Positions 1 through 64,000 of a DNA stretch of 64,000 nucleotides are shown here, in pieces. The DNA comes from Candidatus Zixiibacteriota bacterium (lineage in GTDB: Bacteria > Zixibacteria > MSB-5A5 > GN15 > FEB-12): assembly GCA_028289585.1 (NCBI GenBank), contig JANQPI010000010.1:124001-188000 (forward strand), written 5' to 3'. The first letter of the stretch is position 1. Each line of letters begins with the position of its first letter. A program made the position numbers and the translations under genes. A model generated the notes under the pieces. It was not told the DNA's origin. It saw only the letters and a list, made by a program, of their open reading frames with translations, and ran no database searches.

Positions 1-33
1 GACAGACTCGGCCTCGTGGTACATACTACTAAG

Positions 34-60
34 GTATGGGTGGGAAAGTTTTGCCCATAC
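34..60. promoter_or_regulatory. Inverted repeat in the leader of the giant secreted-protein gene
   Basis: GTATGGG (34-40) pairs perfectly with CCCATAC (54-60) across a 13-base loop. No T-run follows, so it does not look like an intrinsic terminator. It lies about 180 bases upstream of the likely start of the giant gene and may be a leader hairpin or an operator. No gene was recognised between position 1 and the giant gene. Confidence 0.35.
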
Positions 61-144
61 GGGACGAATCTTAGGTGGTCTCGCGGGAGAGTGCATAGAC
101 GGTTGCTCAATCACATCACACAGTAGTGCATTAGCTGTAAGTGT

Positions 145-165
145 CTGTAGCCGAATCGGCTACAG
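145..165. promoter_or_regulatory. Near-perfect 10-bp palindrome upstream of the giant secreted-protein gene
   Basis: CTGTAGCCGA (145-154) is followed by a single A and then its exact reverse complement, TCGGCTACAG (156-165). A one-base centre is too tight for a normal RNA loop without opening some pairs, so a dimeric-regulator operator is as likely as a hairpin. It lies 74 bases before the ATG at 239. Function is inferred from symmetry alone. Confidence 0.4.
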
Positions 166-238
166 GTAACCTCGTGTGTTTCTCCCGCAGTACCTCCTGA
201 GACTTTCAGTACAACCGGCTGCCGGCCGTAATACAGGT

Positions 239-3200
239 ATGTTTACCATGGGTAACCGATCAGGAACGGGGTGGACTTCGATCACGGGTCGTCTGCTTGC
301 AGGCGTACTCATCCTCTGTGGATCACTGGCACCGCTGAGTGCCCAAAGCCGTATCGACGGTGGCATCTCCGATCGTGGATTTGACCCAGCCTTTATCGAT
401 TCGCTGCAGAATGAGATGGCGCAGCAGAGCGAGAGCTCGCTGCAACAGCTGCTCGACTCGCTCGGCTATTCGATCAATGTCGCGACCGACGAACTTTCGT
501 GGGAAACGTTCTGCGTTGTCCTCGATTCGGTGAACTGGGCGACGATCATCATTGAAGCGGCCCAGTCAGCGAGCTATGCCACCTCCGGTTACTATCGGGC
601 CGGAAAGCGGCATCGACGCTACCAGTTGTTCGGGCCATCAGACGGTCCCGGAGATTCGGTGTCGTTTGATGTTTCCAAGGCTCGTGACACGATCATTGGC
701 TTCTACATGTTCCCCAACATTGGTCAGAACAATGACCGATGGTATACGGAAAACCAGTACAACAACGATGGCTACGACCACGCCAAAGTCTTTCCGACCG
801 GCCAACCGCACGAGTACATCATCTGCTGGGAAGACGTGTACGGCGGAGGAGACCAGGATCACCAGGATCTCGTTTTCCGTGTTACCTTCTACAACGATCC
901 CCCGGAGGTTGAGCTACCCGAAGATTACTCAGTGATCTACACGCCGGGGATGTCGATCGAGGTACCCGTAACGGCAACCGATGCCAATTGCTTGGGCGAT
1001 TCGATTACGCTAACCCTCATCGACGTGCCCGCTGGCTTGGCTCCAGGTCGATTCACTACACCGACTTCCGCGGCATTTTCGTTTGGTCCGGTTGACGGTG
1101 TCGGTCTGATCGACACCAGCTTCTCATTCTCGCCGCCGGGCGGTGGCGATTACACGTTTGTCGCCGAAGCGAACGATCCGTTCAATGGCTCCGACACCGA
1201 CACGATCACAATTACCGTTCTCCAATCGACGGTCCCGATCGTCGAACTCGGCAACGATACGACAATCTTCGCGTGCGATCCGTTCGAACTGTGTGTGCCG
1301 GTGACGATCACTGATCCGGATTGCGACGTTGCAACGGTCATCTCCGATCCCCCGGGATTTGGCGGCTCGACCGCTGGCTTTGATCAGATTGAGCGTATTG
1401 TCTCGCTGGGTGGTACGGTGACCCAGATTGGCGGCGGTAACCCGGGTGGGATACTTCTGCAATCGAGTGATTTTGTGGCTCCGACAAACTCTCAGTCAGG
1501 CGTCGCGGTCACACTCCCCAATTTCGTCTTCGCTGACACGATCATCGCAGGTGGCTCGTTCCCCGTTAACCTCAGTAACAACGGTGCTCTGAATCTCCTC
1601 GGTGCTCCAACTGACATTACGTTCACGACCCCGGGCGCCGGCGGACCCGATGGTGGTTCCGGCGACGGTTCGATTGACTTCAGTAATGGCCAGTCGACCG
1701 AAGTTGGTTTCACCCAGATCATTACATCTTGCTACGGTGCCCCGGTCGATTTCTATATGTTCACCAACACCGGTGGCGGCGGTACCGTCGAGTTGACGTT
1801 CAAATTCAACGGTTCTCCCGTCTGGACCGTTACCGAACCACTCACGGGTGGCTCGGCGGGAACTGGATTTGGTGGGCTGACCGTCGACCTTCCCGATGGC
1901 ATTAGCTTCAATAGCGTTGAGGTTGAGTGTGTCGGGCATGCGATCGAGGTTGATGCGTTCGCAGCGCGTGTCGGACAGTCGCCGTCGACTGAAGACCTCT
2001 GTATCCAGATCGATACATCCGGCACCTATGAGATCATCGTCAGTGTCACCGACTCAAGCGGCAACACGGCTGCCGACACGCAGTATGTCTTTGCTACGAT
2101 CAACACGGCGCCGACCGTCGACCTTGGTCCGGATCAGAATCTCTTTGTTTGCGCACTCGGCGAGATCTGCCTGCCAGTCGTCACCTCTGACCCCGACAAC
2201 AATATCACTTCGGTCAGCTTGATCTCAGGACCCGGTACCATTACCAGTAACCAGCTGTGCTACACGCCAACGTTGGCCGGGCAGACGTCGTTCGTCGTGC
2301 AGGTCACGGACTCCTGTGGCGCCACCGACCTCGATACAGTCACCGTTACTGTCGGACTCAATGCGCCGCCGGTCGCGACGATGCCCAGTCCCCAGACCGT
2401 GTTCCAGTGTGCGGTGGAAGAGATTTGCCAACAGCTGATGGCTACCGACCCGAACGGTGGTCCACTGGTCTGGTCGCTCAACGCAGGTGTCGGCAGCGTA
2501 ACCCCCAGTGGACTGTTCTGCTTTACGCCAACCACCAGTGGCACGTACAACGCCAGTGTAACCGTCACCGACTCCTGTGGGGCGGCCGATACGATCACGG
2601 TTTCCTACACGATTGAACTCAATCAGCCGCCGGTTGCCGACGATCCGACGACGCCGGTTATGCTGACCTTAGCGATGCCGGACTCAGTCTGCTTTACCTT
2701 CACGGCAACGGACACGACTGCGACCCCGATCAGCTGGGCGCAGTTGCTGGGTGACGGCACGGTCGCGGCTAACGGTGAGTGGTGTTTCTTTGCCCCCATC
2801 GACGGGACGTATCAAACAACGGTTGTTGTCACCGACAGTTGTGGTGCCGCCGATACAACGACGTTGACGTACATCATCGATATCAACGATCCGCCGGACC
2901 TCGTTATCGGCGATGGTGGCGGGGATACGGCAATTGCTCTGTGTGACCCAACCGAACTTTGCTTCCCGTACACAGTGTCCGATCCGCAGGGCGGAGGACT
3001 GACCGAAGTCCTGCTGTCCGGTTTCGGAGCGATCGATACGGCGGCCAATGAAGTTTGCTTCACGCCGACGACCGACGGTGCATACGATTTCATCATTCAG
3101 GTCACCGATAGCATTGGTGCCTCCGTAACCGATACGTTTACGGTCACGATTACCTTTGGTGATGAGGCGATGATAGTCTGTCCGGGAGGGCCGATCGACA

Positions 3201-6200
3201 TCTTCCTCTGTGCGACCGATACGATCTGTCAAGAGCTGGTGATCTCACCGGCCGCCGCTACCGTTTCCACGAGTTTCGGCACGATCCTCGGTGATTCGCT
3301 CTGCTTCGTGGCCGATACGTCGGGCACGTATGTGATCGACGTAATCGCGTCGGCTGAGTGCGGAGATGATACCTGCCAGTACGTTTTCGATGTCGAGATT
3401 GGCTCGGCAGCTCAGATTTCTTGCCCGACACCGGCTCCGCTCTTCCTCTGCTCCGCCGACACCGTTGCTATTCCGGTTGGCGTAAACGGTACCGGCGTTA
3501 GCGTCTCGGTGTCACCAGTCGGTTCGTTCGGTGCCGGTATGGTCAAATTCCTCGCCGACACTGCCGGTACGTATGAACTTACCATCATCGCGACCTCGGC
3601 GTGCGGTGTCGATACCTGCGTAATCACCCAGGTTGTCGAGATCAACAGCGCCCCGGTTGCCAATGCGATGGCCGCAATCGATACCTTCCTTTGCACCAGC
3701 AGCTCTGTGTGCACGCAGCTGACCGCCACCGACCCGGATGGTGGTTCCCTGACGTGGAGCCGACTCTCCGGCGACGGTACTGTCTCAGCATCCGGTGAGT
3801 GGTGTGTATCGGTGACCGTGAGCGGTGAATACTCGGTCACAGCGGTTGTTACCGATAGCTGTGGCGCGGCCGATACGGTACTCGTCACGCTGAACGGCAC
3901 GGTGAATAGTGCCCCGACGGTTGTGGCGGCGAACGACACCACGATCTTCCAGTGCAGCGCTGTCCAGCATTGCTTCGGCGTTGCTGTTTCCGATGCCGAT
4001 AACAACCTCGCCTCAAGCCTTCTCACAACCGGACCGGGTATCTTCGATATCAACACCGGTCTGGTCTGCTTCCTGCCGGATACCGCGGGAACGTATACCT
4101 TTATCATCGAGGCAACCGACTCGTGTGGTGCTATCGACGCCGACACCACACTGATAACGATTGAGCGGAATTCCGCTCCGACGGTCACCGCCGGTCCCGA
4201 TCAGACACTCTTCCAGTGCACACCGACTGAAGTTTGCTGGCCCGCGTCGGCTACCGATGCCGACGGCAATCTCGCCACGGTAACACTGATCTCCGGTCCG
4301 GGGACGTTTGACGGATCCCAAATCTGTTTCACGCCGACCGGAACGCTTGCCTACGAGTTCGTCCTTGAGGCTACTGATTCATGTGGTGCGACCGCTACCG
4401 ATACGGTGGTCATCGATATCACGATCAATACGGCGCCGGTCGCCACGGCCGCTGCCGACACGAGTGTCTTCCTCTGCTCGGCCGGTCCGATCTCCATTGC
4501 GGCCGGTTGCAGCGATGTTGACGGCAATCTCGCGACCTGCGAGCTGATTTCCGGAGCCGGGACGTTCGACGGTTCGCTGATTACGTTCACGCCAGCCGCT
4601 CCGGGTGTCTACAGCTTCGTTATTCGCGCTACCGACGCCTGTGGCGCGATGGACCTCGATACGGTCACCGCGACGGTCGCTTTCAATAGCGCGCCGATTT
4701 GCTCCGTGCCGAATGACACAATGATCGTTCAGTGCTCGGTCGCTCAGGTCTGTCTGCCAGTTTCCGCCACCGACGTCGACGGCAACCTGGTCGGCGGGGC
4801 GTCGATCATCTCCGGACCGGGTACGATCGTCGGCTCCGACTGGTGTTACACACCGGTCGCCTCGCAGTCGGTGAGCGTCACGATCCAATTCACCGACGCC
4901 TGTGGCGCGGTTTGCAGCGAATCGTTTGTCGTCGACTTCGTTGTTAATAACCCACCGTCGATCGCCTTCGATCGCAATTCACTCGATACGCTGTTGTGCG
5001 CTTCGGCCGAACTCTGCTTCGGCTATACCGTTGGTGATCCCAATGACCCGCGGCCGCGTACGGTGAGTCTGCTCTCCGGTCCGGGGACGCTGGACACAAC
5101 CGCCCAGACAGTTTGCTTTACCCCAACCGTTACCGGCACGTCGGTCTTCGTTATCGAGGTTGTCGATGAGTGCGGCGTGACCGACGTCGATACGCTGACA
5201 GTCGATATCACCCTGAACAGTGCTCCGATCGCCGATGCCGGTCCGGATCTAACGTTGTTCCTCTGTGCTAATCAAGAACTTACCTGGACCGCCGGATGCA
5301 GCGATGTCGACGGTAACCTTGACACCTGTCTCTTTGATGGTGCCGGGACGTTCGACGGTACGACTGTCACATTTACCCCCAACGGTACGGGCAGCTATCC
5401 GTTCATCATCACGGCGATTGACGAGTGCGGTGCTATCGACGTTGATACCGCCTGGGTGAACATCACACTCAACACGGCTCCAACACTTTCGTTTGGCGCG
5501 GACTCGTCAGTCTTCCAGTGCACGCTCGATGAGATCTGCGTGCCCTACACGACCTCCGATCCGGATGGCGGTACGCTTATTGAAGCGATCGTTACCGGAT
5601 TCGGAACACTTGATGCCGGCACCAACACGATCTGCTTCACGCCGACCGGACCGGGTAGTTACGAGATCATTGCGTCGGTAACCGATTCGTGCGGCGCGGT
5701 CGGCGTCGATACGATCGTTGTAACCGTTACCGTTGGCGACCCGGTGGTAATCACCTGCCCAACCGGACCGGTGATGGCATCCCTGTGCAGTCCCGATTCG
5801 GTTTGCCAGGCGCTGCCGATTTCACCGGCGGGAGCTACTGTCACCGTTTCTCAGGGCACATATACCAATGGCACCCTGTGCATCTTTGCCGACACGAGTG
5901 GAACCTACCTCGTGGAGGTGATCGCCAGCGACGCCTGCGGCGCAGATACCTGCCTCGTCGAATTCCAGGTCGATATCGGCTCGGCTGCGACGGTGAACTG
6001 CCCGTCACCCAGCACGGTCTTCCTCTGCGCGGCCGATCAGGTCTGTGTTCCGGTTGGGGTCATGGGAACGGGAGCGGCCGTTTCGGTTTCGCCGATTGGC
6101 AGCTATGCCAACGGTCAGGTTTGCTTCCCAGCCGACACTGCCGGTAACTATCTGCTCACGGTGATCGCGTCGACGTCGTGCGGATCCGACACCTGCCAGG

Positions 6201-9200
6201 TCGACGTTACCGTCGACTTCAACGCGCCTCCGGTTGCGGTCGACCCGCCCGCCACGATCGATACGTTCCTCTGTGTGGCCGATCAGATCTGCTACCAGTT
6301 TGCCGCCAATGATGGTGATGCCGGCCCGCTGACCTGGAACCGACTCTCCGGCGATGGCGCCGTTTCGCCGTCGGGTGAGTGGTGCTTCACGGCGTCTGGA
6401 ACCGGCAGTTTCTCCGTAACTGCGGTTGTTGCTGATACGTGTGGAGCTGCGGATACCGTCAGCTTGACTTACAATGTCATTCTGAATTCCCCACCAACGA
6501 TCGATGTCGATCCGGTTGTCGCGATTGCTATCTGTGACACGAGCGAGGTCTGCGTACCGGTTGTTTCCAGCGATCCGGATGCTGCCGACTCGATTCTCTC
6601 CGGTTCGGTTGTGCTCGTTTCAGCGCTCCCGGCTGCGAATCTGAACATCGACCTGGCCGCCGGCCAGTTCTGTTTTACTCCGGGAGTGAGCGGAAACTAC
6701 CGCTTCGCCGTAACCGCAACCGATAGCTGTGGGCTCACCGCGACTGATTCGATCACGGTTGCCGTGACGTTGAACGACGCGCCGATCGTCTCGCTTGCCG
6801 ACGATACGACGCTCTTCCTCTGCAGCCCGACCGAACTCTGCTTCCCGGCGACCTGTGCCGACCCGAATGCCAATCTCGCGACGTGCGAGTTGCTGGCCGG
6901 TGCCGGGGTACTGGCAAACGATCAGATCTGTTTCACTGCCGACACCGCCGGTGTCTACACGATCATCGTGCAGGCAACCGACAGTTGCGGCGCGTCTGAT
7001 ACCGACACGCTGGTGATAACCGTGGAACTGAACAGCCCGCCGGTCTGTGAGCTGCCCAATGATACTGCCTACTTCCAGTGCACAGCCACCGAGGTGACTT
7101 TGCCAGTTGGCGCCACCGACGTTGACGGTAACTTCGACCGGTGCGAACTCGTCACCGGTCCGGGTCAGATCGTGAACGGCATCTGGAGCTATACACCGAC
7201 AATGGATCAGACCGCTACGGTCACCGTACTCTGTCTCGATTCGTGCGGTGCTAGCTGCACCGACAGTTTCACCGTGGTCTTCGATCTCAATGATCCCCCG
7301 GTCGTCGACGCCGGTGTCGATACCTCGTTCTTCCTGTGCGGTGCAGGCGTTGTCTGCTGGGATGCGTCGGCTTCCGATCCGAATGGCAATCTGGCGACGG
7401 TCGAAGTCGTTGAGCCGGCTAACGCCGAATTCAGTAACGGTGAAATCTGCCTGACCTACAATCCGACCGCAGCGGTCGGTGCCGACGGTGCGCAGCAGAT
7501 GATCGATGAAACGTTCATTGTCATTCTCGAAGCGACCGATTCGTGCGGTTTGGTGGCCCGAGATACGACCGTTGTTACGATCGATCAGAATACCGCACCG
7601 ACGATCGACGGGCCGACCAGCTACACCGTCTACCTTGAGCAGGTGGGTGAGGTCTGCATCGCCGTGCCGATCAACGACGAGGACGACAACCTGACAACCG
7701 TTACGGTTTCGCCGCTCGGTGTCTACAACATGAGCACCAGCGAGGTTTGCTTCACGCCGGATTCGACCGGAACGTACTGTCTGACCATCGAGGCAACCGA
7801 CGCCTGTGGAGCCACGGTTTCGGTGGAGATCTGCGTTACTGTCCAGATTGACGAGTGTATTCTGGTAGAGATCGAGGACGTCAGAAACGCGCTTCAGGGT
7901 CAGACTGTGGAAGTCGACATCCAGTATTCGGGCTCGTCGCGCTCGATGGGTGGCTTCGATTTCCTCATTCGCTACGATAACTCGGCGTTGTCGCTCTTGA
8001 ATGCTGCTGAAGGTGAACTCTTTACCGACTGCGGTTGGGAGTACTTCGAGTATCGAACCGGAGCCAACGGTAACTGCACCGGCGGTTGCCCGGATGGTGT
8101 CGTCCGCGTCATTGGTATCGCCGACATCAACAACGGTGCGAACCACCCTGGCTGTTACCTCGAATCAGCGGTCGGAACGCTCGCATCGCTCCAATTCCTG
8201 GTTTCGAACAACCGAGCGCTTGAGTGTCAGTACGCTCCGATTGAGTTCATCTGGTACGACTGCGGAGACAACTCTGTTTCATCGCGCGTTGGTGACACCC
8301 TCTGGGTCTCTCGTGACGTCTTCAACCGCAACGGTGTCGTGGTCACCAATCTCGTCGGCGCTCTGCCGAATACAACCGGTGTTCCGGAAGTCTGTCTGGT
8401 TGGTGACAAGAAAACGCCGCAGCGGTGTGTCGACTTCACGCACGGCGGTGTCGACATCATCTGCGCTGACTCGATTGACGACCGCGGCGACCTGAACGTT
8501 AACGGCCTCGCCTACGAAATCGCCGATGCCGTTATGTTCGTCCGCTACTTCCTGACCGGAATTTCAGCCTTCAACGATCATGTCGAGGCCTCCATCGCTG
8601 CTTCCGATGTGAACGCCGACGGTAATCCGCTCACGGTTGGTGACTTGGTCTTTATGATCCGTACGATTGTCGGCGACGAACTCCCGCTGCCGAAGGTGAA
8701 TCCCGACGCGATCTTCGAGACCGTCTTTACGCGGGCTGCCGATACCCTGATGATCTCCGAAACATCAGCCCCGGTCGGTGGCCTGTTCATTCTCGTCGAA
8801 GGAGCCGTCGAACCGGAGGTCATTGGCCAGTCGGTCGGTATGCAGGTTGAGTATCACGTTGAGAACGATGAAACGCGGATCGTCATGTATGACATCGAGG
8901 GGGACCTCTTCCTCAATGAAGGACCGATTGTCGTCTTAAACGGCGGCCAGGTCCGGTCGATCGAGGTTGGCTCCTACGCGGGTGGAGTTCTTAGCGCGCG
9001 TATTGAGAACCTGCCCACGACCTATAGTCTTGAGCAGAACTATCCGAATCCGTTCAACCCGACGACGACGATCAGCTTCTCCCTGCCTTATGCGGGCGAG
9101 TGGCAGATTGAGATCTACAACATTCTCGGTCAGCTGGTTGAGGAGTTTGGCGATGAGGCAGAGGCGGGGAATCATACTGTTGAGTGGGATGCCGGACGGT

Positions 9201-9277
9201 ACGCCTCTGGGGTGTACTTCTACCGTCTGCAGGCTGGCTCATTTAGCGCCACCAAGAAGATGGTGCTCCTGAAGTAA
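239..9277 (+). CDS. Giant secreted repeat protein with cohesin-like and dockerin-like modules and a type IX-like sorting tail
   Basis: About 3,012 aa. An N-terminal signal peptide is visible (basic stretch, LLAGVLILCGSLAPLSA, cut near AQS). Residues about 140-217 resemble DUF4114 (GGGDQDHQDLVFRV). One interrupted unit and then 22 Ig/cadherin-like repeats of about 87 aa follow (about 620-2537); each carries an early FxC, a mid-unit Cys and usually a DSCGA end. Next come a cohesin-like domain (about 2538-2710, GGFDFLIRYDNSAL), a dockerin-like region (about 2745-2820, DVNADGNPLTVGDLVF) and a tail starting SLEQNYPNPFNPT (about 2930-3012), the type A sorting/FlgD-like module of FCB bacteria. An in-frame GTG at 176 would add 21 residues that spoil the signal peptide; ATG 239 or ATG 248 is more likely, though neither has a strong ribosome site. 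Probable role: cell-surface or extracellular adhesive/scaffold protein (inference). Confidence 0.85.
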   Translation: MFTMGNRSGTGWTSITGRLLAGVLILCGSLAPLSAQSRIDGGISDRGFDPAFIDSLQNEMAQQSESSLQQLLDSLGYSINVATDELSWETFCVVLDSVNWATIIIEAAQSASYATSGYYRAGKRHRRYQLFGPSDGPGDSVSFDVSKARDTIIGFYMFPNIGQNNDRWYTENQYNNDGYDHAKVFPTGQPHEYIICWEDVYGGGDQDHQDLVFRVTFYNDPPEVELPEDYSVIYTPGMSIEVPVTATDANCLGDSITLTLIDVPAGLAPGRFTTPTSAAFSFGPVDGVGLIDTSFSFSPPGGGDYTFVAEANDPFNGSDTDTITITVLQSTVPIVELGNDTTIFACDPFELCVPVTITDPDCDVATVISDPPGFGGSTAGFDQIERIVSLGGTVTQIGGGNPGGILLQSSDFVAPTNSQSGVAVTLPNFVFADTIIAGGSFPVNLSNNGALNLLGAPTDITFTTPGAGGPDGGSGDGSIDFSNGQSTEVGFTQIITSCYGAPVDFYMFTNTGGGGTVELTFKFNGSPVWTVTEPLTGGSAGTGFGGLTVDLPDGISFNSVEVECVGHAIEVDAFAARVGQSPSTEDLCIQIDTSGTYEIIVSVTDSSGNTAADTQYVFATINTAPTVDLGPDQNLFVCALGEICLPVVTSDPDNNITSVSLISGPGTITSNQLCYTPTLAGQTSFVVQVTDSCGATDLDTVTVTVGLNAPPVATMPSPQTVFQCAVEEICQQLMATDPNGGPLVWSLNAGVGSVTPSGLFCFTPTTSGTYNASVTVTDSCGAADTITVSYTIELNQPPVADDPTTPVMLTLAMPDSVCFTFTATDTTATPISWAQLLGDGTVAANGEWCFFAPIDGTYQTTVVVTDSCGAADTTTLTYIIDINDPPDLVIGDGGGDTAIALCDPTELCFPYTVSDPQGGGLTEVLLSGFGAIDTAANEVCFTPTTDGAYDFIIQVTDSIGASVTDTFTVTITFGDEAMIVCPGGPIDIFLCATDTICQELVISPAAATVSTSFGTILGDSLCFVADTSGTYVIDVIASAECGDDTCQYVFDVEIGSAAQISCPTPAPLFLCSADTVAIPVGVNGTGVSVSVSPVGSFGAGMVKFLADTAGTYELTIIATSACGVDTCVITQVVEINSAPVANAMAAIDTFLCTSSSVCTQLTATDPDGGSLTWSRLSGDGTVSASGEWCVSVTVSGEYSVTAVVTDSCGAADTVLVTLNGTVNSAPTVVAANDTTIFQCSAVQHCFGVAVSDADNNLASSLLTTGPGIFDINTGLVCFLPDTAGTYTFIIEATDSCGAIDADTTLITIERNSAPTVTAGPDQTLFQCTPTEVCWPASATDADGNLATVTLISGPGTFDGSQICFTPTGTLAYEFVLEATDSCGATATDTVVIDITINTAPVATAAADTSVFLCSAGPISIAAGCSDVDGNLATCELISGAGTFDGSLITFTPAAPGVYSFVIRATDACGAMDLDTVTATVAFNSAPICSVPNDTMIVQCSVAQVCLPVSATDVDGNLVGGASIISGPGTIVGSDWCYTPVASQSVSVTIQFTDACGAVCSESFVVDFVVNNPPSIAFDRNSLDTLLCASAELCFGYTVGDPNDPRPRTVSLLSGPGTLDTTAQTVCFTPTVTGTSVFVIEVVDECGVTDVDTLTVDITLNSAPIADAGPDLTLFLCANQELTWTAGCSDVDGNLDTCLFDGAGTFDGTTVTFTPNGTGSYPFIITAIDECGAIDVDTAWVNITLNTAPTLSFGADSSVFQCTLDEICVPYTTSDPDGGTLIEAIVTGFGTLDAGTNTICFTPTGPGSYEIIASVTDSCGAVGVDTIVVTVTVGDPVVITCPTGPVMASLCSPDSVCQALPISPAGATVTVSQGTYTNGTLCIFADTSGTYLVEVIASDACGADTCLVEFQVDIGSAATVNCPSPSTVFLCAADQVCVPVGVMGTGAAVSVSPIGSYANGQVCFPADTAGNYLLTVIASTSCGSDTCQVDVTVDFNAPPVAVDPPATIDTFLCVADQICYQFAANDGDAGPLTWNRLSGDGAVSPSGEWCFTASGTGSFSVTAVVADTCGAADTVSLTYNVILNSPPTIDVDPVVAIAICDTSEVCVPVVSSDPDAADSILSGSVVLVSALPAANLNIDLAAGQFCFTPGVSGNYRFAVTATDSCGLTATDSITVAVTLNDAPIVSLADDTTLFLCSPTELCFPATCADPNANLATCELLAGAGVLANDQICFTADTAGVYTIIVQATDSCGASDTDTLVITVELNSPPVCELPNDTAYFQCTATEVTLPVGATDVDGNFDRCELVTGPGQIVNGIWSYTPTMDQTATVTVLCLDSCGASCTDSFTVVFDLNDPPVVDAGVDTSFFLCGAGVVCWDASASDPNGNLATVEVVEPANAEFSNGEICLTYNPTAAVGADGAQQMIDETFIVILEATDSCGLVARDTTVVTIDQNTAPTIDGPTSYTVYLEQVGEVCIAVPINDEDDNLTTVTVSPLGVYNMSTSEVCFTPDSTGTYCLTIEATDACGATVSVEICVTVQIDECILVEIEDVRNALQGQTVEVDIQYSGSSRSMGGFDFLIRYDNSALSLLNAAEGELFTDCGWEYFEYRTGANGNCTGGCPDGVVRVIGIADINNGANHPGCYLESAVGTLASLQFLVSNNRALECQYAPIEFIWYDCGDNSVSSRVGDTLWVSRDVFNRNGVVVTNLVGALPNTTGVPEVCLVGDKKTPQRCVDFTHGGVDIICADSIDDRGDLNVNGLAYEIADAVMFVRYFLTGISAFNDHVEASIAASDVNADGNPLTVGDLVFMIRTIVGDELPLPKVNPDAIFETVFTRAADTLMISETSAPVGGLFILVEGAVEPEVIGQSVGMQVEYHVENDETRIVMYDIEGDLFLNEGPIVVLNGGQVRSIEVGSYAGGVLSARIENLPTTYSLEQNYPNPFNPTTTISFSLPYAGEWQIEIYNILGQLVEEFGDEAEAGNHTVEWDAGRYASGVYFYRLQAGSFSATKKMVLLK
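2102..7849 (+). repeat. Array of 22 Ig/cadherin-like coding repeats (about 261 bp each)
   Basis: Units start with N-x-(A/P)-P and end in a DSCGA-like motif plus a beta strand. Four adjacent units (numbers 5, 6, 15 and 16) are a variant that begins with (I/V)xCP and ends with CGxDTC. Variant pairs recur after about ten units: units 4-11 (from about 2884) match units 14-20 (from about 5471) in order. This points to duplication of a roughly 2.5-kb block rather than only single-unit expansion. DNA identity between units is modest, so the array is not recent. Confidence 0.8.
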
Positions 9278-9307
9278 CCGGGGGAAGAGCGCCACTTCGG
9301 AAAGCGT

Positions 9308-9340
9308 AAGCCCGTCGTCTTGACCAGGGACGACGGGCTT
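9308..9340. terminator. Bidirectional intrinsic terminator
   Basis: AAGCCCGTCGTC (9308-9319) pairs perfectly with GACGACGGGCTT (9329-9340); the loop is nine bases. The A-rich left and T-rich right ends suit termination of both the giant plus-strand gene (stop 9277) and the convergent smr gene (stop 9376). Confidence 0.8.
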
Positions 9341-9375
9341 TGCTGTGTTTGGTCCGCCGGACTGATGTTCAGTGG

Positions 9376-9681
9376 CTACTCTTTGGCGCGAATATCAACG
9401 ACCGTTGCACCCCACCCGCCGCCGCTACCGTCCTCATGGCGAAAGCTCACGACATCGGGATGTTTCGACAGAATGCCCCTCACGATATCCCGTTGAACAC
9501 CCTTCCCTTTCCCATGGACAATACGAAGCTCGGTAATCCCGCGCTCGCGACACGCCCAGATGTACTCTTCCACAACGACCTTGGTCTCGTTTGGTCGAAA
9601 GAGATGCAGATCCAAGGTACCGTCGACCTCCCACTCGATCGGCTCGTCGTCCTGCTCAAACGATTCGGATTCGTCACTCAC
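9376..9681 (-). CDS. Small Smr-domain protein
   Basis: 101 aa. An acidic N-terminal 15-20 residues precede an Smr domain: LDLHLFRP near residue 23, a helix, then RIVHGKGKGVQRD and the closing beta strands. Smr domains, first seen at the C-terminus of MutS2, bind or nick branched DNA or, in stand-alone proteins, cleave RNA (for example SmrB on collided ribosomes). Here the domain is stand-alone, without the ATPase part of MutS2. The start is GTG 9681, seven bases after GGAG; an ATG two bases upstream is out of frame. The gene converges on the giant surface-protein gene with a shared terminator and is divergent from the peptidase gene. Which nucleic acid it acts on cannot be told from sequence. 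Confidence 0.85.
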   Translation of the reverse strand: MSDESESFEQDDEPIEWEVDGTLDLHLFRPNETKVVVEEYIWACRERGITELRIVHGKGKGVQRDIVRGILSKHPDVVSFRHEDGSGGGWGATVVDIRAKE

Positions 9682-9830
9682 ATTATCGCTCCTGGTATCG
9701 CAAGAACCCTACGCGGATGAACTCATTCGCATGTCACTCACTTGTGATCAACCTCGCTTGATTGGCCAGATTGCGCGCTGTATTCTGTGGGCACGCGAAT
9801 GTTTTTTTGGCGTAAAGGAGTGATACTGCC

Positions 9831-11648
9831 ATGACAACTGCAACTCAAGCTCCGCCAGCACCGACCTGGGATCTCGAATCGATCTTTCCGGGAGGCTGTG
9901 CCTCGTCCGAATACCGCGCCTATCGTGAACAGGTAAAAGACGATCTGGCGGCCCTGAAGACTGACCTTGACAATCTCCCCAAGACGATCGACCGGGAAAC
10001 CGTAGCCGCCTGGAAAGCGTTCGCCCTGAAACTCTCCGATGTCAGTGAACGGGTGGAGTTGGTGGCATCGTTTGCCACCTGTCAAGCATCGGCGGATGTC
10101 GACGATACCACCGCCGCGTCGGCCGTAGCGGATGCCGACGGTCTCGATGCGGAAGAGTCGAAACTGATGGCCGGACTTGATGCGATGGCAGCCGAACAGT
10201 CCGACGAGGCGTGGCTGTTGTTTGTCGGAGATCCGGAGATTGAGCCGTTTCGATTCCTTCTCGATAAGAACCGTATGCTGGCCCGGGCAAAGATGCCGCG
10301 GGCTCAGGAAGAGTTGGCGCTCGATCTTGGTGTGGACGGTTATCAGGGCTGGAATCGCGTCTACGACAAGATGTCCGGCGATCTGCGCGCCGACTTTGCT
10401 GACAACGGGCAGTCGCGGACGTTTTCGCTCGGTCAGCTCTCGACCAAACTGGCGGATCCGGATCGCGGCGTCCGTAAGCAGGCATTCGATGCCATCGAAT
10501 CCGCTTGGGAGTCTCGCGCCGGTTTAGCGGCGATGACGCTCAATTCGCTCGCTGGATTCCGACTTGCGTTGTATCGGAATCGTGGTTGGGATGACCCCCG
10601 GTTTGAGGCGCTGCAGTTTGCTCGACTACAGCCGGAATCACTGGATAGTATGTGGCGGGTCATAAATACCCACAAAAGCAAGCTCGCCGACTTCATCAAC
10701 GCCAAGAAGCGACTACTCAGCATCGATGACTACAGCTGGTGGGATGAATGGGCACCGGTCGGTGCGTCGAGCCGAAGCTGGCCCTACGATGAGGCGGCTG
10801 ACTTCATCGTCGAACAGACCCGCACGTTCTCACCCGATCTGTCGCAGTTCTGTCGGATGGCGATTGATCGTCGCTGGATCGAAGCCGAAGACCGACCAGG
10901 CAAACGAGGCGGCGGTTACTGCACCGGTCTTGGTCCAAAAAAGGAGTCGCGGATTTTTATGACGTACGCCAATACGTACGAAAATCTGCTAACCCTGGCG
11001 CACGAGTTGGGTCACGCCTATCACAGCTGGTTGCTCAACGATCAACCCTATTTCGCCACGTGGTATCCGATGACGTTGGCGGAAACGGCTTCGATCTTTA
11101 CTGAATCGCTCGTGACCGATGCTGCCCTGACGGTCGTCGAGAATCCGGCGGAGCGACTGTTTCTGCTCGATCAAAAGATTCAGCAGGCGTATACGATGTT
11201 CTGCAATCTTCAGTGCCGTTATATCTTCGAGCAGAACTTCTATAACGAACGAGCGACTGGCATGGTCCCGCGTGAGCGGCTCGACGAGCTCATGGTGGCC
11301 GCCCAACGCGAGGCGTATGGTGACCTGCTCGACGCCAATGGCCACCACAAACTCTTCTGGTGCTCAAAGCTTCATTTCCATCTCGCCGATGCGCCGTTCT
11401 ACAACTATCCGTATGTCTTTGGCTACCTCTTTGCGGGTGGTGTCTACGCGCGCGCCAAGGCCGAAGGTTCTTCGTTTGCCCCCAAGTATGCGGCGCTCTT
11501 GGCGGATACCGGTCGCATGTCTTCGGAAGAAGTTGCGGCGAAGCATCTCGACGTCGATCTGACGGGCGAGACGTTCTGGACCGCATCGGTTACTGAGGCG
11601 CTGTCGGATATCGACGATTTTGTTAATCTAGCCCGCGAAGTCGGCTGA
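9831..11648 (+). CDS. pepF: M3-family oligoendopeptidase (PepF-like zinc metallopeptidase)
   Basis: 605 aa, the usual length for PepF/M3B enzymes. The zinc-binding HELGH motif lies at residues 391-395 (AHELGHAYHSW), followed about 25 residues on by the third-ligand region TLAETASIFTE. The N-terminal half is helical and Asp/Glu-rich, as in the family. There is no signal peptide, so it should be a cytoplasmic enzyme that trims short peptides. ATG 9831 follows AAAGGAG (9814-9820) at normal spacing. It appears monocistronic: a strong terminator follows 23 bases after the stop. The exact peptide specificity cannot be read from sequence. Confidence 0.93.
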   Translation: MTTATQAPPAPTWDLESIFPGGCASSEYRAYREQVKDDLAALKTDLDNLPKTIDRETVAAWKAFALKLSDVSERVELVASFATCQASADVDDTTAASAVADADGLDAEESKLMAGLDAMAAEQSDEAWLLFVGDPEIEPFRFLLDKNRMLARAKMPRAQEELALDLGVDGYQGWNRVYDKMSGDLRADFADNGQSRTFSLGQLSTKLADPDRGVRKQAFDAIESAWESRAGLAAMTLNSLAGFRLALYRNRGWDDPRFEALQFARLQPESLDSMWRVINTHKSKLADFINAKKRLLSIDDYSWWDEWAPVGASSRSWPYDEAADFIVEQTRTFSPDLSQFCRMAIDRRWIEAEDRPGKRGGGYCTGLGPKKESRIFMTYANTYENLLTLAHELGHAYHSWLLNDQPYFATWYPMTLAETASIFTESLVTDAALTVVENPAERLFLLDQKIQQAYTMFCNLQCRYIFEQNFYNERATGMVPRERLDELMVAAQREAYGDLLDANGHHKLFWCSKLHFHLADAPFYNYPYVFGYLFAGGVYARAKAEGSSFAPKYAALLADTGRMSSEEVAAKHLDVDLTGETFWTASVTEALSDIDDFVNLAREVG

Positions 11649-11670
11649 TTTCGTGAGTTTTTCGGTCTGA

Positions 11671-11703
11671 AACGCCGCCCGGGCTAGTTGCCCGGGCGGC
11701 GTT
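11671..11703 (+). terminator. Strong intrinsic terminator after pepF
   Basis: A perfect 14-bp stem: AACGCCGCCCGGGC (11671-11684), loop TAGTT, GCCCGGGCGGCGTT (11690-11703). It is followed by a short T-containing stretch. It separates the peptidase from the exporter operon downstream. Confidence 0.85.
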
Positions 11704-11807
11704 CGTCTGTCCGTGAATCGGGATGAAACCTGCAACACGGGCTCTCGTATATCCGTCTGTAGTGTGAACGGTAGCTTGTACCCCCGAATCATGGAGTCCC
11801 CTCGCGG

Positions 11808-12908
11808 ATGATTAAAAAAGCTTTCCTCGGGCTGATTGTGGTTGGCCTCATTGCCGCCGCTATCTTCTTCATCGTTGACGACAGTTCCGCCGGCAAGGAA
11901 GAGGGCCCGAAGACCTTCCCCGTCGAGCGGGCGACCATTGTTGACAAGGCGCTCGCCGTGGGTCGAATCGACCCGGAACGAGAAATCGCTGTCAAATCCA
12001 AGATCTCGGGGTTGGTCCGGGAAATCTATGTCGAAGTGGGAGACCGCGTCGCTATCGGCGATCCGCTCTTTGATGTTGCTCCTGATCCGACACCGGTGGA
12101 ATATGCCGATGCTCGCCGTCAGGTCGAACTGGCCCAAGTCGCGTACGACAACAATCTCTCCGACTATAATCGTCAGCAGACACTGTTAGAGCGCGGACTC
12201 ATCTCAAATCAGGAATTCGAGAATACCAAGCGGGCACACGATGAGGCTGAACTGCGCCTGAAGATTGCTCGCGAGAAGCTCGACCTGCTCGAAACCGGAT
12301 CGATTTCAATGGCGGATCGCGAAGTCTCAAACATCATTCGCAGCACTGTCGCCGGCACCGTTCTGGCAATCGAAGTGGAAGAAGGTGATCCGGTTGTTCC
12401 CCTGACTTCATTTCAGGCCGGTACTGAACTGATGACGATCGCGCAGATGGATGAACTGATCTTCGTTGGTAATGTCGACGAAATCGACGTTGGCAAACTC
12501 TCCGCCGGTATGGACGCACAGATTGAAATTGGCGCCCTCCCGGATAGCAAGATCGACGGCCAACTGACGCGCATCTCACCAAAGGCTCATACTGAACAAG
12601 GCTCCACGCTCTTCGAGGTCGAGGTTACACTCGACGATGTTGAGGGAGAATTCCTGCGCGCCGGTTACTCGGCCAACGCCGAAATCTATATCACGCGTCG
12701 CGATTCGGTCATCTCTGTTCCGGAACGTCTGATTTCAATCACCGACTCGCTCACTACCGTTGAGGTCAAAGACTCTCTGACTGACGAAGTCACTGTTCGC
12801 GAGATCACCACCGGTTTGTCTGATGGGATCAATATTGAGGTGACCTCGGGGCTGGACCTCGGTGAATTGATCGTCGAACGTCCACCGCGCGAGATCTCCG
12901 GTCGCTAG
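11808..12908 (+). CDS. Periplasmic adaptor (HlyD/MacA-like) of an ABC exporter
   Basis: 366 aa. One N-terminal membrane segment (about residues 6-23, LGLIVVGLIAAAIFFIV). The first lipoyl half (SKISGLVREIYVEVGD) is near 64-79, a predicted coiled-coil hairpin at about 99-165, the second lipoyl half (STVAGTVLAIEVEEGD) near 182-197, then beta-barrel and membrane-proximal domains. This is the membrane fusion protein layout that bridges an inner-membrane transporter to an outer-membrane channel. ATG 11808 follows GGAG at 11793-11796. It is the first gene of a four-gene operon with two MacB-like permeases and an ATPase, 21 bases before the first permease. No outer-membrane TolC-like gene lies nearby, so the channel must be elsewhere. 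Substrate unknown. Confidence 0.9.
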   Translation: MIKKAFLGLIVVGLIAAAIFFIVDDSSAGKEEGPKTFPVERATIVDKALAVGRIDPEREIAVKSKISGLVREIYVEVGDRVAIGDPLFDVAPDPTPVEYADARRQVELAQVAYDNNLSDYNRQQTLLERGLISNQEFENTKRAHDEAELRLKIAREKLDLLETGSISMADREVSNIIRSTVAGTVLAIEVEEGDPVVPLTSFQAGTELMTIAQMDELIFVGNVDEIDVGKLSAGMDAQIEIGALPDSKIDGQLTRISPKAHTEQGSTLFEVEVTLDDVEGEFLRAGYSANAEIYITRRDSVISVPERLISITDSLTTVEVKDSLTDEVTVREITTGLSDGINIEVTSGLDLGELIVERPPREISGR

Positions 12909-12929
12909 ACCGCAGCGATAGCGACCACT

Positions 12930-14168
12930 ATGAGACCCTGGCACTACCTGCGGCAATTCTTTATCGATCTCAGCCGCCAGAAGCTCCGAACGGCCATGAC
13001 GACCTTTGGAATCTTTTGGGGTACTTGCTCGATTGTTCTTCTCTTTGCCTTTGGCCAGGGACTTCGCGAAAAGCAAATTCAATCGCAGCGGGGTATGGGC
13101 GAGAATATTCTCGTTATCTGGCCGGGCGTGACGTCGCTGGAGTACAAAGGCCTGCCCAAAGGCCGCCGTATTCGCATGACTGAAGATGACGTCAAGTCGA
13201 TCAGGCAGCAGGCACAGTTGATTCAACGCGTTTCTCCCGAATACATTCGCTGGGGTATCCCTGTTAAGCGCGGCCGGAACCTTAACAATCGTCGGGTTCA
13301 TGGTGTTTGGCCGGAATACGGGGAAATGCGCAACATCATTCCTGTCATGGGTTCGCGGTTTATCAACCAGGCCGACATTGATGAACAACGGCGCGTCTGT
13401 GTCATTGGCGATCGTTTGGCCAAGGATCTCTTTCCGCGCGGCGGCGGTCCCATTGGCGAAACGCTTCTGATTCAAGGGGTACCGTTTGTGATTGTTGGCG
13501 TTATGAAGGAGAAACGCCAGGATTCCAGCTATTCCGGTCGAGATGCGTGGAAGATTTGGATCCCGTCATCGACGTATCGCACGATGTGGACGCAGCCGTA
13601 TCCGAATAACGTTGTCGCTCAGATTGTTCCAACGGCAACCGGCGACCAGGGAGAGTCGGAGATCAACAGTATTCTCGCCCGTAAGTACCGCTTCGATCCC
13701 GATGACCCTCGCACGCTGGGCGTCTGGGATACTACTCGCAATGTGGCGTTTATGAAGAACCTTTTCGATGCGTTCCAGGGATTTCTTGTCGGTATCGGCA
13801 TTCTCACCCTGATAACGGGAGCCATTGGCGTCTCTAACATCATGTACGTCGTGTTGGAAGAGCGCACAAAGGAGATCGGTATCAAGATGGCCCTGGGAGC
13901 TCGTCGCAGCTACGTGATAACGCAGTTCCTATCGGAAACGATGTTGCTCACGCTGGTTGGCGGCTTTCTTGGTTTTCTTTTTGCCGCCCTCATCATTCGT
14001 ATCTTTCCGACGTTCGGACTTGAGGAGTTCGTTGGTATACCGCGCGTGAACCTCTTCATCGGTGTAATGATTACCGTGCTCCTCGGCATTGTCGCTCTCG
14101 GTGCCGGTATTTTCCCGGCTCTCCGTGCGTCTCGGCTCCAACCTGTGCAGGCCCTCAAACTATTCTAG
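12930..14168 (+). CDS. MacB/FtsX-type ABC exporter permease, first copy
   Basis: 412 aa. One N-terminal membrane helix (about 15-42), a large periplasmic domain (about 45-280) and three C-terminal helices. The conserved cytoplasmic stretch before the second helix pair reads ERTKEIGIKMALGARR, and the C-terminal end is FPALRASRLQPVQALK; both are hallmarks of MacB-type permeases. The ATPase is a separate gene three cistrons on, unlike fused E. coli MacB. It lies three bases before the second, diverged permease. MacB-type systems use ATP hydrolysis to drive mechanical export of periplasmic substrates such as peptides, toxins or lipoproteins; which one applies here is not visible. Confidence 0.9.
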   Translation: MRPWHYLRQFFIDLSRQKLRTAMTTFGIFWGTCSIVLLFAFGQGLREKQIQSQRGMGENILVIWPGVTSLEYKGLPKGRRIRMTEDDVKSIRQQAQLIQRVSPEYIRWGIPVKRGRNLNNRRVHGVWPEYGEMRNIIPVMGSRFINQADIDEQRRVCVIGDRLAKDLFPRGGGPIGETLLIQGVPFVIVGVMKEKRQDSSYSGRDAWKIWIPSSTYRTMWTQPYPNNVVAQIVPTATGDQGESEINSILARKYRFDPDDPRTLGVWDTTRNVAFMKNLFDAFQGFLVGIGILTLITGAIGVSNIMYVVLEERTKEIGIKMALGARRSYVITQFLSETMLLTLVGGFLGFLFAALIIRIFPTFGLEEFVGIPRVNLFIGVMITVLLGIVALGAGIFPALRASRLQPVQALKLF

Positions 14169-14171
14169 CCC

Positions 14172-15419
14172 ATGCAACTATCGACACTGTACAACATCTT
14201 CGTTCGCGACTTTCGCAAGCAGTCACTGCGTATTGGGCTGACGATCGTTGCTCTCGCCTGGGGAACGCTGTCGATCATGCTACTCCTCGGCTTTGGCGAG
14301 GGCATGCACCAACAGATGTCGGAGAACCAGGCCGGTATCGGGACCGGGATCTCAGTCATCTGGGGCGGCAATACATCGATGCCCTACAAAGGTCTGGGGC
14401 GGGGTAGGAAGATCTGGTTCCACGCCGGCGACGGTGAGTATCTCAAGCAATTGATCCCGGAACTGGAAGCGGTCGGTGAGGAGTATCACCGGTGGGGTGT
14501 CCGCGTCCGCTGGGCTGACAAAGTCATGACCCAGCATATAAATGGCGTCGAACCCGTGTACGAGGATATCCGAAACATCGTTCCGCGGGTCGGTGGACGC
14601 ATGGTGAACGAAATCGATATCGAGCTGAAACGTCGGGTTGCGTTTATCGGCTGGGAGACTGCTCGGGACATCTTTGGTGATGTCGATCCCGTTGGCGAGA
14701 CGATCTATCTGCAGGACTTACCGTTCACCGTCATCGGTGTTCTTGTCGAAAAGAACCAATGGAATAGTTACTCCGGTCAGGATCAATCGACGATATTCAT
14801 CCCGACGACAACCTTCGTCGCCGTGTTTGGTGATCCGTATCTTGACAATATGGTCTTCAAGCCACGCGATCTCGACCAGATGGACATGGTCAAAGAGCGT
14901 GTTACCGAGGCTCTGGCTGCTCGCTACAAGTTTCACCCCGATGATGAGTCTGCGTTGTCGATTTGGGACATCGCCGAGAGCATGCGTGAATTCAACGCCA
15001 TGCTGATCGGCATCAAGATCTTCCTGGGTATTATCGGTGGGTTGACACTCTTGATCGCCTCGGTCGGCGTTGCCAACATCATGTACGTATCGATCAAGGA
15101 ACGCACGCGCGAAATTGGTATCAAGATGGCCGTTGGTGCCCGGAAGTCCTATATTCTGATTCAGTTCCTCATTGAGGCCCTACTCATTACGGCAACCGGT
15201 GGCTTCATCGGGATGATGCTTGCCTATGTCGCCACTGAGACGTTCCAGCGGGTCGATATTCAGGCCGATTGGGTCGAATGGCTCGGGAAACCGACCATCA
15301 GCGCGGATATCGGTATCATCGTTGTCGCGATCCTCGGTGTCATGGGATTGATTGCCGGATTCTTCCCGGCACTGCGGGCAGCGTCGGTCTCACCGGTCGA
15401 ATCGCTTCGCTACGAATAA
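14172..15419 (+). CDS. MacB/FtsX-type ABC exporter permease, second copy
   Basis: 415 aa, same plan as the preceding permease: N-terminal helix, periplasmic domain, three C-terminal helices, with ERTREIGIKMAVGARK and FPALRAASVSPVESLR. The two permeases are clearly paralogous but only moderately similar in the periplasmic domain (both share motifs such as SGQDQ/SGRDA followed by aromatic residues). The start codon lies three bases after the first permease's stop, implying translational coupling. A two-permease, one-ATPase arrangement suggests a heterodimeric channel. The ATPase gene follows after 21 bases. Confidence 0.9.
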   Translation: MQLSTLYNIFVRDFRKQSLRIGLTIVALAWGTLSIMLLLGFGEGMHQQMSENQAGIGTGISVIWGGNTSMPYKGLGRGRKIWFHAGDGEYLKQLIPELEAVGEEYHRWGVRVRWADKVMTQHINGVEPVYEDIRNIVPRVGGRMVNEIDIELKRRVAFIGWETARDIFGDVDPVGETIYLQDLPFTVIGVLVEKNQWNSYSGQDQSTIFIPTTTFVAVFGDPYLDNMVFKPRDLDQMDMVKERVTEALAARYKFHPDDESALSIWDIAESMREFNAMLIGIKIFLGIIGGLTLLIASVGVANIMYVSIKERTREIGIKMAVGARKSYILIQFLIEALLITATGGFIGMMLAYVATETFQRVDIQADWVEWLGKPTISADIGIIVVAILGVMGLIAGFFPALRAASVSPVESLRYE

Positions 15420-15440
15420 CTCAAGGTTAAGGACCAGAAC

Positions 15441-16160
15441 ATGAGCGCACACATGATCGACATTGTCAATTTGGTGAAACGGTATCAGACCGGAACCGTC
15501 TCATTTGAAGCGCTCAAGGGAGTCGACGTTCAGATCGACCGTGGGGAGTTAGTGTCGATCGTTGGTCCGTCCGGATCTGGTAAGTCGACAATGATGAATA
15601 TCATCGGCTGTCTTGACATCCCGACATCCGGGAAATACACGCTCGACGATCAGGATGTGACGAAACTGACGCCCAATCAGCTCGCCGATATTCGTAATCG
15701 GAAGATCGGATTCGTTTTTCAGGCGTTCAATCTGCTACCGTATGCCACAGCCTTCGAGAACGTTGAGGTACCGCTTCTCTTCGCTCGGGTGGGCGGACGC
15801 AAGCGGAAGCAGCGCATCCTGGATCTGCTCGATCGGGTTGGTCTCGCCGACAAGGTGAATAACAAGCCGACGGAGATGTCCGGCGGGGAAATGCAGCGCG
15901 TCGCCATCGCCCGAGCCCTGGCCAACGAACCGGAGGTCATCCTTGCCGATGAGCCAACCGGGAATCTCGATTCGTCATCCGGCGGCGGGATTGTCGAGCT
16001 GTTTCACGAATTGTGGCGTGAAGGGAAGACGATCGTGGTGATTACCCATGATTCAGCGCTCGCTGCCCAAACCGAGCGGATTATCCACATCCGCGACGGA
16101 CTCATTGAAAAGGTAACCCACGGAAACCAGCAGGGCCGCCGCGCCGCTCACGTCGCCTGA
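15441..16160 (+). CDS. MacB/LolD-type ABC transporter ATPase
   Basis: 239 aa, a stand-alone nucleotide-binding subunit. Walker [10 protein letters not shown] at residues 42-50, Q-loop FVFQ at 91-94, signature MSGGEMQ at 146-152, Walker B VILADEP at 166-172 and the H-loop in VVITHD near 205. The length and the [13 protein letters not shown] insert match the MacB/LolD subfamily. It energises the two permeases just upstream; it is the last gene of the operon. A second in-frame ATG at 15453 is an alternative start, but AAGGA near 15430 favours ATG 15441. A gap of about 100 bases with no recognised feature follows before the next gene. Confidence 0.93.
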
Positions 16161-16262
16161 CCGCAGCAAATTCTGCGCTCGCGGGAACTACTTCCGGCCG
16201 ATATACTTACAACAGTAGTCGGACAGGGATCGCTACGCGTCCCGACCGGCAAGTAGGCTGGA

Positions 16263-18293
16263 ATGAAACAACGAATCTCACTGCTCATTATCCTGACCGC
16301 ACTGGTCACTATCTCAACGTCGGCTGCTGACTTTCGTAAAGAGGTGGGCGGCATTGAGGTGATTGCCGATGGTGCGCCTTTGGCGATTCCGTTCTATGGC
16401 GGTGTCAACATCCCCAAGCCCCGGCTGCTGGATTACGATGGTGATGGGCTTCTCGATCTCTTCATTGTCGATCAGGACGGTCGTCTCGCTTACCTCCGGA
16501 ATGTTGGCAGCCCCACGCAGCCGACTTGGGACCCGGTCAGCTGGCGGTTCGCCGATCTCGACGTCGGTACCTGGGCGATCCTCGCCGACATTGATGCCGA
16601 CGGTGACTTCGACCTGTTCTGCGATTCGCGCTCATCCGGGGCAGCTTTTTATCGCAATGAATCGATCGGGCAGACTCTTGATTTTCGGCTGGAAGACACC
16701 GCTTTCGGTGGCTTCAACACCGAGTTCAACAATACGCCGGCATTTGTCGACCTCGACGGTGACAATGACCTCGACTTCTTCTATGGTAATACGGGCGGCT
16801 TCCTTGAGTTCTACCGAAACGATGGCGACAGCGCCACGCCAAGTTTCTCGTTTATCACCGGCTTCTATGACTCTGTCTACGCGTTCCCTGGTGGTCTTGG
16901 TGGCCCCGCTCCGGGCCTCGCAACCGGTGTCGAGCACGGCTTTAGCAACATCAGTTTTGCCGACATCGATGCCGATCGCGACCTCGACCTCTTCTGGGGA
17001 GATCTGTTCAACTTCTCTCTCTATTTCTTCCCGAATCTGGGCGACACGACTGAGTCAGCGCTTCAACTGCAGTCGGAATCCTATATGCCGTCGCCAACTC
17101 AGGGGTTTAACCATGCGACGTTTGGCGATCTCGACGGCGACAATGACCTCGATCTCTTGATCGGTGTGGCTGTCGCCGCCGATATCAACGCGTTACGCCG
17201 GTACATTAATATCGGAGACTCGACGTTTGCTGAGTTTGAGGAGATCGATCTCAACCTTCTCGACCAGATCGATCTCGGTTCTTCGGCAGTTCCAACGGCC
17301 GGTGACATTGATGGCGACGGCGACCACGATATTCTGATTGGTGCCATGAATGGTCAGTTGACGTTCATGGAGAACACCGGGTCACCTGTGACGCCGCAGT
17401 TTGTACTGGGCGATGGAACGTGGCAGGGAATTTCACCCGGGAGCAACGCAGCTCCGGTCTGGATCGATCTGGACCACGACAACGATCTCGATCTGATTGT
17501 CGGCTATGTCTCCGGACGCATCGCATGGTATCGCAACGACGGTACGCCACGGAATCCGGTGATGACCGAGGTCACGACGTCACTGGCGGACATCAAAGTC
17601 GACCAGCTTGCCCTTCCGCAACTGGCCGATCTCAATGGAGACGGCCTTGTCGATCTGCTGGTTGGTGAGTTCGACTTCAACGGCCTGGCCAATCTGCGTC
17701 TGTACGCCAATACCGGCGATAGTGCGAATCCCGTGTTTTCCGAGATCACTCGGTCGTTGCTGCCAATTGACACAAGACGTCAAACCGTACCGTCGCTTAC
17801 CGACTGGGACAACGATGGCCGAATCGATCTGATACTGGGCACCGACCAGCCGGGTTTGATGCTGTACCGCAATGTTGCTGATTCAGGCAACTGGCCTGAT
17901 TCAACGACACTGCTTCCGCAGCCCGACACGATTGCGGCCTTTGATGACGGTCGGCAGTTGACCGTTCTTATGCTCGATATCGATGACGATGGCGATCGCG
18001 ATCTATTGGTTGGTGAACAGGAAGGTGGACTGAATTTCCATCGCGCTCTCGGTACCTGCTGTGTTGGAACGGTCGGGAACGTTGATGCCGACTCTACCGG
18101 TACCGTCGATCTTGCTGATCTGACGCGCCTGATCGATCACCTGTTCATCAGCTTCGTCCCGCTGGCATGCGCTCCGGAGGCCAATGTCACCATCATTGAA
18201 CCCGGCCGCGACCGGGTCGGACTCGATGATCTCTCCGGGCTCATCGATCATCTGTTCATCACCTTCGCGCCTCTGGCTACCTGCCCCGACTAA
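16263..18293 (+). CDS. Secreted VCBS/FG-GAP repeat protein with dockerin-like tail
   Basis: 676 aa. Signal peptide at residues 1-22 (LLIILTALVTISTSAA). About ten calcium-loop repeats of the D-x-D-x-D-G-x-x-D-L type run from about residue 57 to 585 (for example DYDGDGLLDLF, DLDGDNDLDFF, DIDGDGDHDIL), as in FG-GAP/VCBS beta-propeller proteins. The last 75 residues hold a dockerin-like pair: VDADSTGTVDLADLTRLIDHLF and a second copy whose calcium loop looks degraded (EPGRDRVGLDDL). A very similar tail ends the surface protein at 31.1-35.6 kb, and the giant protein at the start carries a cohesin-like domain, so a shared docking surface is possible. Enzymatic activity is not evident. It appears to be a single-gene unit. 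Confidence 0.85.
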   Translation: MKQRISLLIILTALVTISTSAADFRKEVGGIEVIADGAPLAIPFYGGVNIPKPRLLDYDGDGLLDLFIVDQDGRLAYLRNVGSPTQPTWDPVSWRFADLDVGTWAILADIDADGDFDLFCDSRSSGAAFYRNESIGQTLDFRLEDTAFGGFNTEFNNTPAFVDLDGDNDLDFFYGNTGGFLEFYRNDGDSATPSFSFITGFYDSVYAFPGGLGGPAPGLATGVEHGFSNISFADIDADRDLDLFWGDLFNFSLYFFPNLGDTTESALQLQSESYMPSPTQGFNHATFGDLDGDNDLDLLIGVAVAADINALRRYINIGDSTFAEFEEIDLNLLDQIDLGSSAVPTAGDIDGDGDHDILIGAMNGQLTFMENTGSPVTPQFVLGDGTWQGISPGSNAAPVWIDLDHDNDLDLIVGYVSGRIAWYRNDGTPRNPVMTEVTTSLADIKVDQLALPQLADLNGDGLVDLLVGEFDFNGLANLRLYANTGDSANPVFSEITRSLLPIDTRRQTVPSLTDWDNDGRIDLILGTDQPGLMLYRNVADSGNWPDSTTLLPQPDTIAAFDDGRQLTVLMLDIDDDGDRDLLVGEQEGGLNFHRALGTCCVGTVGNVDADSTGTVDLADLTRLIDHLFISFVPLACAPEANVTIIEPGRDRVGLDDLSGLIDHLFITFAPLATCPD

Positions 18294-18357
18294 GACGATC
18301 ACCGCTTGGTCGACTGACCGTTAGTCTGTAGCTTCCCCGCAAACCAAGGAGGTCGCC

Positions 18358-19749
18358 GTGTATCGGTGGTATCGCGTCGGATTTCACTCCCTCGTTCTTA
18401 CGTTCCTCGTCTCGATCTCAGGAGCTGCGCAATCGCTGACTGATCTCTCCGCCTCATTTGAGAATCTCGTTCGAACAGTAACGCCGGCGGTTGTTCAGAT
18501 TGAGGTCTCTGGTGTCGCTCCCGTTGAACCGGTTGGTAACGTCGCGGCACGTCAGGTTGCGTCCGGATCAGGCGTTATCGTCGACCCGGGGGGCTACATC
18601 GTTACCAATGCCCACGTGATCGAAGGAGCGCAACGGATTGAAGTCATTCTGTCGCGACCATCGAATGACGGACAGTTCCGATCAATCATTCGGCCTATGG
18701 GTGAACGTCTCCCGGCGCGCTTGGTGGGCCTTGATCGTGAAACCGACCTCGCTGTTCTCCAGATTCGCCGCTCCGGCCTACCGTCACTCCAACTTGCTGA
18801 TTCCGATGAGCTGCGTCAGGGTGAATTAGTCATAGCCATCGGCTCCCCCCTTGGTTTGGCCAATTCCGTTACCCTTGGGGTAGTGAGCTCAACGGCTCGT
18901 CAATTGCGTCCCGACGCGCCGATGGTTTACATCCAGACCGATGCCTCGGTGAATCCGGGCAACTCCGGCGGTCCGCTGCTCGATGCCTCCGGCAACGTGG
19001 TCGGTATCAACACGTTTATTCTGAGCCAGTCGGGAGGGAACGAGGGAATCAGCTTCGCGATACCCGCGAACATCGTCGCCGCCGTGTGGCCGCAGATCAA
19101 GGCAACCGGCCGGGTGCAACGAGGTGTTATTGGCGTCAACGCGCAAACGATCACACCGGACCTCGCCGGTGGTCTCGGCCTGGATCGTAACTGGGGGGTT
19201 ATCCTTGGGGACGTCTTTCCGAATTCACCTGCCCGCGATGCCGGGCTGCTTCCCGGTGACATCATTCTCGCACTCAACGGCAAGCCGATGGAGAACGGAC
19301 GCCAATTTGATGTGAATATCTATCAGCTCCGAATCGGTGATACGGCCACACTTTCCGTGCGTCGAAACGGGAGTGATAGCGAAGTTCGCGTTCCGGTTGT
19401 GGAACGGCCGGGTGATCCCGGTCGGTTTGCCGATCTCGTGCGGCCGGAACGTAATCTCATTGCCATACTGGGTGTTTATGCGATCGACTTGACGGATGAT
19501 CTCATTCAGCGACTCGGATCGCCCCGTCGCCAGTCCGGTGTCCTGATTGCTGCTCTCACTGCCGATCGAGGCCTCGCGCCAACGGGGCTGTTGCCGGGAG
19601 ACATCATTTATGAACTCAATGGGCGTATGGTTGCGGGGACTGCATCCCTTCGCTCGGCCCTTGAGCGTCAGGCGCGTGGAGAACCACTCGTTTTTCACAT
19701 CGAGCGGGCTGGGCGTCTTCGGTTTGTGGCGATGCGAATGGGAAGCTGA
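18358..19749 (+). CDS. HtrA/DegP-family periplasmic serine protease with two PDZ domains
   Basis: 463 aa. Signal peptide ending near SGAAQ. The trypsin-like domain shows the full triad: His86 (TNAHVIEG), Asp130 (ETDLAVLQ), Ser203 (NPGNSGGPL). PDZ1 spans roughly 265-350 (LLPGDIILALNGK) and PDZ2 roughly 365-463 (LLPGDIIYELNGR). HtrA proteases degrade or refold damaged envelope proteins. The GTG start at 18358 is supported by AAGGAGGT at 18346-18353, the strongest ribosome site in this part of the window. It converges on phoU, with 17 bases between stops. With several very large secreted proteins nearby, an envelope quality-control protease makes sense, but no direct link is shown. Confidence 0.93.
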   Translation: MYRWYRVGFHSLVLTFLVSISGAAQSLTDLSASFENLVRTVTPAVVQIEVSGVAPVEPVGNVAARQVASGSGVIVDPGGYIVTNAHVIEGAQRIEVILSRPSNDGQFRSIIRPMGERLPARLVGLDRETDLAVLQIRRSGLPSLQLADSDELRQGELVIAIGSPLGLANSVTLGVVSSTARQLRPDAPMVYIQTDASVNPGNSGGPLLDASGNVVGINTFILSQSGGNEGISFAIPANIVAAVWPQIKATGRVQRGVIGVNAQTITPDLAGGLGLDRNWGVILGDVFPNSPARDAGLLPGDIILALNGKPMENGRQFDVNIYQLRIGDTATLSVRRNGSDSEVRVPVVERPGDPGRFADLVRPERNLIAILGVYAIDLTDDLIQRLGSPRRQSGVLIAALTADRGLAPTGLLPGDIIYELNGRMVAGTASLRSALERQARGEPLVFHIERAGRLRFVAMRMGS

Positions 19750-19766
19750 CGGTTCGGAGCGACGGA

Positions 19767-20438
19767 CTAGTCGAGGCGCTCCGACTTATGCCGATGACGG
19801 ATAATCGCACCCTCGGTCATGTAGATGACGTCTTCGGCGATATTCGTTGTGTGATCACCGATGCGCTCCAGGTGACGCGAAAACGCTAGCGAATTGATAA
19901 GCACCTCGGCCTTGGCGGGACTCGTAAGAACGGCCTCCTGAACCAGACGATACGTCTCCTTGTGGAGCTGATCAATTTCATCGTCCGCTGCAAGCACGCG
20001 TCGAGCCTGGTCGGCGTCGAAATTGACCAGGGCGTCGAGCGCATCACGCAGCATCGACTGCGCGACATCAGCCATACGACCAAGATCATACGGCAATGGC
20101 ATCGGCTCAAGATTCGCCATATGCAGGAATCGCTCGGCGAGATTGACAGCAAGATCGCCGATCCGCTCGAGGTCGGAGTTGATCTTCAGTACTGCGACGA
20201 TAAAGCGCAGATCGATCGCCACCGGCTGATGAAGTGCGAGGATTTTCAGGCAATCCTCTTCAACCTCCACTTCCATATCGTCAACGTCGCGATCGTAACT
20301 CACGACATCCTCAGCCAGTTTTGGATCGCGCTTAAGAATGGCTCGTACCGAGCGACCGAGGTTTTCCTCAACCATCGCTCCAACCGTCAGGACCTCTTTC
20401 TTGAGGCGATCCATCTCTCGTTGAAAGTACAGCGCCAT
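19767..20438 (-). CDS. phoU: PhoU phosphate-signalling protein
   Basis: 223 aa, two tandem three-helix PhoU repeats. The typical acidic/aromatic metal-binding signatures are visible: DLRFIVAVLKINSDLERIGDLAVN in the first half (about 75-98) and HLERIGDHTTNIAEDVIY in the second (about 190-207). PhoU links Pst transporter activity to PhoR and restrains phosphate uptake. It is the last gene of the pst operon, 39 bases after pstB, the standard position. This is a canonical PhoU; the window holds a second, fused PhoU domain at 37.2-38.9 kb. Confidence 0.96.
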   Translation of the reverse strand: MALYFQREMDRLKKEVLTVGAMVEENLGRSVRAILKRDPKLAEDVVSYDRDVDDMEVEVEEDCLKILALHQPVAIDLRFIVAVLKINSDLERIGDLAVNLAERFLHMANLEPMPLPYDLGRMADVAQSMLRDALDALVNFDADQARRVLAADDEIDQLHKETYRLVQEAVLTSPAKAEVLINSLAFSRHLERIGDHTTNIAEDVIYMTEGAIIRHRHKSERLD

Positions 20439-20477
20439 GTCGAAACTCCCGGACTAGCGGGTGTGTCAGTTCGTTCC

Positions 20478-21278
20478 CTAGCCGAATCGGCCGGTAATGT
20501 AGTCCTCGGTCCGCTTCTCCTGCGGATTAGTAAATATCTGCGTTGTTTCTCCGGCTTCAACCATTTTCCCCTCGTAGAAGAAAGCGGTCTTGTCCGACAC
20601 GCGCCCGGCCTGCTGCATGTTGTGGGTAACGATGATGATTGTGTAGCTCCCCTTAAGTTCAGCAATCAGGTCCTCAATCTTGGTCGTGGATATCGGATCG
20701 AGCGCTGAGGCCGGTTCGTCCATGAGCAACACTTCCGGTCGGACCGCCAGGGCGCGGGCGATACAGAGCCGCTGCTGCTGTCCCCCCGACAACATGTACG
20801 CGGAGTGACTCAGCTTGTCCTTAACCTCGTCCCAGAGAAACGCCTTCTTGAGCGTGTCCTCAACGGCATGGGTGATTATCTGGCGATCTTTGATGCCGTT
20901 GACTCTCAGGCCGTAGGCGACATTGTCGAAAATCGACTTCGGGAACGGATTGGACTTCTGGAAAACCATGCCGACCCGCGTACGAAGCTGCGAAACGTCG
21001 CCGAACCCATTGTAGATATCGCGATCGTCTAGACGCACCGTTCCCGTCATTCGCGTGCCGGGAATCGTTTCATTCATTCGATTCAGGCACCGAAGAAACG
21101 TGGACTTACCGCACCCGGAAGGTCCGATCAGCGCCGTCACCTTCCCCTTACCCATCGACAGCGTAACATCACGCAGAGCGTGATTGTCTCCATACCAGAA
21201 ATCAACCGTCTCCGCGGTAATCTTGATATGCGTCGAGGTGCGCGGCGGTGCGGATGGGGGCGTGGTCATATCTGTCAT
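20478..21278 (-). CDS. pstB: Phosphate ABC importer ATPase PstB
   Basis: 266 aa. Walker [10 protein letters not shown] at residues 52-60 followed by [10 protein letters not shown], a PstB-specific run. Signature [15 protein letters not shown], Walker B VLLMDEP with ASALDP, and the H-loop in IIVTHNM are all intact. It powers high-affinity phosphate import through PstA/PstC. It follows pstA by 21 bases and precedes phoU in the usual pstSCAB-phoU order. Confidence 0.97.
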
Positions 21279-21299
21279 GAATTGCTACCGTAATCGAGG

Positions 21300-22268
21300 T
21301 TAATCGGCAACTCGTCGCGATCGCATTCGCGATCGAATAAAGATCGCCGTGAAATTCAACAGGAACGTCAGCACAAGTAACGTCAGAACCGTTCCGTACA
21401 GAATTGGTTTCGTTTTGTCAATGTCCGGAGCCTGAGTCGCCAGAATGTATACATGGTACCCCAGCTCCATGAACTGATGATTCAATTGTGTGGGCAGATA
21501 GGGCAGGTAGTACGCGGCCCCGGTAAACAGAATCGGTGCGACTTCGCCAGCGCCGCGGCTGACCGCCAGAATTCCACCGGTCAGAATCCCCGGCAATGCC
21601 TGTGGGATGATAATCCGGAGGATCGTCTGTAACTTCGTTGCTCCAAGCGCATAACTTGCCTCGCGGAGCTCCCGTGGGATAGCCCTCAGGGCCTCCTCGG
21701 TTGAGACGATGACAACCGGCAGGGTGAGCAACGCCAGCGTGAGAGAGGCCCAGATAATCGCTGGCTGACCCCAGTACGGGCGGTCGTCAGCGATAACAAA
21801 GACGCTATCGAGAAAGCCCCCAACAAAGGAGATGAAGAACCCCAGTCCGAAGAGACCGAAGACGATCGACGGCACTCCCGCGAGGTTGTTGATCGAGATC
21901 CGAATCGCACGGGTGATCATCGAATCAGGTCGTGTGTACTCGTGCAGGTAGATTGCGGTGAGTACACCAATCGGCACAACCGCAATGACCATCAGGAAGA
22001 CGAGTGCTACCGTACCGAAGATCGCCGGGAAGATTCCTCCCTCTTCGAGACCGTGAGCTGGCGACTGAGAAATGAACTCCCAACTGATGACACCGATACC
22101 ACCCAGGAAGATATTGCCCAGAATAACGGCGAGAATAGCGGCGATGAGCAGGACCGAAAGCAGCGTCAGTGATTTGGGGATGATGCCCTGCGACTTCTTG
22201 CGGTCACCGATATTGTTGAGGACCTGATTGATCTGCTCGGTGGCCAGGACCGTTGTGCCGTTGCCCAT
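21300..22268 (-). CDS. pstA: Phosphate ABC importer permease PstA
   Basis: 322 aa. Six predicted membrane helices after a cytoplasmic N-terminus of about 35 residues. The binding-protein-dependent transport motif (EALRAIPRELREASYALGAT) near residue 190 contacts PstB, and INNLAGVPSIVFGLFGLGF is PstA-typical. Its start overlaps the pstC stop as TGATG, so translation of the two permeases is probably coupled. With PstC it forms the phosphate channel. Confidence 0.96.
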   Translation of the reverse strand: MGNGTTVLATEQINQVLNNIGDRKKSQGIIPKSLTLLSVLLIAAILAVILGNIFLGGIGVISWEFISQSPAHGLEEGGIFPAIFGTVALVFLMVIAVVPIGVLTAIYLHEYTRPDSMITRAIRISINNLAGVPSIVFGLFGLGFFISFVGGFLDSVFVIADDRPYWGQPAIIWASLTLALLTLPVVIVSTEEALRAIPRELREASYALGATKLQTILRIIIPQALPGILTGGILAVSRGAGEVAPILFTGAAYYLPYLPTQLNHQFMELGYHVYILATQAPDIDKTKPILYGTVLTLLVLTFLLNFTAIFIRSRMRSRRVAD

Positions 22269-23242
22269 CAGGTCACCTTCCCCTGAATCCGTTCCTTGAT
22301 CCGGCGGAGAATGAGATCGCCGCCCAGATTAATGATGAACGTGAAGATGAAGAGTAGTGTCCCAATGAAGAACAGAACGTTGTAGTGTGTCGAGCCGACC
22401 ACGACCTCACCCATCTCCGATGCAATGGTGGCCGACATCGTTCGTATCGAATCAAAGAGACTGGCTGTCGTAAGCGGCGCATTTCCGGACGCCATCAGCA
22501 CGATCATTGTTTCACCGATGGCTCGCCCAAAGCCAAGGACCACACCGGCAGCAATGCCCGGTAGTGCGGCCGGCAACACCATGGTCATCGATACCTGCCA
22601 TTTATTGGCACCAACGGCAAGGGCCGCCTGCCGCAGTGATTGCGGGATCGACGTCATCGCGTCCTCGGCTACGGTGAAGACGATTGGGATTACGGCAAGG
22701 CCGAGCGCGACTCCCGCGACGAACGCGTTGAGCCGGTACGTGAAGCCGAAGACTTCTCGGAAGACCGTCGCCATCACGATGAGCGCGAAGAATCCGAGGA
22801 CCACCGACGGGATGCCGGCAAGGATTTCAATGATCGGCTTTATGAACTCACGCCATCGCTTTGATGCGAATTCCGAGGAATAAATCGCAGCGCCAACGGC
22901 AAGGGGTACGGCAAAGAGCATTGCAATGACGGCCGCCTTAATCGATCCAAGGACGAGGGGCATGAGCGAAAACTTCGGCTGCCGCGAATTGGGAGCCCAC
23001 GACCAGAGCGGATCGCGCCCCTCGCGAAACTCCTGCTTAAACACCATTTTATCGAGCGAAGCGGTCTCCTGGACCGCTTCGGACGTGAAGATCGGAATGG
23101 CTTCTTTGAAGATGAAGACGAAGATCAGAAAGATACCGATCAGGGCCGTGAAAGCACTGACACGAATGATTCCCGAACCGATTCCCTCAAAGAGTTTCGA
23201 TTTCGGTTTGAACGGGAGCGTACCCTGATTCGAATCTGTCAT
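22268..23242 (-). CDS. pstC: Phosphate ABC importer permease PstC
   Basis: 324 aa, six membrane helices. A periplasmic insert lies after the first helix (about 50-90), and the coupling motif EDAMTSIPQSLRQAALAVGA sits near 195-214. IKPIIEILAGIPSVVLGFFAL is typical of PstC. It lies 15 bases after pstS and overlaps pstA. Functions with PstA as the transmembrane pore. Confidence 0.96.
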   Translation of the reverse strand: MTDSNQGTLPFKPKSKLFEGIGSGIIRVSAFTALIGIFLIFVFIFKEAIPIFTSEAVQETASLDKMVFKQEFREGRDPLWSWAPNSRQPKFSLMPLVLGSIKAAVIAMLFAVPLAVGAAIYSSEFASKRWREFIKPIIEILAGIPSVVLGFFALIVMATVFREVFGFTYRLNAFVAGVALGLAVIPIVFTVAEDAMTSIPQSLRQAALAVGANKWQVSMTMVLPAALPGIAAGVVLGFGRAIGETMIVLMASGNAPLTTASLFDSIRTMSATIASEMGEVVVGSTHYNVLFFIGTLLFIFTFIINLGGDLILRRIKERIQGKVT

Positions 23243-23257
23243 CGCCAGTAACCGACA

Positions 23258-24121
23258 TCAGTCGGTAATTAGGTTCGCCTGTGCGTCTTCCGGGTGAAGC
23301 GGGACGTAGTCCGTTTCGCGAGCGATCGTCTGACCTTCCTCCGAGAGAACCCAATTGACAAGTTCTTTGATCATCCCGTTCGGCTTGCCATTCGTGTACC
23401 AGAAAAGCGGCCGGGAAATTGGGTACGTTCCCTCCGAGATCGATTCGAACGTCGGGTCGACTGGCTCATCGTCGGCTGTGTACGCCACCATCAGATGACG
23501 AATCGATTCACCGTATGCGATCCCTCCGTAGCCAATGCCATTCGGGTCTTGTGAGACCGCATTGACGACCGCAGCGGTGCCGGGGAGTGACTGAGTTCGC
23601 GGATCGAAATCTTCGTCGTCGAGCACTTTCTCGCGGAAGTACATGAACGTTCCGGAGTTGTTCTCGCGGCTGTAGAGAATGATCGGCTCATCCGGGCCAC
23701 CGATTTCCGACCAGTTGGTGATGTAACCGGTATAGATGTCACGCAAATCGGTCAGTGTGATCGTCTCGATGGGATTCGAGTTGTGGACAAAGACCGCGAT
23801 GCCATCGAGCGCCACGGCGACCTCGAAGACGTCAATGCCACGCTCCTTGGCAAGCTCGTACTCTTCCTCATGAAAGGGGCGAGAGGCCTCGCAGATGTCA
23901 GTTGTGCCGTTGAGTAGCGAGGCGATACCGCGACCGGAGCCGCCTCCGGAGACTTGAATAATAACGTCATCATGCCGCTTCATGAACTCCTCGGCCCATC
24001 GTTGACCGAGCCGAACCAGAGTATCCGAGCCGGTGATCGTGATCCTAACCGGTGTATCACTCTGAAGGGTCGTGGCGGCGAAAATGGTGACAAGCGCGAG
24101 AACAGCAAGTCGCTTGAACAT
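23258..24121 (-). CDS. pstS: Periplasmic phosphate-binding protein PstS
   Basis: 287 aa. Signal peptide about 1-20 without a lipobox cysteine, so the mature protein should be soluble in the periplasm. Phosphate-contact motifs of the family are visible: ITGSDT near 29-34, SGGGSGRGI near 57-65 and RENNSGTF near 145-152. ATG 24121 is preceded by AAGGAG at good spacing. It is first in the pst operon and has its own 147-base upstream gap, consistent with a promoter there. It delivers phosphate to PstCAB. Confidence 0.96.
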   Translation of the reverse strand: MFKRLAVLALVTIFAATTLQSDTPVRITITGSDTLVRLGQRWAEEFMKRHDDVIIQVSGGGSGRGIASLLNGTTDICEASRPFHEEEYELAKERGIDVFEVAVALDGIAVFVHNSNPIETITLTDLRDIYTGYITNWSEIGGPDEPIILYSRENNSGTFMYFREKVLDDEDFDPRTQSLPGTAAVVNAVSQDPNGIGYGGIAYGESIRHLMVAYTADDEPVDPTFESISEGTYPISRPLFWYTNGKPNGMIKELVNWVLSEEGQTIARETDYVPLHPEDAQANLITD

Positions 24122-24268
24122 CCGAAACTCCTTACTTGTGGTGGGATTGGGAGGTGGTCATATGTTTCTCGTAGTGATACACCTGCCGGTTCTTCCGCAC
24201 CCATGCGAAAGTGCTGTGCGACAACGGGTCCCCCAACCGGAAATTTGTTAGGAATCCGTTAGCGGAGG
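24122..24268 (-). promoter_or_regulatory. Probable promoter region of pstSCAB-phoU
   Basis: This 147-base gap separates the phoR stop from pstS, all on the minus strand. An AAGGAG ribosome site for pstS is clear near its end. I could not find a convincing pair of PhoB half-sites of the E. coli type, nor a clear minus-10/minus-35 pair; a lineage-specific operator may exist. Calling it a promoter rests on the gap and gene order. Confidence 0.45.
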
Positions 24269-26068
24269 TTACGACGCCTGTCGGCGAACCGCCAGAGGAA
24301 GTCGAATCGAAAATGAAGTGCCGACCTCGGGGCCGCTTTCCACGGTAACCGCACCGCGGTGCGCCAGGGCGATATGCTTCACAATCGCGAGTCCCAGTCC
24401 GGTACCACCCGATTCCCGGCTGCGTCCCTTGTCGACCCGGTAAAAGCGCTCGAAGATACGTTCCCGATGCTCTTCGGGGATTCCGGGTCCGCGGTCCGAG
24501 ACCGAAATCGTTAGAAAATGCCCATCGCGACGGCTCGTGATGCGAACGATGGAATCCTCGGGTCCGTACTTGATCGCATTGTCGATTAGATTGACCAGCG
24601 CCTGCTGAAGCAGCGAGGGGTTCATGGGTATGGTCGTCTGTTCGTCGTCAAAATCGCATTCCAGGACCACGTTGCGCTCCGCCGCCATATCAGCCCGTTC
24701 GCGTACCGCACCGCGACAGACTTCGGCGACCGAACCGGGACTGAGGTCGATTTGTGCGCGCTCGACTCGCTGTTCGATACGAGACAGGGACAGCAAATCC
24801 TCAATAATGGCGTTAAGCCGATCGACTTGCCGGGCGATGACCCCCAGGAATCGTCGCTGATCCTCCGGCGAGTCAATCCCGCCGTCGATGATCGTTTCCA
24901 GGTAGCCTTTGACCGACGTTAAGGGGGTCCGCAACTCGTGCGATACGTTAGCAACGAATTCGCGACGAACGTTTTCCAGTCGCCGGATTCGGGTCACGTC
25001 ATTAAAGACCAATACCACACCCAGGGGTTTGCTCTCGGAATCCAGAAGTGGCGATCCGTGGGCCTGCAAAAAGATCTCTTCCCGACGCGGCGTCGTCATC
25101 ACGATCTCCTCCTCGACAGGTCCTGTCGAACCACGCGTCTTTTCCAGAAGCCGCAGGAGCTGGCTGTTTCGTACCACCTCGTGGATCGGTCGTCCGAGAG
25201 CCTGTTCGGGACGAACGTTGAGGAGCGTTCCGGCAGTACGGTTGAGATTGATTAGCCGGTCTCCGCCATCAACCGCGACGACGCCTTCGATCATCGAGGC
25301 AAGGATCGCTTCCTGTTCGTTGCGTTGCTGAGTGACAATCCGAATCCGATCGGCCAGCTCCGCGGACATGAAGTTAATCGCTTCGGCCAACGAACCGATC
25401 TCCTCAGAATCGGCCACCGGAAGCCGGTAGGTGAGATCACCTTTGGCAACGAGCGCTGCCCCCTGGCGAATCAACTCAAGGGGGCGGGCCAGCCGACGGG
25501 CCACATAGAGTGATACGAGCGATACAAGCAGAATCATTCCAACCGAACCAAGGCCGAGCTGCCAATAGACCTGACTCATCGATTGTTCGATAGCGGTGGT
25601 TTCGACTCCCGCTCGAATAACACCGATCAATCCCTGATCATCGCCAATGGGCAGTGCACAATAGATCATGCGTTTGCCGACGATTGGGTCGCGCCGACTC
25701 TCGACGCCAACAGCGCCACCGAGGGCGGTGATGATTTCCGGCATATCGGCGAGTCGCGGTAGTTCGCTCGGCGCGCCGCCCGAGAAGCCGACCGGCCGTC
25801 CTGAGCGGGTCATGATGACAATCTGATAGCCGGTCAATTCGCCGACTACCGCAGCCAGTGAATCTGCGGTTGGGGGGTCGATCGTGCGGCTTTCGTCGGT
25901 CAATAACTCGCGCAGCACGGCGGCTTGTCGTTCGAGTCCGATTGCGGCCTGGCGTTCGAGCACCCGTTCGACCGACCCGGCTGCAAAGAGACCGACCACC
26001 AACAGCGAAACGAGGGCGATGATCAGATAGGTTGGGTAGAGCTGCCAGACAAGGCGAGGGCGAGCCAT
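24269..26068 (-). CDS. phoR: PhoR-like sensor histidine kinase
   Basis: 599 aa. A first membrane helix near 10-30, a periplasmic/extracytoplasmic sensor of about 130 residues, a second helix near 165-185 (IGMILLVSLVSLYVA), HAMP (about 188-240), PAS (about 258-370, ILASMIEGVVAVD), HisKA with phospho-acceptor His377 in NVSHELRTPL, and a HATPase domain (N-box NLIDNAIKYG, G-box GTGLGLAIVKH). It follows its response regulator by three bases and precedes pstS, so it is most likely the phosphate-limitation sensor. It is longer than E. coli PhoR because of the extracytoplasmic domain, as in Gram-positive PhoR; the ligand cannot be told. Confidence 0.92.
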   Translation of the reverse strand: MARPRLVWQLYPTYLIIALVSLLVVGLFAAGSVERVLERQAAIGLERQAAVLRELLTDESRTIDPPTADSLAAVVGELTGYQIVIMTRSGRPVGFSGGAPSELPRLADMPEIITALGGAVGVESRRDPIVGKRMIYCALPIGDDQGLIGVIRAGVETTAIEQSMSQVYWQLGLGSVGMILLVSLVSLYVARRLARPLELIRQGAALVAKGDLTYRLPVADSEEIGSLAEAINFMSAELADRIRIVTQQRNEQEAILASMIEGVVAVDGGDRLINLNRTAGTLLNVRPEQALGRPIHEVVRNSQLLRLLEKTRGSTGPVEEEIVMTTPRREEIFLQAHGSPLLDSESKPLGVVLVFNDVTRIRRLENVRREFVANVSHELRTPLTSVKGYLETIIDGGIDSPEDQRRFLGVIARQVDRLNAIIEDLLSLSRIEQRVERAQIDLSPGSVAEVCRGAVRERADMAAERNVVLECDFDDEQTTIPMNPSLLQQALVNLIDNAIKYGPEDSIVRITSRRDGHFLTISVSDRGPGIPEEHRERIFERFYRVDKGRSRESGGTGLGLAIVKHIALAHRGAVTVESGPEVGTSFSIRLPLAVRRQAS

Positions 26069-26071
26069 GGG

Positions 26072-26758
26072 CTAGTCCCGAAAGCGGTAACCGACTCCCC
26101 GGACGGTTTCGATACGACTTCCTGCCGGGCCGAGTTTCTTCCGCAGACCGACGACCTGAACGTCGACCGAACGATCGGTCACGACCGCATCTGATCCCCG
26201 GACGGCATTGACAATCTGATAGCGGGTAAAGACCCAGCCCGGACGGCGAGCCAGGGTGTGGAGCAGCCGAAACTCGGTATTGGTCAGCTGCACCTCCTCG
26301 CCATTGACCCGCACTTCGCGCCGCCCCGGATCAATCTGCAAATCGCTAAAGACCAGGACCCTGTCGTCGGAATCACCATTCTCGTGATTTCGGCGCAGCA
26401 CCGCCTTGACACGAGCGAGGAGAACGCGCGGGGAGAACGGTTTGGTGACGTAATCGTCGGCACCCAATTCAAGTCCGGCGACGATGTCCGATTCCTCCTC
26501 GCGGGCGGAAACGATGATCACCGGAATAGCGCTGGTCGCTGTGTTACGTTGGAGGGAACGGCAGATATCAAGACCGCTCAGGCCCGGGAGCATGAGATCG
26601 AGGACGATCAGATCAGGGGCGACCGAATTGATCTGCTCCAGCGCCGACTCTCCGTCGCTGGCAATATCTACCCGATAGCCGTCCCGCTCCAGATGATGCC
26701 GGACCAGCTCGCGAATATCAGCTTCGTCTTCAACGACCAGGATTCGTTCTTGACTCAT
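26072..26758 (-). CDS. phoB: PhoB-like OmpR-family response regulator (first of two)
   Basis: 228 aa. Receiver domain with acidic pocket near 11-12 and phospho-acceptor Asp54 (IVLDLMLPG), Thr/Ser switch in VIIVSARE and Lys in YVTKPFSP. A linker precedes a winged-helix OmpR/PhoB DNA-binding domain (about 130-228; VQLTNTEFRLLHTLARRPGWVF). It directly precedes phoR with a three-base gap, so this copy is the likely cognate partner of the kinase. A closely similar regulator lies 134 bases upstream on the same strand. Confidence 0.92.
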   Translation of the reverse strand: MSQERILVVEDEADIRELVRHHLERDGYRVDIASDGESALEQINSVAPDLIVLDLMLPGLSGLDICRSLQRNTATSAIPVIIVSAREEESDIVAGLELGADDYVTKPFSPRVLLARVKAVLRRNHENGDSDDRVLVFSDLQIDPGRREVRVNGEEVQLTNTEFRLLHTLARRPGWVFTRYQIVNAVRGSDAVVTDRSVDVQVVGLRKKLGPAGSRIETVRGVGYRFRD

Positions 26759-26892
26759 GCGTCGGGAGAAATATCACAACCTGCCCAGCGGCAAGAAGCC
26801 CCCCCGAACGCAATCTGTCAATCGTCAAAATCGGTCGTACCCTTTAGGACTATGACGGAGAATGGGCGAGAATGAACTGGATTATAGTCGGA

Positions 26893-27591
26893 TTACGGTT
26901 GTTCGCGGAACCGGTAGCCGACACCGCGAACGGTCTCGATGTATCGACCGAATTCACCGAGTTTGCGACGAAGACCGACGATATGGACATCGACCGATCG
27001 ATCGGTCACGACGATATCGTCGCCGCGAACCCCCGAAACGATCTGGTAGCGGGTGAACACCCATCCCGGCGACCGAGCTAGGAAATGCAGGATCCGAAAT
27101 TCGGTAAGTGAGAGATCAACAGTTTCGCCGTTGGCCTTCACTTCAAATCGGCCAGGGTGGATCTCCAACTTGTGGACGGTGAGCGGAGGGGTGTCATGGA
27201 CCGGCTCACCATTGCGACGTCTCAGCATGGCCCGGATTTTAGCCGCCAGGACTTTGGGTGAGAACGGCTTATTGACGTAATCATCTGCCCCAATTTCCAG
27301 CCCGGTAACCATGTCGACTTCTTCGGTTCGCGCGGTCACCATGATTACCGGGATCGCGTTGGTGGACGTATCCTGTTTGAGGAGGCGACAGACTTCCAAG
27401 CCGTCCATGCCGGGCAGCATCAGGTCGAGAAGGATCAGTCGGGGCGGTTGCGATCGGGCTGCGGTGAGTCCCTCCTCACCCGTGCGGCAGAGGCGGACCT
27501 GATAGCCCTCCTTGAGTAGATTAAACCGAATCAGTTCCTGAATATCCGGTTCATCCTCAATGACCAGAATCGCTTCGTTGCCCGCGCTCAC
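26893..27591 (-). CDS. PhoB-like OmpR-family response regulator (second, paralogous)
   Basis: 232 aa. Receiver with Asp56 (LILLDLMLPGMDG), MVTARTEE and YVNKPFSP; winged-helix domain at about 135-232 (VDLSLTEFRILHFLARSPGWVF). Overall it is very similar to the neighbouring PhoB-like protein, and both end in ETVRGVGYRFR. The start is GTG 27591, preceded by GGAGGT. It is the first minus-strand gene of the phosphate block and is divergent from the TonB receptor. Only one kinase lies nearby, so this copy either shares PhoR, has a distant kinase, or tunes the response; the sequence does not decide. Confidence 0.9.
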   Translation of the reverse strand: MSAGNEAILVIEDEPDIQELIRFNLLKEGYQVRLCRTGEEGLTAARSQPPRLILLDLMLPGMDGLEVCRLLKQDTSTNAIPVIMVTARTEEVDMVTGLEIGADDYVNKPFSPKVLAAKIRAMLRRRNGEPVHDTPPLTVHKLEIHPGRFEVKANGETVDLSLTEFRILHFLARSPGWVFTRYQIVSGVRGDDIVVTDRSVDVHIVGLRRKLGEFGRYIETVRGVGYRFREQP

Positions 27592-27903
27592 GAGACCTCC
27601 GCATCACAGCCGTTTGCGGCAAGGCTCGGCTTTCCTTGTTAGCCGACGGTGAGTATTACCTTAGAACGCCGTTAGTCATTGAAGATCAGGATGGTCCGAT
27701 ATCGTCCGCAATCATCCGGTCTCGAATCCACGGACACCAATGTCCAATTTGCACAACTTATTCAGAATCTAAAAGGGCACTAATATTTCCCAAACAAATC
27801 TCAACGACTCTCGCCGCGTTGAACAGGTTTGTCGACGGGCGGGTTCTGCCTCTCGCCAAACGGACATAAGGATTTGGAAGGTTTTGGAGGAGTCTAGGTC
27901 GCT
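27592..27903. promoter_or_regulatory. Divergent intergenic region between the phosphate block and the TonB receptor
   Basis: 312 bases with no gene. It is more AT-rich than its surroundings between about 27740 and 27800. A small palindrome GGACA-CCAA-TGTCC lies at 27732-27745, and TAATAT at 27781 could be part of a plus-strand promoter. A strong ribosome site (GGAGGAG, about 27886-27892) precedes ATG 27904. No E. coli-type Pho box was found. It probably holds the promoters of both divergent units. Confidence 0.45.
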
Positions 27904-30810
27904 ATGATCGACTTTCGTAATGGTCGCAATGTCGTTGCATTCGGCCCATCTCGGGTTTGTAAGCTCCGCGCACTGAATTTCATCGCGGGGCTTTTTGTCT
28001 GTCTGGGGGCAATGTTGGCCGCACCGGTAGCGGCGCAGCAATCAGTAGGTCGGGTCATTGGAACGGTCGTCGAAGAGGAGAGTGGGCAGCCGCTTATCGG
28101 CGCAACCGTGATGATTGTTGGCACGCAGCTTGGAGCGCGGGCTGACCTCGATGGAAAGTTTACGATCCGCAACGTGCCGCCGGGAACGTACACGCTGCGG
28201 GTATCAGCGATCGGTTATGCGCCGGTCGAGATCACCGAGGTGATTGTTGAGGCGTCGGGCGAGAAGAAACTCGATGTCTCGATGACGATTGAGGCGGTGC
28301 AGGGCGAGACGATTACTGTCACTGCGTCGGCAATTCGCAACAGTGAGGCCGCGCAGCTCAAGGATCGTCAGGAAGCAGCCGACGTCCGCGACGCTATCTC
28401 GTCGGAAACGATGGAACGCCAAGGTGCTGGCGATGCTGCTGAGGCGGCGTCGAAAGCGGTCGGTGTATCGGTCGTTGAGGGTAAGGAAGTTGTCGTGCGT
28501 GGTCTTGGTGACCGCTATGGCAACGTCACGCTCAATAGCGCGCTCTTGCCGACCCCCGACCCGGAAAAGCAGGCGGTCCCGCTCGACCTGATCCCGGCCG
28601 GCATGCTCGATAATGTTGTTATCACAAAGACGTTTACTCCCGACAAGCCGGGCAATTTTGCCGGTGGCTCGGTCGACCTGCAGACAAAAGACTTTCCGGA
28701 CAAGCGCTCGCTTTCGGTTTCGGTAGGTAGTGGCTACAACGATCGCACGACCGGTACCGAAGGATTCTTCACGTTTGAGCGTGGTATTTCGACCTCTCCG
28801 CCGATTTGGAACGAACCATTTGCACGAGAGTTTGGGACACAAACGCCGGGGTTCACGACCGATTCAGCGGTCGCACAGCAAGTGTCGAACGTGTCGACTG
28901 CCTTTCCCGACCATTTCCGTCGGAACAGCAAGGATGGTCGCCTGCCGGGATCGTTCAGTGCCTCCTACGGCGACAATCTGTTGATTGCGGATCGCCGGTT
29001 AGGTTTCAATGTCGCCTATCGGACAAGCCGTTCGGCGTCGTTCTATGATGATGGCCAGATCAACTCATGGCTGGCCCGGTCGCAGGCCGATTCGATGGAA
29101 GCGCGGGCCCAGTACAACGATACCCGGGCGGTTGATGAGAATTTCTACAGCTTCCTCGGCAACGCCGCGGTTGAGGTGACGCCTAACAACCGCTTCACGT
29201 TCTCGTATGTCTGGAACAAATCGGAGGAGTGGGAAGGCCGACGAGTTTACGGCGTTGCCCCGGGTCCGGTCTTTGATGATCTCAGTCGCACCGACGGCTT
29301 CCTTGATAACAACGTGCTGGCCTACACCGAACGGTCACTACAGGCGATCCAGTTCGGAGGAAAGCATGTCCTGCACGAGAAGTCGCGATTCCGCGTCGAT
29401 TGGCGTTATAGTCGTTCGAAGGCGGAGCAAGACGAACCGGATCACCAGTTCTTCAGCTTCGAACAGTACTTCCCGAGTGATGAAGATCCGGAACCGACGC
29501 CGTTTGGGATCACGACCGCCAACACGGCTCCGCCGGAACGTTTCTTCCGCTTCACTGAGGAGGAAAACCGGGAGTTTGGTGCCGATGTCGCAATGAACGT
29601 CAGCCGTCGCATTCTCTTAAAGACGGGTTACCTGGAGGTGCGCAAAGACCGCGACGTTGAGCAGGATTCCTACGTCTATTCAACAAACTCGCTCGGAGCG
29701 TTCGCCCAGACTGGTCAATTCGAGGATTTCTTCGCGCCGATTGGTGCGATTACCCAAAGCGGAAACTTCCTGTTCATCAATCGCCGTCTGTCGCGCGTAA
29801 CGACACCCCGCGACGAATACACAGGCACTCAGGATGTCACCGCCGGCTACGCGATGGGTGATATTCGTGTTACCGACTGGCTTCGGTTGGTTGGTGGGGC
29901 TCGGTACGAAGAAACGGAAATGACTGCCGAGAATGGTTTCGAGCCCGACTCCAATGGGTACCTGGGTGGATCGTTCGTTTCGTACGACTGGCTGCCGGCA
30001 ATTGCGATTACTGTCTCGCCGTCGACGACGGTGAATATTCGCGCGGCGTACGCGCAGACATTGGCGCGTCCGACCATTCGTGAGTTTGCACCGTTTGGCT
30101 CGGAGGAGTTTGGCAACTCAGAACGTCTGTTCATCGGTAATCCGGATCTCAAGCGGACGCTTATTCGCAACCACGATGTTCGTCTTGAGTGGTTCCCGCG
30201 TCCCGGGGAAGTCCTCGCGGTGTCGGCCTTCCACAAGAGATTGGAAGATCCAATCGTGTTGACCATCCGCGGTGCCGCGGCCGAGCAGAGATTCCCACTT
30301 AATGTCGATGAGGGATCCGTCTTTGGTGCTGAGTTTGAGATTCGCAAACGTCTTGACCAAGTTTCGAATACGCTGCGAAACTTCGAATTCGGAGCCAACC
30401 TTACGCTGACCACGTCGGAAATTGATCTGGATCCGGGGCGAGCCACCGATCTCGGAGTCGAGAGTTCGGATCGCCCCATGTTCGGTCAGTCAGATTACAT
30501 TGTTAATGTTTCGTTAGGCTTCAATCCTCCGACGACCGGGACGTCGCTGAACCTCTCATACAATGTCTTTGGTGAACGGCTCGATGCCGTTGGTACCGGT
30601 GTTTCTCCTGACATTTATGAGCAGCCGCGTAACCTGCTGGATTTCAATGCCTCCCAGCGTCTTCCGGGTGGTCTGAAGTTTAAGTTCGCGATTTCAAATA
30701 TGCTCGATGAGCGCAACGAGTTCGCGCAGGAATGGCGTGGCGTAGATTATATCGATCGGCTCTATGGATCGGGCCGTTCGTTTAGCGTGGGACTTGGTTG
30801 GTCACTGTAA
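27904..30810 (+). CDS. TonB-dependent outer-membrane receptor with carboxypeptidase-regulatory-like domain
   Basis: 968 aa. Signal peptide within residues 1-46 (hydrophobic core FIAGLFVCLGAMLAAP, cut near VAAQ), an Ig-like carboxypeptidase-regulatory domain (about 48-135; GTVVEEESGQPLIGATV), a plug domain (about 150-275; VVVRGLGDRYGNVTLN, then PGNFAGGSVDLQT) and a beta-barrel to the C-terminus. Such receptors import scarce solutes, using TonB energy, or present large substrates with a partner surface lipoprotein. There is no SusD-like partner; the next gene instead encodes a triplicated secreted surface protein. The divergent position beside the pst/pho genes suggests phosphate or organophosphate uptake, but this is inference. 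Confidence 0.9.
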   Translation: MIDFRNGRNVVAFGPSRVCKLRALNFIAGLFVCLGAMLAAPVAAQQSVGRVIGTVVEEESGQPLIGATVMIVGTQLGARADLDGKFTIRNVPPGTYTLRVSAIGYAPVEITEVIVEASGEKKLDVSMTIEAVQGETITVTASAIRNSEAAQLKDRQEAADVRDAISSETMERQGAGDAAEAASKAVGVSVVEGKEVVVRGLGDRYGNVTLNSALLPTPDPEKQAVPLDLIPAGMLDNVVITKTFTPDKPGNFAGGSVDLQTKDFPDKRSLSVSVGSGYNDRTTGTEGFFTFERGISTSPPIWNEPFAREFGTQTPGFTTDSAVAQQVSNVSTAFPDHFRRNSKDGRLPGSFSASYGDNLLIADRRLGFNVAYRTSRSASFYDDGQINSWLARSQADSMEARAQYNDTRAVDENFYSFLGNAAVEVTPNNRFTFSYVWNKSEEWEGRRVYGVAPGPVFDDLSRTDGFLDNNVLAYTERSLQAIQFGGKHVLHEKSRFRVDWRYSRSKAEQDEPDHQFFSFEQYFPSDEDPEPTPFGITTANTAPPERFFRFTEEENREFGADVAMNVSRRILLKTGYLEVRKDRDVEQDSYVYSTNSLGAFAQTGQFEDFFAPIGAITQSGNFLFINRRLSRVTTPRDEYTGTQDVTAGYAMGDIRVTDWLRLVGGARYEETEMTAENGFEPDSNGYLGGSFVSYDWLPAIAITVSPSTTVNIRAAYAQTLARPTIREFAPFGSEEFGNSERLFIGNPDLKRTLIRNHDVRLEWFPRPGEVLAVSAFHKRLEDPIVLTIRGAAAEQRFPLNVDEGSVFGAEFEIRKRLDQVSNTLRNFEFGANLTLTTSEIDLDPGRATDLGVESSDRPMFGQSDYIVNVSLGFNPPTTGTSLNLSYNVFGERLDAVGTGVSPDIYEQPRNLLDFNASQRLPGGLKFKFAISNMLDERNEFAQEWRGVDYIDRLYGSGRSFSVGLGWSL

Positions 30811-30846
30811 TACTGGCTTAACAGTGACGGTATAGATAGAGCGCAT

Positions 30847-30881
30847 GGGCGGGGGTGGTTGACACCAAACCACTCCCGTCC
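30847..30881 (+). terminator. Stable hairpin after the TonB receptor gene
   Basis: A 14-bp stem, GGGCGGGGGTGGTT (30847-30860) with AACCACTCCCGTCC (30868-30881), allowing two G-T pairs; the loop is seven bases. No T-run follows, so it may be a weak terminator, a processing/stabilising hairpin or an attenuator between the receptor and the surface-protein gene. Confidence 0.45.
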
Positions 30882-31103
30882 GAAATGACGAGACCCCGGT
30901 CTCACCCCCGTACTTAGTGCGTGGTGGGAAATCGCGAGAGCCACACAGCGACGACCACTGCCTTAGTAATAGTTCCAATCCTTTAGAGACGACTGGACAC
31001 CTGTGCACAGAGGAGATGACGAGAGAGGTACGATCCACTGGAGTCACTACCGATCACAAACGGTAGCAACCGTATGTGTAAACAACTTGGAGGTAATCCT
31101 AGA
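30882..31103 (+). promoter_or_regulatory. Leader region of the triplicated surface-protein gene
   Basis: No gene seen. It holds the short palindrome GAGACC-CC-GGTCTC near 30889-30902 and the hairpin CTACCG (31047-31052)/CGGTAG (31061-31066). A strong ribosome site GGAGGT (31089-31094) sits nine bases before ATG 31104. No known riboswitch class was recognised. A separate promoter is likely but not identified. Confidence 0.4.
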
Positions 31104-34100
31104 ATGCTTCGCAAATTAATGGCTTTGCTGTTGGTGCTCGCGCCGGCTGCCGCTTTTGGTCAGTTGACCGAAGTGGGTAAGTCGACCGTTGTCATTACCA
31201 ATGCCGACATTAGCGGTACGACCTACTGGTCGAATGACAACATTTACGAGCTCGATGGCTTCGTGTATGTTGAGGATGGCGAAGTCCTCATCATTGAGGC
31301 CGGGACTATCGTAAAAGGTAATCCTGGTCAGGGTGCTGGCGCTACGGCGCTGATCGTTGCTCGCGGCGGAAAGATTTACGCCCAGGGCACACCCGAGCTC
31401 CCGATTATTTTCACGTCGGTGTCTGACAACCTCGACAACCCGAACGACATCCCGAACCCGCCGGCCGGCGACGGTATTGGTAAGGGTCTCTGGGGTGGCG
31501 TTATCCTGCTCGGTCGCGCGTCCATGAACGATCCGCAGGATTCGAATTTCATCGAAGGTCTTCCGGCCGGTGATGCCCGTAACGCTTACGGTGGCGGCGC
31601 CGCTGGTGATGACGATGAGGACAACTCAGGCGTTATGAAGTACGTTTCGATCCGCTATGCCGGTTCGAACATTGGTGCCAACAACGAGATCAATGGTCTT
31701 ACCATGGGTGGCGTTGGTCGCGGTACCGTCATCAGCCACATTGAAGTCTTCGCCAACTTGGACGACGGCTACGAGTGGTTTGGCGGCACGGTCCTCTGCA
31801 AGTATCTGGTCGCCGCGTACGGCGGTGATGATGGCATGGACTATGACGAAGGCTGGCGGGGTGCCGTCCAGTATGCGTTCGTCGTTGCTGACACCGGTTC
31901 CGAAGGTTCGGAGCGTGGCGGTGAGCACGATGGTGGTGGTCAGCGCTCGGGCGTCGATGACGACGTTGCTCCGTTCGCGACCCCGAACTTCGCCAACGCG
32001 ACCTACATTGGTGGTGGCGCTGACCAGGCGAAGTCGGGCCAGGCGGTTGAGCTGCGCGACAACGCTGGCGTTGCCTACTTCAACTCGCTCTTCGTGAACT
32101 GGTCCGCTCAGGGCATCCGCGTCGAAGACGTTGCGGACTCGTTGACCAGTGACTCGCGTGAGCGTCTTTCGGTTGGTGACCTCGTCGTCAGCCACAGCTC
32201 GTTCTTCGGTAATACCGGTGGTACGAACTCGCAGACCTGGGTCGCCGACTCGGTCTTCGGTATCGCCGCGCTGAACAACGATTCGACCGACCCGGGCATC
32301 ACGGGCATCGACTTTGCCCCGACCGGTGGTCTCGATCCACGTCCGACCACCGCGACCGCTTCGACCGGTGATCCGACGACGTTCGATCCGCCGGCGAACC
32401 CGGGCCTCAACGCCGTCTGGGCTGGTTTCTTTGATGCTGCCGCCTACCGCGGTGCGTTCGATCCGGCGGGCGACCTTTGGACCGATCACTGGACCAATCT
32501 GTCCTACCTCGGCTTCACTCCGACTCCGCCGGCCAAGGCCGACTGCCAGACTGCCGAAGCCGGCAAGCCGGTTGAGGTTGTCACCAATGCCGACATTACC
32601 GGCACGACCTGGTTCTCCTGCGATACCGTCTACAACCTCGATGGTTTCGTTTACGTTGAAGATGGCGAAGTCCTGATCATTGAGCCGGGTACGGTCATTA
32701 AGGGTAACCCGGGTCAGGGTGCCGGCGCCACAGCGCTGGTCGTTGCCCGCGGTGGTCAGGTTTACGCCACTGGTACCCTCGAGCGTCCGATCATCTTCAC
32801 GGCGATCACGGATAACGTCGACAATCCGGCCGACGTTCCGCTTCCGCCAGCCGGTGACGGTCTGGGTAAGGGCCTCTGGGGTGGTGTCATCCTCCTTGGT
32901 CGCGCCTCGATCAACGATCCGCAGGATTCAAACTTCATCGAAGGTCTCCCGTCTGGTGACTTCCGCAACGCCTATGGCGGCGGTAACGCTGGCAACGATG
33001 ATGACGACAACTCGGGTGTTGTGAAGAGTGTCTCGATCCGCCACGCCGGTTCGAACATTGGTGCCAACAACGAGATCAACGGTCTCACCCTCGGTGGTGT
33101 CGGCCGCGCCACGACCATCGAGTACGTCGAAGTCTTCGCCAACCTGGACGATGGCTTTGAGTGGTTTGGTGGCACCGCGTTCACCAAGTACCTGATCGCT
33201 GCCTTCGGTGGTGATGATGCATTTGACTATGACGAAGGCTGGCGTGGTGCTGGTCAGTTCTGGTTCTGCATCGTTGACACCGGCGCTGAAGGTTCTGAGC
33301 GCGGTGGTGAGCACGATGGTGGTGGTCAGCGCTCGGGCGTCGATGATGACGTTGCTCCGTTCGCGACCCCGAACATCTCGAACGCGACCTATGTTGGTGG
33401 CGGCGTTGACCAGGCGAAGTCCGGTCAGGCGATTGAGCTCCGTGACAACGCGGGTGGCCAGTACGCCAACTCGATCTTCACCAACTTCCCGGCTCAGGGT
33501 GTCCGCATTGAGGACGTCGCTGATCCGCTGACCGGCGACTCGCGTGAGCGTCTTTCGGTTGGTGATCTTTCGTTCAAGCACAACATTTTCTGGGATAACC
33601 AGAGTGGTGAATTCCGTGGCGATCAGCCGTGGGTCCGGGACTCTGTCTTTGGTATCCGCGATCACGGTAACAAGATCTGTGATCCGTTTATCGGTGGCAT
33701 CGACTTTGCCCCGAATGCTCTGCTCGATCCGCGTCCGTTCCCGGGCGGCCCGGCCGATGGTGGCTGGATCGATCCGGCGACGTACGATCCGCCGGCCAAC
33801 CCGGGTCTCCAGGCGACCTGGGCGACCTTCTTCCACACCGTCGATTACAAGGGCGCGTTCGATCCGAACACCCCGATCCTCGAGTCGTGGGCGAAGTTCT
33901 CGTTCATTTCCTGCGGCGGCTTCCTCGGTGACAACCCGCAGCCGCCGGTTGCCTGCACCGATTGTGCCCTGACGACCGACGATGGTAAGCCGGTTGAGCC
34001 GCTGACCAACGCCGACATCGGTTCCTACACCCGCCTGTCGAAAGACACTGTCTACAATCTCTCCGGCTTCGTTTATGTCGAAGACGGTGAGTACCTCGAT

Positions 34101-35582
34101 ATCGAAGAGGGAACAATCATTAAGGGTAACCCGGGCCAGGGTGCTGGCGCGACCGCTCTTATCGTTGCCCGCGGTGGTTTCATTGAAGCTGTCGGTACCG
34201 AGTGTGAGCCGATCGTCATGACGGCGATTACGGACGACGTTGACGATGCCGCCGACGTGCCGCTTCCGCCGGCCGGCGACGGTCTGGGCAAAGGTCTCTG
34301 GGGTGGATTCATCCTCCTTGGTGAGGCCGCGATCAACGATCCGCAGGACTCGAACTTCATCGAAGGTCTCCCGTCTGGTGACTTCCGCAACGCCTATGGC
34401 GGCGGTATCGCTGGTGACAACGATGACGACAATTCCGGTACCATCAAGTATGTTTCGATCCGCCACGCCGGTTCGAACATTGGTGCCAACAACGAGATCA
34501 ACGGTCTCACCATGGGTGGTGTCGGCCGTGGTACGATCATCGAGAACATCGAAGTCTTTGCCAACCTGGACGATGGCTACGAGTGGTTCGGTGGTACTGC
34601 CTTCACTAAGAATCTCGTAGCCGCCTTCGGTGGCGACGATGCCTTTGATTACGACGAAGGTTGGCGCGGTGCCGGTCAGTTCTGGTTCTGCATCGTTGAC
34701 ACCGGCGCTGAAGGTTCTGAGCGCGGTGGTGAGCACGATGGTGGTGGTCAGCGTTCCGGTGTTGACGATGACGTCGCTCCGTTTGCTACGCCGAACATCT
34801 CCAACGCCACCTACATCGGCGACAACGACCAGGCCAAGGCCGGTCAGGCGGTTGAGCTTCGCGACAACGCTGGTGGCGCCTACTGGAACTCGATCTTTGC
34901 AAACTTCCCGGCTCAGGGCCTCCGCATCGAAGATGTTGGTGATTCGCTCACCAGTGACTCGCGCGAGCGTCTTTCGGTTGGTGATCTCTACTTTGAGAAC
35001 AACTCGTTCTTCGGCAATGCCGGTGGCACGAACTCGCAGGCCTACGTCGCTGACTCGGTCTTCGCTATCGCTGCCCGTGCGAACGACTCCACCGACCAGA
35101 TGCTGGGTCTGATCTCGTTCGAGCCGGATGGTCAGAACGATCCGCGTCCGGAAATTGCTGGTCCGGCAGATGGTTCCTGGAACGATCCGTCTGGCTTCAA
35201 TCCGCCGGCCAACCCGGGCCTCCAGGCGACCTGGGCCACGTTCTTCGCGACCGTGACCTACAAGGGCGCCTTTGACCCGGCGGTTTCGATGGATGATGCC
35301 TGGACGGCCAACTGGACGTTCGTCGACTGCGGTGGTTACCTCGGTGACGCCCGCGGCACGATGGGCTGCTGTGTTGGCACGACCGGTGACGTGAACTGCG
35401 ATGGCTCGGTTGGTCTGCCTGACCTGTCGACGCTGATCGACCACCTGTTCATTACGTTCAGCCCGCTCTGCTGCGTTGGTGAAGGTGATGTCAATGCTGA
35501 TGGTTCTGTTGGTCTGCCCGATCTCTCGACGCTGATCGACAACCTCTTCATTACGTTCTCGCCGCTCCCGCCGTGTCTGTAA
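31104..35582 (+). CDS. Triplicated secreted surface protein with double dockerin-like tail
   Basis: 1,492 aa from ATG 31104, which has a perfect ribosome site and yields a clean signal peptide (MLRKLMALLLVLAPAAAFGQ); an ATG at 31074 is in frame but has no such site. Three units of 450-474 aa follow. Each opens with (T)NADI, then GFVYVEDGE, GNPGQGAGATALIVARGG, GLWGGVILLG, DPQDSNFIEGLP, AGSNIGANNEINGL, NLDDGYEWFGGT and GGEHDGGGQRSGVDDD, which together suggest a right-handed beta-helix-like, Asp-rich calcium-binding fold common in secreted FCB proteins. The last 70 residues hold two almost identical dockerin-like repeats (GDVNxDGSVGLPDLSTLID). It follows the TonB receptor and may be its surface partner. 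No catalytic motif was recognised. Confidence 0.85.
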   Translation: MLRKLMALLLVLAPAAAFGQLTEVGKSTVVITNADISGTTYWSNDNIYELDGFVYVEDGEVLIIEAGTIVKGNPGQGAGATALIVARGGKIYAQGTPELPIIFTSVSDNLDNPNDIPNPPAGDGIGKGLWGGVILLGRASMNDPQDSNFIEGLPAGDARNAYGGGAAGDDDEDNSGVMKYVSIRYAGSNIGANNEINGLTMGGVGRGTVISHIEVFANLDDGYEWFGGTVLCKYLVAAYGGDDGMDYDEGWRGAVQYAFVVADTGSEGSERGGEHDGGGQRSGVDDDVAPFATPNFANATYIGGGADQAKSGQAVELRDNAGVAYFNSLFVNWSAQGIRVEDVADSLTSDSRERLSVGDLVVSHSSFFGNTGGTNSQTWVADSVFGIAALNNDSTDPGITGIDFAPTGGLDPRPTTATASTGDPTTFDPPANPGLNAVWAGFFDAAAYRGAFDPAGDLWTDHWTNLSYLGFTPTPPAKADCQTAEAGKPVEVVTNADITGTTWFSCDTVYNLDGFVYVEDGEVLIIEPGTVIKGNPGQGAGATALVVARGGQVYATGTLERPIIFTAITDNVDNPADVPLPPAGDGLGKGLWGGVILLGRASINDPQDSNFIEGLPSGDFRNAYGGGNAGNDDDDNSGVVKSVSIRHAGSNIGANNEINGLTLGGVGRATTIEYVEVFANLDDGFEWFGGTAFTKYLIAAFGGDDAFDYDEGWRGAGQFWFCIVDTGAEGSERGGEHDGGGQRSGVDDDVAPFATPNISNATYVGGGVDQAKSGQAIELRDNAGGQYANSIFTNFPAQGVRIEDVADPLTGDSRERLSVGDLSFKHNIFWDNQSGEFRGDQPWVRDSVFGIRDHGNKICDPFIGGIDFAPNALLDPRPFPGGPADGGWIDPATYDPPANPGLQATWATFFHTVDYKGAFDPNTPILESWAKFSFISCGGFLGDNPQPPVACTDCALTTDDGKPVEPLTNADIGSYTRLSKDTVYNLSGFVYVEDGEYLDIEEGTIIKGNPGQGAGATALIVARGGFIEAVGTECEPIVMTAITDDVDDAADVPLPPAGDGLGKGLWGGFILLGEAAINDPQDSNFIEGLPSGDFRNAYGGGIAGDNDDDNSGTIKYVSIRHAGSNIGANNEINGLTMGGVGRGTIIENIEVFANLDDGYEWFGGTAFTKNLVAAFGGDDAFDYDEGWRGAGQFWFCIVDTGAEGSERGGEHDGGGQRSGVDDDVAPFATPNISNATYIGDNDQAKAGQAVELRDNAGGAYWNSIFANFPAQGLRIEDVGDSLTSDSRERLSVGDLYFENNSFFGNAGGTNSQAYVADSVFAIAARANDSTDQMLGLISFEPDGQNDPRPEIAGPADGSWNDPSGFNPPANPGLQATWATFFATVTYKGAFDPAVSMDDAWTANWTFVDCGGYLGDARGTMGCCVGTTGDVNCDGSVGLPDLSTLIDHLFITFSPLCCVGEGDVNADGSVGLPDLSTLIDNLFITFSPLPPCL
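31197..35350 (+). repeat. Three long tandem coding repeats
   Basis: Units begin at 31197, 32583 and 34005 (spacings 1,386 and 1,422 bases). Parts are nearly identical in DNA: for example the stretches around 32930-32990 and 34360-34420, and around 33240-33340 and 34660-34760. Units 2 and 3 are closest. This indicates recent duplication or continuing gene conversion. Confidence 0.9.
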
Positions 35583-35639
35583 GCCTCAAATCAGTCTTGG
35601 AGACGGGCTGGTAACAGCTCCTTCCAACCTGTTCAACGC

Positions 35640-35675
35640 GGCCGGCTACCTTCGGGTAGCCGGCCACTTTGTTGT
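35640..35675 (+). terminator. Intrinsic terminator with a TTCG tetraloop
   Basis: An 11-bp perfect stem, GGCCGGCTACC (35640-35650) with GGTAGCCGGCC (35655-35665), closed by a TTCG tetraloop and followed by ACTTTGTTGTT. It ends transcription of the surface-protein gene and separates it from the GAK operon 80 bases on. Confidence 0.85.
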
Positions 35676-35755
35676 TCGGCCGGATTGCCAAGCGAACGAT
35701 TGTGGCGTACGTTTCTGAACGAGACCCATGAGCCCGCTGTCGAAAGGACCAGCCG

Positions 35756-36922
35756 ATGACGCTGCCGTCAATTGATCAGAGTGCCGAGCGCCTTGGTAAG
35801 CAGCTTGAGGGGATGGAGCGGGAGCTAACTGATACCGATCAGGAGCGCTACCGTCGTGCGACATCCATTCGGCTAACCGACGATCAATTGGCCAAGCTGA
35901 CCGACCCCCCTCAGACTTTCCCGCAGCAGAAGGCGATTCTCGGTATTCACTGGCATCCCGAGTTTGTGCCGATCGAGACCTGTCTGGTCCGCATTGATCG
36001 CACGTTTCCGAATCATGAGCGAGCGCTGATCATCCCAACACAGCACAACGTTGTGAATGAAATCGATGGTTATGCCGGCGTGGAAATTGATTGTTATGCA
36101 CCGGAGTTTAATCGCAAGGTACAGTTCCTGGCGCACTTCCGGTCCGAGACGATTCGCAATGCCGATGTCTTTCACAAGATGCTTGAGCACACGTATCGCT
36201 ACCGCCAGAGCCAACTCTTTGAATACATCGACTCGATCCTCGATTCCCGCTTCGATGACCGAGTGGCGCTTGCTGCCCGCGAGACTGGTGTTTCACCCGA
36301 GGTTGTCACGTTCGTTCGCCATCATGTCGACAAAATCAAGCGCTTGATTGAGGCGAATCACGATGAGACGCCTCCTGAGATGCTCCGGAACAAGCTGCTT
36401 CGCAACTACTTCGACCTTTTGCGCGAAAACTACGACGACGCCTCCATCAATCTCTCGCAGTCGTTTCTGAAGGCGATGAAGGAGATCGTAAAGGCTCGTT
36501 TCGAGCTGGCCTACTTCTATACCGCTCGTGAGTTCATTGAGGAGATTCGTTCTCTCGGCGGCGGAATCATTGTGCCTCATCCCGAACAGTTCTGGCCGGT
36601 CTTGCTATGTGATTGGGATGTCGATGGCTACGAGGTCTGGAATCCCCAGTCTCAGGAGTTCACTGAATTCCTCGTCGAGGTCGTGAGTCGACAGAACAAA
36701 CAGGGACGCCCGTCCCATCGCCGTCTGTTGGTAACGATGGGCGATGACTGCCACATGGGAGAGAAGGTCAAGGAAACGCACCTTCAAGACTTTGAAAAAG
36801 CTCGGCGAGAGGTCGGTGTCCAGCCAGCCTGGGATCACCTTTCGATTCGCAAGACTCTCCTCGCCGCTAACTTTGACCGGCTCACCGTAATTGAGGAGTA
36901 TGCTGCCCGCCTTGGCGAGTAG
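35756..36922 (+). CDS. PHP-like metal-dependent hydrolase, first gene of the GAK operon
   Basis: 388 aa. Putative metal-binding motifs in PHP-domain order: His65-x-His67 (GIHWHPEF), His275 (IVPHPEQFW), Glu293 (DGYEVWNP) and Asp330-Asp331-x-His333 (TMGDDCHMG). The PHP superfamily comprises phosphoesterases and related amidohydrolase-like metal enzymes (histidinol phosphatase, polymerase proofreading domains). A mostly helical insert lies between about 110 and 260. No signal peptide, so cytoplasmic. ATG 35756 follows GAAAGGA (35742-35748). It is 13 bases upstream of the amphi-Trp gene, so it belongs to the operon. The family assignment rests on motif spacing only; substrate unknown, though a phosphoester would suit the surroundings. 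Confidence 0.65.
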   Translation: MTLPSIDQSAERLGKQLEGMERELTDTDQERYRRATSIRLTDDQLAKLTDPPQTFPQQKAILGIHWHPEFVPIETCLVRIDRTFPNHERALIIPTQHNVVNEIDGYAGVEIDCYAPEFNRKVQFLAHFRSETIRNADVFHKMLEHTYRYRQSQLFEYIDSILDSRFDDRVALAARETGVSPEVVTFVRHHVDKIKRLIEANHDETPPEMLRNKLLRNYFDLLRENYDDASINLSQSFLKAMKEIVKARFELAYFYTAREFIEEIRSLGGGIIVPHPEQFWPVLLCDWDVDGYEVWNPQSQEFTEFLVEVVSRQNKQGRPSHRRLLVTMGDDCHMGEKVKETHLQDFEKARREVGVQPAWDHLSIRKTLLAANFDRLTVIEEYAARLGE

Positions 36923-36935
36923 GAGGAGAACGACC

Positions 36936-37223
36936 ATGGCTAGTCAGAAATCCGATTTTCGCCACGAATCACTACAAGATCGACAGACGATCGTCCGCTA
37001 CCTCAACGCCCTCTCCGAGGGAATTGCCTCGGGCCGTCTGGTCTTGGGCACTCGCGAAGAGGAAATCGTTCTTGAGCCAGAAGGATTATTGAAACTCGAT
37101 GTGAAGGCTCGTCAGAAGAGCGATGAAGCGAAAGTTACCTTCAAGATCAGTTGGAAGTCCAACGGACACGGTGACAGCCCGATCAAAGGGCCGCTCTCCA
37201 TCAGCTCCGAAAAGGCGGACTAA
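36936..37223 (+). CDS. Amphi-Trp domain protein, first copy
   Basis: 95 aa. It matches the amphi-Trp pattern: an amphipathic helix (TIVRYLNALSEGIASGRL), a short beta region (EIVLEPEGLLKLDVKAR) and the conserved Trp in FKISWKSN. No catalytic residue is apparent. ATG 36936 is preceded by AGGAGGA (36921-36927). This small domain is known as a recurrent companion in GAK gene clusters; its role is unassigned to my knowledge. A second copy ends the operon (42171-42515). It could be a small binding or carrier protein (inference). Confidence 0.8.
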   Translation: MASQKSDFRHESLQDRQTIVRYLNALSEGIASGRLVLGTREEEIVLEPEGLLKLDVKARQKSDEAKVTFKISWKSNGHGDSPIKGPLSISSEKAD

Positions 37224-37233
37224 CTAACCACCT

Positions 37234-38886
37234 ATGCGCCAATTGCTATCGGTCGAGGGGTTGGAAGATAACTTCCGATTCCTCGTCATGGAGGTCTCCA
37301 AGCAGCTCGCCGAAACCGAACGTCGACTTGCCGAGCCGTCGGAAGTATCGATCGACGCGGTTATCAGCCGCGATGATTTCATCGACAATCTCAAGGCCAC
37401 GATTGAGACCAAGGCATACGCTTCGATCCGGGATCTGGATAACGACGATCAACAGACGATCAATCGGATCCGGGCTGTCAATACGATCACCAGCAATCTC
37501 GAGCGCCTTGCCGACTTCGCTGTCAATATCGTCTCCCAGACCGAATACCTGCGCGATCCCGCATTCATTCGGCGCTACGACTACCCTGCATACTTCCGCG
37601 TTATTGGCGACGCTGTTGATTTGATCGAGCCAGCCCTGCTCGATCTCAATATTGCCCAGGCGCTCAAGATCTGTCGGACCGAGTTCCGCCTGGACAACAT
37701 GTACAAGCACAGCTTCGACCATATTCTTGCAGAGCTGCGCACCGGTCGGGATACCGAAAACCTGGTCACGTCGCTCTTCATCATCCGCTATTTCGAGCGC
37801 ATGGGCGATGCTCTCCTCAATATCGGTGAGGCGATTATCTCTGCGGCCCTTGGTGAGAAGCTCAAGATTGACCAGTACGAGGCTCTCGAAGAGTCGCTGG
37901 AGGCGGCTGATCTCGGATCGGATATGAGTGACATGACGCTCGATGCGATTTGGGAAACGAAGTCCGGTTGTCGCATCGGGCGTCTGCGCGACCATTCCGG
38001 GATGTCTCGAACGGGGCGCGGCGTAATCTTCAAAGATGGTCGTGCGGCCAAGCTGCGTGCCGAGAAGGAAAGCATCGACCGGTGGAACGCACTTATCCCG
38101 GGACTGACGCCGCGCGTCCTCGACTTTCATGAACGTGGTGCCGATGCTACCATCCTCCTGGAAAACCTACCCGCGCGGACGTTTCAGGAGTATCTGCTCG
38201 ATCGTGATTCGAATCTCTTCGAAACGGCATTCGAGACGTTGCTCTCAACCCTTGGTTCGATTTGGAACGATACGCGGAGCGACGAGCCATCGGCGGCCCG
38301 GTTTGTCCGTCAGTTGCAACGTCGCATTGAGGATGTCTATAAGGTTCATCCAGAATTCCAACGTCGGGAATCTTCGATTGGTTCGCTGGAGTCGCCATCG
38401 TTTGACGCGATGTTAGAACGCGCGGCCGCTCTCGATGATCAGCTCGTATCGCCATTCAGTGTGCTGGTCCATGGGGACTTCAATATCGACAACGTGATGT
38501 ACGATGCCGAGAAGCAGCAAATCTACCTGATCGATCTGCATCGATCCCGTCAGTTCGACTACTGTCAGGATATCTCCGTCTTTCTCGTTTCCATCTTTCG
38601 GCAACCGATCTTCGAGCCCGAGTTGCGGCGCCGAATCAACGGTGTGGCACTTCGCTTTCTGGAGTGGTCACGTGAATTTGCAGTGACGAATAAAGACACG
38701 TCGTTTGAGGCACGTCTTACTGTCGGATTGGTTCGATCCATGATGACCTCGACACGATTCCAGCTTCATTACAAGTTTGCGAATGCCATGTATTTGCGCG
38801 CGGTTTTCTTGCTTGAGAAGCTGATTGCGCGCGAGTCACGTGACTGGGCAACGTTCCGGTTGCCCGACGATGTTCTGATTTACTAG
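37234..38886 (+). CDS. PhoU-domain / aminoglycoside-phosphotransferase-like kinase fusion
   Basis: 550 aa. Residues about 1-215 are two PhoU-type helical bundles (NTITSNLERLADFAVNI near 86-102 and IIRYFERMGDALLNIGEAI near 185-203). A linker leads to a kinase-like domain (about 245-550) with the APH/choline-kinase catalytic loop His413-Gly-Asp415-Phe-Asn-Ile-Asp-Asn420 and the metal-binding Asp434 in LIDLHRS. An N-lobe Lys is plausible in GRAAKLRAEKE. Both halves appear intact. PhoU domains report phosphate-transporter state; APH-like enzymes phosphorylate small molecules or proteins. This suggests a kinase governed by a PhoU-like sensor (inference). It lies ten bases after the first amphi-Trp gene and 12 before the ATP-grasp gene. 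Confidence 0.85.
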   Translation: MRQLLSVEGLEDNFRFLVMEVSKQLAETERRLAEPSEVSIDAVISRDDFIDNLKATIETKAYASIRDLDNDDQQTINRIRAVNTITSNLERLADFAVNIVSQTEYLRDPAFIRRYDYPAYFRVIGDAVDLIEPALLDLNIAQALKICRTEFRLDNMYKHSFDHILAELRTGRDTENLVTSLFIIRYFERMGDALLNIGEAIISAALGEKLKIDQYEALEESLEAADLGSDMSDMTLDAIWETKSGCRIGRLRDHSGMSRTGRGVIFKDGRAAKLRAEKESIDRWNALIPGLTPRVLDFHERGADATILLENLPARTFQEYLLDRDSNLFETAFETLLSTLGSIWNDTRSDEPSAARFVRQLQRRIEDVYKVHPEFQRRESSIGSLESPSFDAMLERAAALDDQLVSPFSVLVHGDFNIDNVMYDAEKQQIYLIDLHRSRQFDYCQDISVFLVSIFRQPIFEPELRRRINGVALRFLEWSREFAVTNKDTSFEARLTVGLVRSMMTSTRFQLHYKFANAMYLRAVFLLEKLIARESRDWATFRLPDDVLIY

Positions 38887-38898
38887 AAACAGGGGCCT

Positions 38899-39789
38899 AT
38901 GAGTTCGCGTTCAGATGTTCGTGTTGGAGTTATCGGTTTGCCCGGAGGGAAGTCGTCGGAGGCACTGGCCGATGCTGTGGCGAATCTTACCGGGGAACGT
39001 CTGCTCATTGATATCAGTGAAGTCGCCGTCGACTTCGCCCAGGGGACAGCCTCTTGGGGAGATGTCGCCCTCAACGAACTTGATGCCGTTGTGGTGAAGA
39101 AGGTCGGTCCTCATTACTCTCCCGATCTGCTCGATCGGTTAGAGCTCCTGCGTTGGCTGGAGGGGCGTGATGTTCGTGTCTTTTCACCGCCGCGGGGTAT
39201 GCAGATGGCTCTCGATCGGTTGAGTGGGACCGTTACGCTGCAGAACGGCGGGATTCCGATGCCCGATACCGTTGTTACGGAGTCGGTCGACGCCGCGGTG
39301 GCGACGGTTGAACGCTTTGGCGAAGCGATTTTCAAACCGTTCTATTCGACCAAGGCCCGTGGGATGCAGCTCCTGACGCCCGGACCTGAACTGCGTGATC
39401 GGATTATTGCCTTTCAGACGTCCGGCAACCCACTGATGTATATCCAGCGTAAGGTCGAGGTTCCTGGTCGTGACCTCGGCGTTGTCTTCCTGGGGGGGGA
39501 GTATGTCGGTACCTACGCCCGTGTCCAGCAGGGGGAATCGTGGAATACGACGATCCACGACGGCGGCAAATACGAATGTTTTCAGCCATCGGAACAAGTC
39601 ATCGAACTTGCCCATTCTGCTCAAGCGTTATTCGGATTGACGTTCACATCTGTCGATGTTGTCGAAACAGACACCGGACCGCTGGTCTTTGAAGTCTCAG
39701 CATTTGGAGGATTTTCCGGTCTCACCTCGTGTGGTATCGATGCCGCTGCGCGATACGCTGATTATGTCATTAAACAGGTGTCGTCATGA
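38899..39789 (+). CDS. GAK-system ATP-grasp enzyme
   Basis: 296 aa, RimK-like ATP-grasp fold. The N-terminal 90 residues form the first domain. An ATP-binding Lys is in FKPFYSTKARGM (about 137-148), the substrate/ATP region is LMYIQRKVEVPGRDLGVVFL (about 180-199), and the metal-binding end reads DVVETDTGPLVFEVSAFGGF (about 252-271). ATP-grasp enzymes join a carboxylate to an amine or thiol via an acyl-phosphate, for example in peptide tagging or cofactor polyglutamylation. Its ATGA overlap with the HprK-related kinase gene means the two are co-translated. This matches the GAK-system ATP-grasp family; the substrate is unknown. Confidence 0.85.
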   Translation: MSSRSDVRVGVIGLPGGKSSEALADAVANLTGERLLIDISEVAVDFAQGTASWGDVALNELDAVVVKKVGPHYSPDLLDRLELLRWLEGRDVRVFSPPRGMQMALDRLSGTVTLQNGGIPMPDTVVTESVDAAVATVERFGEAIFKPFYSTKARGMQLLTPGPELRDRIIAFQTSGNPLMYIQRKVEVPGRDLGVVFLGGEYVGTYARVQQGESWNTTIHDGGKYECFQPSEQVIELAHSAQALFGLTFTSVDVVETDTGPLVFEVSAFGGFSGLTSCGIDAAARYADYVIKQVSS

Positions 39790-40892
39790 CCGGCGTGTGC
39801 GAGCTGACTCTGGCCGACGTGACGGCATCGTATTCACTCGCTGTGGCCGAGCCATCGTTACATCTTGACTTCGCGGGCTGTCACGTTGCTGTCCAATCAC
39901 CCGAAACTGATATCATTCAGCACCTTACAGAGTACTACCGACCGTTTGTCGCGGCCTCAGAGACCAAACCCGATGTTGTCGTTCACGTCTTAGAACAGCC
40001 GTCGCCGGTCTTCGATCTTTCGTTTACGACCAAACCTCCCGATCGAGGGAAGACGAAGATTAAAGAAGAGTATGTCGATCTTGTTGACGGCCGAATCGTC
40101 CGCAAGCGTCTGACAGGTTTGGTCTTGATTTTCGGCAACGATCTCAATCTTTGTGTCGGTCCGGCGCGTGCGAACCTCAACCAAGTTGTTAACTTCATCA
40201 ATCATCGCCACATCCAGTGGCAGCTGGATGCCGAGGGATTACTCGCTCACGCGGCAGGCGTTCGAATCAATGAGACCGGGTTAGCTATGGCCGGAATGTC
40301 CGGCGCCGGAAAATCGACGCTGGCGTTGAAGTTGCTCACCCGAGGTGCTGATTTCGTTTCGAATGATCGTCTCATCCTCAGGCGTCGAGATAACGTGTTG
40401 ATGATGGGGGGCGTTGCGAAGTATCCGCGCATCAATCCGGGAACGATTCTCGGCAATCAGTTCTTGTCGCCGTTGCTTACGGAGGCTGATCGAGTTCGTT
40501 ACGAGTCGTTGGATGACGATGACTTATGGGAGCTTGAGGAAAAATACGATGTGCCCGTTTCCAAACTCTTTGGTGCAGACCGACTTCTTCTCGAAGCACC
40601 CGTATCCGCTATCGTGTTGCTGCGATGGCAACGTGGAGCGGGTGAGCTGAGCATTCGTCGGACGACTGCTATCGAAGTTCCTGAGGTAATCGAACCACTG
40701 ATGAAAGAGCGCGGGCTGTTCTATCTTATCCCCGGTCAGTATGGTCCCGCCCCCCTTGTTGCCGCCAACGAGTATGTGCGGCTGTTGGGTCCGACACCGT
40801 TAATTCTTCTTGAGGGTGGCGTCGCATTTGACGAAGCGGCCGAACGACTGTATTCTTACTGCCACGGAGGGGTCGACATTCAGTCGCTCTGA
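39786..40892 (+). CDS. HprK-related kinase B
   Basis: 368 aa. An N-terminal domain of about 150 residues precedes a P-loop kinase core: Walker A Gly170-MSGAGKST (Lys176), then FVSNDRLILRR (about 192-202) and the HPr kinase signature-like KYPRINPGTIL (about 215-225). HprK phosphorylates a serine on the sugar-transport protein HPr, but HprK-related A/B families occur without HPr and have other, unknown targets. No HPr gene is near. The start overlaps the ATP-grasp stop (ATGA), and the CofD-like gene starts four bases after its stop. It is a core GAK member. Confidence 0.85.
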   Translation: MTGVCELTLADVTASYSLAVAEPSLHLDFAGCHVAVQSPETDIIQHLTEYYRPFVAASETKPDVVVHVLEQPSPVFDLSFTTKPPDRGKTKIKEEYVDLVDGRIVRKRLTGLVLIFGNDLNLCVGPARANLNQVVNFINHRHIQWQLDAEGLLAHAAGVRINETGLAMAGMSGAGKSTLALKLLTRGADFVSNDRLILRRRDNVLMMGGVAKYPRINPGTILGNQFLSPLLTEADRVRYESLDDDDLWELEEKYDVPVSKLFGADRLLLEAPVSAIVLLRWQRGAGELSIRRTTAIEVPEVIEPLMKERGLFYLIPGQYGPAPLVAANEYVRLLGPTPLILLEGGVAFDEAAERLYSYCHGGVDIQSL

Positions 40893-40896
40893 TTGC

Positions 40897-42108
40897 ATGC
40901 CTGAAAACCAATCGCACGTTGTCAGGATCACGCGACCCGTTACGATTCCAGATCGCAAGCGGTTGTCGCGCTATCAGCAGGTGCCGGACCTCGGTCCGCG
41001 CATCCTCTTTTTCTCCGGTGGTAACGCACTGCGTGAGACCTGCCGCCAGCTGATTCGCTATACGTTCAACACGATTCATCTGGTCACTCCGTTTGACTCG
41101 GGGGGGAGCTCAGCGAAGCTGCGGGAAGCGTTTGCCATGCTGTCGGTCGGCGATTTGCGCAATCGACTAATGGCCTTGGCCGATCCGGGTGTGTTGGGCA
41201 ACCAGGATATCTACCATCTTTTCGCGCATCGTTTCCCAGACGATGAATCACCGGTTGATCTTCTACTCGAGTTAGAACGGATGATTGCTGGCGAACATCG
41301 TTTAGTGGCCGTAGTCGCTGACCCCATGCGGAAAGTCATTCGCAATCATCTGCGCTTCTTCCGAGAGGCAATGCCGGAAACGTTCGATCTGCGGGGAGCA
41401 TCAATTGGCAACCTGATTCTCACTGGCGGGTACTTGAACAATGATCGCTCGGTGGAAACCGTGAGCTTCATGTTTTCCCGGCTCGTTGAAGTGCGTGGCT
41501 TGGTTCGACCAACGATCAATGCTGACGCGCATTTAGCGGTTACCCTTGCCGACGGAAGCGAAATCGTGGGGCAGCATCTGATCACCGGCAAAAATGGAAT
41601 CGGTCAGATCACGAAGCCGATTCGATCAGTTCGTCTCGTTTCCGATCTCGATGAGCCCCAGGTGACGACGCTGACGGCGAGTCCGAGTATTCGCGAACAG
41701 ATCGACGACGCGGAAATGATTGTGTATCCGATCGGCTCGTTCTATTCAAGTCTGATTTCGAATCTCCTGATTGGTGGCATCGGTCAGTCGGTAGCGGGCA
41801 ATCCCGCACCCAAACTGTTTATTCCGAATACCGGCGTCGATCCCGAAATGCTCGGGCTGTCGGTTGCCGAGGCAGTCGAGCAATTGCTGGTTTTTCTGCA
41901 GCGTGACCAGTCCACCGTGATTCCGAATGATCGGTTGCTGAATTATGTCCTGGTCGACAGCCGTAACGGGTCTTATCCGACCGGACTCGATCTCGATGCG
42001 ATCGCCCAGATGAACGTGGAAGTTGTTGATACGTCATTAGTTTCGTCCGAATCCGCACCTCGGCTTGACCCCGCATTGCTCGCCCAGGCGCTCGTTTCCC
42101 TCGCCTAG
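40897..42108 (+). CDS. CofD-like protein of the GAK system
   Basis: 403 aa from ATG 40897, four bases after the kinase stop; a longer in-frame extension back to 40810 would overlap the kinase gene heavily and is unlikely. CofD/YvcK-family motifs are clear: ILFFSGGNALRE (about 30-41) and LVTPFDSGGSSAKLREAFAMLSVGDLRNRL (about 59-88), then ASIGNLILTGGYL (about 170-182) and IVYPIGSFYSSL (about 278-289). CofD transfers phospho-lactate to a deazaflavin to make coenzyme F420; YvcK-like relatives bind UDP-sugars. The GAK version is a separate branch with no known substrate. No other F420 biosynthesis gene is in the window. Confidence 0.85.
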   Translation: MPENQSHVVRITRPVTIPDRKRLSRYQQVPDLGPRILFFSGGNALRETCRQLIRYTFNTIHLVTPFDSGGSSAKLREAFAMLSVGDLRNRLMALADPGVLGNQDIYHLFAHRFPDDESPVDLLLELERMIAGEHRLVAVVADPMRKVIRNHLRFFREAMPETFDLRGASIGNLILTGGYLNNDRSVETVSFMFSRLVEVRGLVRPTINADAHLAVTLADGSEIVGQHLITGKNGIGQITKPIRSVRLVSDLDEPQVTTLTASPSIREQIDDAEMIVYPIGSFYSSLISNLLIGGIGQSVAGNPAPKLFIPNTGVDPEMLGLSVAEAVEQLLVFLQRDQSTVIPNDRLLNYVLVDSRNGSYPTGLDLDAIAQMNVEVVDTSLVSSESAPRLDPALLAQALVSLA

Positions 42109-42170
42109 GTCTCTTGACAGGGGAACGCGAGTAATACACATTGTGGAAAAGTCTGGAAAGGAAGGGCATC

Positions 42171-42515
42171 ATGTCCAAAAATGAGCTGAGTCTCAAAGGG
42201 ACGGTCGATCTTGAACGGGCGATCGGGTACCTTGAAGACCTCATCGCCTCGCTGAAAGCTGGGACGGTGCATATTCAGCAAGGGGATAAGGGGCTGACGA
42301 TTCATCCTCGCGATGTCGTCGATCTGGAAGTCGAAGTGGAACAGAAAAAGGCCAAGGAGAAATTCACGCTCGAGCTGGCCTGGCGCAATGGTGTCACAAC
42401 TCCTACCGAGAACGATCTCGTTATTACTTCGGAAGCTCCCGAGGAACCGGTTTCGGAAGAGGATGAGGCTGAGATGGACGCCGAAGTGGGTGAATTGGCA
42501 GAAGCCAAAGAGTAA
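42171..42515 (+). CDS. Amphi-Trp domain protein, second copy, with acidic tail
   Basis: 114 aa. The amphi-Trp core (VDLERAIGYLEDLIASLKAG, then LTIHPRDVVDLEVEVEQKK and FTLELAWRNG with the conserved Trp) spans about 1-85. The last 30 residues are very acidic (SEAPEEPVSEEDEAEMDA...), a tail missing in the first copy. ATG 42171 follows AAGGAAGG; an in-frame start at 42141 is less likely. It closes the GAK operon, 62 bases after the CofD-like gene and directly before a strong terminator. The acidic tail suggests a binding function (inference). Confidence 0.8.
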   Translation: MSKNELSLKGTVDLERAIGYLEDLIASLKAGTVHIQQGDKGLTIHPRDVVDLEVEVEQKKAKEKFTLELAWRNGVTTPTENDLVITSEAPEEPVSEEDEAEMDAEVGELAEAKE

Positions 42516-42541
42516 GCGGTCCAGCAACAGAGTTTACTAAG

Positions 42542-42575
42542 CCGGCATCACCGTATTTGATGTCGGTTTTTTTTT
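42542..42575 (+). terminator. Intrinsic terminator of the GAK operon
   Basis: A nine-bp stem, CCGGCATCA (42542-42550) with TGATGTCGG (42558-42566), one G-T pair, seven-base loop, then nine T residues (42567-42575). The GGAGGA ribosome site of the phosphatase gene starts at the very next base, so any phosphatase message must either begin upstream and read through, or start within the terminator. Confidence 0.92.
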
Positions 42576-42590
42576 GGAGGAACGGGCGCA

Positions 42591-44246
42591 GTGAAACGGA
42601 TGTCTCGCGGGATTGGTGTCATCGTTGCAGCGATCGTCGTTGGATCGTGCGGTCAAACGCAACAAACAGATCAACCGAAAGTCATTATCTCACTCGTCGT
42701 CGATCAACTGCGGCCCGACTTCCTCACTCGATTCTATGATCACTTTGCTCCCGACGGTGGTCTTCGTCGACTCGTTGACCACGGGAGTGTTTTCCTTAAC
42801 GCTTACCACGCTCATGCCGTAACGGCAACTGCGCTTGGGCATGCTTCGGTTGCCACCGGAGCCCATCCGCGTACCCATGGAATTACCGGAAACTCATTCT
42901 GGTATGCTCCCGCGGTTGAGTTTCGCTATGCGGCCGGCGATCCGGCTCATCCGGTCATTGGCTATCCGGCGGCACAGCCGATCTCGCCTGCCAACCTCCA
43001 GGTGACTGCACTCAGTGATTGGATGAAGGATGCTGATCCGACCAGTCTTGCCTATGCGGTGGCAATCAAAGATCGCGCCGCATCCATGTCAGCAGGGCAG
43101 CGCCCCGACGGAGCCTACTGGTACATCGGTGGTACCGGTGAGTTTGCGACGTCAACCTACTATGAGGCCGCCCTCCCAGACTGGCTTGACCGGTTCAATA
43201 CCTCGCAGATCTCCGGTCTGTGGCGTGACTCCGTCTGGTCGAAAATTGGCTCTCCAGAGGCGTACGGTGATTGTCGTGCGGATTCGTTTGTCTATGAAAA
43301 CGATGGCATCCATGTCACGTTTCCCCACACCGAGCATATGAATGCCGATACCGGTCGGACAGCCTACAGCCGACTGATTCGGGTATCGCCATTTGGCGAC
43401 ATGCTGACGCTAACGCTCGCTGAGTCTCTTCTGGTGAATACCGAGCTGGGGCAGGACAAGGTGGCCGACTATCTGTCGGTCTGTCTGTCGAGTGCCGACT
43501 ACACCGGTCATGCCTATGGCCCTTACAGCCATGAGATTGCCGACTATTACCTGCGGCTCGATATCCGTCTCGGTCAGTTCTTCTCGTTCCTCGATGAACG
43601 CTTTGGGGAGGACGGGTGGTGGCTTGTTCTTAGCTCGGATCACGGTGTCTTGCCACTTCCGGAGGAGCTCGCCGCACGTGGGGAATCGGGGGTGCGCATC
43701 TCAAGTGACTCGTCTGCACAGGAGATCATGAGCGTTTTGGATACGATCGATTTTGGTCCGGACGGCGGCCGGTGGGTTCCCTATACGTTCGCCGGCTCTG
43801 CTGGAATCGCCCTCGACCGCGATTCCCTGGCCGCCGCCGGGATCGCACCCGATAGGGTCCGGTCGCGCTATGCGGCGGCGATTCGCTCGCTCCCGTATGT
43901 GGCCGACGTGTTCACGGTCGACGAACTTCGCGATCGCTCCGCCGCGGATCGACCGTTGGGTGAGCTCTTTGTGAACAACTATTACCCGGACCGCACAGCC
44001 GACCTGATCATTGCCTGGCAGCCGGGTGTTCTTGTTACCTCTTGGCGGCAGGGCACCAACCACGGCTCACCACACCGATACGATACCGATATACCGATTG
44101 TCTTCTACGGCTCCGCCTTTCCGGCCGAGCGGAGAAGCGACCGAATTCGATCGGTCGATATTGCACCAACCCTGGCCGGTCTGCTGGGCATTGATCTGCC
44201 CGAGTCGGTAGACGGAGTAGCTGTTGGCTTCGAAACCGCACCGTAA
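42591..44246 (+). CDS. PafA-like alkaline phosphatase lipoprotein
   Basis: 551 aa. A lipoprotein signal is likely (VVGSC, lipidated Cys20). The fold is alkaline phosphatase/nucleotide pyrophosphatase: metal ligand region LVVDQLRPD (Asp38), nucleophile Thr80 by alignment with the TxxGH pattern (TATALGHAS), LSSADYTGHAYGPYS near 300 with metal ligands, SSDHG near 347 and NHGSPHRYD near 480. A Thr rather than Ser nucleophile is typical of the PafA group, which is secreted and works even when phosphate is plentiful. GTG 42591 lies nine bases after GGAGGA. It would release phosphate from external phosphomonoesters, fitting the surrounding phosphate genes. Confidence 0.88.
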   Translation: MKRMSRGIGVIVAAIVVGSCGQTQQTDQPKVIISLVVDQLRPDFLTRFYDHFAPDGGLRRLVDHGSVFLNAYHAHAVTATALGHASVATGAHPRTHGITGNSFWYAPAVEFRYAAGDPAHPVIGYPAAQPISPANLQVTALSDWMKDADPTSLAYAVAIKDRAASMSAGQRPDGAYWYIGGTGEFATSTYYEAALPDWLDRFNTSQISGLWRDSVWSKIGSPEAYGDCRADSFVYENDGIHVTFPHTEHMNADTGRTAYSRLIRVSPFGDMLTLTLAESLLVNTELGQDKVADYLSVCLSSADYTGHAYGPYSHEIADYYLRLDIRLGQFFSFLDERFGEDGWWLVLSSDHGVLPLPEELAARGESGVRISSDSSAQEIMSVLDTIDFGPDGGRWVPYTFAGSAGIALDRDSLAAAGIAPDRVRSRYAAAIRSLPYVADVFTVDELRDRSAADRPLGELFVNNYYPDRTADLIIAWQPGVLVTSWRQGTNHGSPHRYDTDIPIVFYGSAFPAERRSDRIRSVDIAPTLAGLLGIDLPESVDGVAVGFETAP

Positions 44247-44333
44247 TGAACCCCTGAAGCTTGACATCGCAGCACCCGCGGCCGACTTTCACAGGCACTC
44301 AATGAATCGGTTAACCCTATCAGGATCATAGTG

Positions 44334-45485
44334 ATGAAACGGATTGCCACGGCCCTTGGCGTCGCTCTCATGGCGCTGGCTACCATCCAGTGCGGCGGGG
44401 GCGGAGATACTGCCACCGAAGCCGATACGATTAAAATTGGTGCATACCTCTCACTGACCGGACTGACCGCAACGTTCGGTGTCTCGACCCGTCACGGGGT
44501 TGAGATGGCGGTCGATGAAATCAACGCCGCGGGCGGTATCAACGGCCGGACGATTGAAATCTACTTCGAGGATACGCAGTCTAAGCCGGAGGAGGCACCG
44601 TCGGCAGTCAACAAGCTGATTGCTGCTCACAATGTGTCCGCAATCATCGGCGAAATCGCCTCCTCGCGAACCCTGGCTGCCGCACCAATCGCTCAGGCGA
44701 GTGGGGTACCGATGGTCACACCGGGATCGACCAATCCCCAGGTGACCGAAGTCGGCGACTACATCTTCCGTGTTTGTTACATCGATCCGTTCCAGGGGGA
44801 AGTCCTTGCGAAGTTCATTGCCAACTCACTCGGAGCCACCCGAGTGGCCGTACTTCGTGATGTTAAGAACGACTACTCGGTCGGACTTGCCCAGTACTTC
44901 ACGGAGACATTCGAGTCGCTCGGTGGCGAGATTGTTGCCAACCAGGCGTATTCGGAGGGGGATGCCGACTTCAAGGCACAGCTGACGGCAATTCGGGGGA
45001 CCGATCCCGAGGTCATCTTCGTTCCCGGGTACTACACTGAATCGGCACTCATCGTGAAGCAGGCGAGGGAATTGAATCTCAACATGCCGATCGTTGGTGG
45101 TGACGGTTGGGATAGCTCCAAGCTTCTCGAGATCGGCGGCGATGCGATGGAAAACACCTACTTCACCAATCACTACGCCGCTGATGACACCACTGCGGTC
45201 GTTCAGCAGTTCGTAGCGCGCTATGCCGAACGCTTCGACCAAAGTACACCGGACGCCATGGCGGTTCTGGGCTACGATGCCGCGAAGATCCTATTCGATG
45301 CTATCCGTCGGGCGGGATCCGACGATCGCACGGCGATCCGCGATGCGCTCGCCCAGACGCGTGATTTTCCCGGGGTAGCCGGTGTGACCACGATCGACGA
45401 AAATCGTAACGCCAAGAAGTCAGCCGTCATTATCCAGGTCAAAGATGGTGCTCTGCGCTACTACGAGACCGTTAATCCCGATTGA
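44334..45485 (+). CDS. livK: Branched-chain amino acid-type ABC substrate-binding lipoprotein
   Basis: 383 aa from ATG 44334 (a GTG three bases earlier is also possible; AGGAT at 44323 fits the ATG). Signal peptide ends in a lipobox with lipidated Cys20 (LATIQC) and a short Gly/Thr-rich linker. The periplasmic-binding type 1 fold is clear: IKIGAYLSLTGLTATFG, VEMAVDEINAAGGING, SAIIGEIASSRTLAAAPIAQ and VPMVTPGSTNP. LivK/LivJ-type proteins bind Leu/Ile/Val but also other amino acids and amides, so the exact ligand is open. It leads the livKHMGF operon; a hairpin follows before livH. Confidence 0.9.
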   Translation: MKRIATALGVALMALATIQCGGGGDTATEADTIKIGAYLSLTGLTATFGVSTRHGVEMAVDEINAAGGINGRTIEIYFEDTQSKPEEAPSAVNKLIAAHNVSAIIGEIASSRTLAAAPIAQASGVPMVTPGSTNPQVTEVGDYIFRVCYIDPFQGEVLAKFIANSLGATRVAVLRDVKNDYSVGLAQYFTETFESLGGEIVANQAYSEGDADFKAQLTAIRGTDPEVIFVPGYYTESALIVKQARELNLNMPIVGGDGWDSSKLLEIGGDAMENTYFTNHYAADDTTAVVQQFVARYAERFDQSTPDAMAVLGYDAAKILFDAIRRAGSDDRTAIRDALAQTRDFPGVAGVTTIDENRNAKKSAVIIQVKDGALRYYETVNPD

Positions 45486-45531
45486 GATATCGGTAGTCAG
45501 ATAACAGACATTGTCGGCTTGTCCGAACGGT

Positions 45532-45559
45532 ACGGTCATCCGCATTTCCGGATGACCGT
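45532..45559 (+). terminator. Hairpin between livK and livH (partial terminator/attenuator)
   Basis: A perfect 11-bp stem, ACGGTCATCCG (45532-45542) with CGGATGACCGT (45549-45559), six-base loop, then TATCGTGTTGTT. A weak terminator here would give more binding protein than permease, a common arrangement in ABC importer operons. Confidence 0.65.
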
Positions 45560-45587
45560 TATCGTGTTGTTCGGAAGTGAACGCTGA

Positions 45588-46493
45588 ATGGGTGAGTTTC
45601 TTCAGCAGTTGATGAACGGCCTGTCCCTCGGCTCGATCTATGCGCTGATTGCGCTCGGTTACACGATGGTCTACGGTATCCTGCGTTTCATCAACTTTGC
45701 CCATGGCGAGGTATTTATGGTGGGTGCCTTCGTCGGACTCTGGAGTGCACCCGCGATTGCCGATTTCTTCGGCGGGAATCTTTTCATCGCCGGCCCGGTT
45801 GTCATCCTGCTTGCGATGGTCGTCTGTTCGATCCTTGGTGTCTTGAATGAGCGCATAGCATATCGACCTCTCCGGGGCAAACCGACGATCATCGTGCTGA
45901 TTACCGCTATCGGCGTTTCGCTCTTCTACCAGAATTTTTTCCAGTCGGTCGTTGGTCCAGAACCGCGGCGTTTCCCTGATCTTATTCCTCAGACACGAGT
46001 TTTGGAGACCGATTATCTCATCGTTGGATCGACACCGCTGGTCGTCATCGGTACTGCCTTCGGCTTGATGTGGCTTTTACGCTTCGTTGTGCTGCATACA
46101 AAGGTCGGTACCGCCATGCGCGCACTTTCGTTCAACCTGCAGGCGGCTCGCCTGATGGGAATCAACGTTGATCGCGTTGTCGCCTTTACGTTTGTTCTGG
46201 GCTCGGCCCTCGCGGCTGCTGCGGCCATCCTGTTCGCGTCGATCTACCCGTCGGTACATCCGTTGATGGGACTCTTTCCAGGACTCAAGGCGTTTGTCGC
46301 TGCGGTTCTGGGAGGCATCGGAAACTTGCCGGGTGCTGCCCTGGGTGGGCTGATCATTGGAGTCACTGAAACTCTCGTCACCGGCTACGTATCGGCCACC
46401 TATCGTGATGCGGTCGCGTTTACGATTCTCATTCTGATCCTGCTCTTCCGTCCGACCGGACTGCTCGGATCAACGGCTACGGAAAAGGTCTGA
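45588..46493 (+). CDS. livH: Branched-chain amino acid ABC importer permease LivH
   Basis: 301 aa. Eight or so membrane helices, with the LivH-typical start QQLMNGLSLGSIYALIALGYTMVYG and the coupling region RALSFNLQAARLMGINVDRV near residue 185. The C-terminal segment AAVLGGIGNLPGAALGG is also typical. With LivM it forms the pore for the LivK ligand. Its stop overlaps the livM start as TGATG. Confidence 0.94.
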   Translation: MGEFLQQLMNGLSLGSIYALIALGYTMVYGILRFINFAHGEVFMVGAFVGLWSAPAIADFFGGNLFIAGPVVILLAMVVCSILGVLNERIAYRPLRGKPTIIVLITAIGVSLFYQNFFQSVVGPEPRRFPDLIPQTRVLETDYLIVGSTPLVVIGTAFGLMWLLRFVVLHTKVGTAMRALSFNLQAARLMGINVDRVVAFTFVLGSALAAAAAILFASIYPSVHPLMGLFPGLKAFVAAVLGGIGNLPGAALGGLIIGVTETLVTGYVSATYRDAVAFTILILILLFRPTGLLGSTATEKV

Positions 46494-47503
46494 TGCTGCG
46501 TAAGTACTGGAAAGCCGCGACCCTGCTTGGTGTCGTCCTCGTCAGCCTCCTCATCAGTCAGGTTGAGGGCTCGTTTAACCAGTACATCTTCCAAATTGTT
46601 ATCTATGCCGGCATCAATATCATCCTGGCCGTATCGCTCAACCTGATCAATGGTCACACCGGGCAGTTTTCGCTGGGTCACGCCGGATTCATGGCGATCG
46701 GGGCCTATACCGCGGCTGTGCTGACACGCGACGTGGTTGGCAGCTGGGGGATGTGGATCGGCTTTCCGGTCGCGCTCATTGGGGGCGGTCTTATGGCAGC
46801 GGTTGCCGGTGTGGTTGTCGGTATACCGTCGCTCCGCCTGCGCGGCGACTATCTGGCTATTGTCACGCTCGGTTTCGGAGAAATTATCCGGGTGATCATT
46901 CAGAATCTCGACTTTGTCGGAGGCGCCCGTGGTTTTGCCGCCATACCGAAGCTGACTGACTTTTTCTGGGTCTTTGCCATTGTCGGACTTGTGATGTGGT
47001 CGCTTTCAAATCTCGTGAAGTCGACCTACGGCAAAGGCTTCTTAGCGGTCCGCGACGACGAGATCGCAGCCGAAGCGATGGGAATCAATACGACGCGCTA
47101 CAAAGTGACGGCGTTCGTTACCGGCGCTTTCTTTGCCGGTCTCGCCGGAGGTCTCTACGCGCACTATGTGACATACATCACGCCGACACAGTTCAGTTTC
47201 ATCCTCTCGATCGAACATGTGATGATGGTCATTGTGGGGGGGATGGGCAGCAACGTCGGTGTTGCCTTCGCGGCTGTTCTGCTGACTGTCCTCAAAGAAC
47301 TGCTGAAGCTTGTTCCCGATCTCCTCTGGTTTCTGCCTGAGTGGCTTCTGCGCATTCTCGAAAACCGCATGCTGCTCTTCTCAATTCTCTTGGTCGTGAT
47401 CATGATCCTTCGCCCGCAAGGTCTGTTCGGTGAAGGGGACTGGGTGCGACGCTGGTGGCGCAAGCTGACCGGCCGGGGTCGAAAGGCGGAGGCAACCGCC
47501 TGA
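46493..47503 (+). CDS. livM: Branched-chain amino acid ABC importer permease LivM
   Basis: 336 aa with about nine membrane helices. Family motifs: SLNLINGHTGQFSLGHAGFMAIGAY (about 49-73), LRLRGDYLAIVTLGFGEI (about 114-131), GMGSNVGVAFAAVLLTVL near 250. A basic cytoplasmic tail ends the protein. The livG ATG follows two bases after the stop. Confidence 0.94.
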   Translation: MLRKYWKAATLLGVVLVSLLISQVEGSFNQYIFQIVIYAGINIILAVSLNLINGHTGQFSLGHAGFMAIGAYTAAVLTRDVVGSWGMWIGFPVALIGGGLMAAVAGVVVGIPSLRLRGDYLAIVTLGFGEIIRVIIQNLDFVGGARGFAAIPKLTDFFWVFAIVGLVMWSLSNLVKSTYGKGFLAVRDDEIAAEAMGINTTRYKVTAFVTGAFFAGLAGGLYAHYVTYITPTQFSFILSIEHVMMVIVGGMGSNVGVAFAAVLLTVLKELLKLVPDLLWFLPEWLLRILENRMLLFSILLVVIMILRPQGLFGEGDWVRRWWRKLTGRGRKAEATA

Positions 47504-47504
47504 G

Positions 47505-48275
47505 ATGGACGATCTTCTTACTGTCGATAAGCTCACCATGCGATTCGGTGGTCTCACCGCTGTCGATTCACTCTCATTCTCCGTTCCTGCCGACGGACTG
47601 CATGGGCTGATCGGTCCAAATGGAGCCGGCAAGACAACAGTCTTCAACATGATCACTGGAGTCTATGCGCCAACCGCGGGGGATATTCGGTTCAACGGAT
47701 CATCGGTCGTCGGCAAGAAGCCATTCCAGATCTGCCAGACCGCCATTGCTCGGACGTTCCAGAATATCCGGCTCTGCCCAACTCTCACCGTCTTTGAGAA
47801 CATCCAGATCGCTCAGGTGAAGAACCTCGATTATGGTTTTTTCACTGCCACAACCCACGCCGGGCGGTTCCGCCGTGATGAGGAGCGGGTCGCCGCCGAG
47901 ACGTTTGAGATTCTCGATCTCTTCAATCTCCGTCGGGTGGCACACGAGAAGGCGACGCAACTCGCGTATGGTGATCAGCGTCGCGTCGAGATCGTCCGCG
48001 CCCTGGCGACAAAACCCAAGCTGCTCCTGCTCGACGAGCCAGCAGCGGGGATGAACCCGGTTGAGAAGCAGGAGCTCATGGAGCTGATCAAAGAGGTCAA
48101 AGAACGGTTCAACGTCGCCATTCTGTTGATTGAACATGACATGAAGGTCGTTATGGGTATCTGTGAGCACATCGTTGTGCTCGATCACGGTGCGAAGATT
48201 GCCGCCGGTCCTCCGGCCGCGATTCAGGCCGACCCGGCTGTTATTGAGGCGTATCTCGGGGAGGCAACGCACTAG
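47505..48275 (+). CDS. livG: Branched-chain amino acid ABC importer ATPase LivG
   Basis: 256 aa. Walker A GPNGAGKTT at 37-45, signature LAYGDQRRVEIVRAL (the LivG variant of LSGGQ), Walker B LLLLDEPAAGMNP and H-loop IEHDM. One of two ATPases of the importer. Its stop overlaps the livF GTG start by one base. Confidence 0.95.
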   Translation: MDDLLTVDKLTMRFGGLTAVDSLSFSVPADGLHGLIGPNGAGKTTVFNMITGVYAPTAGDIRFNGSSVVGKKPFQICQTAIARTFQNIRLCPTLTVFENIQIAQVKNLDYGFFTATTHAGRFRRDEERVAAETFEILDLFNLRRVAHEKATQLAYGDQRRVEIVRALATKPKLLLLDEPAAGMNPVEKQELMELIKEVKERFNVAILLIEHDMKVVMGICEHIVVLDHGAKIAAGPPAAIQADPAVIEAYLGEATH

Positions 48276-48982
48276 TGCTCATTCTGTCCGACCTCGTTGT
48301 TGCCTACGGCGCGATCAAGGCGCTCCGCGGGATCTCTGTCAAAGTTCCCGAACAGCAGATCGTCACACTCATTGGTGCCAACGGAGCGGGCAAGACAACG
48401 ACCCTGCGTACCATTTCGGGTCTTGAGTCGGCACAAAGTGGGCTGATCGAATTCGATGACATTGATATTACGAGCTATAAGCCGCATCAGATTGTCGCTG
48501 CCGGTATCAGTCAGTCGCCGGAAGGTCGGATGATCTTCGCCAATCTGAGTGTGCGGGAGAACCTTGCCATGGGCGCCTATCTCCGGCGCGATAAGGAGAA
48601 GATCAAGCAGGACCGTGAGTACGTATTCCACATCTTTCCCCGCCTGCACGAACGCATGAAACAACAGGGTGGGACCCTGTCCGGCGGCGAACAGCAGATG
48701 CTGGCGATCGGCCGGGCGTTGATGGCCCGACCGCGACTGCTCCTCCTCGACGAACCATCACTCGGCATTGCCCCCAAACTCGTTCAGCTGATCTTTGAGA
48801 AGATTCAGGAGATCAATCGAGAGCTCGGTATGACGATCTTGCTCGTTGAACAGAACGCTCACCTTGCTCTCAAGGTTGCCCACTACGCCTATGTCCTCGA
48901 GACGGGAGAGATCACTCTCGAAGGTCCAGCGGCCGAGATTGAACAGAACGAGGACGTTCGCAAGGCCTACCTCGGCGAGTGA
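48275..48982 (+). CDS. livF: Branched-chain amino acid ABC importer ATPase LivF
   Basis: 235 aa. Walker A GANGAGKTT at 34-42, SQSPEGRMIFANLSVRENL (LivF hallmark), signature LSGGEQQMLAIGRAL, Walker B LLLLDEPSLGIAP. GTG start overlapping the livG stop; its own stop overlaps the GTG of the HAD gene. It pairs with LivG. Confidence 0.95.
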   Translation: MLILSDLVVAYGAIKALRGISVKVPEQQIVTLIGANGAGKTTTLRTISGLESAQSGLIEFDDIDITSYKPHQIVAAGISQSPEGRMIFANLSVRENLAMGAYLRRDKEKIKQDREYVFHIFPRLHERMKQQGGTLSGGEQQMLAIGRALMARPRLLLLDEPSLGIAPKLVQLIFEKIQEINRELGMTILLVEQNAHLALKVAHYAYVLETGEITLEGPAAEIEQNEDVRKAYLGE

Positions 48983-49623
48983 GCTCGATCGAGCTGGTCA
49001 TTTTTGATTGCGACGGCGTGCTTGTCGATTCCGAACCGATTGCCAATGAGGTGTTACGCGACGCTCTCCACGAGCTCGGGTGGTCTCTCACCATTCAGGA
49101 GACACAGCGTCGGTTCATCGGGCGATCGATGACCGCTGTTGTTCATGACATCGAGCAGTACGTTGGTCGTCGTCTTCCCGAATCATGGCTGGCCGAGCTG
49201 GAGTCGGTCACATTCGAGCGATTCCGCCAGGAGTTGCATCCTATCGAGGGCGTGGCCGGGGCGCTTGATCGGATCGCCTGCCGCACCTGCGTCGCATCAT
49301 CGGGATCACACGCCAAGATGCGGGTTACCCTCAGTAAGACCGGGTTATGGGATCACTTCGTGGGTCGGATCTTTTCGGCTGACGACGTGAAACGAGGAAA
49401 ACCAGCGCCCGATCTCTTTCAGTTGGCCGCGTCGGTGATGCAAGCCGATCCCTCACGCACCGTCGTGGTTGAAGACTCCGCGCCGGGGGTAGAGGCTGCG
49501 GTGGCTGCCGGAATGAGACCGATCGGTTTCTGTCAACGCGGGCAGGACGACGATCTCGAGTCGCGGGGAGCCCGGATTGTTAACCGCATGACCGAGCTCC
49601 CCGGAGTCATCGCTACTATTTGA
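48979..49623 (+). CDS. HAD-family phosphatase (beta-phosphoglucomutase/GS1-like)
   Basis: 214 aa. Catalytic DxD at Asp10/Asp12 (IFDCDGVLVDSEP), a helical cap (about 18-90), motif II in CVASSGSHAKM, Lys in KRGKPAPDLF and motif IV in VVVEDSAPGVEAA. Subfamily IA HAD hydrolases dephosphorylate small sugars or nucleotides. The start overlaps livF by four bases, so it is co-translated with the liv operon, although a functional tie to amino acid transport is not obvious. It converges on the DoxX gene with an eight-base overlap. Substrate not predictable. Confidence 0.88.
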   Translation: MSSIELVIFDCDGVLVDSEPIANEVLRDALHELGWSLTIQETQRRFIGRSMTAVVHDIEQYVGRRLPESWLAELESVTFERFRQELHPIEGVAGALDRIACRTCVASSGSHAKMRVTLSKTGLWDHFVGRIFSADDVKRGKPAPDLFQLAASVMQADPSRTVVVEDSAPGVEAAVAAGMRPIGFCQRGQDDDLESRGARIVNRMTELPGVIATI

Positions 49624-50002
49624 CGAGCGAGAACCGATCGTGCTGTGCAAGCGTGACGCCGTACGCACAGACGAGGAGATAGACCAGGTTCCGGGCAACC
49701 GTTTCGGAATTCCCCTGGATTGCCATGCCGACGGTCAGGACGATCATCAGCAGTCCCGTCGCCACCAGAGATTCCCGATACTTGATCCCGAGGACGAGCG
49801 TGATCCCGAGGACCAGCTCCGCAATGGGGATGATGTAGCCAAGGGGCACTACGGCGAAGCTTGGCAACCAGGTATCGGCGAATCCGCCGGTGAGTCGATC
49901 TACGATACCCGGGTAAGCCATCATCTTATTGATGCCATAGATGAGAAAGATGCCGCCCATGCCGAAGCGGATAAGCAGCGATGCGAACGTTTCGTTAGTC
50001 AT
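49616..50002 (-). CDS. DoxX-family membrane protein
   Basis: 128 aa with four predicted membrane helices; the DoxX start pattern LLIRFGMGGIFLIYGINKM and the central PIAELVLGITLVLGI are clear. ATG 50002 follows GGAG (minus strand); a TTG three bases earlier is less likely. DoxX proteins include B. subtilis MhqP, which belongs to a quinone/thiol-stress operon with MhqO, and homologues of both MhqO and MhqD lie 1-2 kb away here. Biochemical role uncertain. Confidence 0.85.
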   Translation of the reverse strand: MTNETFASLLIRFGMGGIFLIYGINKMMAYPGIVDRLTGGFADTWLPSFAVVPLGYIIPIAELVLGITLVLGIKYRESLVATGLLMIVLTVGMAIQGNSETVARNLVYLLVCAYGVTLAQHDRFSLVK

Positions 50003-50166
50003 CAAGTCTTCTCCAGTTGAGGTGCCAATCGTCGATCACCGATGATGACTCAGATACACATCACGGCGCGCGTCGATTCGGAAAACCGAAGATTCCCACT
50101 GGCGCGGCGGGAGGCAACTCTATACTTACACCGCTATCAGCACACAACTAAGGAGGTGGTGCATAA

Positions 50167-50751
50167 ATGGACTTCATGGCCTCGCTTCCTGACTGGGCAA
50201 TCCCCCTGGGGATCTTCGCTGCTCGTATCTGTGATGTTTCCCTCGGTACGCTACGGATCATCCTTGTCGCTCGCGGACAACGCACAACGGCTACGTTCGT
50301 TGGTTTCCTCGAAATCCTGATCTGGCTGGCTGCAATCAGCCAGGTGCTGCAGAACATTACCGAGTGGCAGAACTTTTTTGCGTATGCTGCTGGCTTTGCG
50401 GTTGGCACGTACGTGGGGATGACAATCGAACGCGCGCTTGCGATCGGACACTATATGGTTCGAATTATCATTCCGGAGGAAGCCGAGGATCTCGTGATGT
50501 ACCTCATCTCGGCCGATTACAAGATCACGTATTTCGGTGCTGAGGGCGCGCTCGGACCGAAGAAGATCATCTACACCCAGGTCCCTCGGAAGGGTGTTAA
50601 ACACCTCATTGAACTCGTTCGCAACTATGCGCCCAAGGCATTCTATACGGTCGAAGATGTGCAGATTGCGAAAGATCCGGTGCGGCCACGTCCGCTAATG
50701 CCGCGATTCGACTTTTCGCGTTTGGCTAATCTCTTCCGGGTGCGGAAGTAA
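50167..50751 (+). CDS. UPF0316/DUF2179-type membrane protein
   Basis: 194 aa. Three N-terminal membrane helices (about 10-90), with ARICDVSLGTLRIILVARGQR, a conserved family motif, then a cytoplasmic DUF2179-like alpha/beta domain (about 95-175; IIYTQVPRKGVKHLIELV). Start ATG 50167 is preceded by AAGGAGGT. Function is not established for the family; the soluble domain resembles ligand-sensing modules. It stands alone on the plus strand between the DoxX gene and the convergent hydrolase gene. Confidence 0.85.
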   Translation: MDFMASLPDWAIPLGIFAARICDVSLGTLRIILVARGQRTTATFVGFLEILIWLAAISQVLQNITEWQNFFAYAAGFAVGTYVGMTIERALAIGHYMVRIIIPEEAEDLVMYLISADYKITYFGAEGALGPKKIIYTQVPRKGVKHLIELVRNYAPKAFYTVEDVQIAKDPVRPRPLMPRFDFSRLANLFRVRK

Positions 50752-50756
50752 TGGCC

Positions 50757-51389
50757 TCAGATAGCCGGAAGGTTGGCGAACCATTCACGAGCTGTGGCCA
50801 CATCCCCCTCGGTCAACTGATGTCCGGTTGACTGCCAGGTAAGGGTAACGGAAGCCCCCGTCGCCTGAAGAATCGCAGTCAGACGTTCCGGGTTATCGGG
50901 GGGCATCGTCTGATCGAAGCGGCCAGCTGACACCAGGGCATGACTGCTCGGACGAGTCGGCATCGGTTCGGGCTGTAGAGAAATCATGGCGCGAAAGAGT
51001 AGCAGGCTCCGGACTGGACTCGGCTCGCTGAGGAACATGCCGACCGCTGCGTTGGCACCGTTGGAGTATCCTCCCGCTATAATGTTGGCGAGGGAGAAGC
51101 CATAGGCTTCCGATGCCTCCCGAACGAAATCATTGAGGCGTTCGGCCTGTCGGGCGAGGTCATCGAGATCGAGTTTCCCCTCCCCGTACCGCTTAAAGAA
51201 GCGTTGGAAGCCGTTTTCATTAACCTGGCCGAGTGGACTCAGAATGGCTGCTTTGGGGGCAAGCTGTTGTCCGAGTGTTACCAGCTGGTGCTGATTGCCA
51301 CCGGTACTATGAAGGAGCACCAGGATTGGTGTGGTGTCGTCGATCTCTGCCGGCGGGGCGAAGACATGCTCAAACGAAAGCGATGCCAT
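50757..51389 (-). CDS. MhqD-like alpha/beta hydrolase (carboxylesterase/phospholipase family)
   Basis: 210 aa. Nucleophile Ser109 in GGYSNGA, Asp159 in GRFDQTMP, His190 in STGHQLTE, and the oxyanion region LLHSTGGNQ near 25-33. This is the short carboxylesterase family that includes MhqD, a hydrolase induced by quinones in B. subtilis. The ATG overlaps the stop of the upstream dioxygenase gene (TGATG), the same pairing seen in quinone-resistance loci, which supports the assignment. Cytoplasmic. Confidence 0.85.
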   Translation of the reverse strand: MASLSFEHVFAPPAEIDDTTPILVLLHSTGGNQHQLVTLGQQLAPKAAILSPLGQVNENGFQRFFKRYGEGKLDLDDLARQAERLNDFVREASEAYGFSLANIIAGGYSNGANAAVGMFLSEPSPVRSLLLFRAMISLQPEPMPTRPSSHALVSAGRFDQTMPPDNPERLTAILQATGASVTLTWQSTGHQLTEGDVATAREWFANLPAI

Positions 51390-52336
51390 CACGAATACCG
51401 GGGCAGCTGTAGCTTCGGCAGCACGGCTTCAATTTCGCTTCGCCTCGCTTCGTACTGAGGTGGCAGCTGAAGCGATTGGCCGAGCTCCTCGACCGGTTCG
51501 TCGATGGCAAAGCCGGGCGGGTCGGTGGCGAGTTCGAACAACACACCGCCGGGCTCTCGGAAGTACACGGAATGGAAGTACTGACGGTCGATCTGGGGGG
51601 TGATATTAACTCCCGCGCTGGCAAGGCGCTCGCGCAGCGCCGCTTCGTGCGCATCATCACGACACCGCCAGGCCACATGGTGAACGGTGCCGGACCCCAT
51701 TCGGTGCGGATGCGTGTCTGGTGTACAGACGATATCTGCGAACGCTCCGTGTTCCTGTCCTGCGGCGCGATAGCGAAAACGATTCCCTCTCTCGGCCACC
51801 GGTTCAAAGCCGAGCTGAGTCACCATCGTCCCGGCGGTACGCTCGTATCCCTCAACTGCGAGCGACACCGCATGCATGCCCCGAATCGCCATTCCGGCAG
51901 CCAGCGGACCGTCGGACCAGCCCGGGCGCTCATCATCACCGATCCCCACGAGTTGGAGCTGAAGGCCATCCGGATCCCGGAAGCTCAGTAACGGTTCGCC
52001 AAACGCTGATTCTTCCTGCGTGTAGAGCAGTGAATGGTTGCCAAGGTGGGCTGACCATTGCTCCAGCGATGTGGCCGGTACGGAGAGGGCAAGGCTATTG
52101 ATTTCTCCGGTGCCGCGTGTGCCCCGGGGCATTGCAGGCCAGGGGAAGAATGTCAGAATTGTACCCGGCCGGCCGAGTCCGTCGCCGTAATAGAGATGAT
52201 ACGTTGAGGGATCATCGAAATTGACAGTGATCTTAACGAGTCGCAGTCCGAGGATGGTGGTGTAGAAGTCGACGTTAGTTTGCGGATCCCCCGCGATTAT
52301 CGTGATATGGTGTAATCCACCCACAGGGTCGGCCAT
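51389..52336 (-). CDS. MhqO-like glyoxalase-fold (ring-cleaving) dioxygenase
   Basis: 315 aa, two vicinal-oxygen-chelate modules (about 6-150, GLHHITIIAGD; about 155-285, GMHAVSLAVEGY) with His/His/Glu metal ligands at module edges (VHHVAWRC; GGVLFELATDPPGF). Belongs to the MhqO/MhqE group proposed to open hydroquinone rings. A clear GGAGT ribosome site precedes ATG 52336. It overlaps the MhqD-like gene. Together they suggest detoxification of quinones or similar electrophiles; no MarR-type regulator lies next to them. Confidence 0.87.
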   Translation of the reverse strand: MADPVGGLHHITIIAGDPQTNVDFYTTILGLRLVKITVNFDDPSTYHLYYGDGLGRPGTILTFFPWPAMPRGTRGTGEINSLALSVPATSLEQWSAHLGNHSLLYTQEESAFGEPLLSFRDPDGLQLQLVGIGDDERPGWSDGPLAAGMAIRGMHAVSLAVEGYERTAGTMVTQLGFEPVAERGNRFRYRAAGQEHGAFADIVCTPDTHPHRMGSGTVHHVAWRCRDDAHEAALRERLASAGVNITPQIDRQYFHSVYFREPGGVLFELATDPPGFAIDEPVEELGQSLQLPPQYEARRSEIEAVLPKLQLPRYS

Positions 52337-52399
52337 TTGTTACTCCTTCTCGGCGCCGGAACGCTTTGTCAACATATCGACGTCGCCAGTGGTTAGCAA

Positions 52400-53362
52400 C
52401 TACCCGGCAATCCACCGTGCGAACTGATAGTAGAGAGGAATGCCGAAGATGATGTTGAACGGAAACGTGATGGCGAGCGAACCGGTAAGATAGAGCGTTG
52501 GATTGGCGCGGGGCAGAGACACGCGAACCGCGGCCGGGGCTGCGATATAGGAAGCGGAAGCGGTGAGCGTGGCCAGTACGGCGGTTCCGCCAACCGACAT
52601 ACCACTCAAGTGTCCGGCGATCGCACCAAGGAATCCATGGATCACCGGTATCACGATCGCGAAACCAATCAGTGCGATGCCGACGCGTTTCAAGTCGGAG
52701 AGTCGTTGTCCGGCCAAGACGCCCATCTCGATTAAGAAGAAGGCCAAAACACCTTGGAACGGGTCGACAAAGAACGGAGCAACGCGCTCGAGGCCCTCCG
52801 TACCGGAGACTAATCCGATAAGCAAACCTCCGAACAGCAGGAGGATCGACTTCAGTGAAAGGACCTCGCCCAAGACACGCGACCACTCGCGACGCTTCCG
52901 ATGTGACCGCATCTGTACCACCATAAGGGCGAGAACAATCGCCGGAATCTCAAGGATGGCAACGAGGGCCGGCAGGTAACCCTCGGTTGGTTCGCCAATT
53001 TCGCTTAACCAGGTCAGACTTGCCATGAACGTGACTGCTGAAACCGATCCGTAGTGGGCGGCTAATGCCGACGCGTTGGTACGATCGAAGCGTAGTAAGC
53101 GATTGGCGGCGAGGAAGGCCAAGAGGGGGGTGATGACACCCAAAATCAGTGTCGCCAGACCTGGTCGCCAGACCTCCGCGAACGGCGTCACCGATAGCGC
53201 CGCGCCTCCCTTGAGGCCGATCGCGAACATCAGGTAAATTGAGAGGCCAACGTATAGGGCTTCGGGGATTTTCAGGTCGGATTTGATGATAATCGCGAGC
53301 AGGCCGAGAAAGAACGCCAGAACCATCGGCGACAAGAGATTACTGACAAGAAGATCAGTCAT
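52400..53362 (-). CDS. SbtA-like sodium-dependent bicarbonate transporter
   Basis: 320 aa with about ten membrane helices in two inverted five-helix halves. SbtA-family motifs are visible: NLLSPMVLAFFLGLLA at the start, YLMFAIGLKGGAALS (about 42-56), AAHYGSVSAVTFMASL (about 106-121) and TASASYIAAPAAVR (about 266-279). SbtA takes up bicarbonate with sodium in cyanobacteria; homologues in heterotrophs may serve anaplerotic carboxylases. No SbtB/PII-like partner is adjacent. It begins 18 bases after the SDR gene, so it may be the tail of that operon. Confidence 0.88.
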   Translation of the reverse strand: MTDLLVSNLLSPMVLAFFLGLLAIIIKSDLKIPEALYVGLSIYLMFAIGLKGGAALSVTPFAEVWRPGLATLILGVITPLLAFLAANRLLRFDRTNASALAAHYGSVSAVTFMASLTWLSEIGEPTEGYLPALVAILEIPAIVLALMVVQMRSHRKRREWSRVLGEVLSLKSILLLFGGLLIGLVSGTEGLERVAPFFVDPFQGVLAFFLIEMGVLAGQRLSDLKRVGIALIGFAIVIPVIHGFLGAIAGHLSGMSVGGTAVLATLTASASYIAAPAAVRVSLPRANPTLYLTGSLAITFPFNIIFGIPLYYQFARWIAG

Positions 53363-53380
53363 GACACAGGCCTTCCAACG

Positions 53381-54424
53381 CTAGTCCGGCCGGACGAGCG
53401 AGCCCGTAAACGAGCTGTGGGCGAGGTTGTCGAGCGTTGTCGACAACGGCCGTGTGGAATAACCTAGTTCGCGATGGGCACGCGTGATGGAGTAGACATA
53501 GTCATACCGCAGCAGCTTAAGGAGTTCCGGGTAGAAGCGGATGACCGAGCGATTGAAGAGCTGTCCCCAGAGGAGGGAAAGATTGGCGCTCATGCGCATC
53601 AATGTCGGATGGGGTGTGATCAGATGTGGCATTTTGCCCGCCAGGCGACAGACGATCAGGATCAACTCCTGTAGCGTGACGTTGTCGCCACACAGCAAAT
53701 AGCGAGAACCCGGTTGCCCACGTTCCGCCGCCGCCAGGATGCCTTCGGCCAGGTCACGCACATCAACGAGGTTGAGCCAATTGCGAAACTGCGGAAAAAC
53801 GAATCGATCAACCAGCTTCCGCATCCGCTCCAAGTCCGTGCCGTCTCGCGTCGGAGCGAGCACCAGGCTGGGATTGACGATGACCAGCTCCGGTCCGCCT
53901 GTGGCGGCTTCGCGCAGAAGCTCAATCTCGGCTGCCCGCTTACTCTGGAGATACGGAATACGGACCTGGTCAAGATTGTAATCTGCATCTTCACTCAGGG
54001 CCGGTGGCTCTTTCTCCAGGGATCCGCGGCCCGATCGTGGCACCGCTCCGACGGCGGTTGCAATCGACACATGCACGAATCGCTTCACCTTCGCATCACG
54101 AGCCCGACGGTAAAGATCGACCGCGGCAAACGTGTTGATACCTGTGAACTGGGTAGTCTTGCCGCGTTGCCAATTGACCCAACCAACGGTGTGAAGAACC
54201 GTATCGATGCCGTCGCACAGTGAGGCTATCTCGGTCGGCATGCGCAGATCAACAACGCGGGTTTCCAGATTGAGAGGGTCGAGCCGGCGTCGATCGGAGG
54301 TCTTGCGTATCTGAACGATCGGTCGGATATCCCGCTGCAGGAGTGCCGCAACGAGCTGTTCGCCAACGTTACCGCTCGCTCCTGTGATCAGTATCGAGCC
54401 CAGACGGTGCGTAATGGGGTTCAT
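53381..54424 (-). CDS. NAD(P)-dependent epimerase/dehydratase (extended SDR), first
   Basis: 347 aa. Rossmann motif Gly15-x-x-Gly18-x-x-Gly21 (ITGASGNVGEQ), a catalytic-type YLQSK near 145, and HVSIATAVG as the Ser-containing strand. Extended SDRs act on nucleotide sugars, sterols or flavonoid-like and lipid substrates. It overlaps the aminotransferase gene by ATGA and is the last of four overlapping genes. It resembles the second SDR of the cluster only in fold, so two different oxidoreductions are likely. Confidence 0.85.
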   Translation of the reverse strand: MNPITHRLGSILITGASGNVGEQLVAALLQRDIRPIVQIRKTSDRRRLDPLNLETRVVDLRMPTEIASLCDGIDTVLHTVGWVNWQRGKTTQFTGINTFAAVDLYRRARDAKVKRFVHVSIATAVGAVPRSGRGSLEKEPPALSEDADYNLDQVRIPYLQSKRAAEIELLREAATGGPELVIVNPSLVLAPTRDGTDLERMRKLVDRFVFPQFRNWLNLVDVRDLAEGILAAAERGQPGSRYLLCGDNVTLQELILIVCRLAGKMPHLITPHPTLMRMSANLSLLWGQLFNRSVIRFYPELLKLLRYDYVYSITRAHRELGYSTRPLSTTLDNLAHSSFTGSLVRPD

Positions 54425-55590
54425 AGCGCTTCCAATGCTTCCAGAAGCGCATCAACGTCGCTGTCATCGTTGTACAGATGAAATGACAGGCGAATCGATC
54501 CCTCACGCAGCGAACAGGTGATCTTGCGCGACATCAGGGCCTCATAGCGTTCAGCGACGCGATCGCAGGTGAGTGTCAGGATCGAGGAACGATGGTGATG
54601 GTCACGATCCGAGGTTATGCGATAGACCGACGAATCGTCGACCCAGCGGATGACCCGATCGATCAGTCGATAGGTATGGTCACGAATCGATGACACGCCT
54701 AACGAGAGGAAGAATTCGGACGCGGCGTACATACCGAGAAGATTCATTGCCACATAGTAGCCGAGGTCATAGCGGGCGGCGCCATCAAAAAACGGCCGTT
54801 CGTAATGAAAGAGGTCGTCGAACCGCATCTTCCAGTCCACCGATAACCACGACATGAACGGTTGAGTCAAATCGGCTTTAACGCGGTCGGCCAGATAGAA
54901 GAAGCCACAGCCCTGCGGCGCCAGCAGCCATTTCTGGCAGCCTGTCGTCAGGATGTCAATGTCGAGTCGGTTGACATCGAGCGGTTCCATGCCGAGCCCC
55001 TGGATCGCGTCGACGACGAAGTAGAGATTGTGCTCCCGGCAGAATGATCCCGCACGTTCGAGATCGATTCGGTGTCCGTTAAAGAACTGAACCCACGACA
55101 CCGCCAACATTCGGGTACGAGGTGTCACGTATCGCTCAAGGTCATCGAGAGCAAACCGATTCTCCCGATGCGGCACGAAAACGAGTTTGGCGCCGCGCGC
55201 CTCTGCCGCGGCGCGCATCGTATAGATGATGGCGGGAAACTCCCGGTCGGATACCAAGATCTCGTCCCCGGCGCGAAGCGGTAGACCGAAGGCGGCTACG
55301 TTTAGTCCCTGGCTAGCATTCTGACCAAGACCGATCTGATCTGAGCGGGACCCAATCAGACGGGCGTAGCGCTCTCGCAACAAGTCACGCACGGCGAACA
55401 CGCTGTGGGCATCATCCTCCTCAACCGACAGTCGACTCTTGATGTATCCCTCAACTGCCGTGGCAACGGGCTGTGACATGGGACCGGTCGATGCAGCATT
55501 AAAGTACCGGATGCGGCCGACGTGCGGAAACATCGATCGCGCGGCTGCGAAATCATGAATCTGCGGCAGGGGCGGTAGCGACAAGCTCAT
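54421..55590 (-). CDS. Class V aminotransferase (cysteine desulfurase-like fold)
   Basis: 389 aa. PLP-binding Lys220 in TGCQKWLLAPQG, Asp194 in VVDAIQGLG for the pyridine nitrogen, and the phosphate-cup region GLGQNASQGLNVAA near 87-100. It belongs to the broad class V family of aminotransferases, lyases and cysteine desulfurases; the cysteine-containing loop of SufS/IscS is not evident, so desulfurase activity is unlikely. Both gene ends overlap neighbours by four bases. Substrate unknown, presumably the product or precursor of the flanking SDRs. Confidence 0.85.
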   Translation of the reverse strand: MSLSLPPLPQIHDFAAARSMFPHVGRIRYFNAASTGPMSQPVATAVEGYIKSRLSVEEDDAHSVFAVRDLLRERYARLIGSRSDQIGLGQNASQGLNVAAFGLPLRAGDEILVSDREFPAIIYTMRAAAEARGAKLVFVPHRENRFALDDLERYVTPRTRMLAVSWVQFFNGHRIDLERAGSFCREHNLYFVVDAIQGLGMEPLDVNRLDIDILTTGCQKWLLAPQGCGFFYLADRVKADLTQPFMSWLSVDWKMRFDDLFHYERPFFDGAARYDLGYYVAMNLLGMYAASEFFLSLGVSSIRDHTYRLIDRVIRWVDDSSVYRITSDRDHHHRSSILTLTCDRVAERYEALMSRKITCSLREGSIRLSFHLYNDDSDVDALLEALEAL

Positions 55591-56006
55591 AGCGTGTAGA
55601 GATAGCTGATAATGGCCAAGGAGCCGGTCAGTTTAACGAGGTGGGTGAATGCCATCCACAACACGACTGAAAGCGGTACACGGATCCGTGTCGACAGGCT
55701 CATGGCGACCGGAACAGCGCCGAGCAGAGCCGCAAAGAGCGCTGCCGCAACGCCGGCGCGAATGCCCGAGAATGGCAGCACGAGATAGAAGAACGTGTAG
55801 CCGACTGACGGAATAACCACGAAGAAAAGTGATTCCATCATTAGTTGCATCACCACGGCACCACGTGAGTCTTCACGTAAATCGGAGGGAACGGATGCGA
55901 AGATGCGCAGGCGACGAGCCAGTAGTTCGAGCAGCCAGGTACTCACGACCAGCCAGACGAAGGTCGCGCCCAGGCACCACAGGAGGAGCGTCATCGAGAA
56001 AATCAT
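55587..56006 (-). CDS. Small integral membrane protein of unknown function
   Basis: 139 aa with four hydrophobic segments (about 3-25, 52-75, 80-100, 112-135) and a basic loop near 30-45. I do not recognise the family. ATGA overlaps at both ends join it tightly to the aminotransferase and the second SDR, so it is a genuine part of the set, perhaps positioning the enzymes at the membrane or handling a lipid-linked substrate (inference). Confidence 0.7.
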   Translation of the reverse strand: MIFSMTLLLWCLGATFVWLVVSTWLLELLARRLRIFASVPSDLREDSRGAVVMQLMMESLFFVVIPSVGYTFFYLVLPFSGIRAGVAAALFAALLGAVPVAMSLSTRIRVPLSVVLWMAFTHLVKLTGSLAIISYLYTL

Positions 56007-56995
56007 AGCCAGTCGTTGTCCCGGTACCAGGCTACCGTATCCCGGGCTCCCTCAGGAAACGGTATGGCCGAATGCCAACCAACCTCCGACGCGATGCGGT
56101 CGGTCGATACCTCCCACGAGGCGAGTAACTCGCCCGCTTTCTCTCTTGTCAGCATTGGCGCAATCCCGATGAGGCGACACGTTCCCTCCGAAATCGCGGC
56201 CACCAGCCGAAAGAGAAATCCGGGAAGTGGTAGGGGAAGAGCACGATAACCGGTAGCGGTCACGATGTGACTAAGGAGTTCACGCATCTCGTACGCTCGC
56301 TGTTCGGCAAGGAAGTAGAGCCCGCCTGAAGTATTGTCGCTTTCCGTCACAGCTACAATCCCGCGGCAGAGATCATCGACGTGGATGAGCTGTATCTTTC
56401 GTGATTGATCGCCGATTTGCGGCCGCAGACGTCGCGCGATTGTCTTGAAAATCGTCAGGATCTCCTTGTCGCCGGGGCCATAGACCGCTGGGGGACGAAC
56501 CACGGCGACCGGCAGGCGATCGGTATACGACAAGGCAACACGTTCGCCCGCGAGTTTCGATTCGCCATACACGGTAATTGGGGTTGGCTCATCCCGCTCG
56601 GTGATCGGTCGACCATTGGGCGAGGGACCGGCGACAGCCAAAGATGATATGTGGGTGATGCGTCGAACCGACGGATTGTGTGCCAGAATAGCTTCAAAGA
56701 GATTGCTCACACCGACTTCGTTGACCTCGAAGAACGTGTCCCGTTGCCGGGCCTTGGTCAGGCCAGCATTGTGAACGATGTAGTCAACATCCCTTACTTG
56801 GGCCGGAAGGGTTTCGGGTCGCGTGATATCGCCGCGTCGAATTTCGAGCGATAAACCCTCCAGCAATGTCAAATCCGCGGTTACCCGGACACCGGCCACG
56901 ACTTGGTAGCCGGAGGCAAGGAAGGCGCGGGCTAGTCGGGAGCCAATGAACCCATTCGCACCCGTGATCAGGACTCGTGGCTGAGGTTGCGACAC
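56003..56995 (-). CDS. NAD(P)-dependent epimerase/dehydratase (extended SDR), second
   Basis: 330 aa. Gly12-x-x-Gly15-x-x-Gly18 in ITGANGFIGSRL, HISSLAVAG, catalytic Tyr/Lys in VYGESKLAGE near 141-150 and RPPAVYGPGDKE. Closest in style to sterol-dehydrogenase/isomerase-like or dihydroflavonol-reductase-like SDRs. It is the first gene of the four-gene overlapping set and is divergent from the YEATS gene with 53 bases between starts, where a promoter must sit. Reaction unknown. Confidence 0.86.
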   Translation of the reverse strand: MSQPQPRVLITGANGFIGSRLARAFLASGYQVVAGVRVTADLTLLEGLSLEIRRGDITRPETLPAQVRDVDYIVHNAGLTKARQRDTFFEVNEVGVSNLFEAILAHNPSVRRITHISSLAVAGPSPNGRPITERDEPTPITVYGESKLAGERVALSYTDRLPVAVVRPPAVYGPGDKEILTIFKTIARRLRPQIGDQSRKIQLIHVDDLCRGIVAVTESDNTSGGLYFLAEQRAYEMRELLSHIVTATGYRALPLPLPGFLFRLVAAISEGTCRLIGIAPMLTREKAGELLASWEVSTDRIASEVGWHSAIPFPEGARDTVAWYRDNDWL

Positions 56996-57048
56996 GGGCG
57001 GGAAGGTAGCCGGTTGAGACGGCTCTCACAAGCCGCTATCTTGCGTCG

Positions 57049-57402
57049 ATGCTTACCTTTGGGTATCGCCTGGTGACCGACGCCGACGGCCGGATCGAAT
57101 ACCGCCAGCGAGATGAAAAGAAGAAACAGTTCCATCTCGCTGTCTATGTTGACGCGCCGGATGGAGAGCTCAATACGATTCGCATGGTGGAGTATCACCT
57201 TCACGAGACGTTCAGTGAGCCGGTTCGGCACAACGATCACCGCGAAACCCGATTCGAGGAGCGATTCTGGACCTGGGGGATCTTTGATATCATCGCTGTC
57301 GTGCTTCGTACCGATGGGTCGACCGATCGCTATCGCTTCCGGCTCGACTATTCGTTACCGCCCGATTATGGCCTGAACTACGTTCGTCGGCCGTTTGACT
57401 GA
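57049..57402 (+). CDS. Prokaryotic YEATS-domain (pYEATS) small protein
   Basis: 117 aa, one beta-sandwich domain. The pYEATS pattern is visible: an N-terminal strand, IRMVEYHLHETFSEPV (about 45-60), a variable loop, then RFWTWGIFDIIAVV (about 73-86) and a closing DYSLP strand. Eukaryotic YEATS domains read acylated lysines; prokaryotic versions occur alone or fused to signalling or TIR-like modules and their ligands are not established. Here it is alone, with weak ribosome-site signals. The next element downstream is a riboswitch, so it is probably its own transcription unit. Confidence 0.7.
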   Translation: MLTFGYRLVTDADGRIEYRQRDEKKKQFHLAVYVDAPDGELNTIRMVEYHLHETFSEPVRHNDHRETRFEERFWTWGIFDIIAVVLRTDGSTDRYRFRLDYSLPPDYGLNYVRRPFD

Positions 57403-57461
57403 GGTACCTATCGGTCTTGCCTCAGCGTGCGGTATGGCGTATAGTTTCGGTCACTTGAGAT

Positions 57462-57540
57462 CCGTTGGGGGTGGCGAACCTTTCCGCCTGAGATCATACC
57501 CTCACGACCTGATCCGGTTAGCACCGGCGTAGGGAAACGG
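57462..57540 (+). ncRNA. TPP riboswitch (THI element)
   Basis: Closing stem CCGTT (57462-57466) with AACGG (57536-57540). The conserved GGGGGTG (about 57466-57472), CTGAGAT (57488-57494), ACCCTC, GACCTGATCCGG (about 57505-57516), GTTAGCACCGGC and GTAGGGAA blocks are present in the right order, so both the pyrimidine and pyrophosphate sensor helices are formed. It lies 147 bases upstream of the TonB-receptor start. Thiamin pyrophosphate binding should switch off the downstream uptake genes. Confidence 0.97.
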
Positions 57541-57546
57541 GCCCAC

Positions 57547-57604
57547 GGCAGCACTGCTGCCTGTCGACCTCAATTGTGATGCTCCGCCACTGGCGTCCAG
57601 CATC
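57547..57604 (+). promoter_or_regulatory. Hairpins downstream of the TPP aptamer (candidate expression platform)
   Basis: GGCAGC (57547-57552)/GCTGCC (57556-57561) forms a tight hairpin. A second, longer one is GATGCT (57578-57583)/AGCATC (57599-57604) with an inner CGCCA/TGGCG pairing. There is no T-run, so control may be by translation or by a factor-dependent terminator rather than an intrinsic one. Confidence 0.5.
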
Positions 57605-57687
57605 CACCCTCCGTGCTTCAGGACGGAATCTCGCAACGCACTTTCGATCGTCGTGAGACTCGGCGATCAGCAAGCGAGGTTATTGTC

Positions 57688-60132
57688 ATGTTGCGACGAG
57701 TTTTACTCCCGCACCGCGGGCGGCTAGGCGCTGCCCTCCTTTCATCCCTGATTCTGGCGATCTCCCTCGCCGCCGCGCCACGGTCCGGCGTTGTCCTCGG
57801 CGAGAATGGAGTGCCGATTCCGGCGGTTTCAGTCGTTACCGACCGGGATGGGTACGGTACCCAGACTGACTCGCTCGGACGCTGGCAATTGGAGCTTGAT
57901 ACGTCAATTCTCCGCCTAACGTTCAGCGCGATCGGCTGGCAGCCTCGTCAACTGCGTGTCACCGAGCTGACCGACACCATTGTTCTGCAACGGTCGGTCT
58001 ACGAGGTGGGCGGAATAACCGTTCGGGGGGAGCGAGCCGAACGGGGTCGGACCCCGGTGACCCACACGAATCTCACACGCGAGGAGATCGTGGCGAGTCA
58101 CAGTGTGGGAGACGTTCCATTGGTTTTGAATCAGACACCGAATGTCTATGTCTGGTCTGATGCTGGCGGCAATCTGGGCTACACCTACGCACAGATTCGG
58201 GGCTTCGACGACAAGCGACTGGCGACCTATCTGAACGGAGTACCGCTCAACGACCCGGAGGATCAGTACAGCTACTGGGTGGACATCCCGGATGTTCTGG
58301 CTAACACTCAGGATATCCAGGTACAGCGCGGCGTCGGCAACTCTCTGTACGGTGACGCGTCATTCGGTGGCTCGATCAATGTCGTTACGTCGGCGCTTGG
58401 TTTGCAGCGAGGAGCTGCGCTTGAGGCTGGCTTTGGTCGGTATCTCGACGACGGAACAGTGGGCGAATCCTACCGTCAATCAGTAGAATACCGTTCTGGG
58501 CTGATCGACGGTCGCTGGTCGTTCTACGGACGGTTCTCCAACCAGCGTTCCGACGGTTACCGTCGTCAGAGCTGGGCTCGCGCCACCGCTTACTATCTGA
58601 CCGCAGCCCGCATTGATCCGAACATGGTAACGGAGTTTCACGTCTTTGGGGGGCCAATGAAACTTCATTTGTCGTTCTTTGGCATTAGTCGGGATCAGAT
58701 TGCGATCGATCGTCGCTTCAATCCACTGACCTATGCCGGTGAAACCGATAACTTTTCTCAGCCCCACTATCATCTGCACAATCGCTGGACACCGACCGAG
58801 CGGGTGACGGTCTCAAATACGCTCTACTATATTCGCGGCCGCGGTCATTTCGATCAGCGACAGTTGCTGGTCGATTATAGTGATTACAATTTTACCACCG
58901 GGGAGACATCAGCCGACTCCGGTTCACTCGTACAGCGACGCGCCGTTGCGAAATATCAGCTCGGGTGGAATCCCCGGCTCGATATCGTTCATGATCGCGG
59001 TCGTCACTCGATCGGCGGATCATTTTACTATTTCGAATCGGATCATGAGGGCAAGGTCGTTTGGGCTTCGAACCTCAATGAGGGAGTAGCGCCCAATCGT
59101 CAGTACTACGGCTACTTCGGTAGGAAGCGTGTTGCATCGATCTTTGCGCAGGAGGAGTTTCGCCCAACTGATCGGTTAACGCTTCTGGGTACGCTGCAGC
59201 TGAGATATCAGGATTACCGTTTTAATCAGGAGGTGATTGGGGCATTCCCGGGTTATCGCTTCCAACTCGATTGGACGTTCCTGTCACCCCGTTTGGGAGC
59301 AACGTATCGGCTGACCGCACCCGATCAACCCCTCCGTGCCTCGATCTATGCAAACGCAGCGATTGCGTCGCGTGCCCCCACCGATCTGTCGGTGTATCCT
59401 GCGTTCGACCCGAGCGCACGGCCGTCGCTGCAAATTATTGACACTGCAAGCGACGGCCTGCCGATCTTTGGCGATCCAACGTTTTCCGCCGAACGAGTCT
59501 ATAACATCGAATTAGGTGCCGACATTGTGGCTCGAACGTGGCAGGTAGGCCTCAACGTCTATCGTATGGATTTTACCGATGAGATCGTTCCGCAGGGAGG
59601 AATTGATCCCAACTCCGGTCAGTTGCTGACCGCGAACGCTGATGATTCCTATCGAATGGGTGTCGAGCTTCAGGGACAGGTCGTCGCCGGATCTCGCCTT
59701 CGGTTGTCGGGGAATCTGTCGTTGAATCGTTACCGTATCGAGCGATTCGTGGTCGATGACACCACCGAGCTGAGCGACCAGATCGGGCCGAACTTCCCGT
59801 CGCTCATTGGCAATGGTGAGGTGACGTACACGCTTGCGCCGCTGTCGATCACCGGGCGGCTCCGAACCATTGGCAAGCGGTACATCGATATCGCCAACAC
59901 CGAGTCCTTTGTCATTGACCCCTATACTGTTGTTGGTGTGCAGGCGTCGGTGACGTTGCCCAACGTCCTGTCCCTCGGGGACGTGGTCGTGACTGGCCGG
60001 ATCGACAATCTGTTCGACGAAGAGTATGAGTTGTCTGGCTATACGTTCGCTTTTGGCGGAGAGACATTCGCTGAATACTTCGTCGCCGCGAAGCGATCGT
60101 TCTATCTGTCGGCTCGCGTGGAGTTGTTTTAG
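57688..60132 (+). CDS. TonB-dependent receptor under TPP riboswitch control, probable thiamin receptor
   Basis: 814 aa from ATG 57688 (MLRRVLLPHRG...); an upstream GTG at 57613 would overlap the riboswitch platform and precede no ribosome site, whereas GAGGT sits near 57676. Signal peptide (about 1-30), a carboxypeptidase-regulatory-like domain (about 34-110), a plug domain (about 125-240; VPLVLNQTPNVYVWSD, RGFDDKRLATYLNGVPLND) and a long beta-barrel. Riboswitch control and the following transporter point to uptake of thiamin or its precursors, as in the OMR1-type receptors described for Bacteroidetes. The stop is three bases before the symporter GTG. Confidence 0.9.
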   Translation: MLRRVLLPHRGRLGAALLSSLILAISLAAAPRSGVVLGENGVPIPAVSVVTDRDGYGTQTDSLGRWQLELDTSILRLTFSAIGWQPRQLRVTELTDTIVLQRSVYEVGGITVRGERAERGRTPVTHTNLTREEIVASHSVGDVPLVLNQTPNVYVWSDAGGNLGYTYAQIRGFDDKRLATYLNGVPLNDPEDQYSYWVDIPDVLANTQDIQVQRGVGNSLYGDASFGGSINVVTSALGLQRGAALEAGFGRYLDDGTVGESYRQSVEYRSGLIDGRWSFYGRFSNQRSDGYRRQSWARATAYYLTAARIDPNMVTEFHVFGGPMKLHLSFFGISRDQIAIDRRFNPLTYAGETDNFSQPHYHLHNRWTPTERVTVSNTLYYIRGRGHFDQRQLLVDYSDYNFTTGETSADSGSLVQRRAVAKYQLGWNPRLDIVHDRGRHSIGGSFYYFESDHEGKVVWASNLNEGVAPNRQYYGYFGRKRVASIFAQEEFRPTDRLTLLGTLQLRYQDYRFNQEVIGAFPGYRFQLDWTFLSPRLGATYRLTAPDQPLRASIYANAAIASRAPTDLSVYPAFDPSARPSLQIIDTASDGLPIFGDPTFSAERVYNIELGADIVARTWQVGLNVYRMDFTDEIVPQGGIDPNSGQLLTANADDSYRMGVELQGQVVAGSRLRLSGNLSLNRYRIERFVVDDTTELSDQIGPNFPSLIGNGEVTYTLAPLSITGRLRTIGKRYIDIANTESFVIDPYTVVGVQASVTLPNVLSLGDVVVTGRIDNLFDEEYELSGYTFAFGGETFAEYFVAAKRSFYLSARVELF

Positions 60133-60135
60133 TCC

Positions 60136-61500
60136 GTGGCCGGCATCGACACAGTCATCGTCGGTGCCTACGCGGCAGTTATCCTGGGCATCGGTATCTG
60201 GGGGCGACTGCGAACCGGTACCAATGCTGAGGATCTGATTGTCGGGGGGCGTCGTCTGACGCTCCCCGCATTTGTCGCGTCTCTGGTCGCTACCTGGTAT
60301 GGTGGCATTCTTGGCGTTGGTGAATTCGGCTATCTGTATGGCATCTCGCAATGGCTGGTCTTCGGCCTACCGTACTACGTCGCCGCACTGCTGTTTGCGT
60401 GGCTGATTGCTCGCCGAGCACGGGCATTGCCGATTCTTACCGTTCCCGATCTGCTCGGGAGGTCGTTTGGACCCCGGAGTGCGTTCGTCGGCGCACTGTT
60501 TATCTTCGTCATCGCTTTACCGGCCGCCTATGTGCTCATCCTGGGAACACTGGGAGAAGTCATCTTTGGCTGGCCCTTCTGGCTCGGTGCGGTGGTCGGT
60601 TCGGTGCTGGCGATCGTCTACGTCTACCTCGGCGGCTTTGCCGCCGTCGTTCGAACCGATTACCTGCAGGTCACTCTTATGTTCGGCGGGTTTGGGCTTC
60701 TGGTTGGCTGGCTCGTATTCACTCAACTCGATCTTGGATCGATGCTCGCCGCATTACCTGACACACATCTCTCCCCAATGGGAGGGAACTCGCCTTGGTA
60801 TATCGCGTCGTGGTATGTCATCGCTTTGGCGACGCTGGTGGATCCATCATTCTATCAGCGGGTCTTTGCGGCCCGGACGAGTCGCACCGCCAACCGCGGA
60901 CTCATTGCTTCAGTCGGTGCATGGGTGGTCTTCGATTTTCTCACCACAACCGCAGCATTCTACGCCCGGGTCCTGCTTCCGGATCTGGGCGATCCGGTGG
61001 CCGCGTTTCCGGAGCTGGCGGCGATGGTTTTGCCAGTTGGTATCCTTGGTCTTTTTTGGCTCGCACTAATCACGACCGCACAGTCGTCGGCCGATTCGTA
61101 CTTCTTCATCGCGGCCTCGACCTTCAGCCGTGATATCGTCGGACGCTGGCGCCCCCTCAGCGACAGTCAGCTGATCGCGGTTACCCGACTTGGCCTGATC
61201 GTCGTCGGCATCCTGGTCGCGATACTCATCTGGTTGATCCCCTCAGTGGTGGCCCTCTGGTATACGATTGGGTCGATCGCTACGCCGGCACTTCTGATTC
61301 CGATCGTGCTGGCGCTCTCCGGTCGATCCGCAAGTGATCGCAACATGGTTGCCGGTATTCTCATTCCCGCTGCGGTTTCACTTGTCACCTTCATCGGCAA
61401 CGCTCTCACCTGGTGGTCACTGGAACCGATCTGGCCTGGAATGCTAGCATCGCTTGCCTGGTTTGGGCTCCAGTGGCGACGATTGCCTCGCGTCGGCTGA
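60136..61500 (+). CDS. Sodium:solute symporter family protein, probable thiamin transporter (ThiV-like)
   Basis: 454 aa, about 13 membrane helices with the SSS-family hallmarks: VGGRRLTLPAFVASLVATWYGG near residue 36-57, AYVYLGGFAAVVRTDYLQV near 160-175, and STFSRDIVGRW near 330. GTG start right after the TonB-receptor stop. The pair is preceded by the TPP riboswitch, so the inner-membrane step of thiamin (or precursor) uptake is the natural assignment; SSS proteins under THI elements have been termed ThiV. Substrate is inferred from regulation only. Confidence 0.88.
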   Translation: MAGIDTVIVGAYAAVILGIGIWGRLRTGTNAEDLIVGGRRLTLPAFVASLVATWYGGILGVGEFGYLYGISQWLVFGLPYYVAALLFAWLIARRARALPILTVPDLLGRSFGPRSAFVGALFIFVIALPAAYVLILGTLGEVIFGWPFWLGAVVGSVLAIVYVYLGGFAAVVRTDYLQVTLMFGGFGLLVGWLVFTQLDLGSMLAALPDTHLSPMGGNSPWYIASWYVIALATLVDPSFYQRVFAARTSRTANRGLIASVGAWVVFDFLTTTAAFYARVLLPDLGDPVAAFPELAAMVLPVGILGLFWLALITTAQSSADSYFFIAASTFSRDIVGRWRPLSDSQLIAVTRLGLIVVGILVAILIWLIPSVVALWYTIGSIATPALLIPIVLALSGRSASDRNMVAGILIPAAVSLVTFIGNALTWWSLEPIWPGMLASLAWFGLQWRRLPRVG

Positions 61501-61519
61501 TTGCGTATATACGCTCTCT

Positions 61520-61996
61520 ATGAGCCAGCAGTACATTTCTCGCGAGGGTCGGCAGAGGCTCGAAGCCGAATTGCATACCCTGAAGTTCACCGAACGTCCC
61601 AAGATCGTCGCGGAGATCAAGCGCACCCGGGAACTTGGTGACCTGTCGGAGAATGCCGAATACCACGCCGCTAAGGAGGCGCAACGGCATCTGGAACGCA
61701 AGATATCCGAACTCGAACAGAAGATCGCTCGTTCCCAAGTGATCGATACGTCGCAAATTCCCTCGGACAAGGTCTACCTGTTCGCCACCGTTGTGGTTCG
61801 TGATACCGACGACGGTGAGGAGATCACGTACAAAGTCGTCCCGGCTGATGAGGCCGACGTTGACAACGACATCATCTCCGTTGCCTCACCAATCGGTAAG
61901 GGTCTGCTCGGCAAGTCTGTTGGTGAGATCGCGGAGATTCCAATCCCGGCCGGGATCCTTCGCTACGAGATTATCGATATCAGTCGTGATGACTGA
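61520..61996 (+). CDS. greA: Transcription elongation factor GreA
   Basis: 158 aa, the standard GreA length. The N-terminal coiled coil carries the acidic tip residues Asp41 and Glu44 (GDLSENAEYHAAKE), which reactivate backtracked RNA polymerase by stimulating transcript cleavage; the C-terminal FKBP-like domain (about 82-158) ends in SPIGKGLLGKSVGEIAEIPIP. Translation starts at ATG 61520, 19 bases after the symporter stop; the in-frame extension to 61454 would overlap the symporter and is rejected. It may share the upstream message. Confidence 0.97.
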   Translation: MSQQYISREGRQRLEAELHTLKFTERPKIVAEIKRTRELGDLSENAEYHAAKEAQRHLERKISELEQKIARSQVIDTSQIPSDKVYLFATVVVRDTDDGEEITYKVVPADEADVDNDIISVASPIGKGLLGKSVGEIAEIPIPAGILRYEIIDISRDD

Positions 61997-62037
61997 ATCG
62001 GCTTCTGGAAACAAGTTCAAAGGAGATCGTGACGAAC

Positions 62038-63054
62038 ATGGCCGATAGCACCACGTCCGCTCGACGAGAGACGAAGTTCTGGCTCGACGACATCACCTAT
62101 GCCACTGGTAATACACCGATGGTCAAACTGCGCCGGATGACCGAGGCCAGGGGCATCACCTGCACGGTCTTGGTGAAGCCGGAGTACATGAACCCGACGG
62201 GATCGGTGAAAGATCGCATGGTTGTGTATCTTCTTCAGCAGGCGGAGCGGAACGGAGAGCTCAAGCTGGGTGGCACGATCGTGGAGGCAACCTCGGGCAA
62301 TACGGGGGCAGCTGTTGCCATGTTCGCAGCTGCCCACGGATACAAGGCGATCCTTTCGATTCCTGACAAAATGTCGCAAGAGAAGGTCGACGCGATGCGC
62401 GCCTTTGGTGCGGAAGTGCACATCTGCCCCACTGCTGTACCGGCCGAATCACCGGAGTCATACTATGAGACGGGCAAGCGGTTGGCACGTGAGACGAAGG
62501 ACAGCTACTGGGTTGGCCAGTATTTCAATCTGGATAATATCGAGGCCCATTACAGCCTGACCGGTCCGGAAATCTGGAATCAGTGTGGTGGACAAATCGA
62601 CTGCTTCGTTGGTGGTATCGGTACCGGCGGCACGGTTTCGGGAACGGCTCGCTATCTGAAAGAGCAGAAACCTGGCGTTGAAGTAGTCGCCGCTGATCCG
62701 ATCGGCTCGGTCTATTACCAGTATCACAAAGATCAGACGATGATCGAGCCAAACACGTACTATGTCGAGGGTATCGGCGAGGACATGCTTTGCCCCACGA
62801 TCGACTTCTCGGTCATCGACAAGGTCATTCAGGTGACCGACGAAGAATGCTTTCTGTATGGCCGTGAACTGACTCGGACCGAGGGGATTTTTGGTGGCGG
62901 GTCGGCCGGAGCGGCGGTGTGTGCCGCGCTCAAACATGCCAAGACGCTCGAAAGTGATAAGACGATGATTGTCATTCTTCCTGATGGTGGCGCCAAATAC
63001 ATCAGCAAGATGTTCAATGACGACTGGATGCGGGAAAAAGGTTTCCTCAAGTAA
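62038..63054 (+). CDS. Cystathionine beta-synthase-like PLP enzyme without a CBS pair
   Basis: 338 aa. PLP Lys58 in NPTGSVKDR, the SGNTG substrate loop near 88-92 and the phosphate-binding GGIGTGGTVSG near 195-205. The YYVEGIGEDM segment and the following EGIFGGGSAGA match cystathionine beta-synthase more than CysK. The regulatory CBS-domain pair of animal enzymes is absent. ATG 62038 is 12 bases after AGGAG; GTG 62029 is an alternative. Paired with the next gene it would convert homocysteine plus serine to cystathionine, the first step of reverse transsulfuration. CysK-type cysteine synthase remains possible. Confidence 0.87.
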   Translation: MADSTTSARRETKFWLDDITYATGNTPMVKLRRMTEARGITCTVLVKPEYMNPTGSVKDRMVVYLLQQAERNGELKLGGTIVEATSGNTGAAVAMFAAAHGYKAILSIPDKMSQEKVDAMRAFGAEVHICPTAVPAESPESYYETGKRLARETKDSYWVGQYFNLDNIEAHYSLTGPEIWNQCGGQIDCFVGGIGTGGTVSGTARYLKEQKPGVEVVAADPIGSVYYQYHKDQTMIEPNTYYVEGIGEDMLCPTIDFSVIDKVIQVTDEECFLYGRELTRTEGIFGGGSAGAAVCAALKHAKTLESDKTMIVILPDGGAKYISKMFNDDWMREKGFLK

Positions 63055-63064
63055 GGGAGCAGCG

Positions 63065-64000
63065 ATGTCGGACCATCTTAAAGACAAACAGTTCGCGACC
63101 CGTGCAGTTCAGGCGGGACAGGTGCCCGAAGACGGCACACGATCGGTAACGACGGCAATCTACCCGTCGTCGACATATCGAGTCGCGTATCCGGGCGATG
63201 AATCGGGGTATGTCTATTCCCGGTGGTCCAACCCGACCCGCAAGGCGCTTGAGCGAGGCATTGCGCTTCTTGAGGGGGGGAGCCACGGCTTCGCCTTCTC
63301 ATCGGGTCTGGCAGCGCTCTCGGCGGTTCTACATCTCCTGAAGCCGGGAGACCATGTAGTGGCCGTGAATGACCTGTATGGTGGCACGCATCGTCAGTTC
63401 GAGCAGCAGATGACGACCTGGGGGCTTTCGTTTAGCTATGTTGATGGCTCCGCGTCATCGTTCGAAGACGCGATTACACCGGCCACGCGTCTCTTCTGGA
63501 TCGAAACGCCGACCAATCCGTTGCTGAAGCTTGTGGATATACCGGCCGCCGTGTCGATTGCCAAGGGACGTGACATTCTGGTTGCGGTTGACAACACGTT
63601 TGCTACTCCGTTTGTGCAGCAGCCGTTGACACTAGGCGCCGATATTTGTCATCACTCTGTCTCTAAATATCTGGCTGGTCACGCCGACGTCATCGCCGGC
63701 GCACTGGTGGTCAACGATGAGGCTCTGGCTGAGAAGCTGTACTTTCAACAGTATGCGATCGGTGCTCAATTAGGACCGTTCGAAAGCTGGCTGGTGTTGC
63801 GGGGAATGAAGACACTGCATGTACGCATGGAACGCCATGCCGAAAACGCGCGCGCCGTTGCCGACTGGTTGGCTGATCAGTCGATGGTGCGCCGTGTCTT
63901 TTATCCGGGTCTGACCGGAGAAACTCTGCCGAATGACATGCACTCTGGGGGCGGGATGGTCTCATTCGAGCTCGATGCCGATTTCGAGCGGGTTTCAGCA
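63065..64000 (+). CDS. Cystathionine gamma-lyase/synthase family enzyme, cut by the window end
   Basis: The first 312 residues are present, with no stop before the window edge. Hallmarks: TRAVQAGQVPEDGTRSVTTAIY at the start, YSRWSNPTR near 50, FSSGLAALSAVL, DLYGGTHRQF, the PLP Asp/Lys pair in VDNTFATPF and Lys201 in SVSKYLAGHAD. It is 10 bases after the CBS-like gene. The family includes cystathionine gamma-synthase, gamma-lyase and methionine gamma-lyase; with a CBS-like neighbour, gamma-lyase (cystathionine to cysteine) is favoured. Start ATG 63065. Confidence 0.9.
   Translation, partial: MSDHLKDKQFATRAVQAGQVPEDGTRSVTTAIYPSSTYRVAYPGDESGYVYSRWSNPTRKALERGIALLEGGSHGFAFSSGLAALSAVLHLLKPGDHVVAVNDLYGGTHRQFEQQMTTWGLSFSYVDGSASSFEDAITPATRLFWIETPTNPLLKLVDIPAAVSIAKGRDILVAVDNTFATPFVQQPLTLGADICHHSVSKYLAGHADVIAGALVVNDEALAEKLYFQQYAIGAQLGPFESWLVLRGMKTLHVRMERHAENARAVADWLADQSMVRRVFYPGLTGETLPNDMHSGGGMVSFELDADFERVSA

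Follow-up and report, generated by a model that had tools for sequence, protein, structure and literature searches.

The window, as the whole 64,000-nucleotide stretch from Candidatus Zixiibacteriota bacterium is called here, contains seven genes of the forward strand (g1 to g7), occupying positions 35756-42515 and flanked by two intrinsic terminators (Table 1). The intergenic gaps, counting from g1 to g7, are 13, 10, 12, -4 (an ATGA overlap), 4 and 62 bases, which reproduces the first-pass annotation of seven genes running in the same direction with gaps of at most 62 bases and two contacts, and the clear terminator reported at the operon end is the 12-pair stem followed by the T run. The upstream terminator delimits the transcription unit on its 5' side and sets the operon apart from the preceding gene. 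Terminator-like sites in the whole pattern scan showed no excess over shuffles; the case for these two terminators is based on both stems being the longest in the scan and on their positions.

Table 1. Genes of the operon, its terminators and two features of its surroundings in the window
Feature	Position	Strand	Basis or remark
Context: phoU-pstB-pstA-pstC-pstS-PhoR-like kinase-PhoB-like regulators	19767..27591	-	genome's only standalone PhoU
Upstream intrinsic terminator	35640..35665	+	11 pairs, 9 GC, TTCG loop, z -4.2
g1, PHP-family metallophosphoesterase, 388 aa	35756..36922	+	predicted fold and metal ligands
g2, amphi-Trp protein type A (S[LV]QD motif)	36936..37223	+	TIGR04354, 75 bits
g3, PhoU domain fused to APH/EcKL-type kinase, 550 aa	37234..38886	+	profiles, kinase residues
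g4, GAK ATP-grasp enzyme (RimK/LysX/MptN-like)	38899..39789	+	TIGR04356
g5, HprK-related kinase B	39786..40892	+	TIGR04355
g6, GAK CofD-like protein, YvcK/GlmR-type	40897..42108	+	TIGR04357
g7, amphi-Trp protein type B (lysine-rich strands, acidic C-terminal tail)	42171..42515	+	TIGR04354, 69 bits
Downstream intrinsic terminator	42539..42569	+	12-pair stem, then T run
Context: PafA/PhoY-like phosphatase (Type I phosphodiesterase family)	42591..44246	+	directly 3' of operon

Judging by profile searches, the locus belongs to the GAK system already named by NCBIfam (TIGR04354-TIGR04358): all four named protein types lie adjacent here and exceed their curated cut-offs (31 bits for amphi-Trp, TIGR04354), so the complete GAK system proposed earlier stands, and neither an assignment to ordinary RimK, HprK or CofD families nor a lack of co-occurrence was found. 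RefSeq gives the same names on Rhodobacterales plasmids. GAK hosts include Tritonibacter mobilis, with a plasmid-borne operon, and a laboratory strain of Marinobacterium. The NCBIfam names, however, omit the phosphoesterase (PHP or calcineurin-type) and the PhoU-kinase, which are as constant as the named members. The first-pass annotation recognised the GAK set, its gene order, the ligase-type ATP-grasp enzyme and the presence of two kinases, which the sequences bear out, but misjudged the CofD-like protein and overlooked the PHP protein g1, the PhoU domain of g3 and the phosphate-related surroundings. A literature search retrieved no paper on the GAK system, the amphi-Trp or HprK-related kinase proteins, or the TIGR accessions.

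The GAK system is spread over several bacterial phyla, with 428 confirmed matches in one-per-species genomes. Among the 132 genomes of the phylum of the window, CofD-GAK exceeded the cut-off in seven and the GAK ATP-grasp in eight, seven being common to both; the locus of the eighth ATP-grasp genome is cut by a contig end. The order kinase, ATP-grasp, HprK_B is kept in 44 of the 45 non-redundant loci holding all three, far beyond chance, in agreement with the gene-order conservation anticipated for such a system, and 34 of those 45 loci show the full order PHP-kinase-ATP-grasp-HprK_B-CofD. Minimal gammaproteobacterial loci (L112 and L115) contain the kinase, ATP-grasp, phosphoesterase and amphi-Trp genes only, with both HprK_B and CofD-GAK absent, and these four components appear to constitute the irreducible core.

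The product of g1 has no NCBIfam family and no Pfam family over the cut-off. Its AlphaFold2 model (pLDDT 92.9) gave VIA Z-scores of 15.8 to 3o0f, 15.5 to RNase AM (9etk) and 14.7 to 2yb1, and the best five VIA matches to the predicted structure were all PHP enzymes (Z 14.7-15.8, rmsd 2.7-3.6, 178-244 aligned). The PHP metal-ligand motifs follow one another in the order HxH, H, E, H, HP, DDxH, and are invariant or almost so across 35-41 sequences, the conserved residues being H65, H67, H97, E110, H127, H275, D330 and H333. By modelled fold and metal ligands, g1 is a PHP metallophosphoesterase. It has the fold and the metal-ligand pattern in common with RNase AM and other PHP phosphoesterases, but differs from them in its large helical insert (about residues 137-250), in its operon context and in that a sequence search of the PDB found no match to it. 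No g1 homologue was found on plasmids. The phosphoesterase slot, assessed in 46 non-redundant loci with the kinase and ATP-grasp genes, is filled by a PHP protein in 36 and a calcineurin-type protein in seven, with no locus carrying both and three carrying neither; one of the three has PHP on another contig of the same genome (L011), another is cut by the locus end (L040) and L080 is truly without. Every resolvable locus except one possesses a phosphoesterase from one of two unrelated folds.

HMM searches revealed a PhoU domain in g3 (60.4 bits versus a gathering score of 23.5) along with EcKL and APH matches, and the solved relatives of this protein are PhoU and AphA1. Since its score against the phoU_full equivalog (65 bits) does not reach the cut-off of 130, g3 is a PhoU-domain kinase rather than PhoU itself; it has the PhoU repeats, but fused to a kinase, and most of these genomes encode an ordinary PhoU as well. 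The kinase residues K267, E277, H413-G-D415, N420 and D434 are invariant or nearly so.

The ATP-grasp enzyme g4 (405 bits, cut-off 300) matches RimK and LysX structures, and its other profile scores are 140 bits for MptN, 115 for the RimK family and 38 for CofF. The whole ATP-grasp domain is common to g4 and the RimK/LysX/MptN ligases, but the metal motif of g4 is E265-V-S267 and not the E-x-N of RimK-type alpha-glutamate ligase. E-x-S is found throughout the GAK ATP-grasp alignments, the usual third metal ligand, Asn, being replaced by an invariant Ser, which leaves ordinary ligase chemistry uncertain.

The kinase g5 (397 bits, cut-off 200) falls short of the hpr-ser model TIGR00679 (32 bits, cut-off 240). 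It shares with HPr kinase/phosphorylase the core His, P-loop and Asp, conserved here as H155, residues 170-178 and D194, but only about 56 residues match and the rest, including the N-terminal region, does not. An HprK_B-CofD fusion was observed in one locus (L014); as it occurs in one metagenome genome only, it may reflect a stop lost by assembly error.

Sequence comparisons indicate that the "CofD-like" protein g6 (495 bits, cut-off 340) resembles YvcK/GlmR and not CofD: its second NCBIfam match is the YvcK model TIGR01826, and the only chains found by the CofD-GAK profile at E<=0.01 are YvcK/UPF0052 ones, aligning over most of the YvcK length (2ppv, 2o2z, 2hzb). CofD-GAK differs from YvcK/GlmR in a longer N-terminus, an insert and the replacement of DDGGSS by DSGGSS with an invariant Ser. 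No CofD-GAK was confirmed on viral contigs. The phosphotransferase role previously ascribed to this protein is not upheld, since only YvcK structures match and CofE is absent from genome G000 and 34 others of the 37 GAK genomes, which leaves a phospholactyl-transferase function, as of CofD in F420 synthesis, without support. An F420-type cofactor pathway, in which CofD-like transfer would be combined with capping by the ATP-grasp enzyme, was rejected on the same two grounds; the family names and the MptN and CofF scores of g4 speak for it, but CofE occurs in two GAK genomes only and the minimal loci do without CofD-GAK, making such a pathway hardly credible.

GlmR has uridyltransferase activity (PMC10128056) and binds UDP-GlcNAc (PMC5482804), and g6 might act as an envelope regulator, sensing or making a UDP-sugar under the control of the kinases, as YvcK/GlmR does in Firmicutes. 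Two of the three mutated GlmR residues, D40 and N198, align with the conserved D67 and N289 of g6, but D41 corresponds to the invariant S68, UDP-sugar genes do not recur in the GAK neighbourhood and CofD-GAK is dispensable for the core; this role is considered very unlikely.

The two amphi-Trp proteins, putative carriers or regulators in the first-pass annotation, represent two types with differing motifs. In type A, the S[LV]QD motif is strongly conserved (S 50/52, Q 50/52, D 52/52) and is located at residues 12-15, directly ahead of a predicted helix (16-32); type B proteins have long, flexible tails, acidic or Lys/Ala/Pro-rich. Structure searches of the PDB with the amphi-Trp fold gave nothing convincing (Foldseek E>=0.8; VIA Z<=2.4), which is not proof of a new fold. 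Perhaps these proteins are substrates of a modification relay, where HprK_B or the PhoU-kinase would phosphorylate the motif Ser of type A, the ATP-grasp enzyme would attach amino acids to amphi-Trp proteins in the manner of RimK on S6, and the proteins so modified would act like HPr/Crh. The conservation of the motif, the retention of an amphi-Trp protein by every core variant, the type B tails and the intact His, P-loop and Asp of HprK_B are consistent with a relay, but the S and D preceding the helix may be a helix cap, the minimal loci lack HprK_B and the tail sequences of type B are not conserved, so that the relay seems doubtful, though worth keeping in mind.

Neighbourhoods from dozens of genomes indicate a place for GAK in phosphate sensing, trapping or recycling. 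A standalone PhoU lies <=10 kb from GAK in 6 of 26 genomes against 0.16 expected (P about 2e-8, for an enrichment noticed before it was tested), pst genes are within 9 kb in 8 of 64 non-redundant loci, and pst/phoU genes stand head-to-tail ahead of the operon in L023, L029, L035, L055 and L073; the majority of GAK loci lack pst genes over the same 9 kb, so the linkage is enriched, not universal. The sole pst-phoU-phoBR cluster of the genome under study ends 8 kb upstream of the operon, and the PafA/PhoY-like neighbour scores 379 bits with NF042991, under the cut-off of 650, and 110 bits with PF01663. Elsewhere, an orphan CofD-GAK with Nudix adjoins PhoX, inositol monophosphatase and a ugp-type transporter. 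Among 131 proteins encoded <=2.6 kb away, His_Phos_1 (11) and NUDIX (10) recur, neither of which ranks in the top 25 for the 122 more distant genes, an enrichment of phosphatases partly owed to one operon type. Pho boxes were rejected as evidence for the phosphate link, as four were seen upstream of GAK operons against 1.9 expected (60 regions) and none was found in the window.

The Nudix, SixA-like and CHAD-family neighbours in gammaproteobacteria and the lysine-rich type B proteins would also suit a module that makes, binds or meters inorganic polyphosphate, but 29 of the 37 GAK genomes, among them all seven from the phylum of the window, lack PPK1, and we regard this function as highly improbable. 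PPK1 is rare across that phylum (4/132 genomes), which means that PPK1-made polyphosphate is not needed, whereas polyphosphate may arise by other routes, and no anticorrelation is claimed.

Five proteins of the operon come from enzyme families handling phosphoryl or nucleotidyl groups and are accompanied by the two amphi-Trp proteins. The core, the phosphoesterase slot, the assignment of g1 to PHP, a SixA-Nudix fusion (see below), the phosphate linkage, the neighbours and the intact kinase residues suggest a phosphate-homeostasis module that forms a putative phosphorylated product and breaks it down again, an interpretation for and against which we find the chances evenly balanced. In such a module, the PhoU domain would link kinase action with phosphate status, probably through contact with the PstB/PhoU/PhoR machinery, and the kinase would phosphorylate a small acceptor; the ATP-grasp enzyme may activate a carboxylate and join an amine, or add a further phosphate; HprK_B and the GlmR-like protein, where present, could provide regulatory phosphorylation or a nucleotide or sugar-nucleotide step. 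The PHP or calcineurin-type phosphoesterase would remove the product, with SixA-like, Nudix and histidine phosphatases assisting in other lineages, and the amphi-Trp proteins may be non-catalytic partners serving as scaffold, receptor or substrate.

The phosphate-linked neighbourhoods make the function of GAK testable. Should the link hold, a set of enzymes so far known by name would gain a definite role in phosphate physiology that is open to experiment and perhaps involves a new metabolite. The wider definition of GAK, which counts the exchangeable phosphoesterase and the PhoU-kinase among the core members, shows which genes are worth deleting and where product would be expected to accumulate. 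It is conceivable, if unlikely, that the PhoU-controlled kinase and the ATP-grasp enzyme make a novel soluble phosphorus compound, serving as a reserve or as a phosphate-reporting second messenger and degraded by the PHP, calcineurin-type, SixA-like and Nudix enzymes. In eukaryotic inositol-pyrophosphate signalling, an ATP-grasp kinase, a histidine-phosphatase domain and Nudix hydrolases act together, and a novel compound of this kind, if real, would make GAK a bacterial counterpart in logic. Of 116 genomes from one family, six encode the SixA-Nudix fusion; these six are all within the 17 that have the GAK ATP-grasp, and the fusion gene adjoins that of the ATP-grasp enzyme (hypergeometric probability about 4e-6, hand calculation).

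The seven plus-strand genes of the GAK operon (g1–g7, encoding a PHP protein, amphi-Trp protein A, a PhoU-kinase, an ATP-grasp enzyme, HprK-related kinase B (HprK_B), a CofD-like protein (CofD-GAK) and amphi-Trp protein B) are separated by 13, 10, 12, -4, 4 and 62 bases and, judged from sequence, look like one transcription unit. The first-pass annotation had described an operon with gaps of at most 62 bases ending in a terminator; the terminator was found again, together with a second intrinsic one on the other flank. The claim of a complete GAK system also held, all four NCBIfam protein types exceeding their curated cut-offs in the window. The locus belongs to an already known, uncharacterised kind, to which the present analysis adds a wider definition of the GAK core and a functional direction; no paper on the system was found in a search largely without subscription journals, and earlier work is possible.

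Coordinates of the features discussed (window positions, or positions in the named locus record)
Feature	Position	Strand	Remarks
Phosphate regulon: phoU, pstB, pstA, pstC, pstS, PhoR-like kinase, two PhoB-like regulators	19767-27591	-	complete
TonB-dependent receptor	27904-30810		
Secreted-looking 1502-aa protein	31074-35582		three long repeats (GFVYVEDGE...GNPGQGAGATALIVARGG)
Intrinsic terminator	35640-35665		
GAK operon, g1-g7	35756-42515	+	
Intrinsic terminator	42539-42569		
Possible HprK_B-CofD-GAK fusion	L014:3874-6213		single 779-aa frame
Intact GAK locus, neither phosphoesterase	L080:4835-10564		only locus departing from the slot rule
SixA-like histidine phosphatase fused to Nudix domain	L041:3746-4705 and relatives		only GAK-positive genomes (family tested)
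Type B amphi-Trp with histone-H1-like tail	L032:10189-10815; L020:10206-10766; L078:10212-10655		Desulfovibrio relatives

A scan of one-per-species genomes yielded 428 CofD-GAK relatives; once the fetched loci were clustered by their CofD proteins at 80%, 65 non-redundant loci remained. Co-occurrence and gene order are conserved: the order kinase–ATP-grasp–HprK_B is kept in 44 of the 45 non-redundant loci having all three, and the full order PHP–kinase–ATP-grasp–HprK_B–CofD in 34 of these. Among 132 genomes of the window's phylum, CofD-GAK occurs in seven and ATP-grasp in the same seven plus an eighth, whose locus is cut by a contig end; the system is thus patchy and occurs as a block.

Searches with g1 gave no match in NCBIfam, none above cut-off in Pfam and none by sequence in the PDB. 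Alignment with 34 relatives, and a separate 41-row alignment, indicated conserved H65, H67, H97, E110, H127, H275, D330/D331 and H333, in what we take to be the order of the PHP superfamily metal ligands. The best structural matches of the AlphaFold2 model (pLDDT 92.9) were PHP enzymes, including 3o0f (Z-score 15.8, rmsd 3.6, 244 aligned), RNase AM 9etk (Z-score 15.5) and 2yb1 with bound AMP and phosphate (Z-score 14.7); by its predicted fold, g1 is a PHP phosphoesterase. Across 46 non-redundant kinase and ATP-grasp loci, PHP occurs alone in 36, a calcineurin-type enzyme alone in seven, both in none and neither in three, of which one has PHP on another contig, one is cut by the locus end and one (L080) truly has neither. 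The filling of one slot by two unrelated folds is strong sequence-level evidence that phosphoester hydrolysis belongs to the system.

Two minimal loci (L112 and L115) contain only kinase, ATP-grasp, phosphoesterase and amphi-Trp genes; at these loci, HprK_B and CofD are add-ons. HprK_B above cut-off is missing from 6/24 CofD-GAK genomes. At nine loci (L022, L024, L036, L044, L046, L075, L084, L087 and L092), no further GAK gene occurs within 9 kb of CofD-GAK, and since some genomes of this type contain no HprK_B at all, this protein may have an independent role. Of 116 genomes scanned in one family, six carry the SixA–Nudix fusion, and all six belong to the 17 that are GAK-positive.

In g3, PhoU repeats precede an APH/EcKL kinase domain, which should be active, since K267, E277, H413-G-D415, N420 and D434 vary little or not at all. 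The ATP-grasp enzyme g4 resembles RimK, LysX and MptN, but the Asn serving as third metal ligand is replaced by an invariant Ser, and g5 shares with HprK only the core His, P-loop and Asp. The CofD-like g6 resembles YvcK/GlmR, and an F420-type pathway is unsupported; a GlmR D40/D41/N198 triple mutant is about 100-fold less active (PMC10128056), and CofD-GAK keeps D40 and N198, whereas the D41 position is Ser. The possible fusion of HprK_B with CofD-GAK was seen in one metagenome genome only, in a record shared with L071.

A link of GAK to phosphate is quite probable. In 6 of 26 genomes, a standalone PhoU is encoded no more than 10 kb from the PhoU-kinase, against 0.16 expected from genome sizes and copy numbers; the linkage was spotted before the test, making the P value somewhat optimistic, and the excess is nonetheless large. 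The regulon in the window, 8 kb upstream of the operon, holds the only standalone PhoU of the 3.15 Mb genome, and a PafA-like phosphatase gene directly follows the operon. In five other loci (L023, L029, L035, L055 and L073), pst/phoU genes are co-directional and point at the GAK operon, and on an Alloyangia plasmid an orphan CofD-GAK and a Nudix gene adjoin PhoX, inositol monophosphatase and a ugp-type transporter. Against the link count the absence of a Pho box from the window, with 4 seen versus 1.9 expected upstream of GAK operons (60 regions), and the many loci, the majority, without nearby pst genes.

The reading we adopt, with in our estimate an even chance, is a phosphate-linked pathway that would build a phosphorylated product and then remove it; given the phosphate link, a small molecule is the somewhat favoured product. 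A PPK1-dependent polyphosphate module is unlikely because PPK1 is missing from 29 of 37 GAK genomes, although its rarity throughout the phylum (4/132: G060, G098, G125 and G131) tempers this argument. The main rival, a protein-modification relay acting on amphi-Trp, seems rather improbable. These proteins fall into two types: type A, placed before the kinase or last in gammaproteobacterial operons, carries an S[LV]QD motif (S and Q in 50/52, D in 52/52), and type B follows CofD and combines Lys-rich strands with long flexible tails. All 52 type A proteins and 45 of the 47 others contain the Trp. The type A model, one helix and four strands, had no convincing PDB match. In the type B proteins from Desulfovibrio relatives, the tails are rich in Lys, Ala and Pro.

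GAK loci of Gammaproteobacteria and Rhodobacterales plasmids are without g1, have a divergent CofD, if any, and gain calcineurin-type phosphoesterase, histidine phosphatases and Nudix enzymes. The large Rhodobacterales plasmids carrying GAK operons (L117, L118 and L120) provide a means of transfer and might serve as a laboratory system.

Upstream of the operon in the window, the 1502-aa protein gave no match in a Pfam search; its C-terminus is dockerin-like, with GDVNCDGSVGLPDLSTLIDHLF present twice, and its gene is preceded by that of the TonB-dependent receptor.
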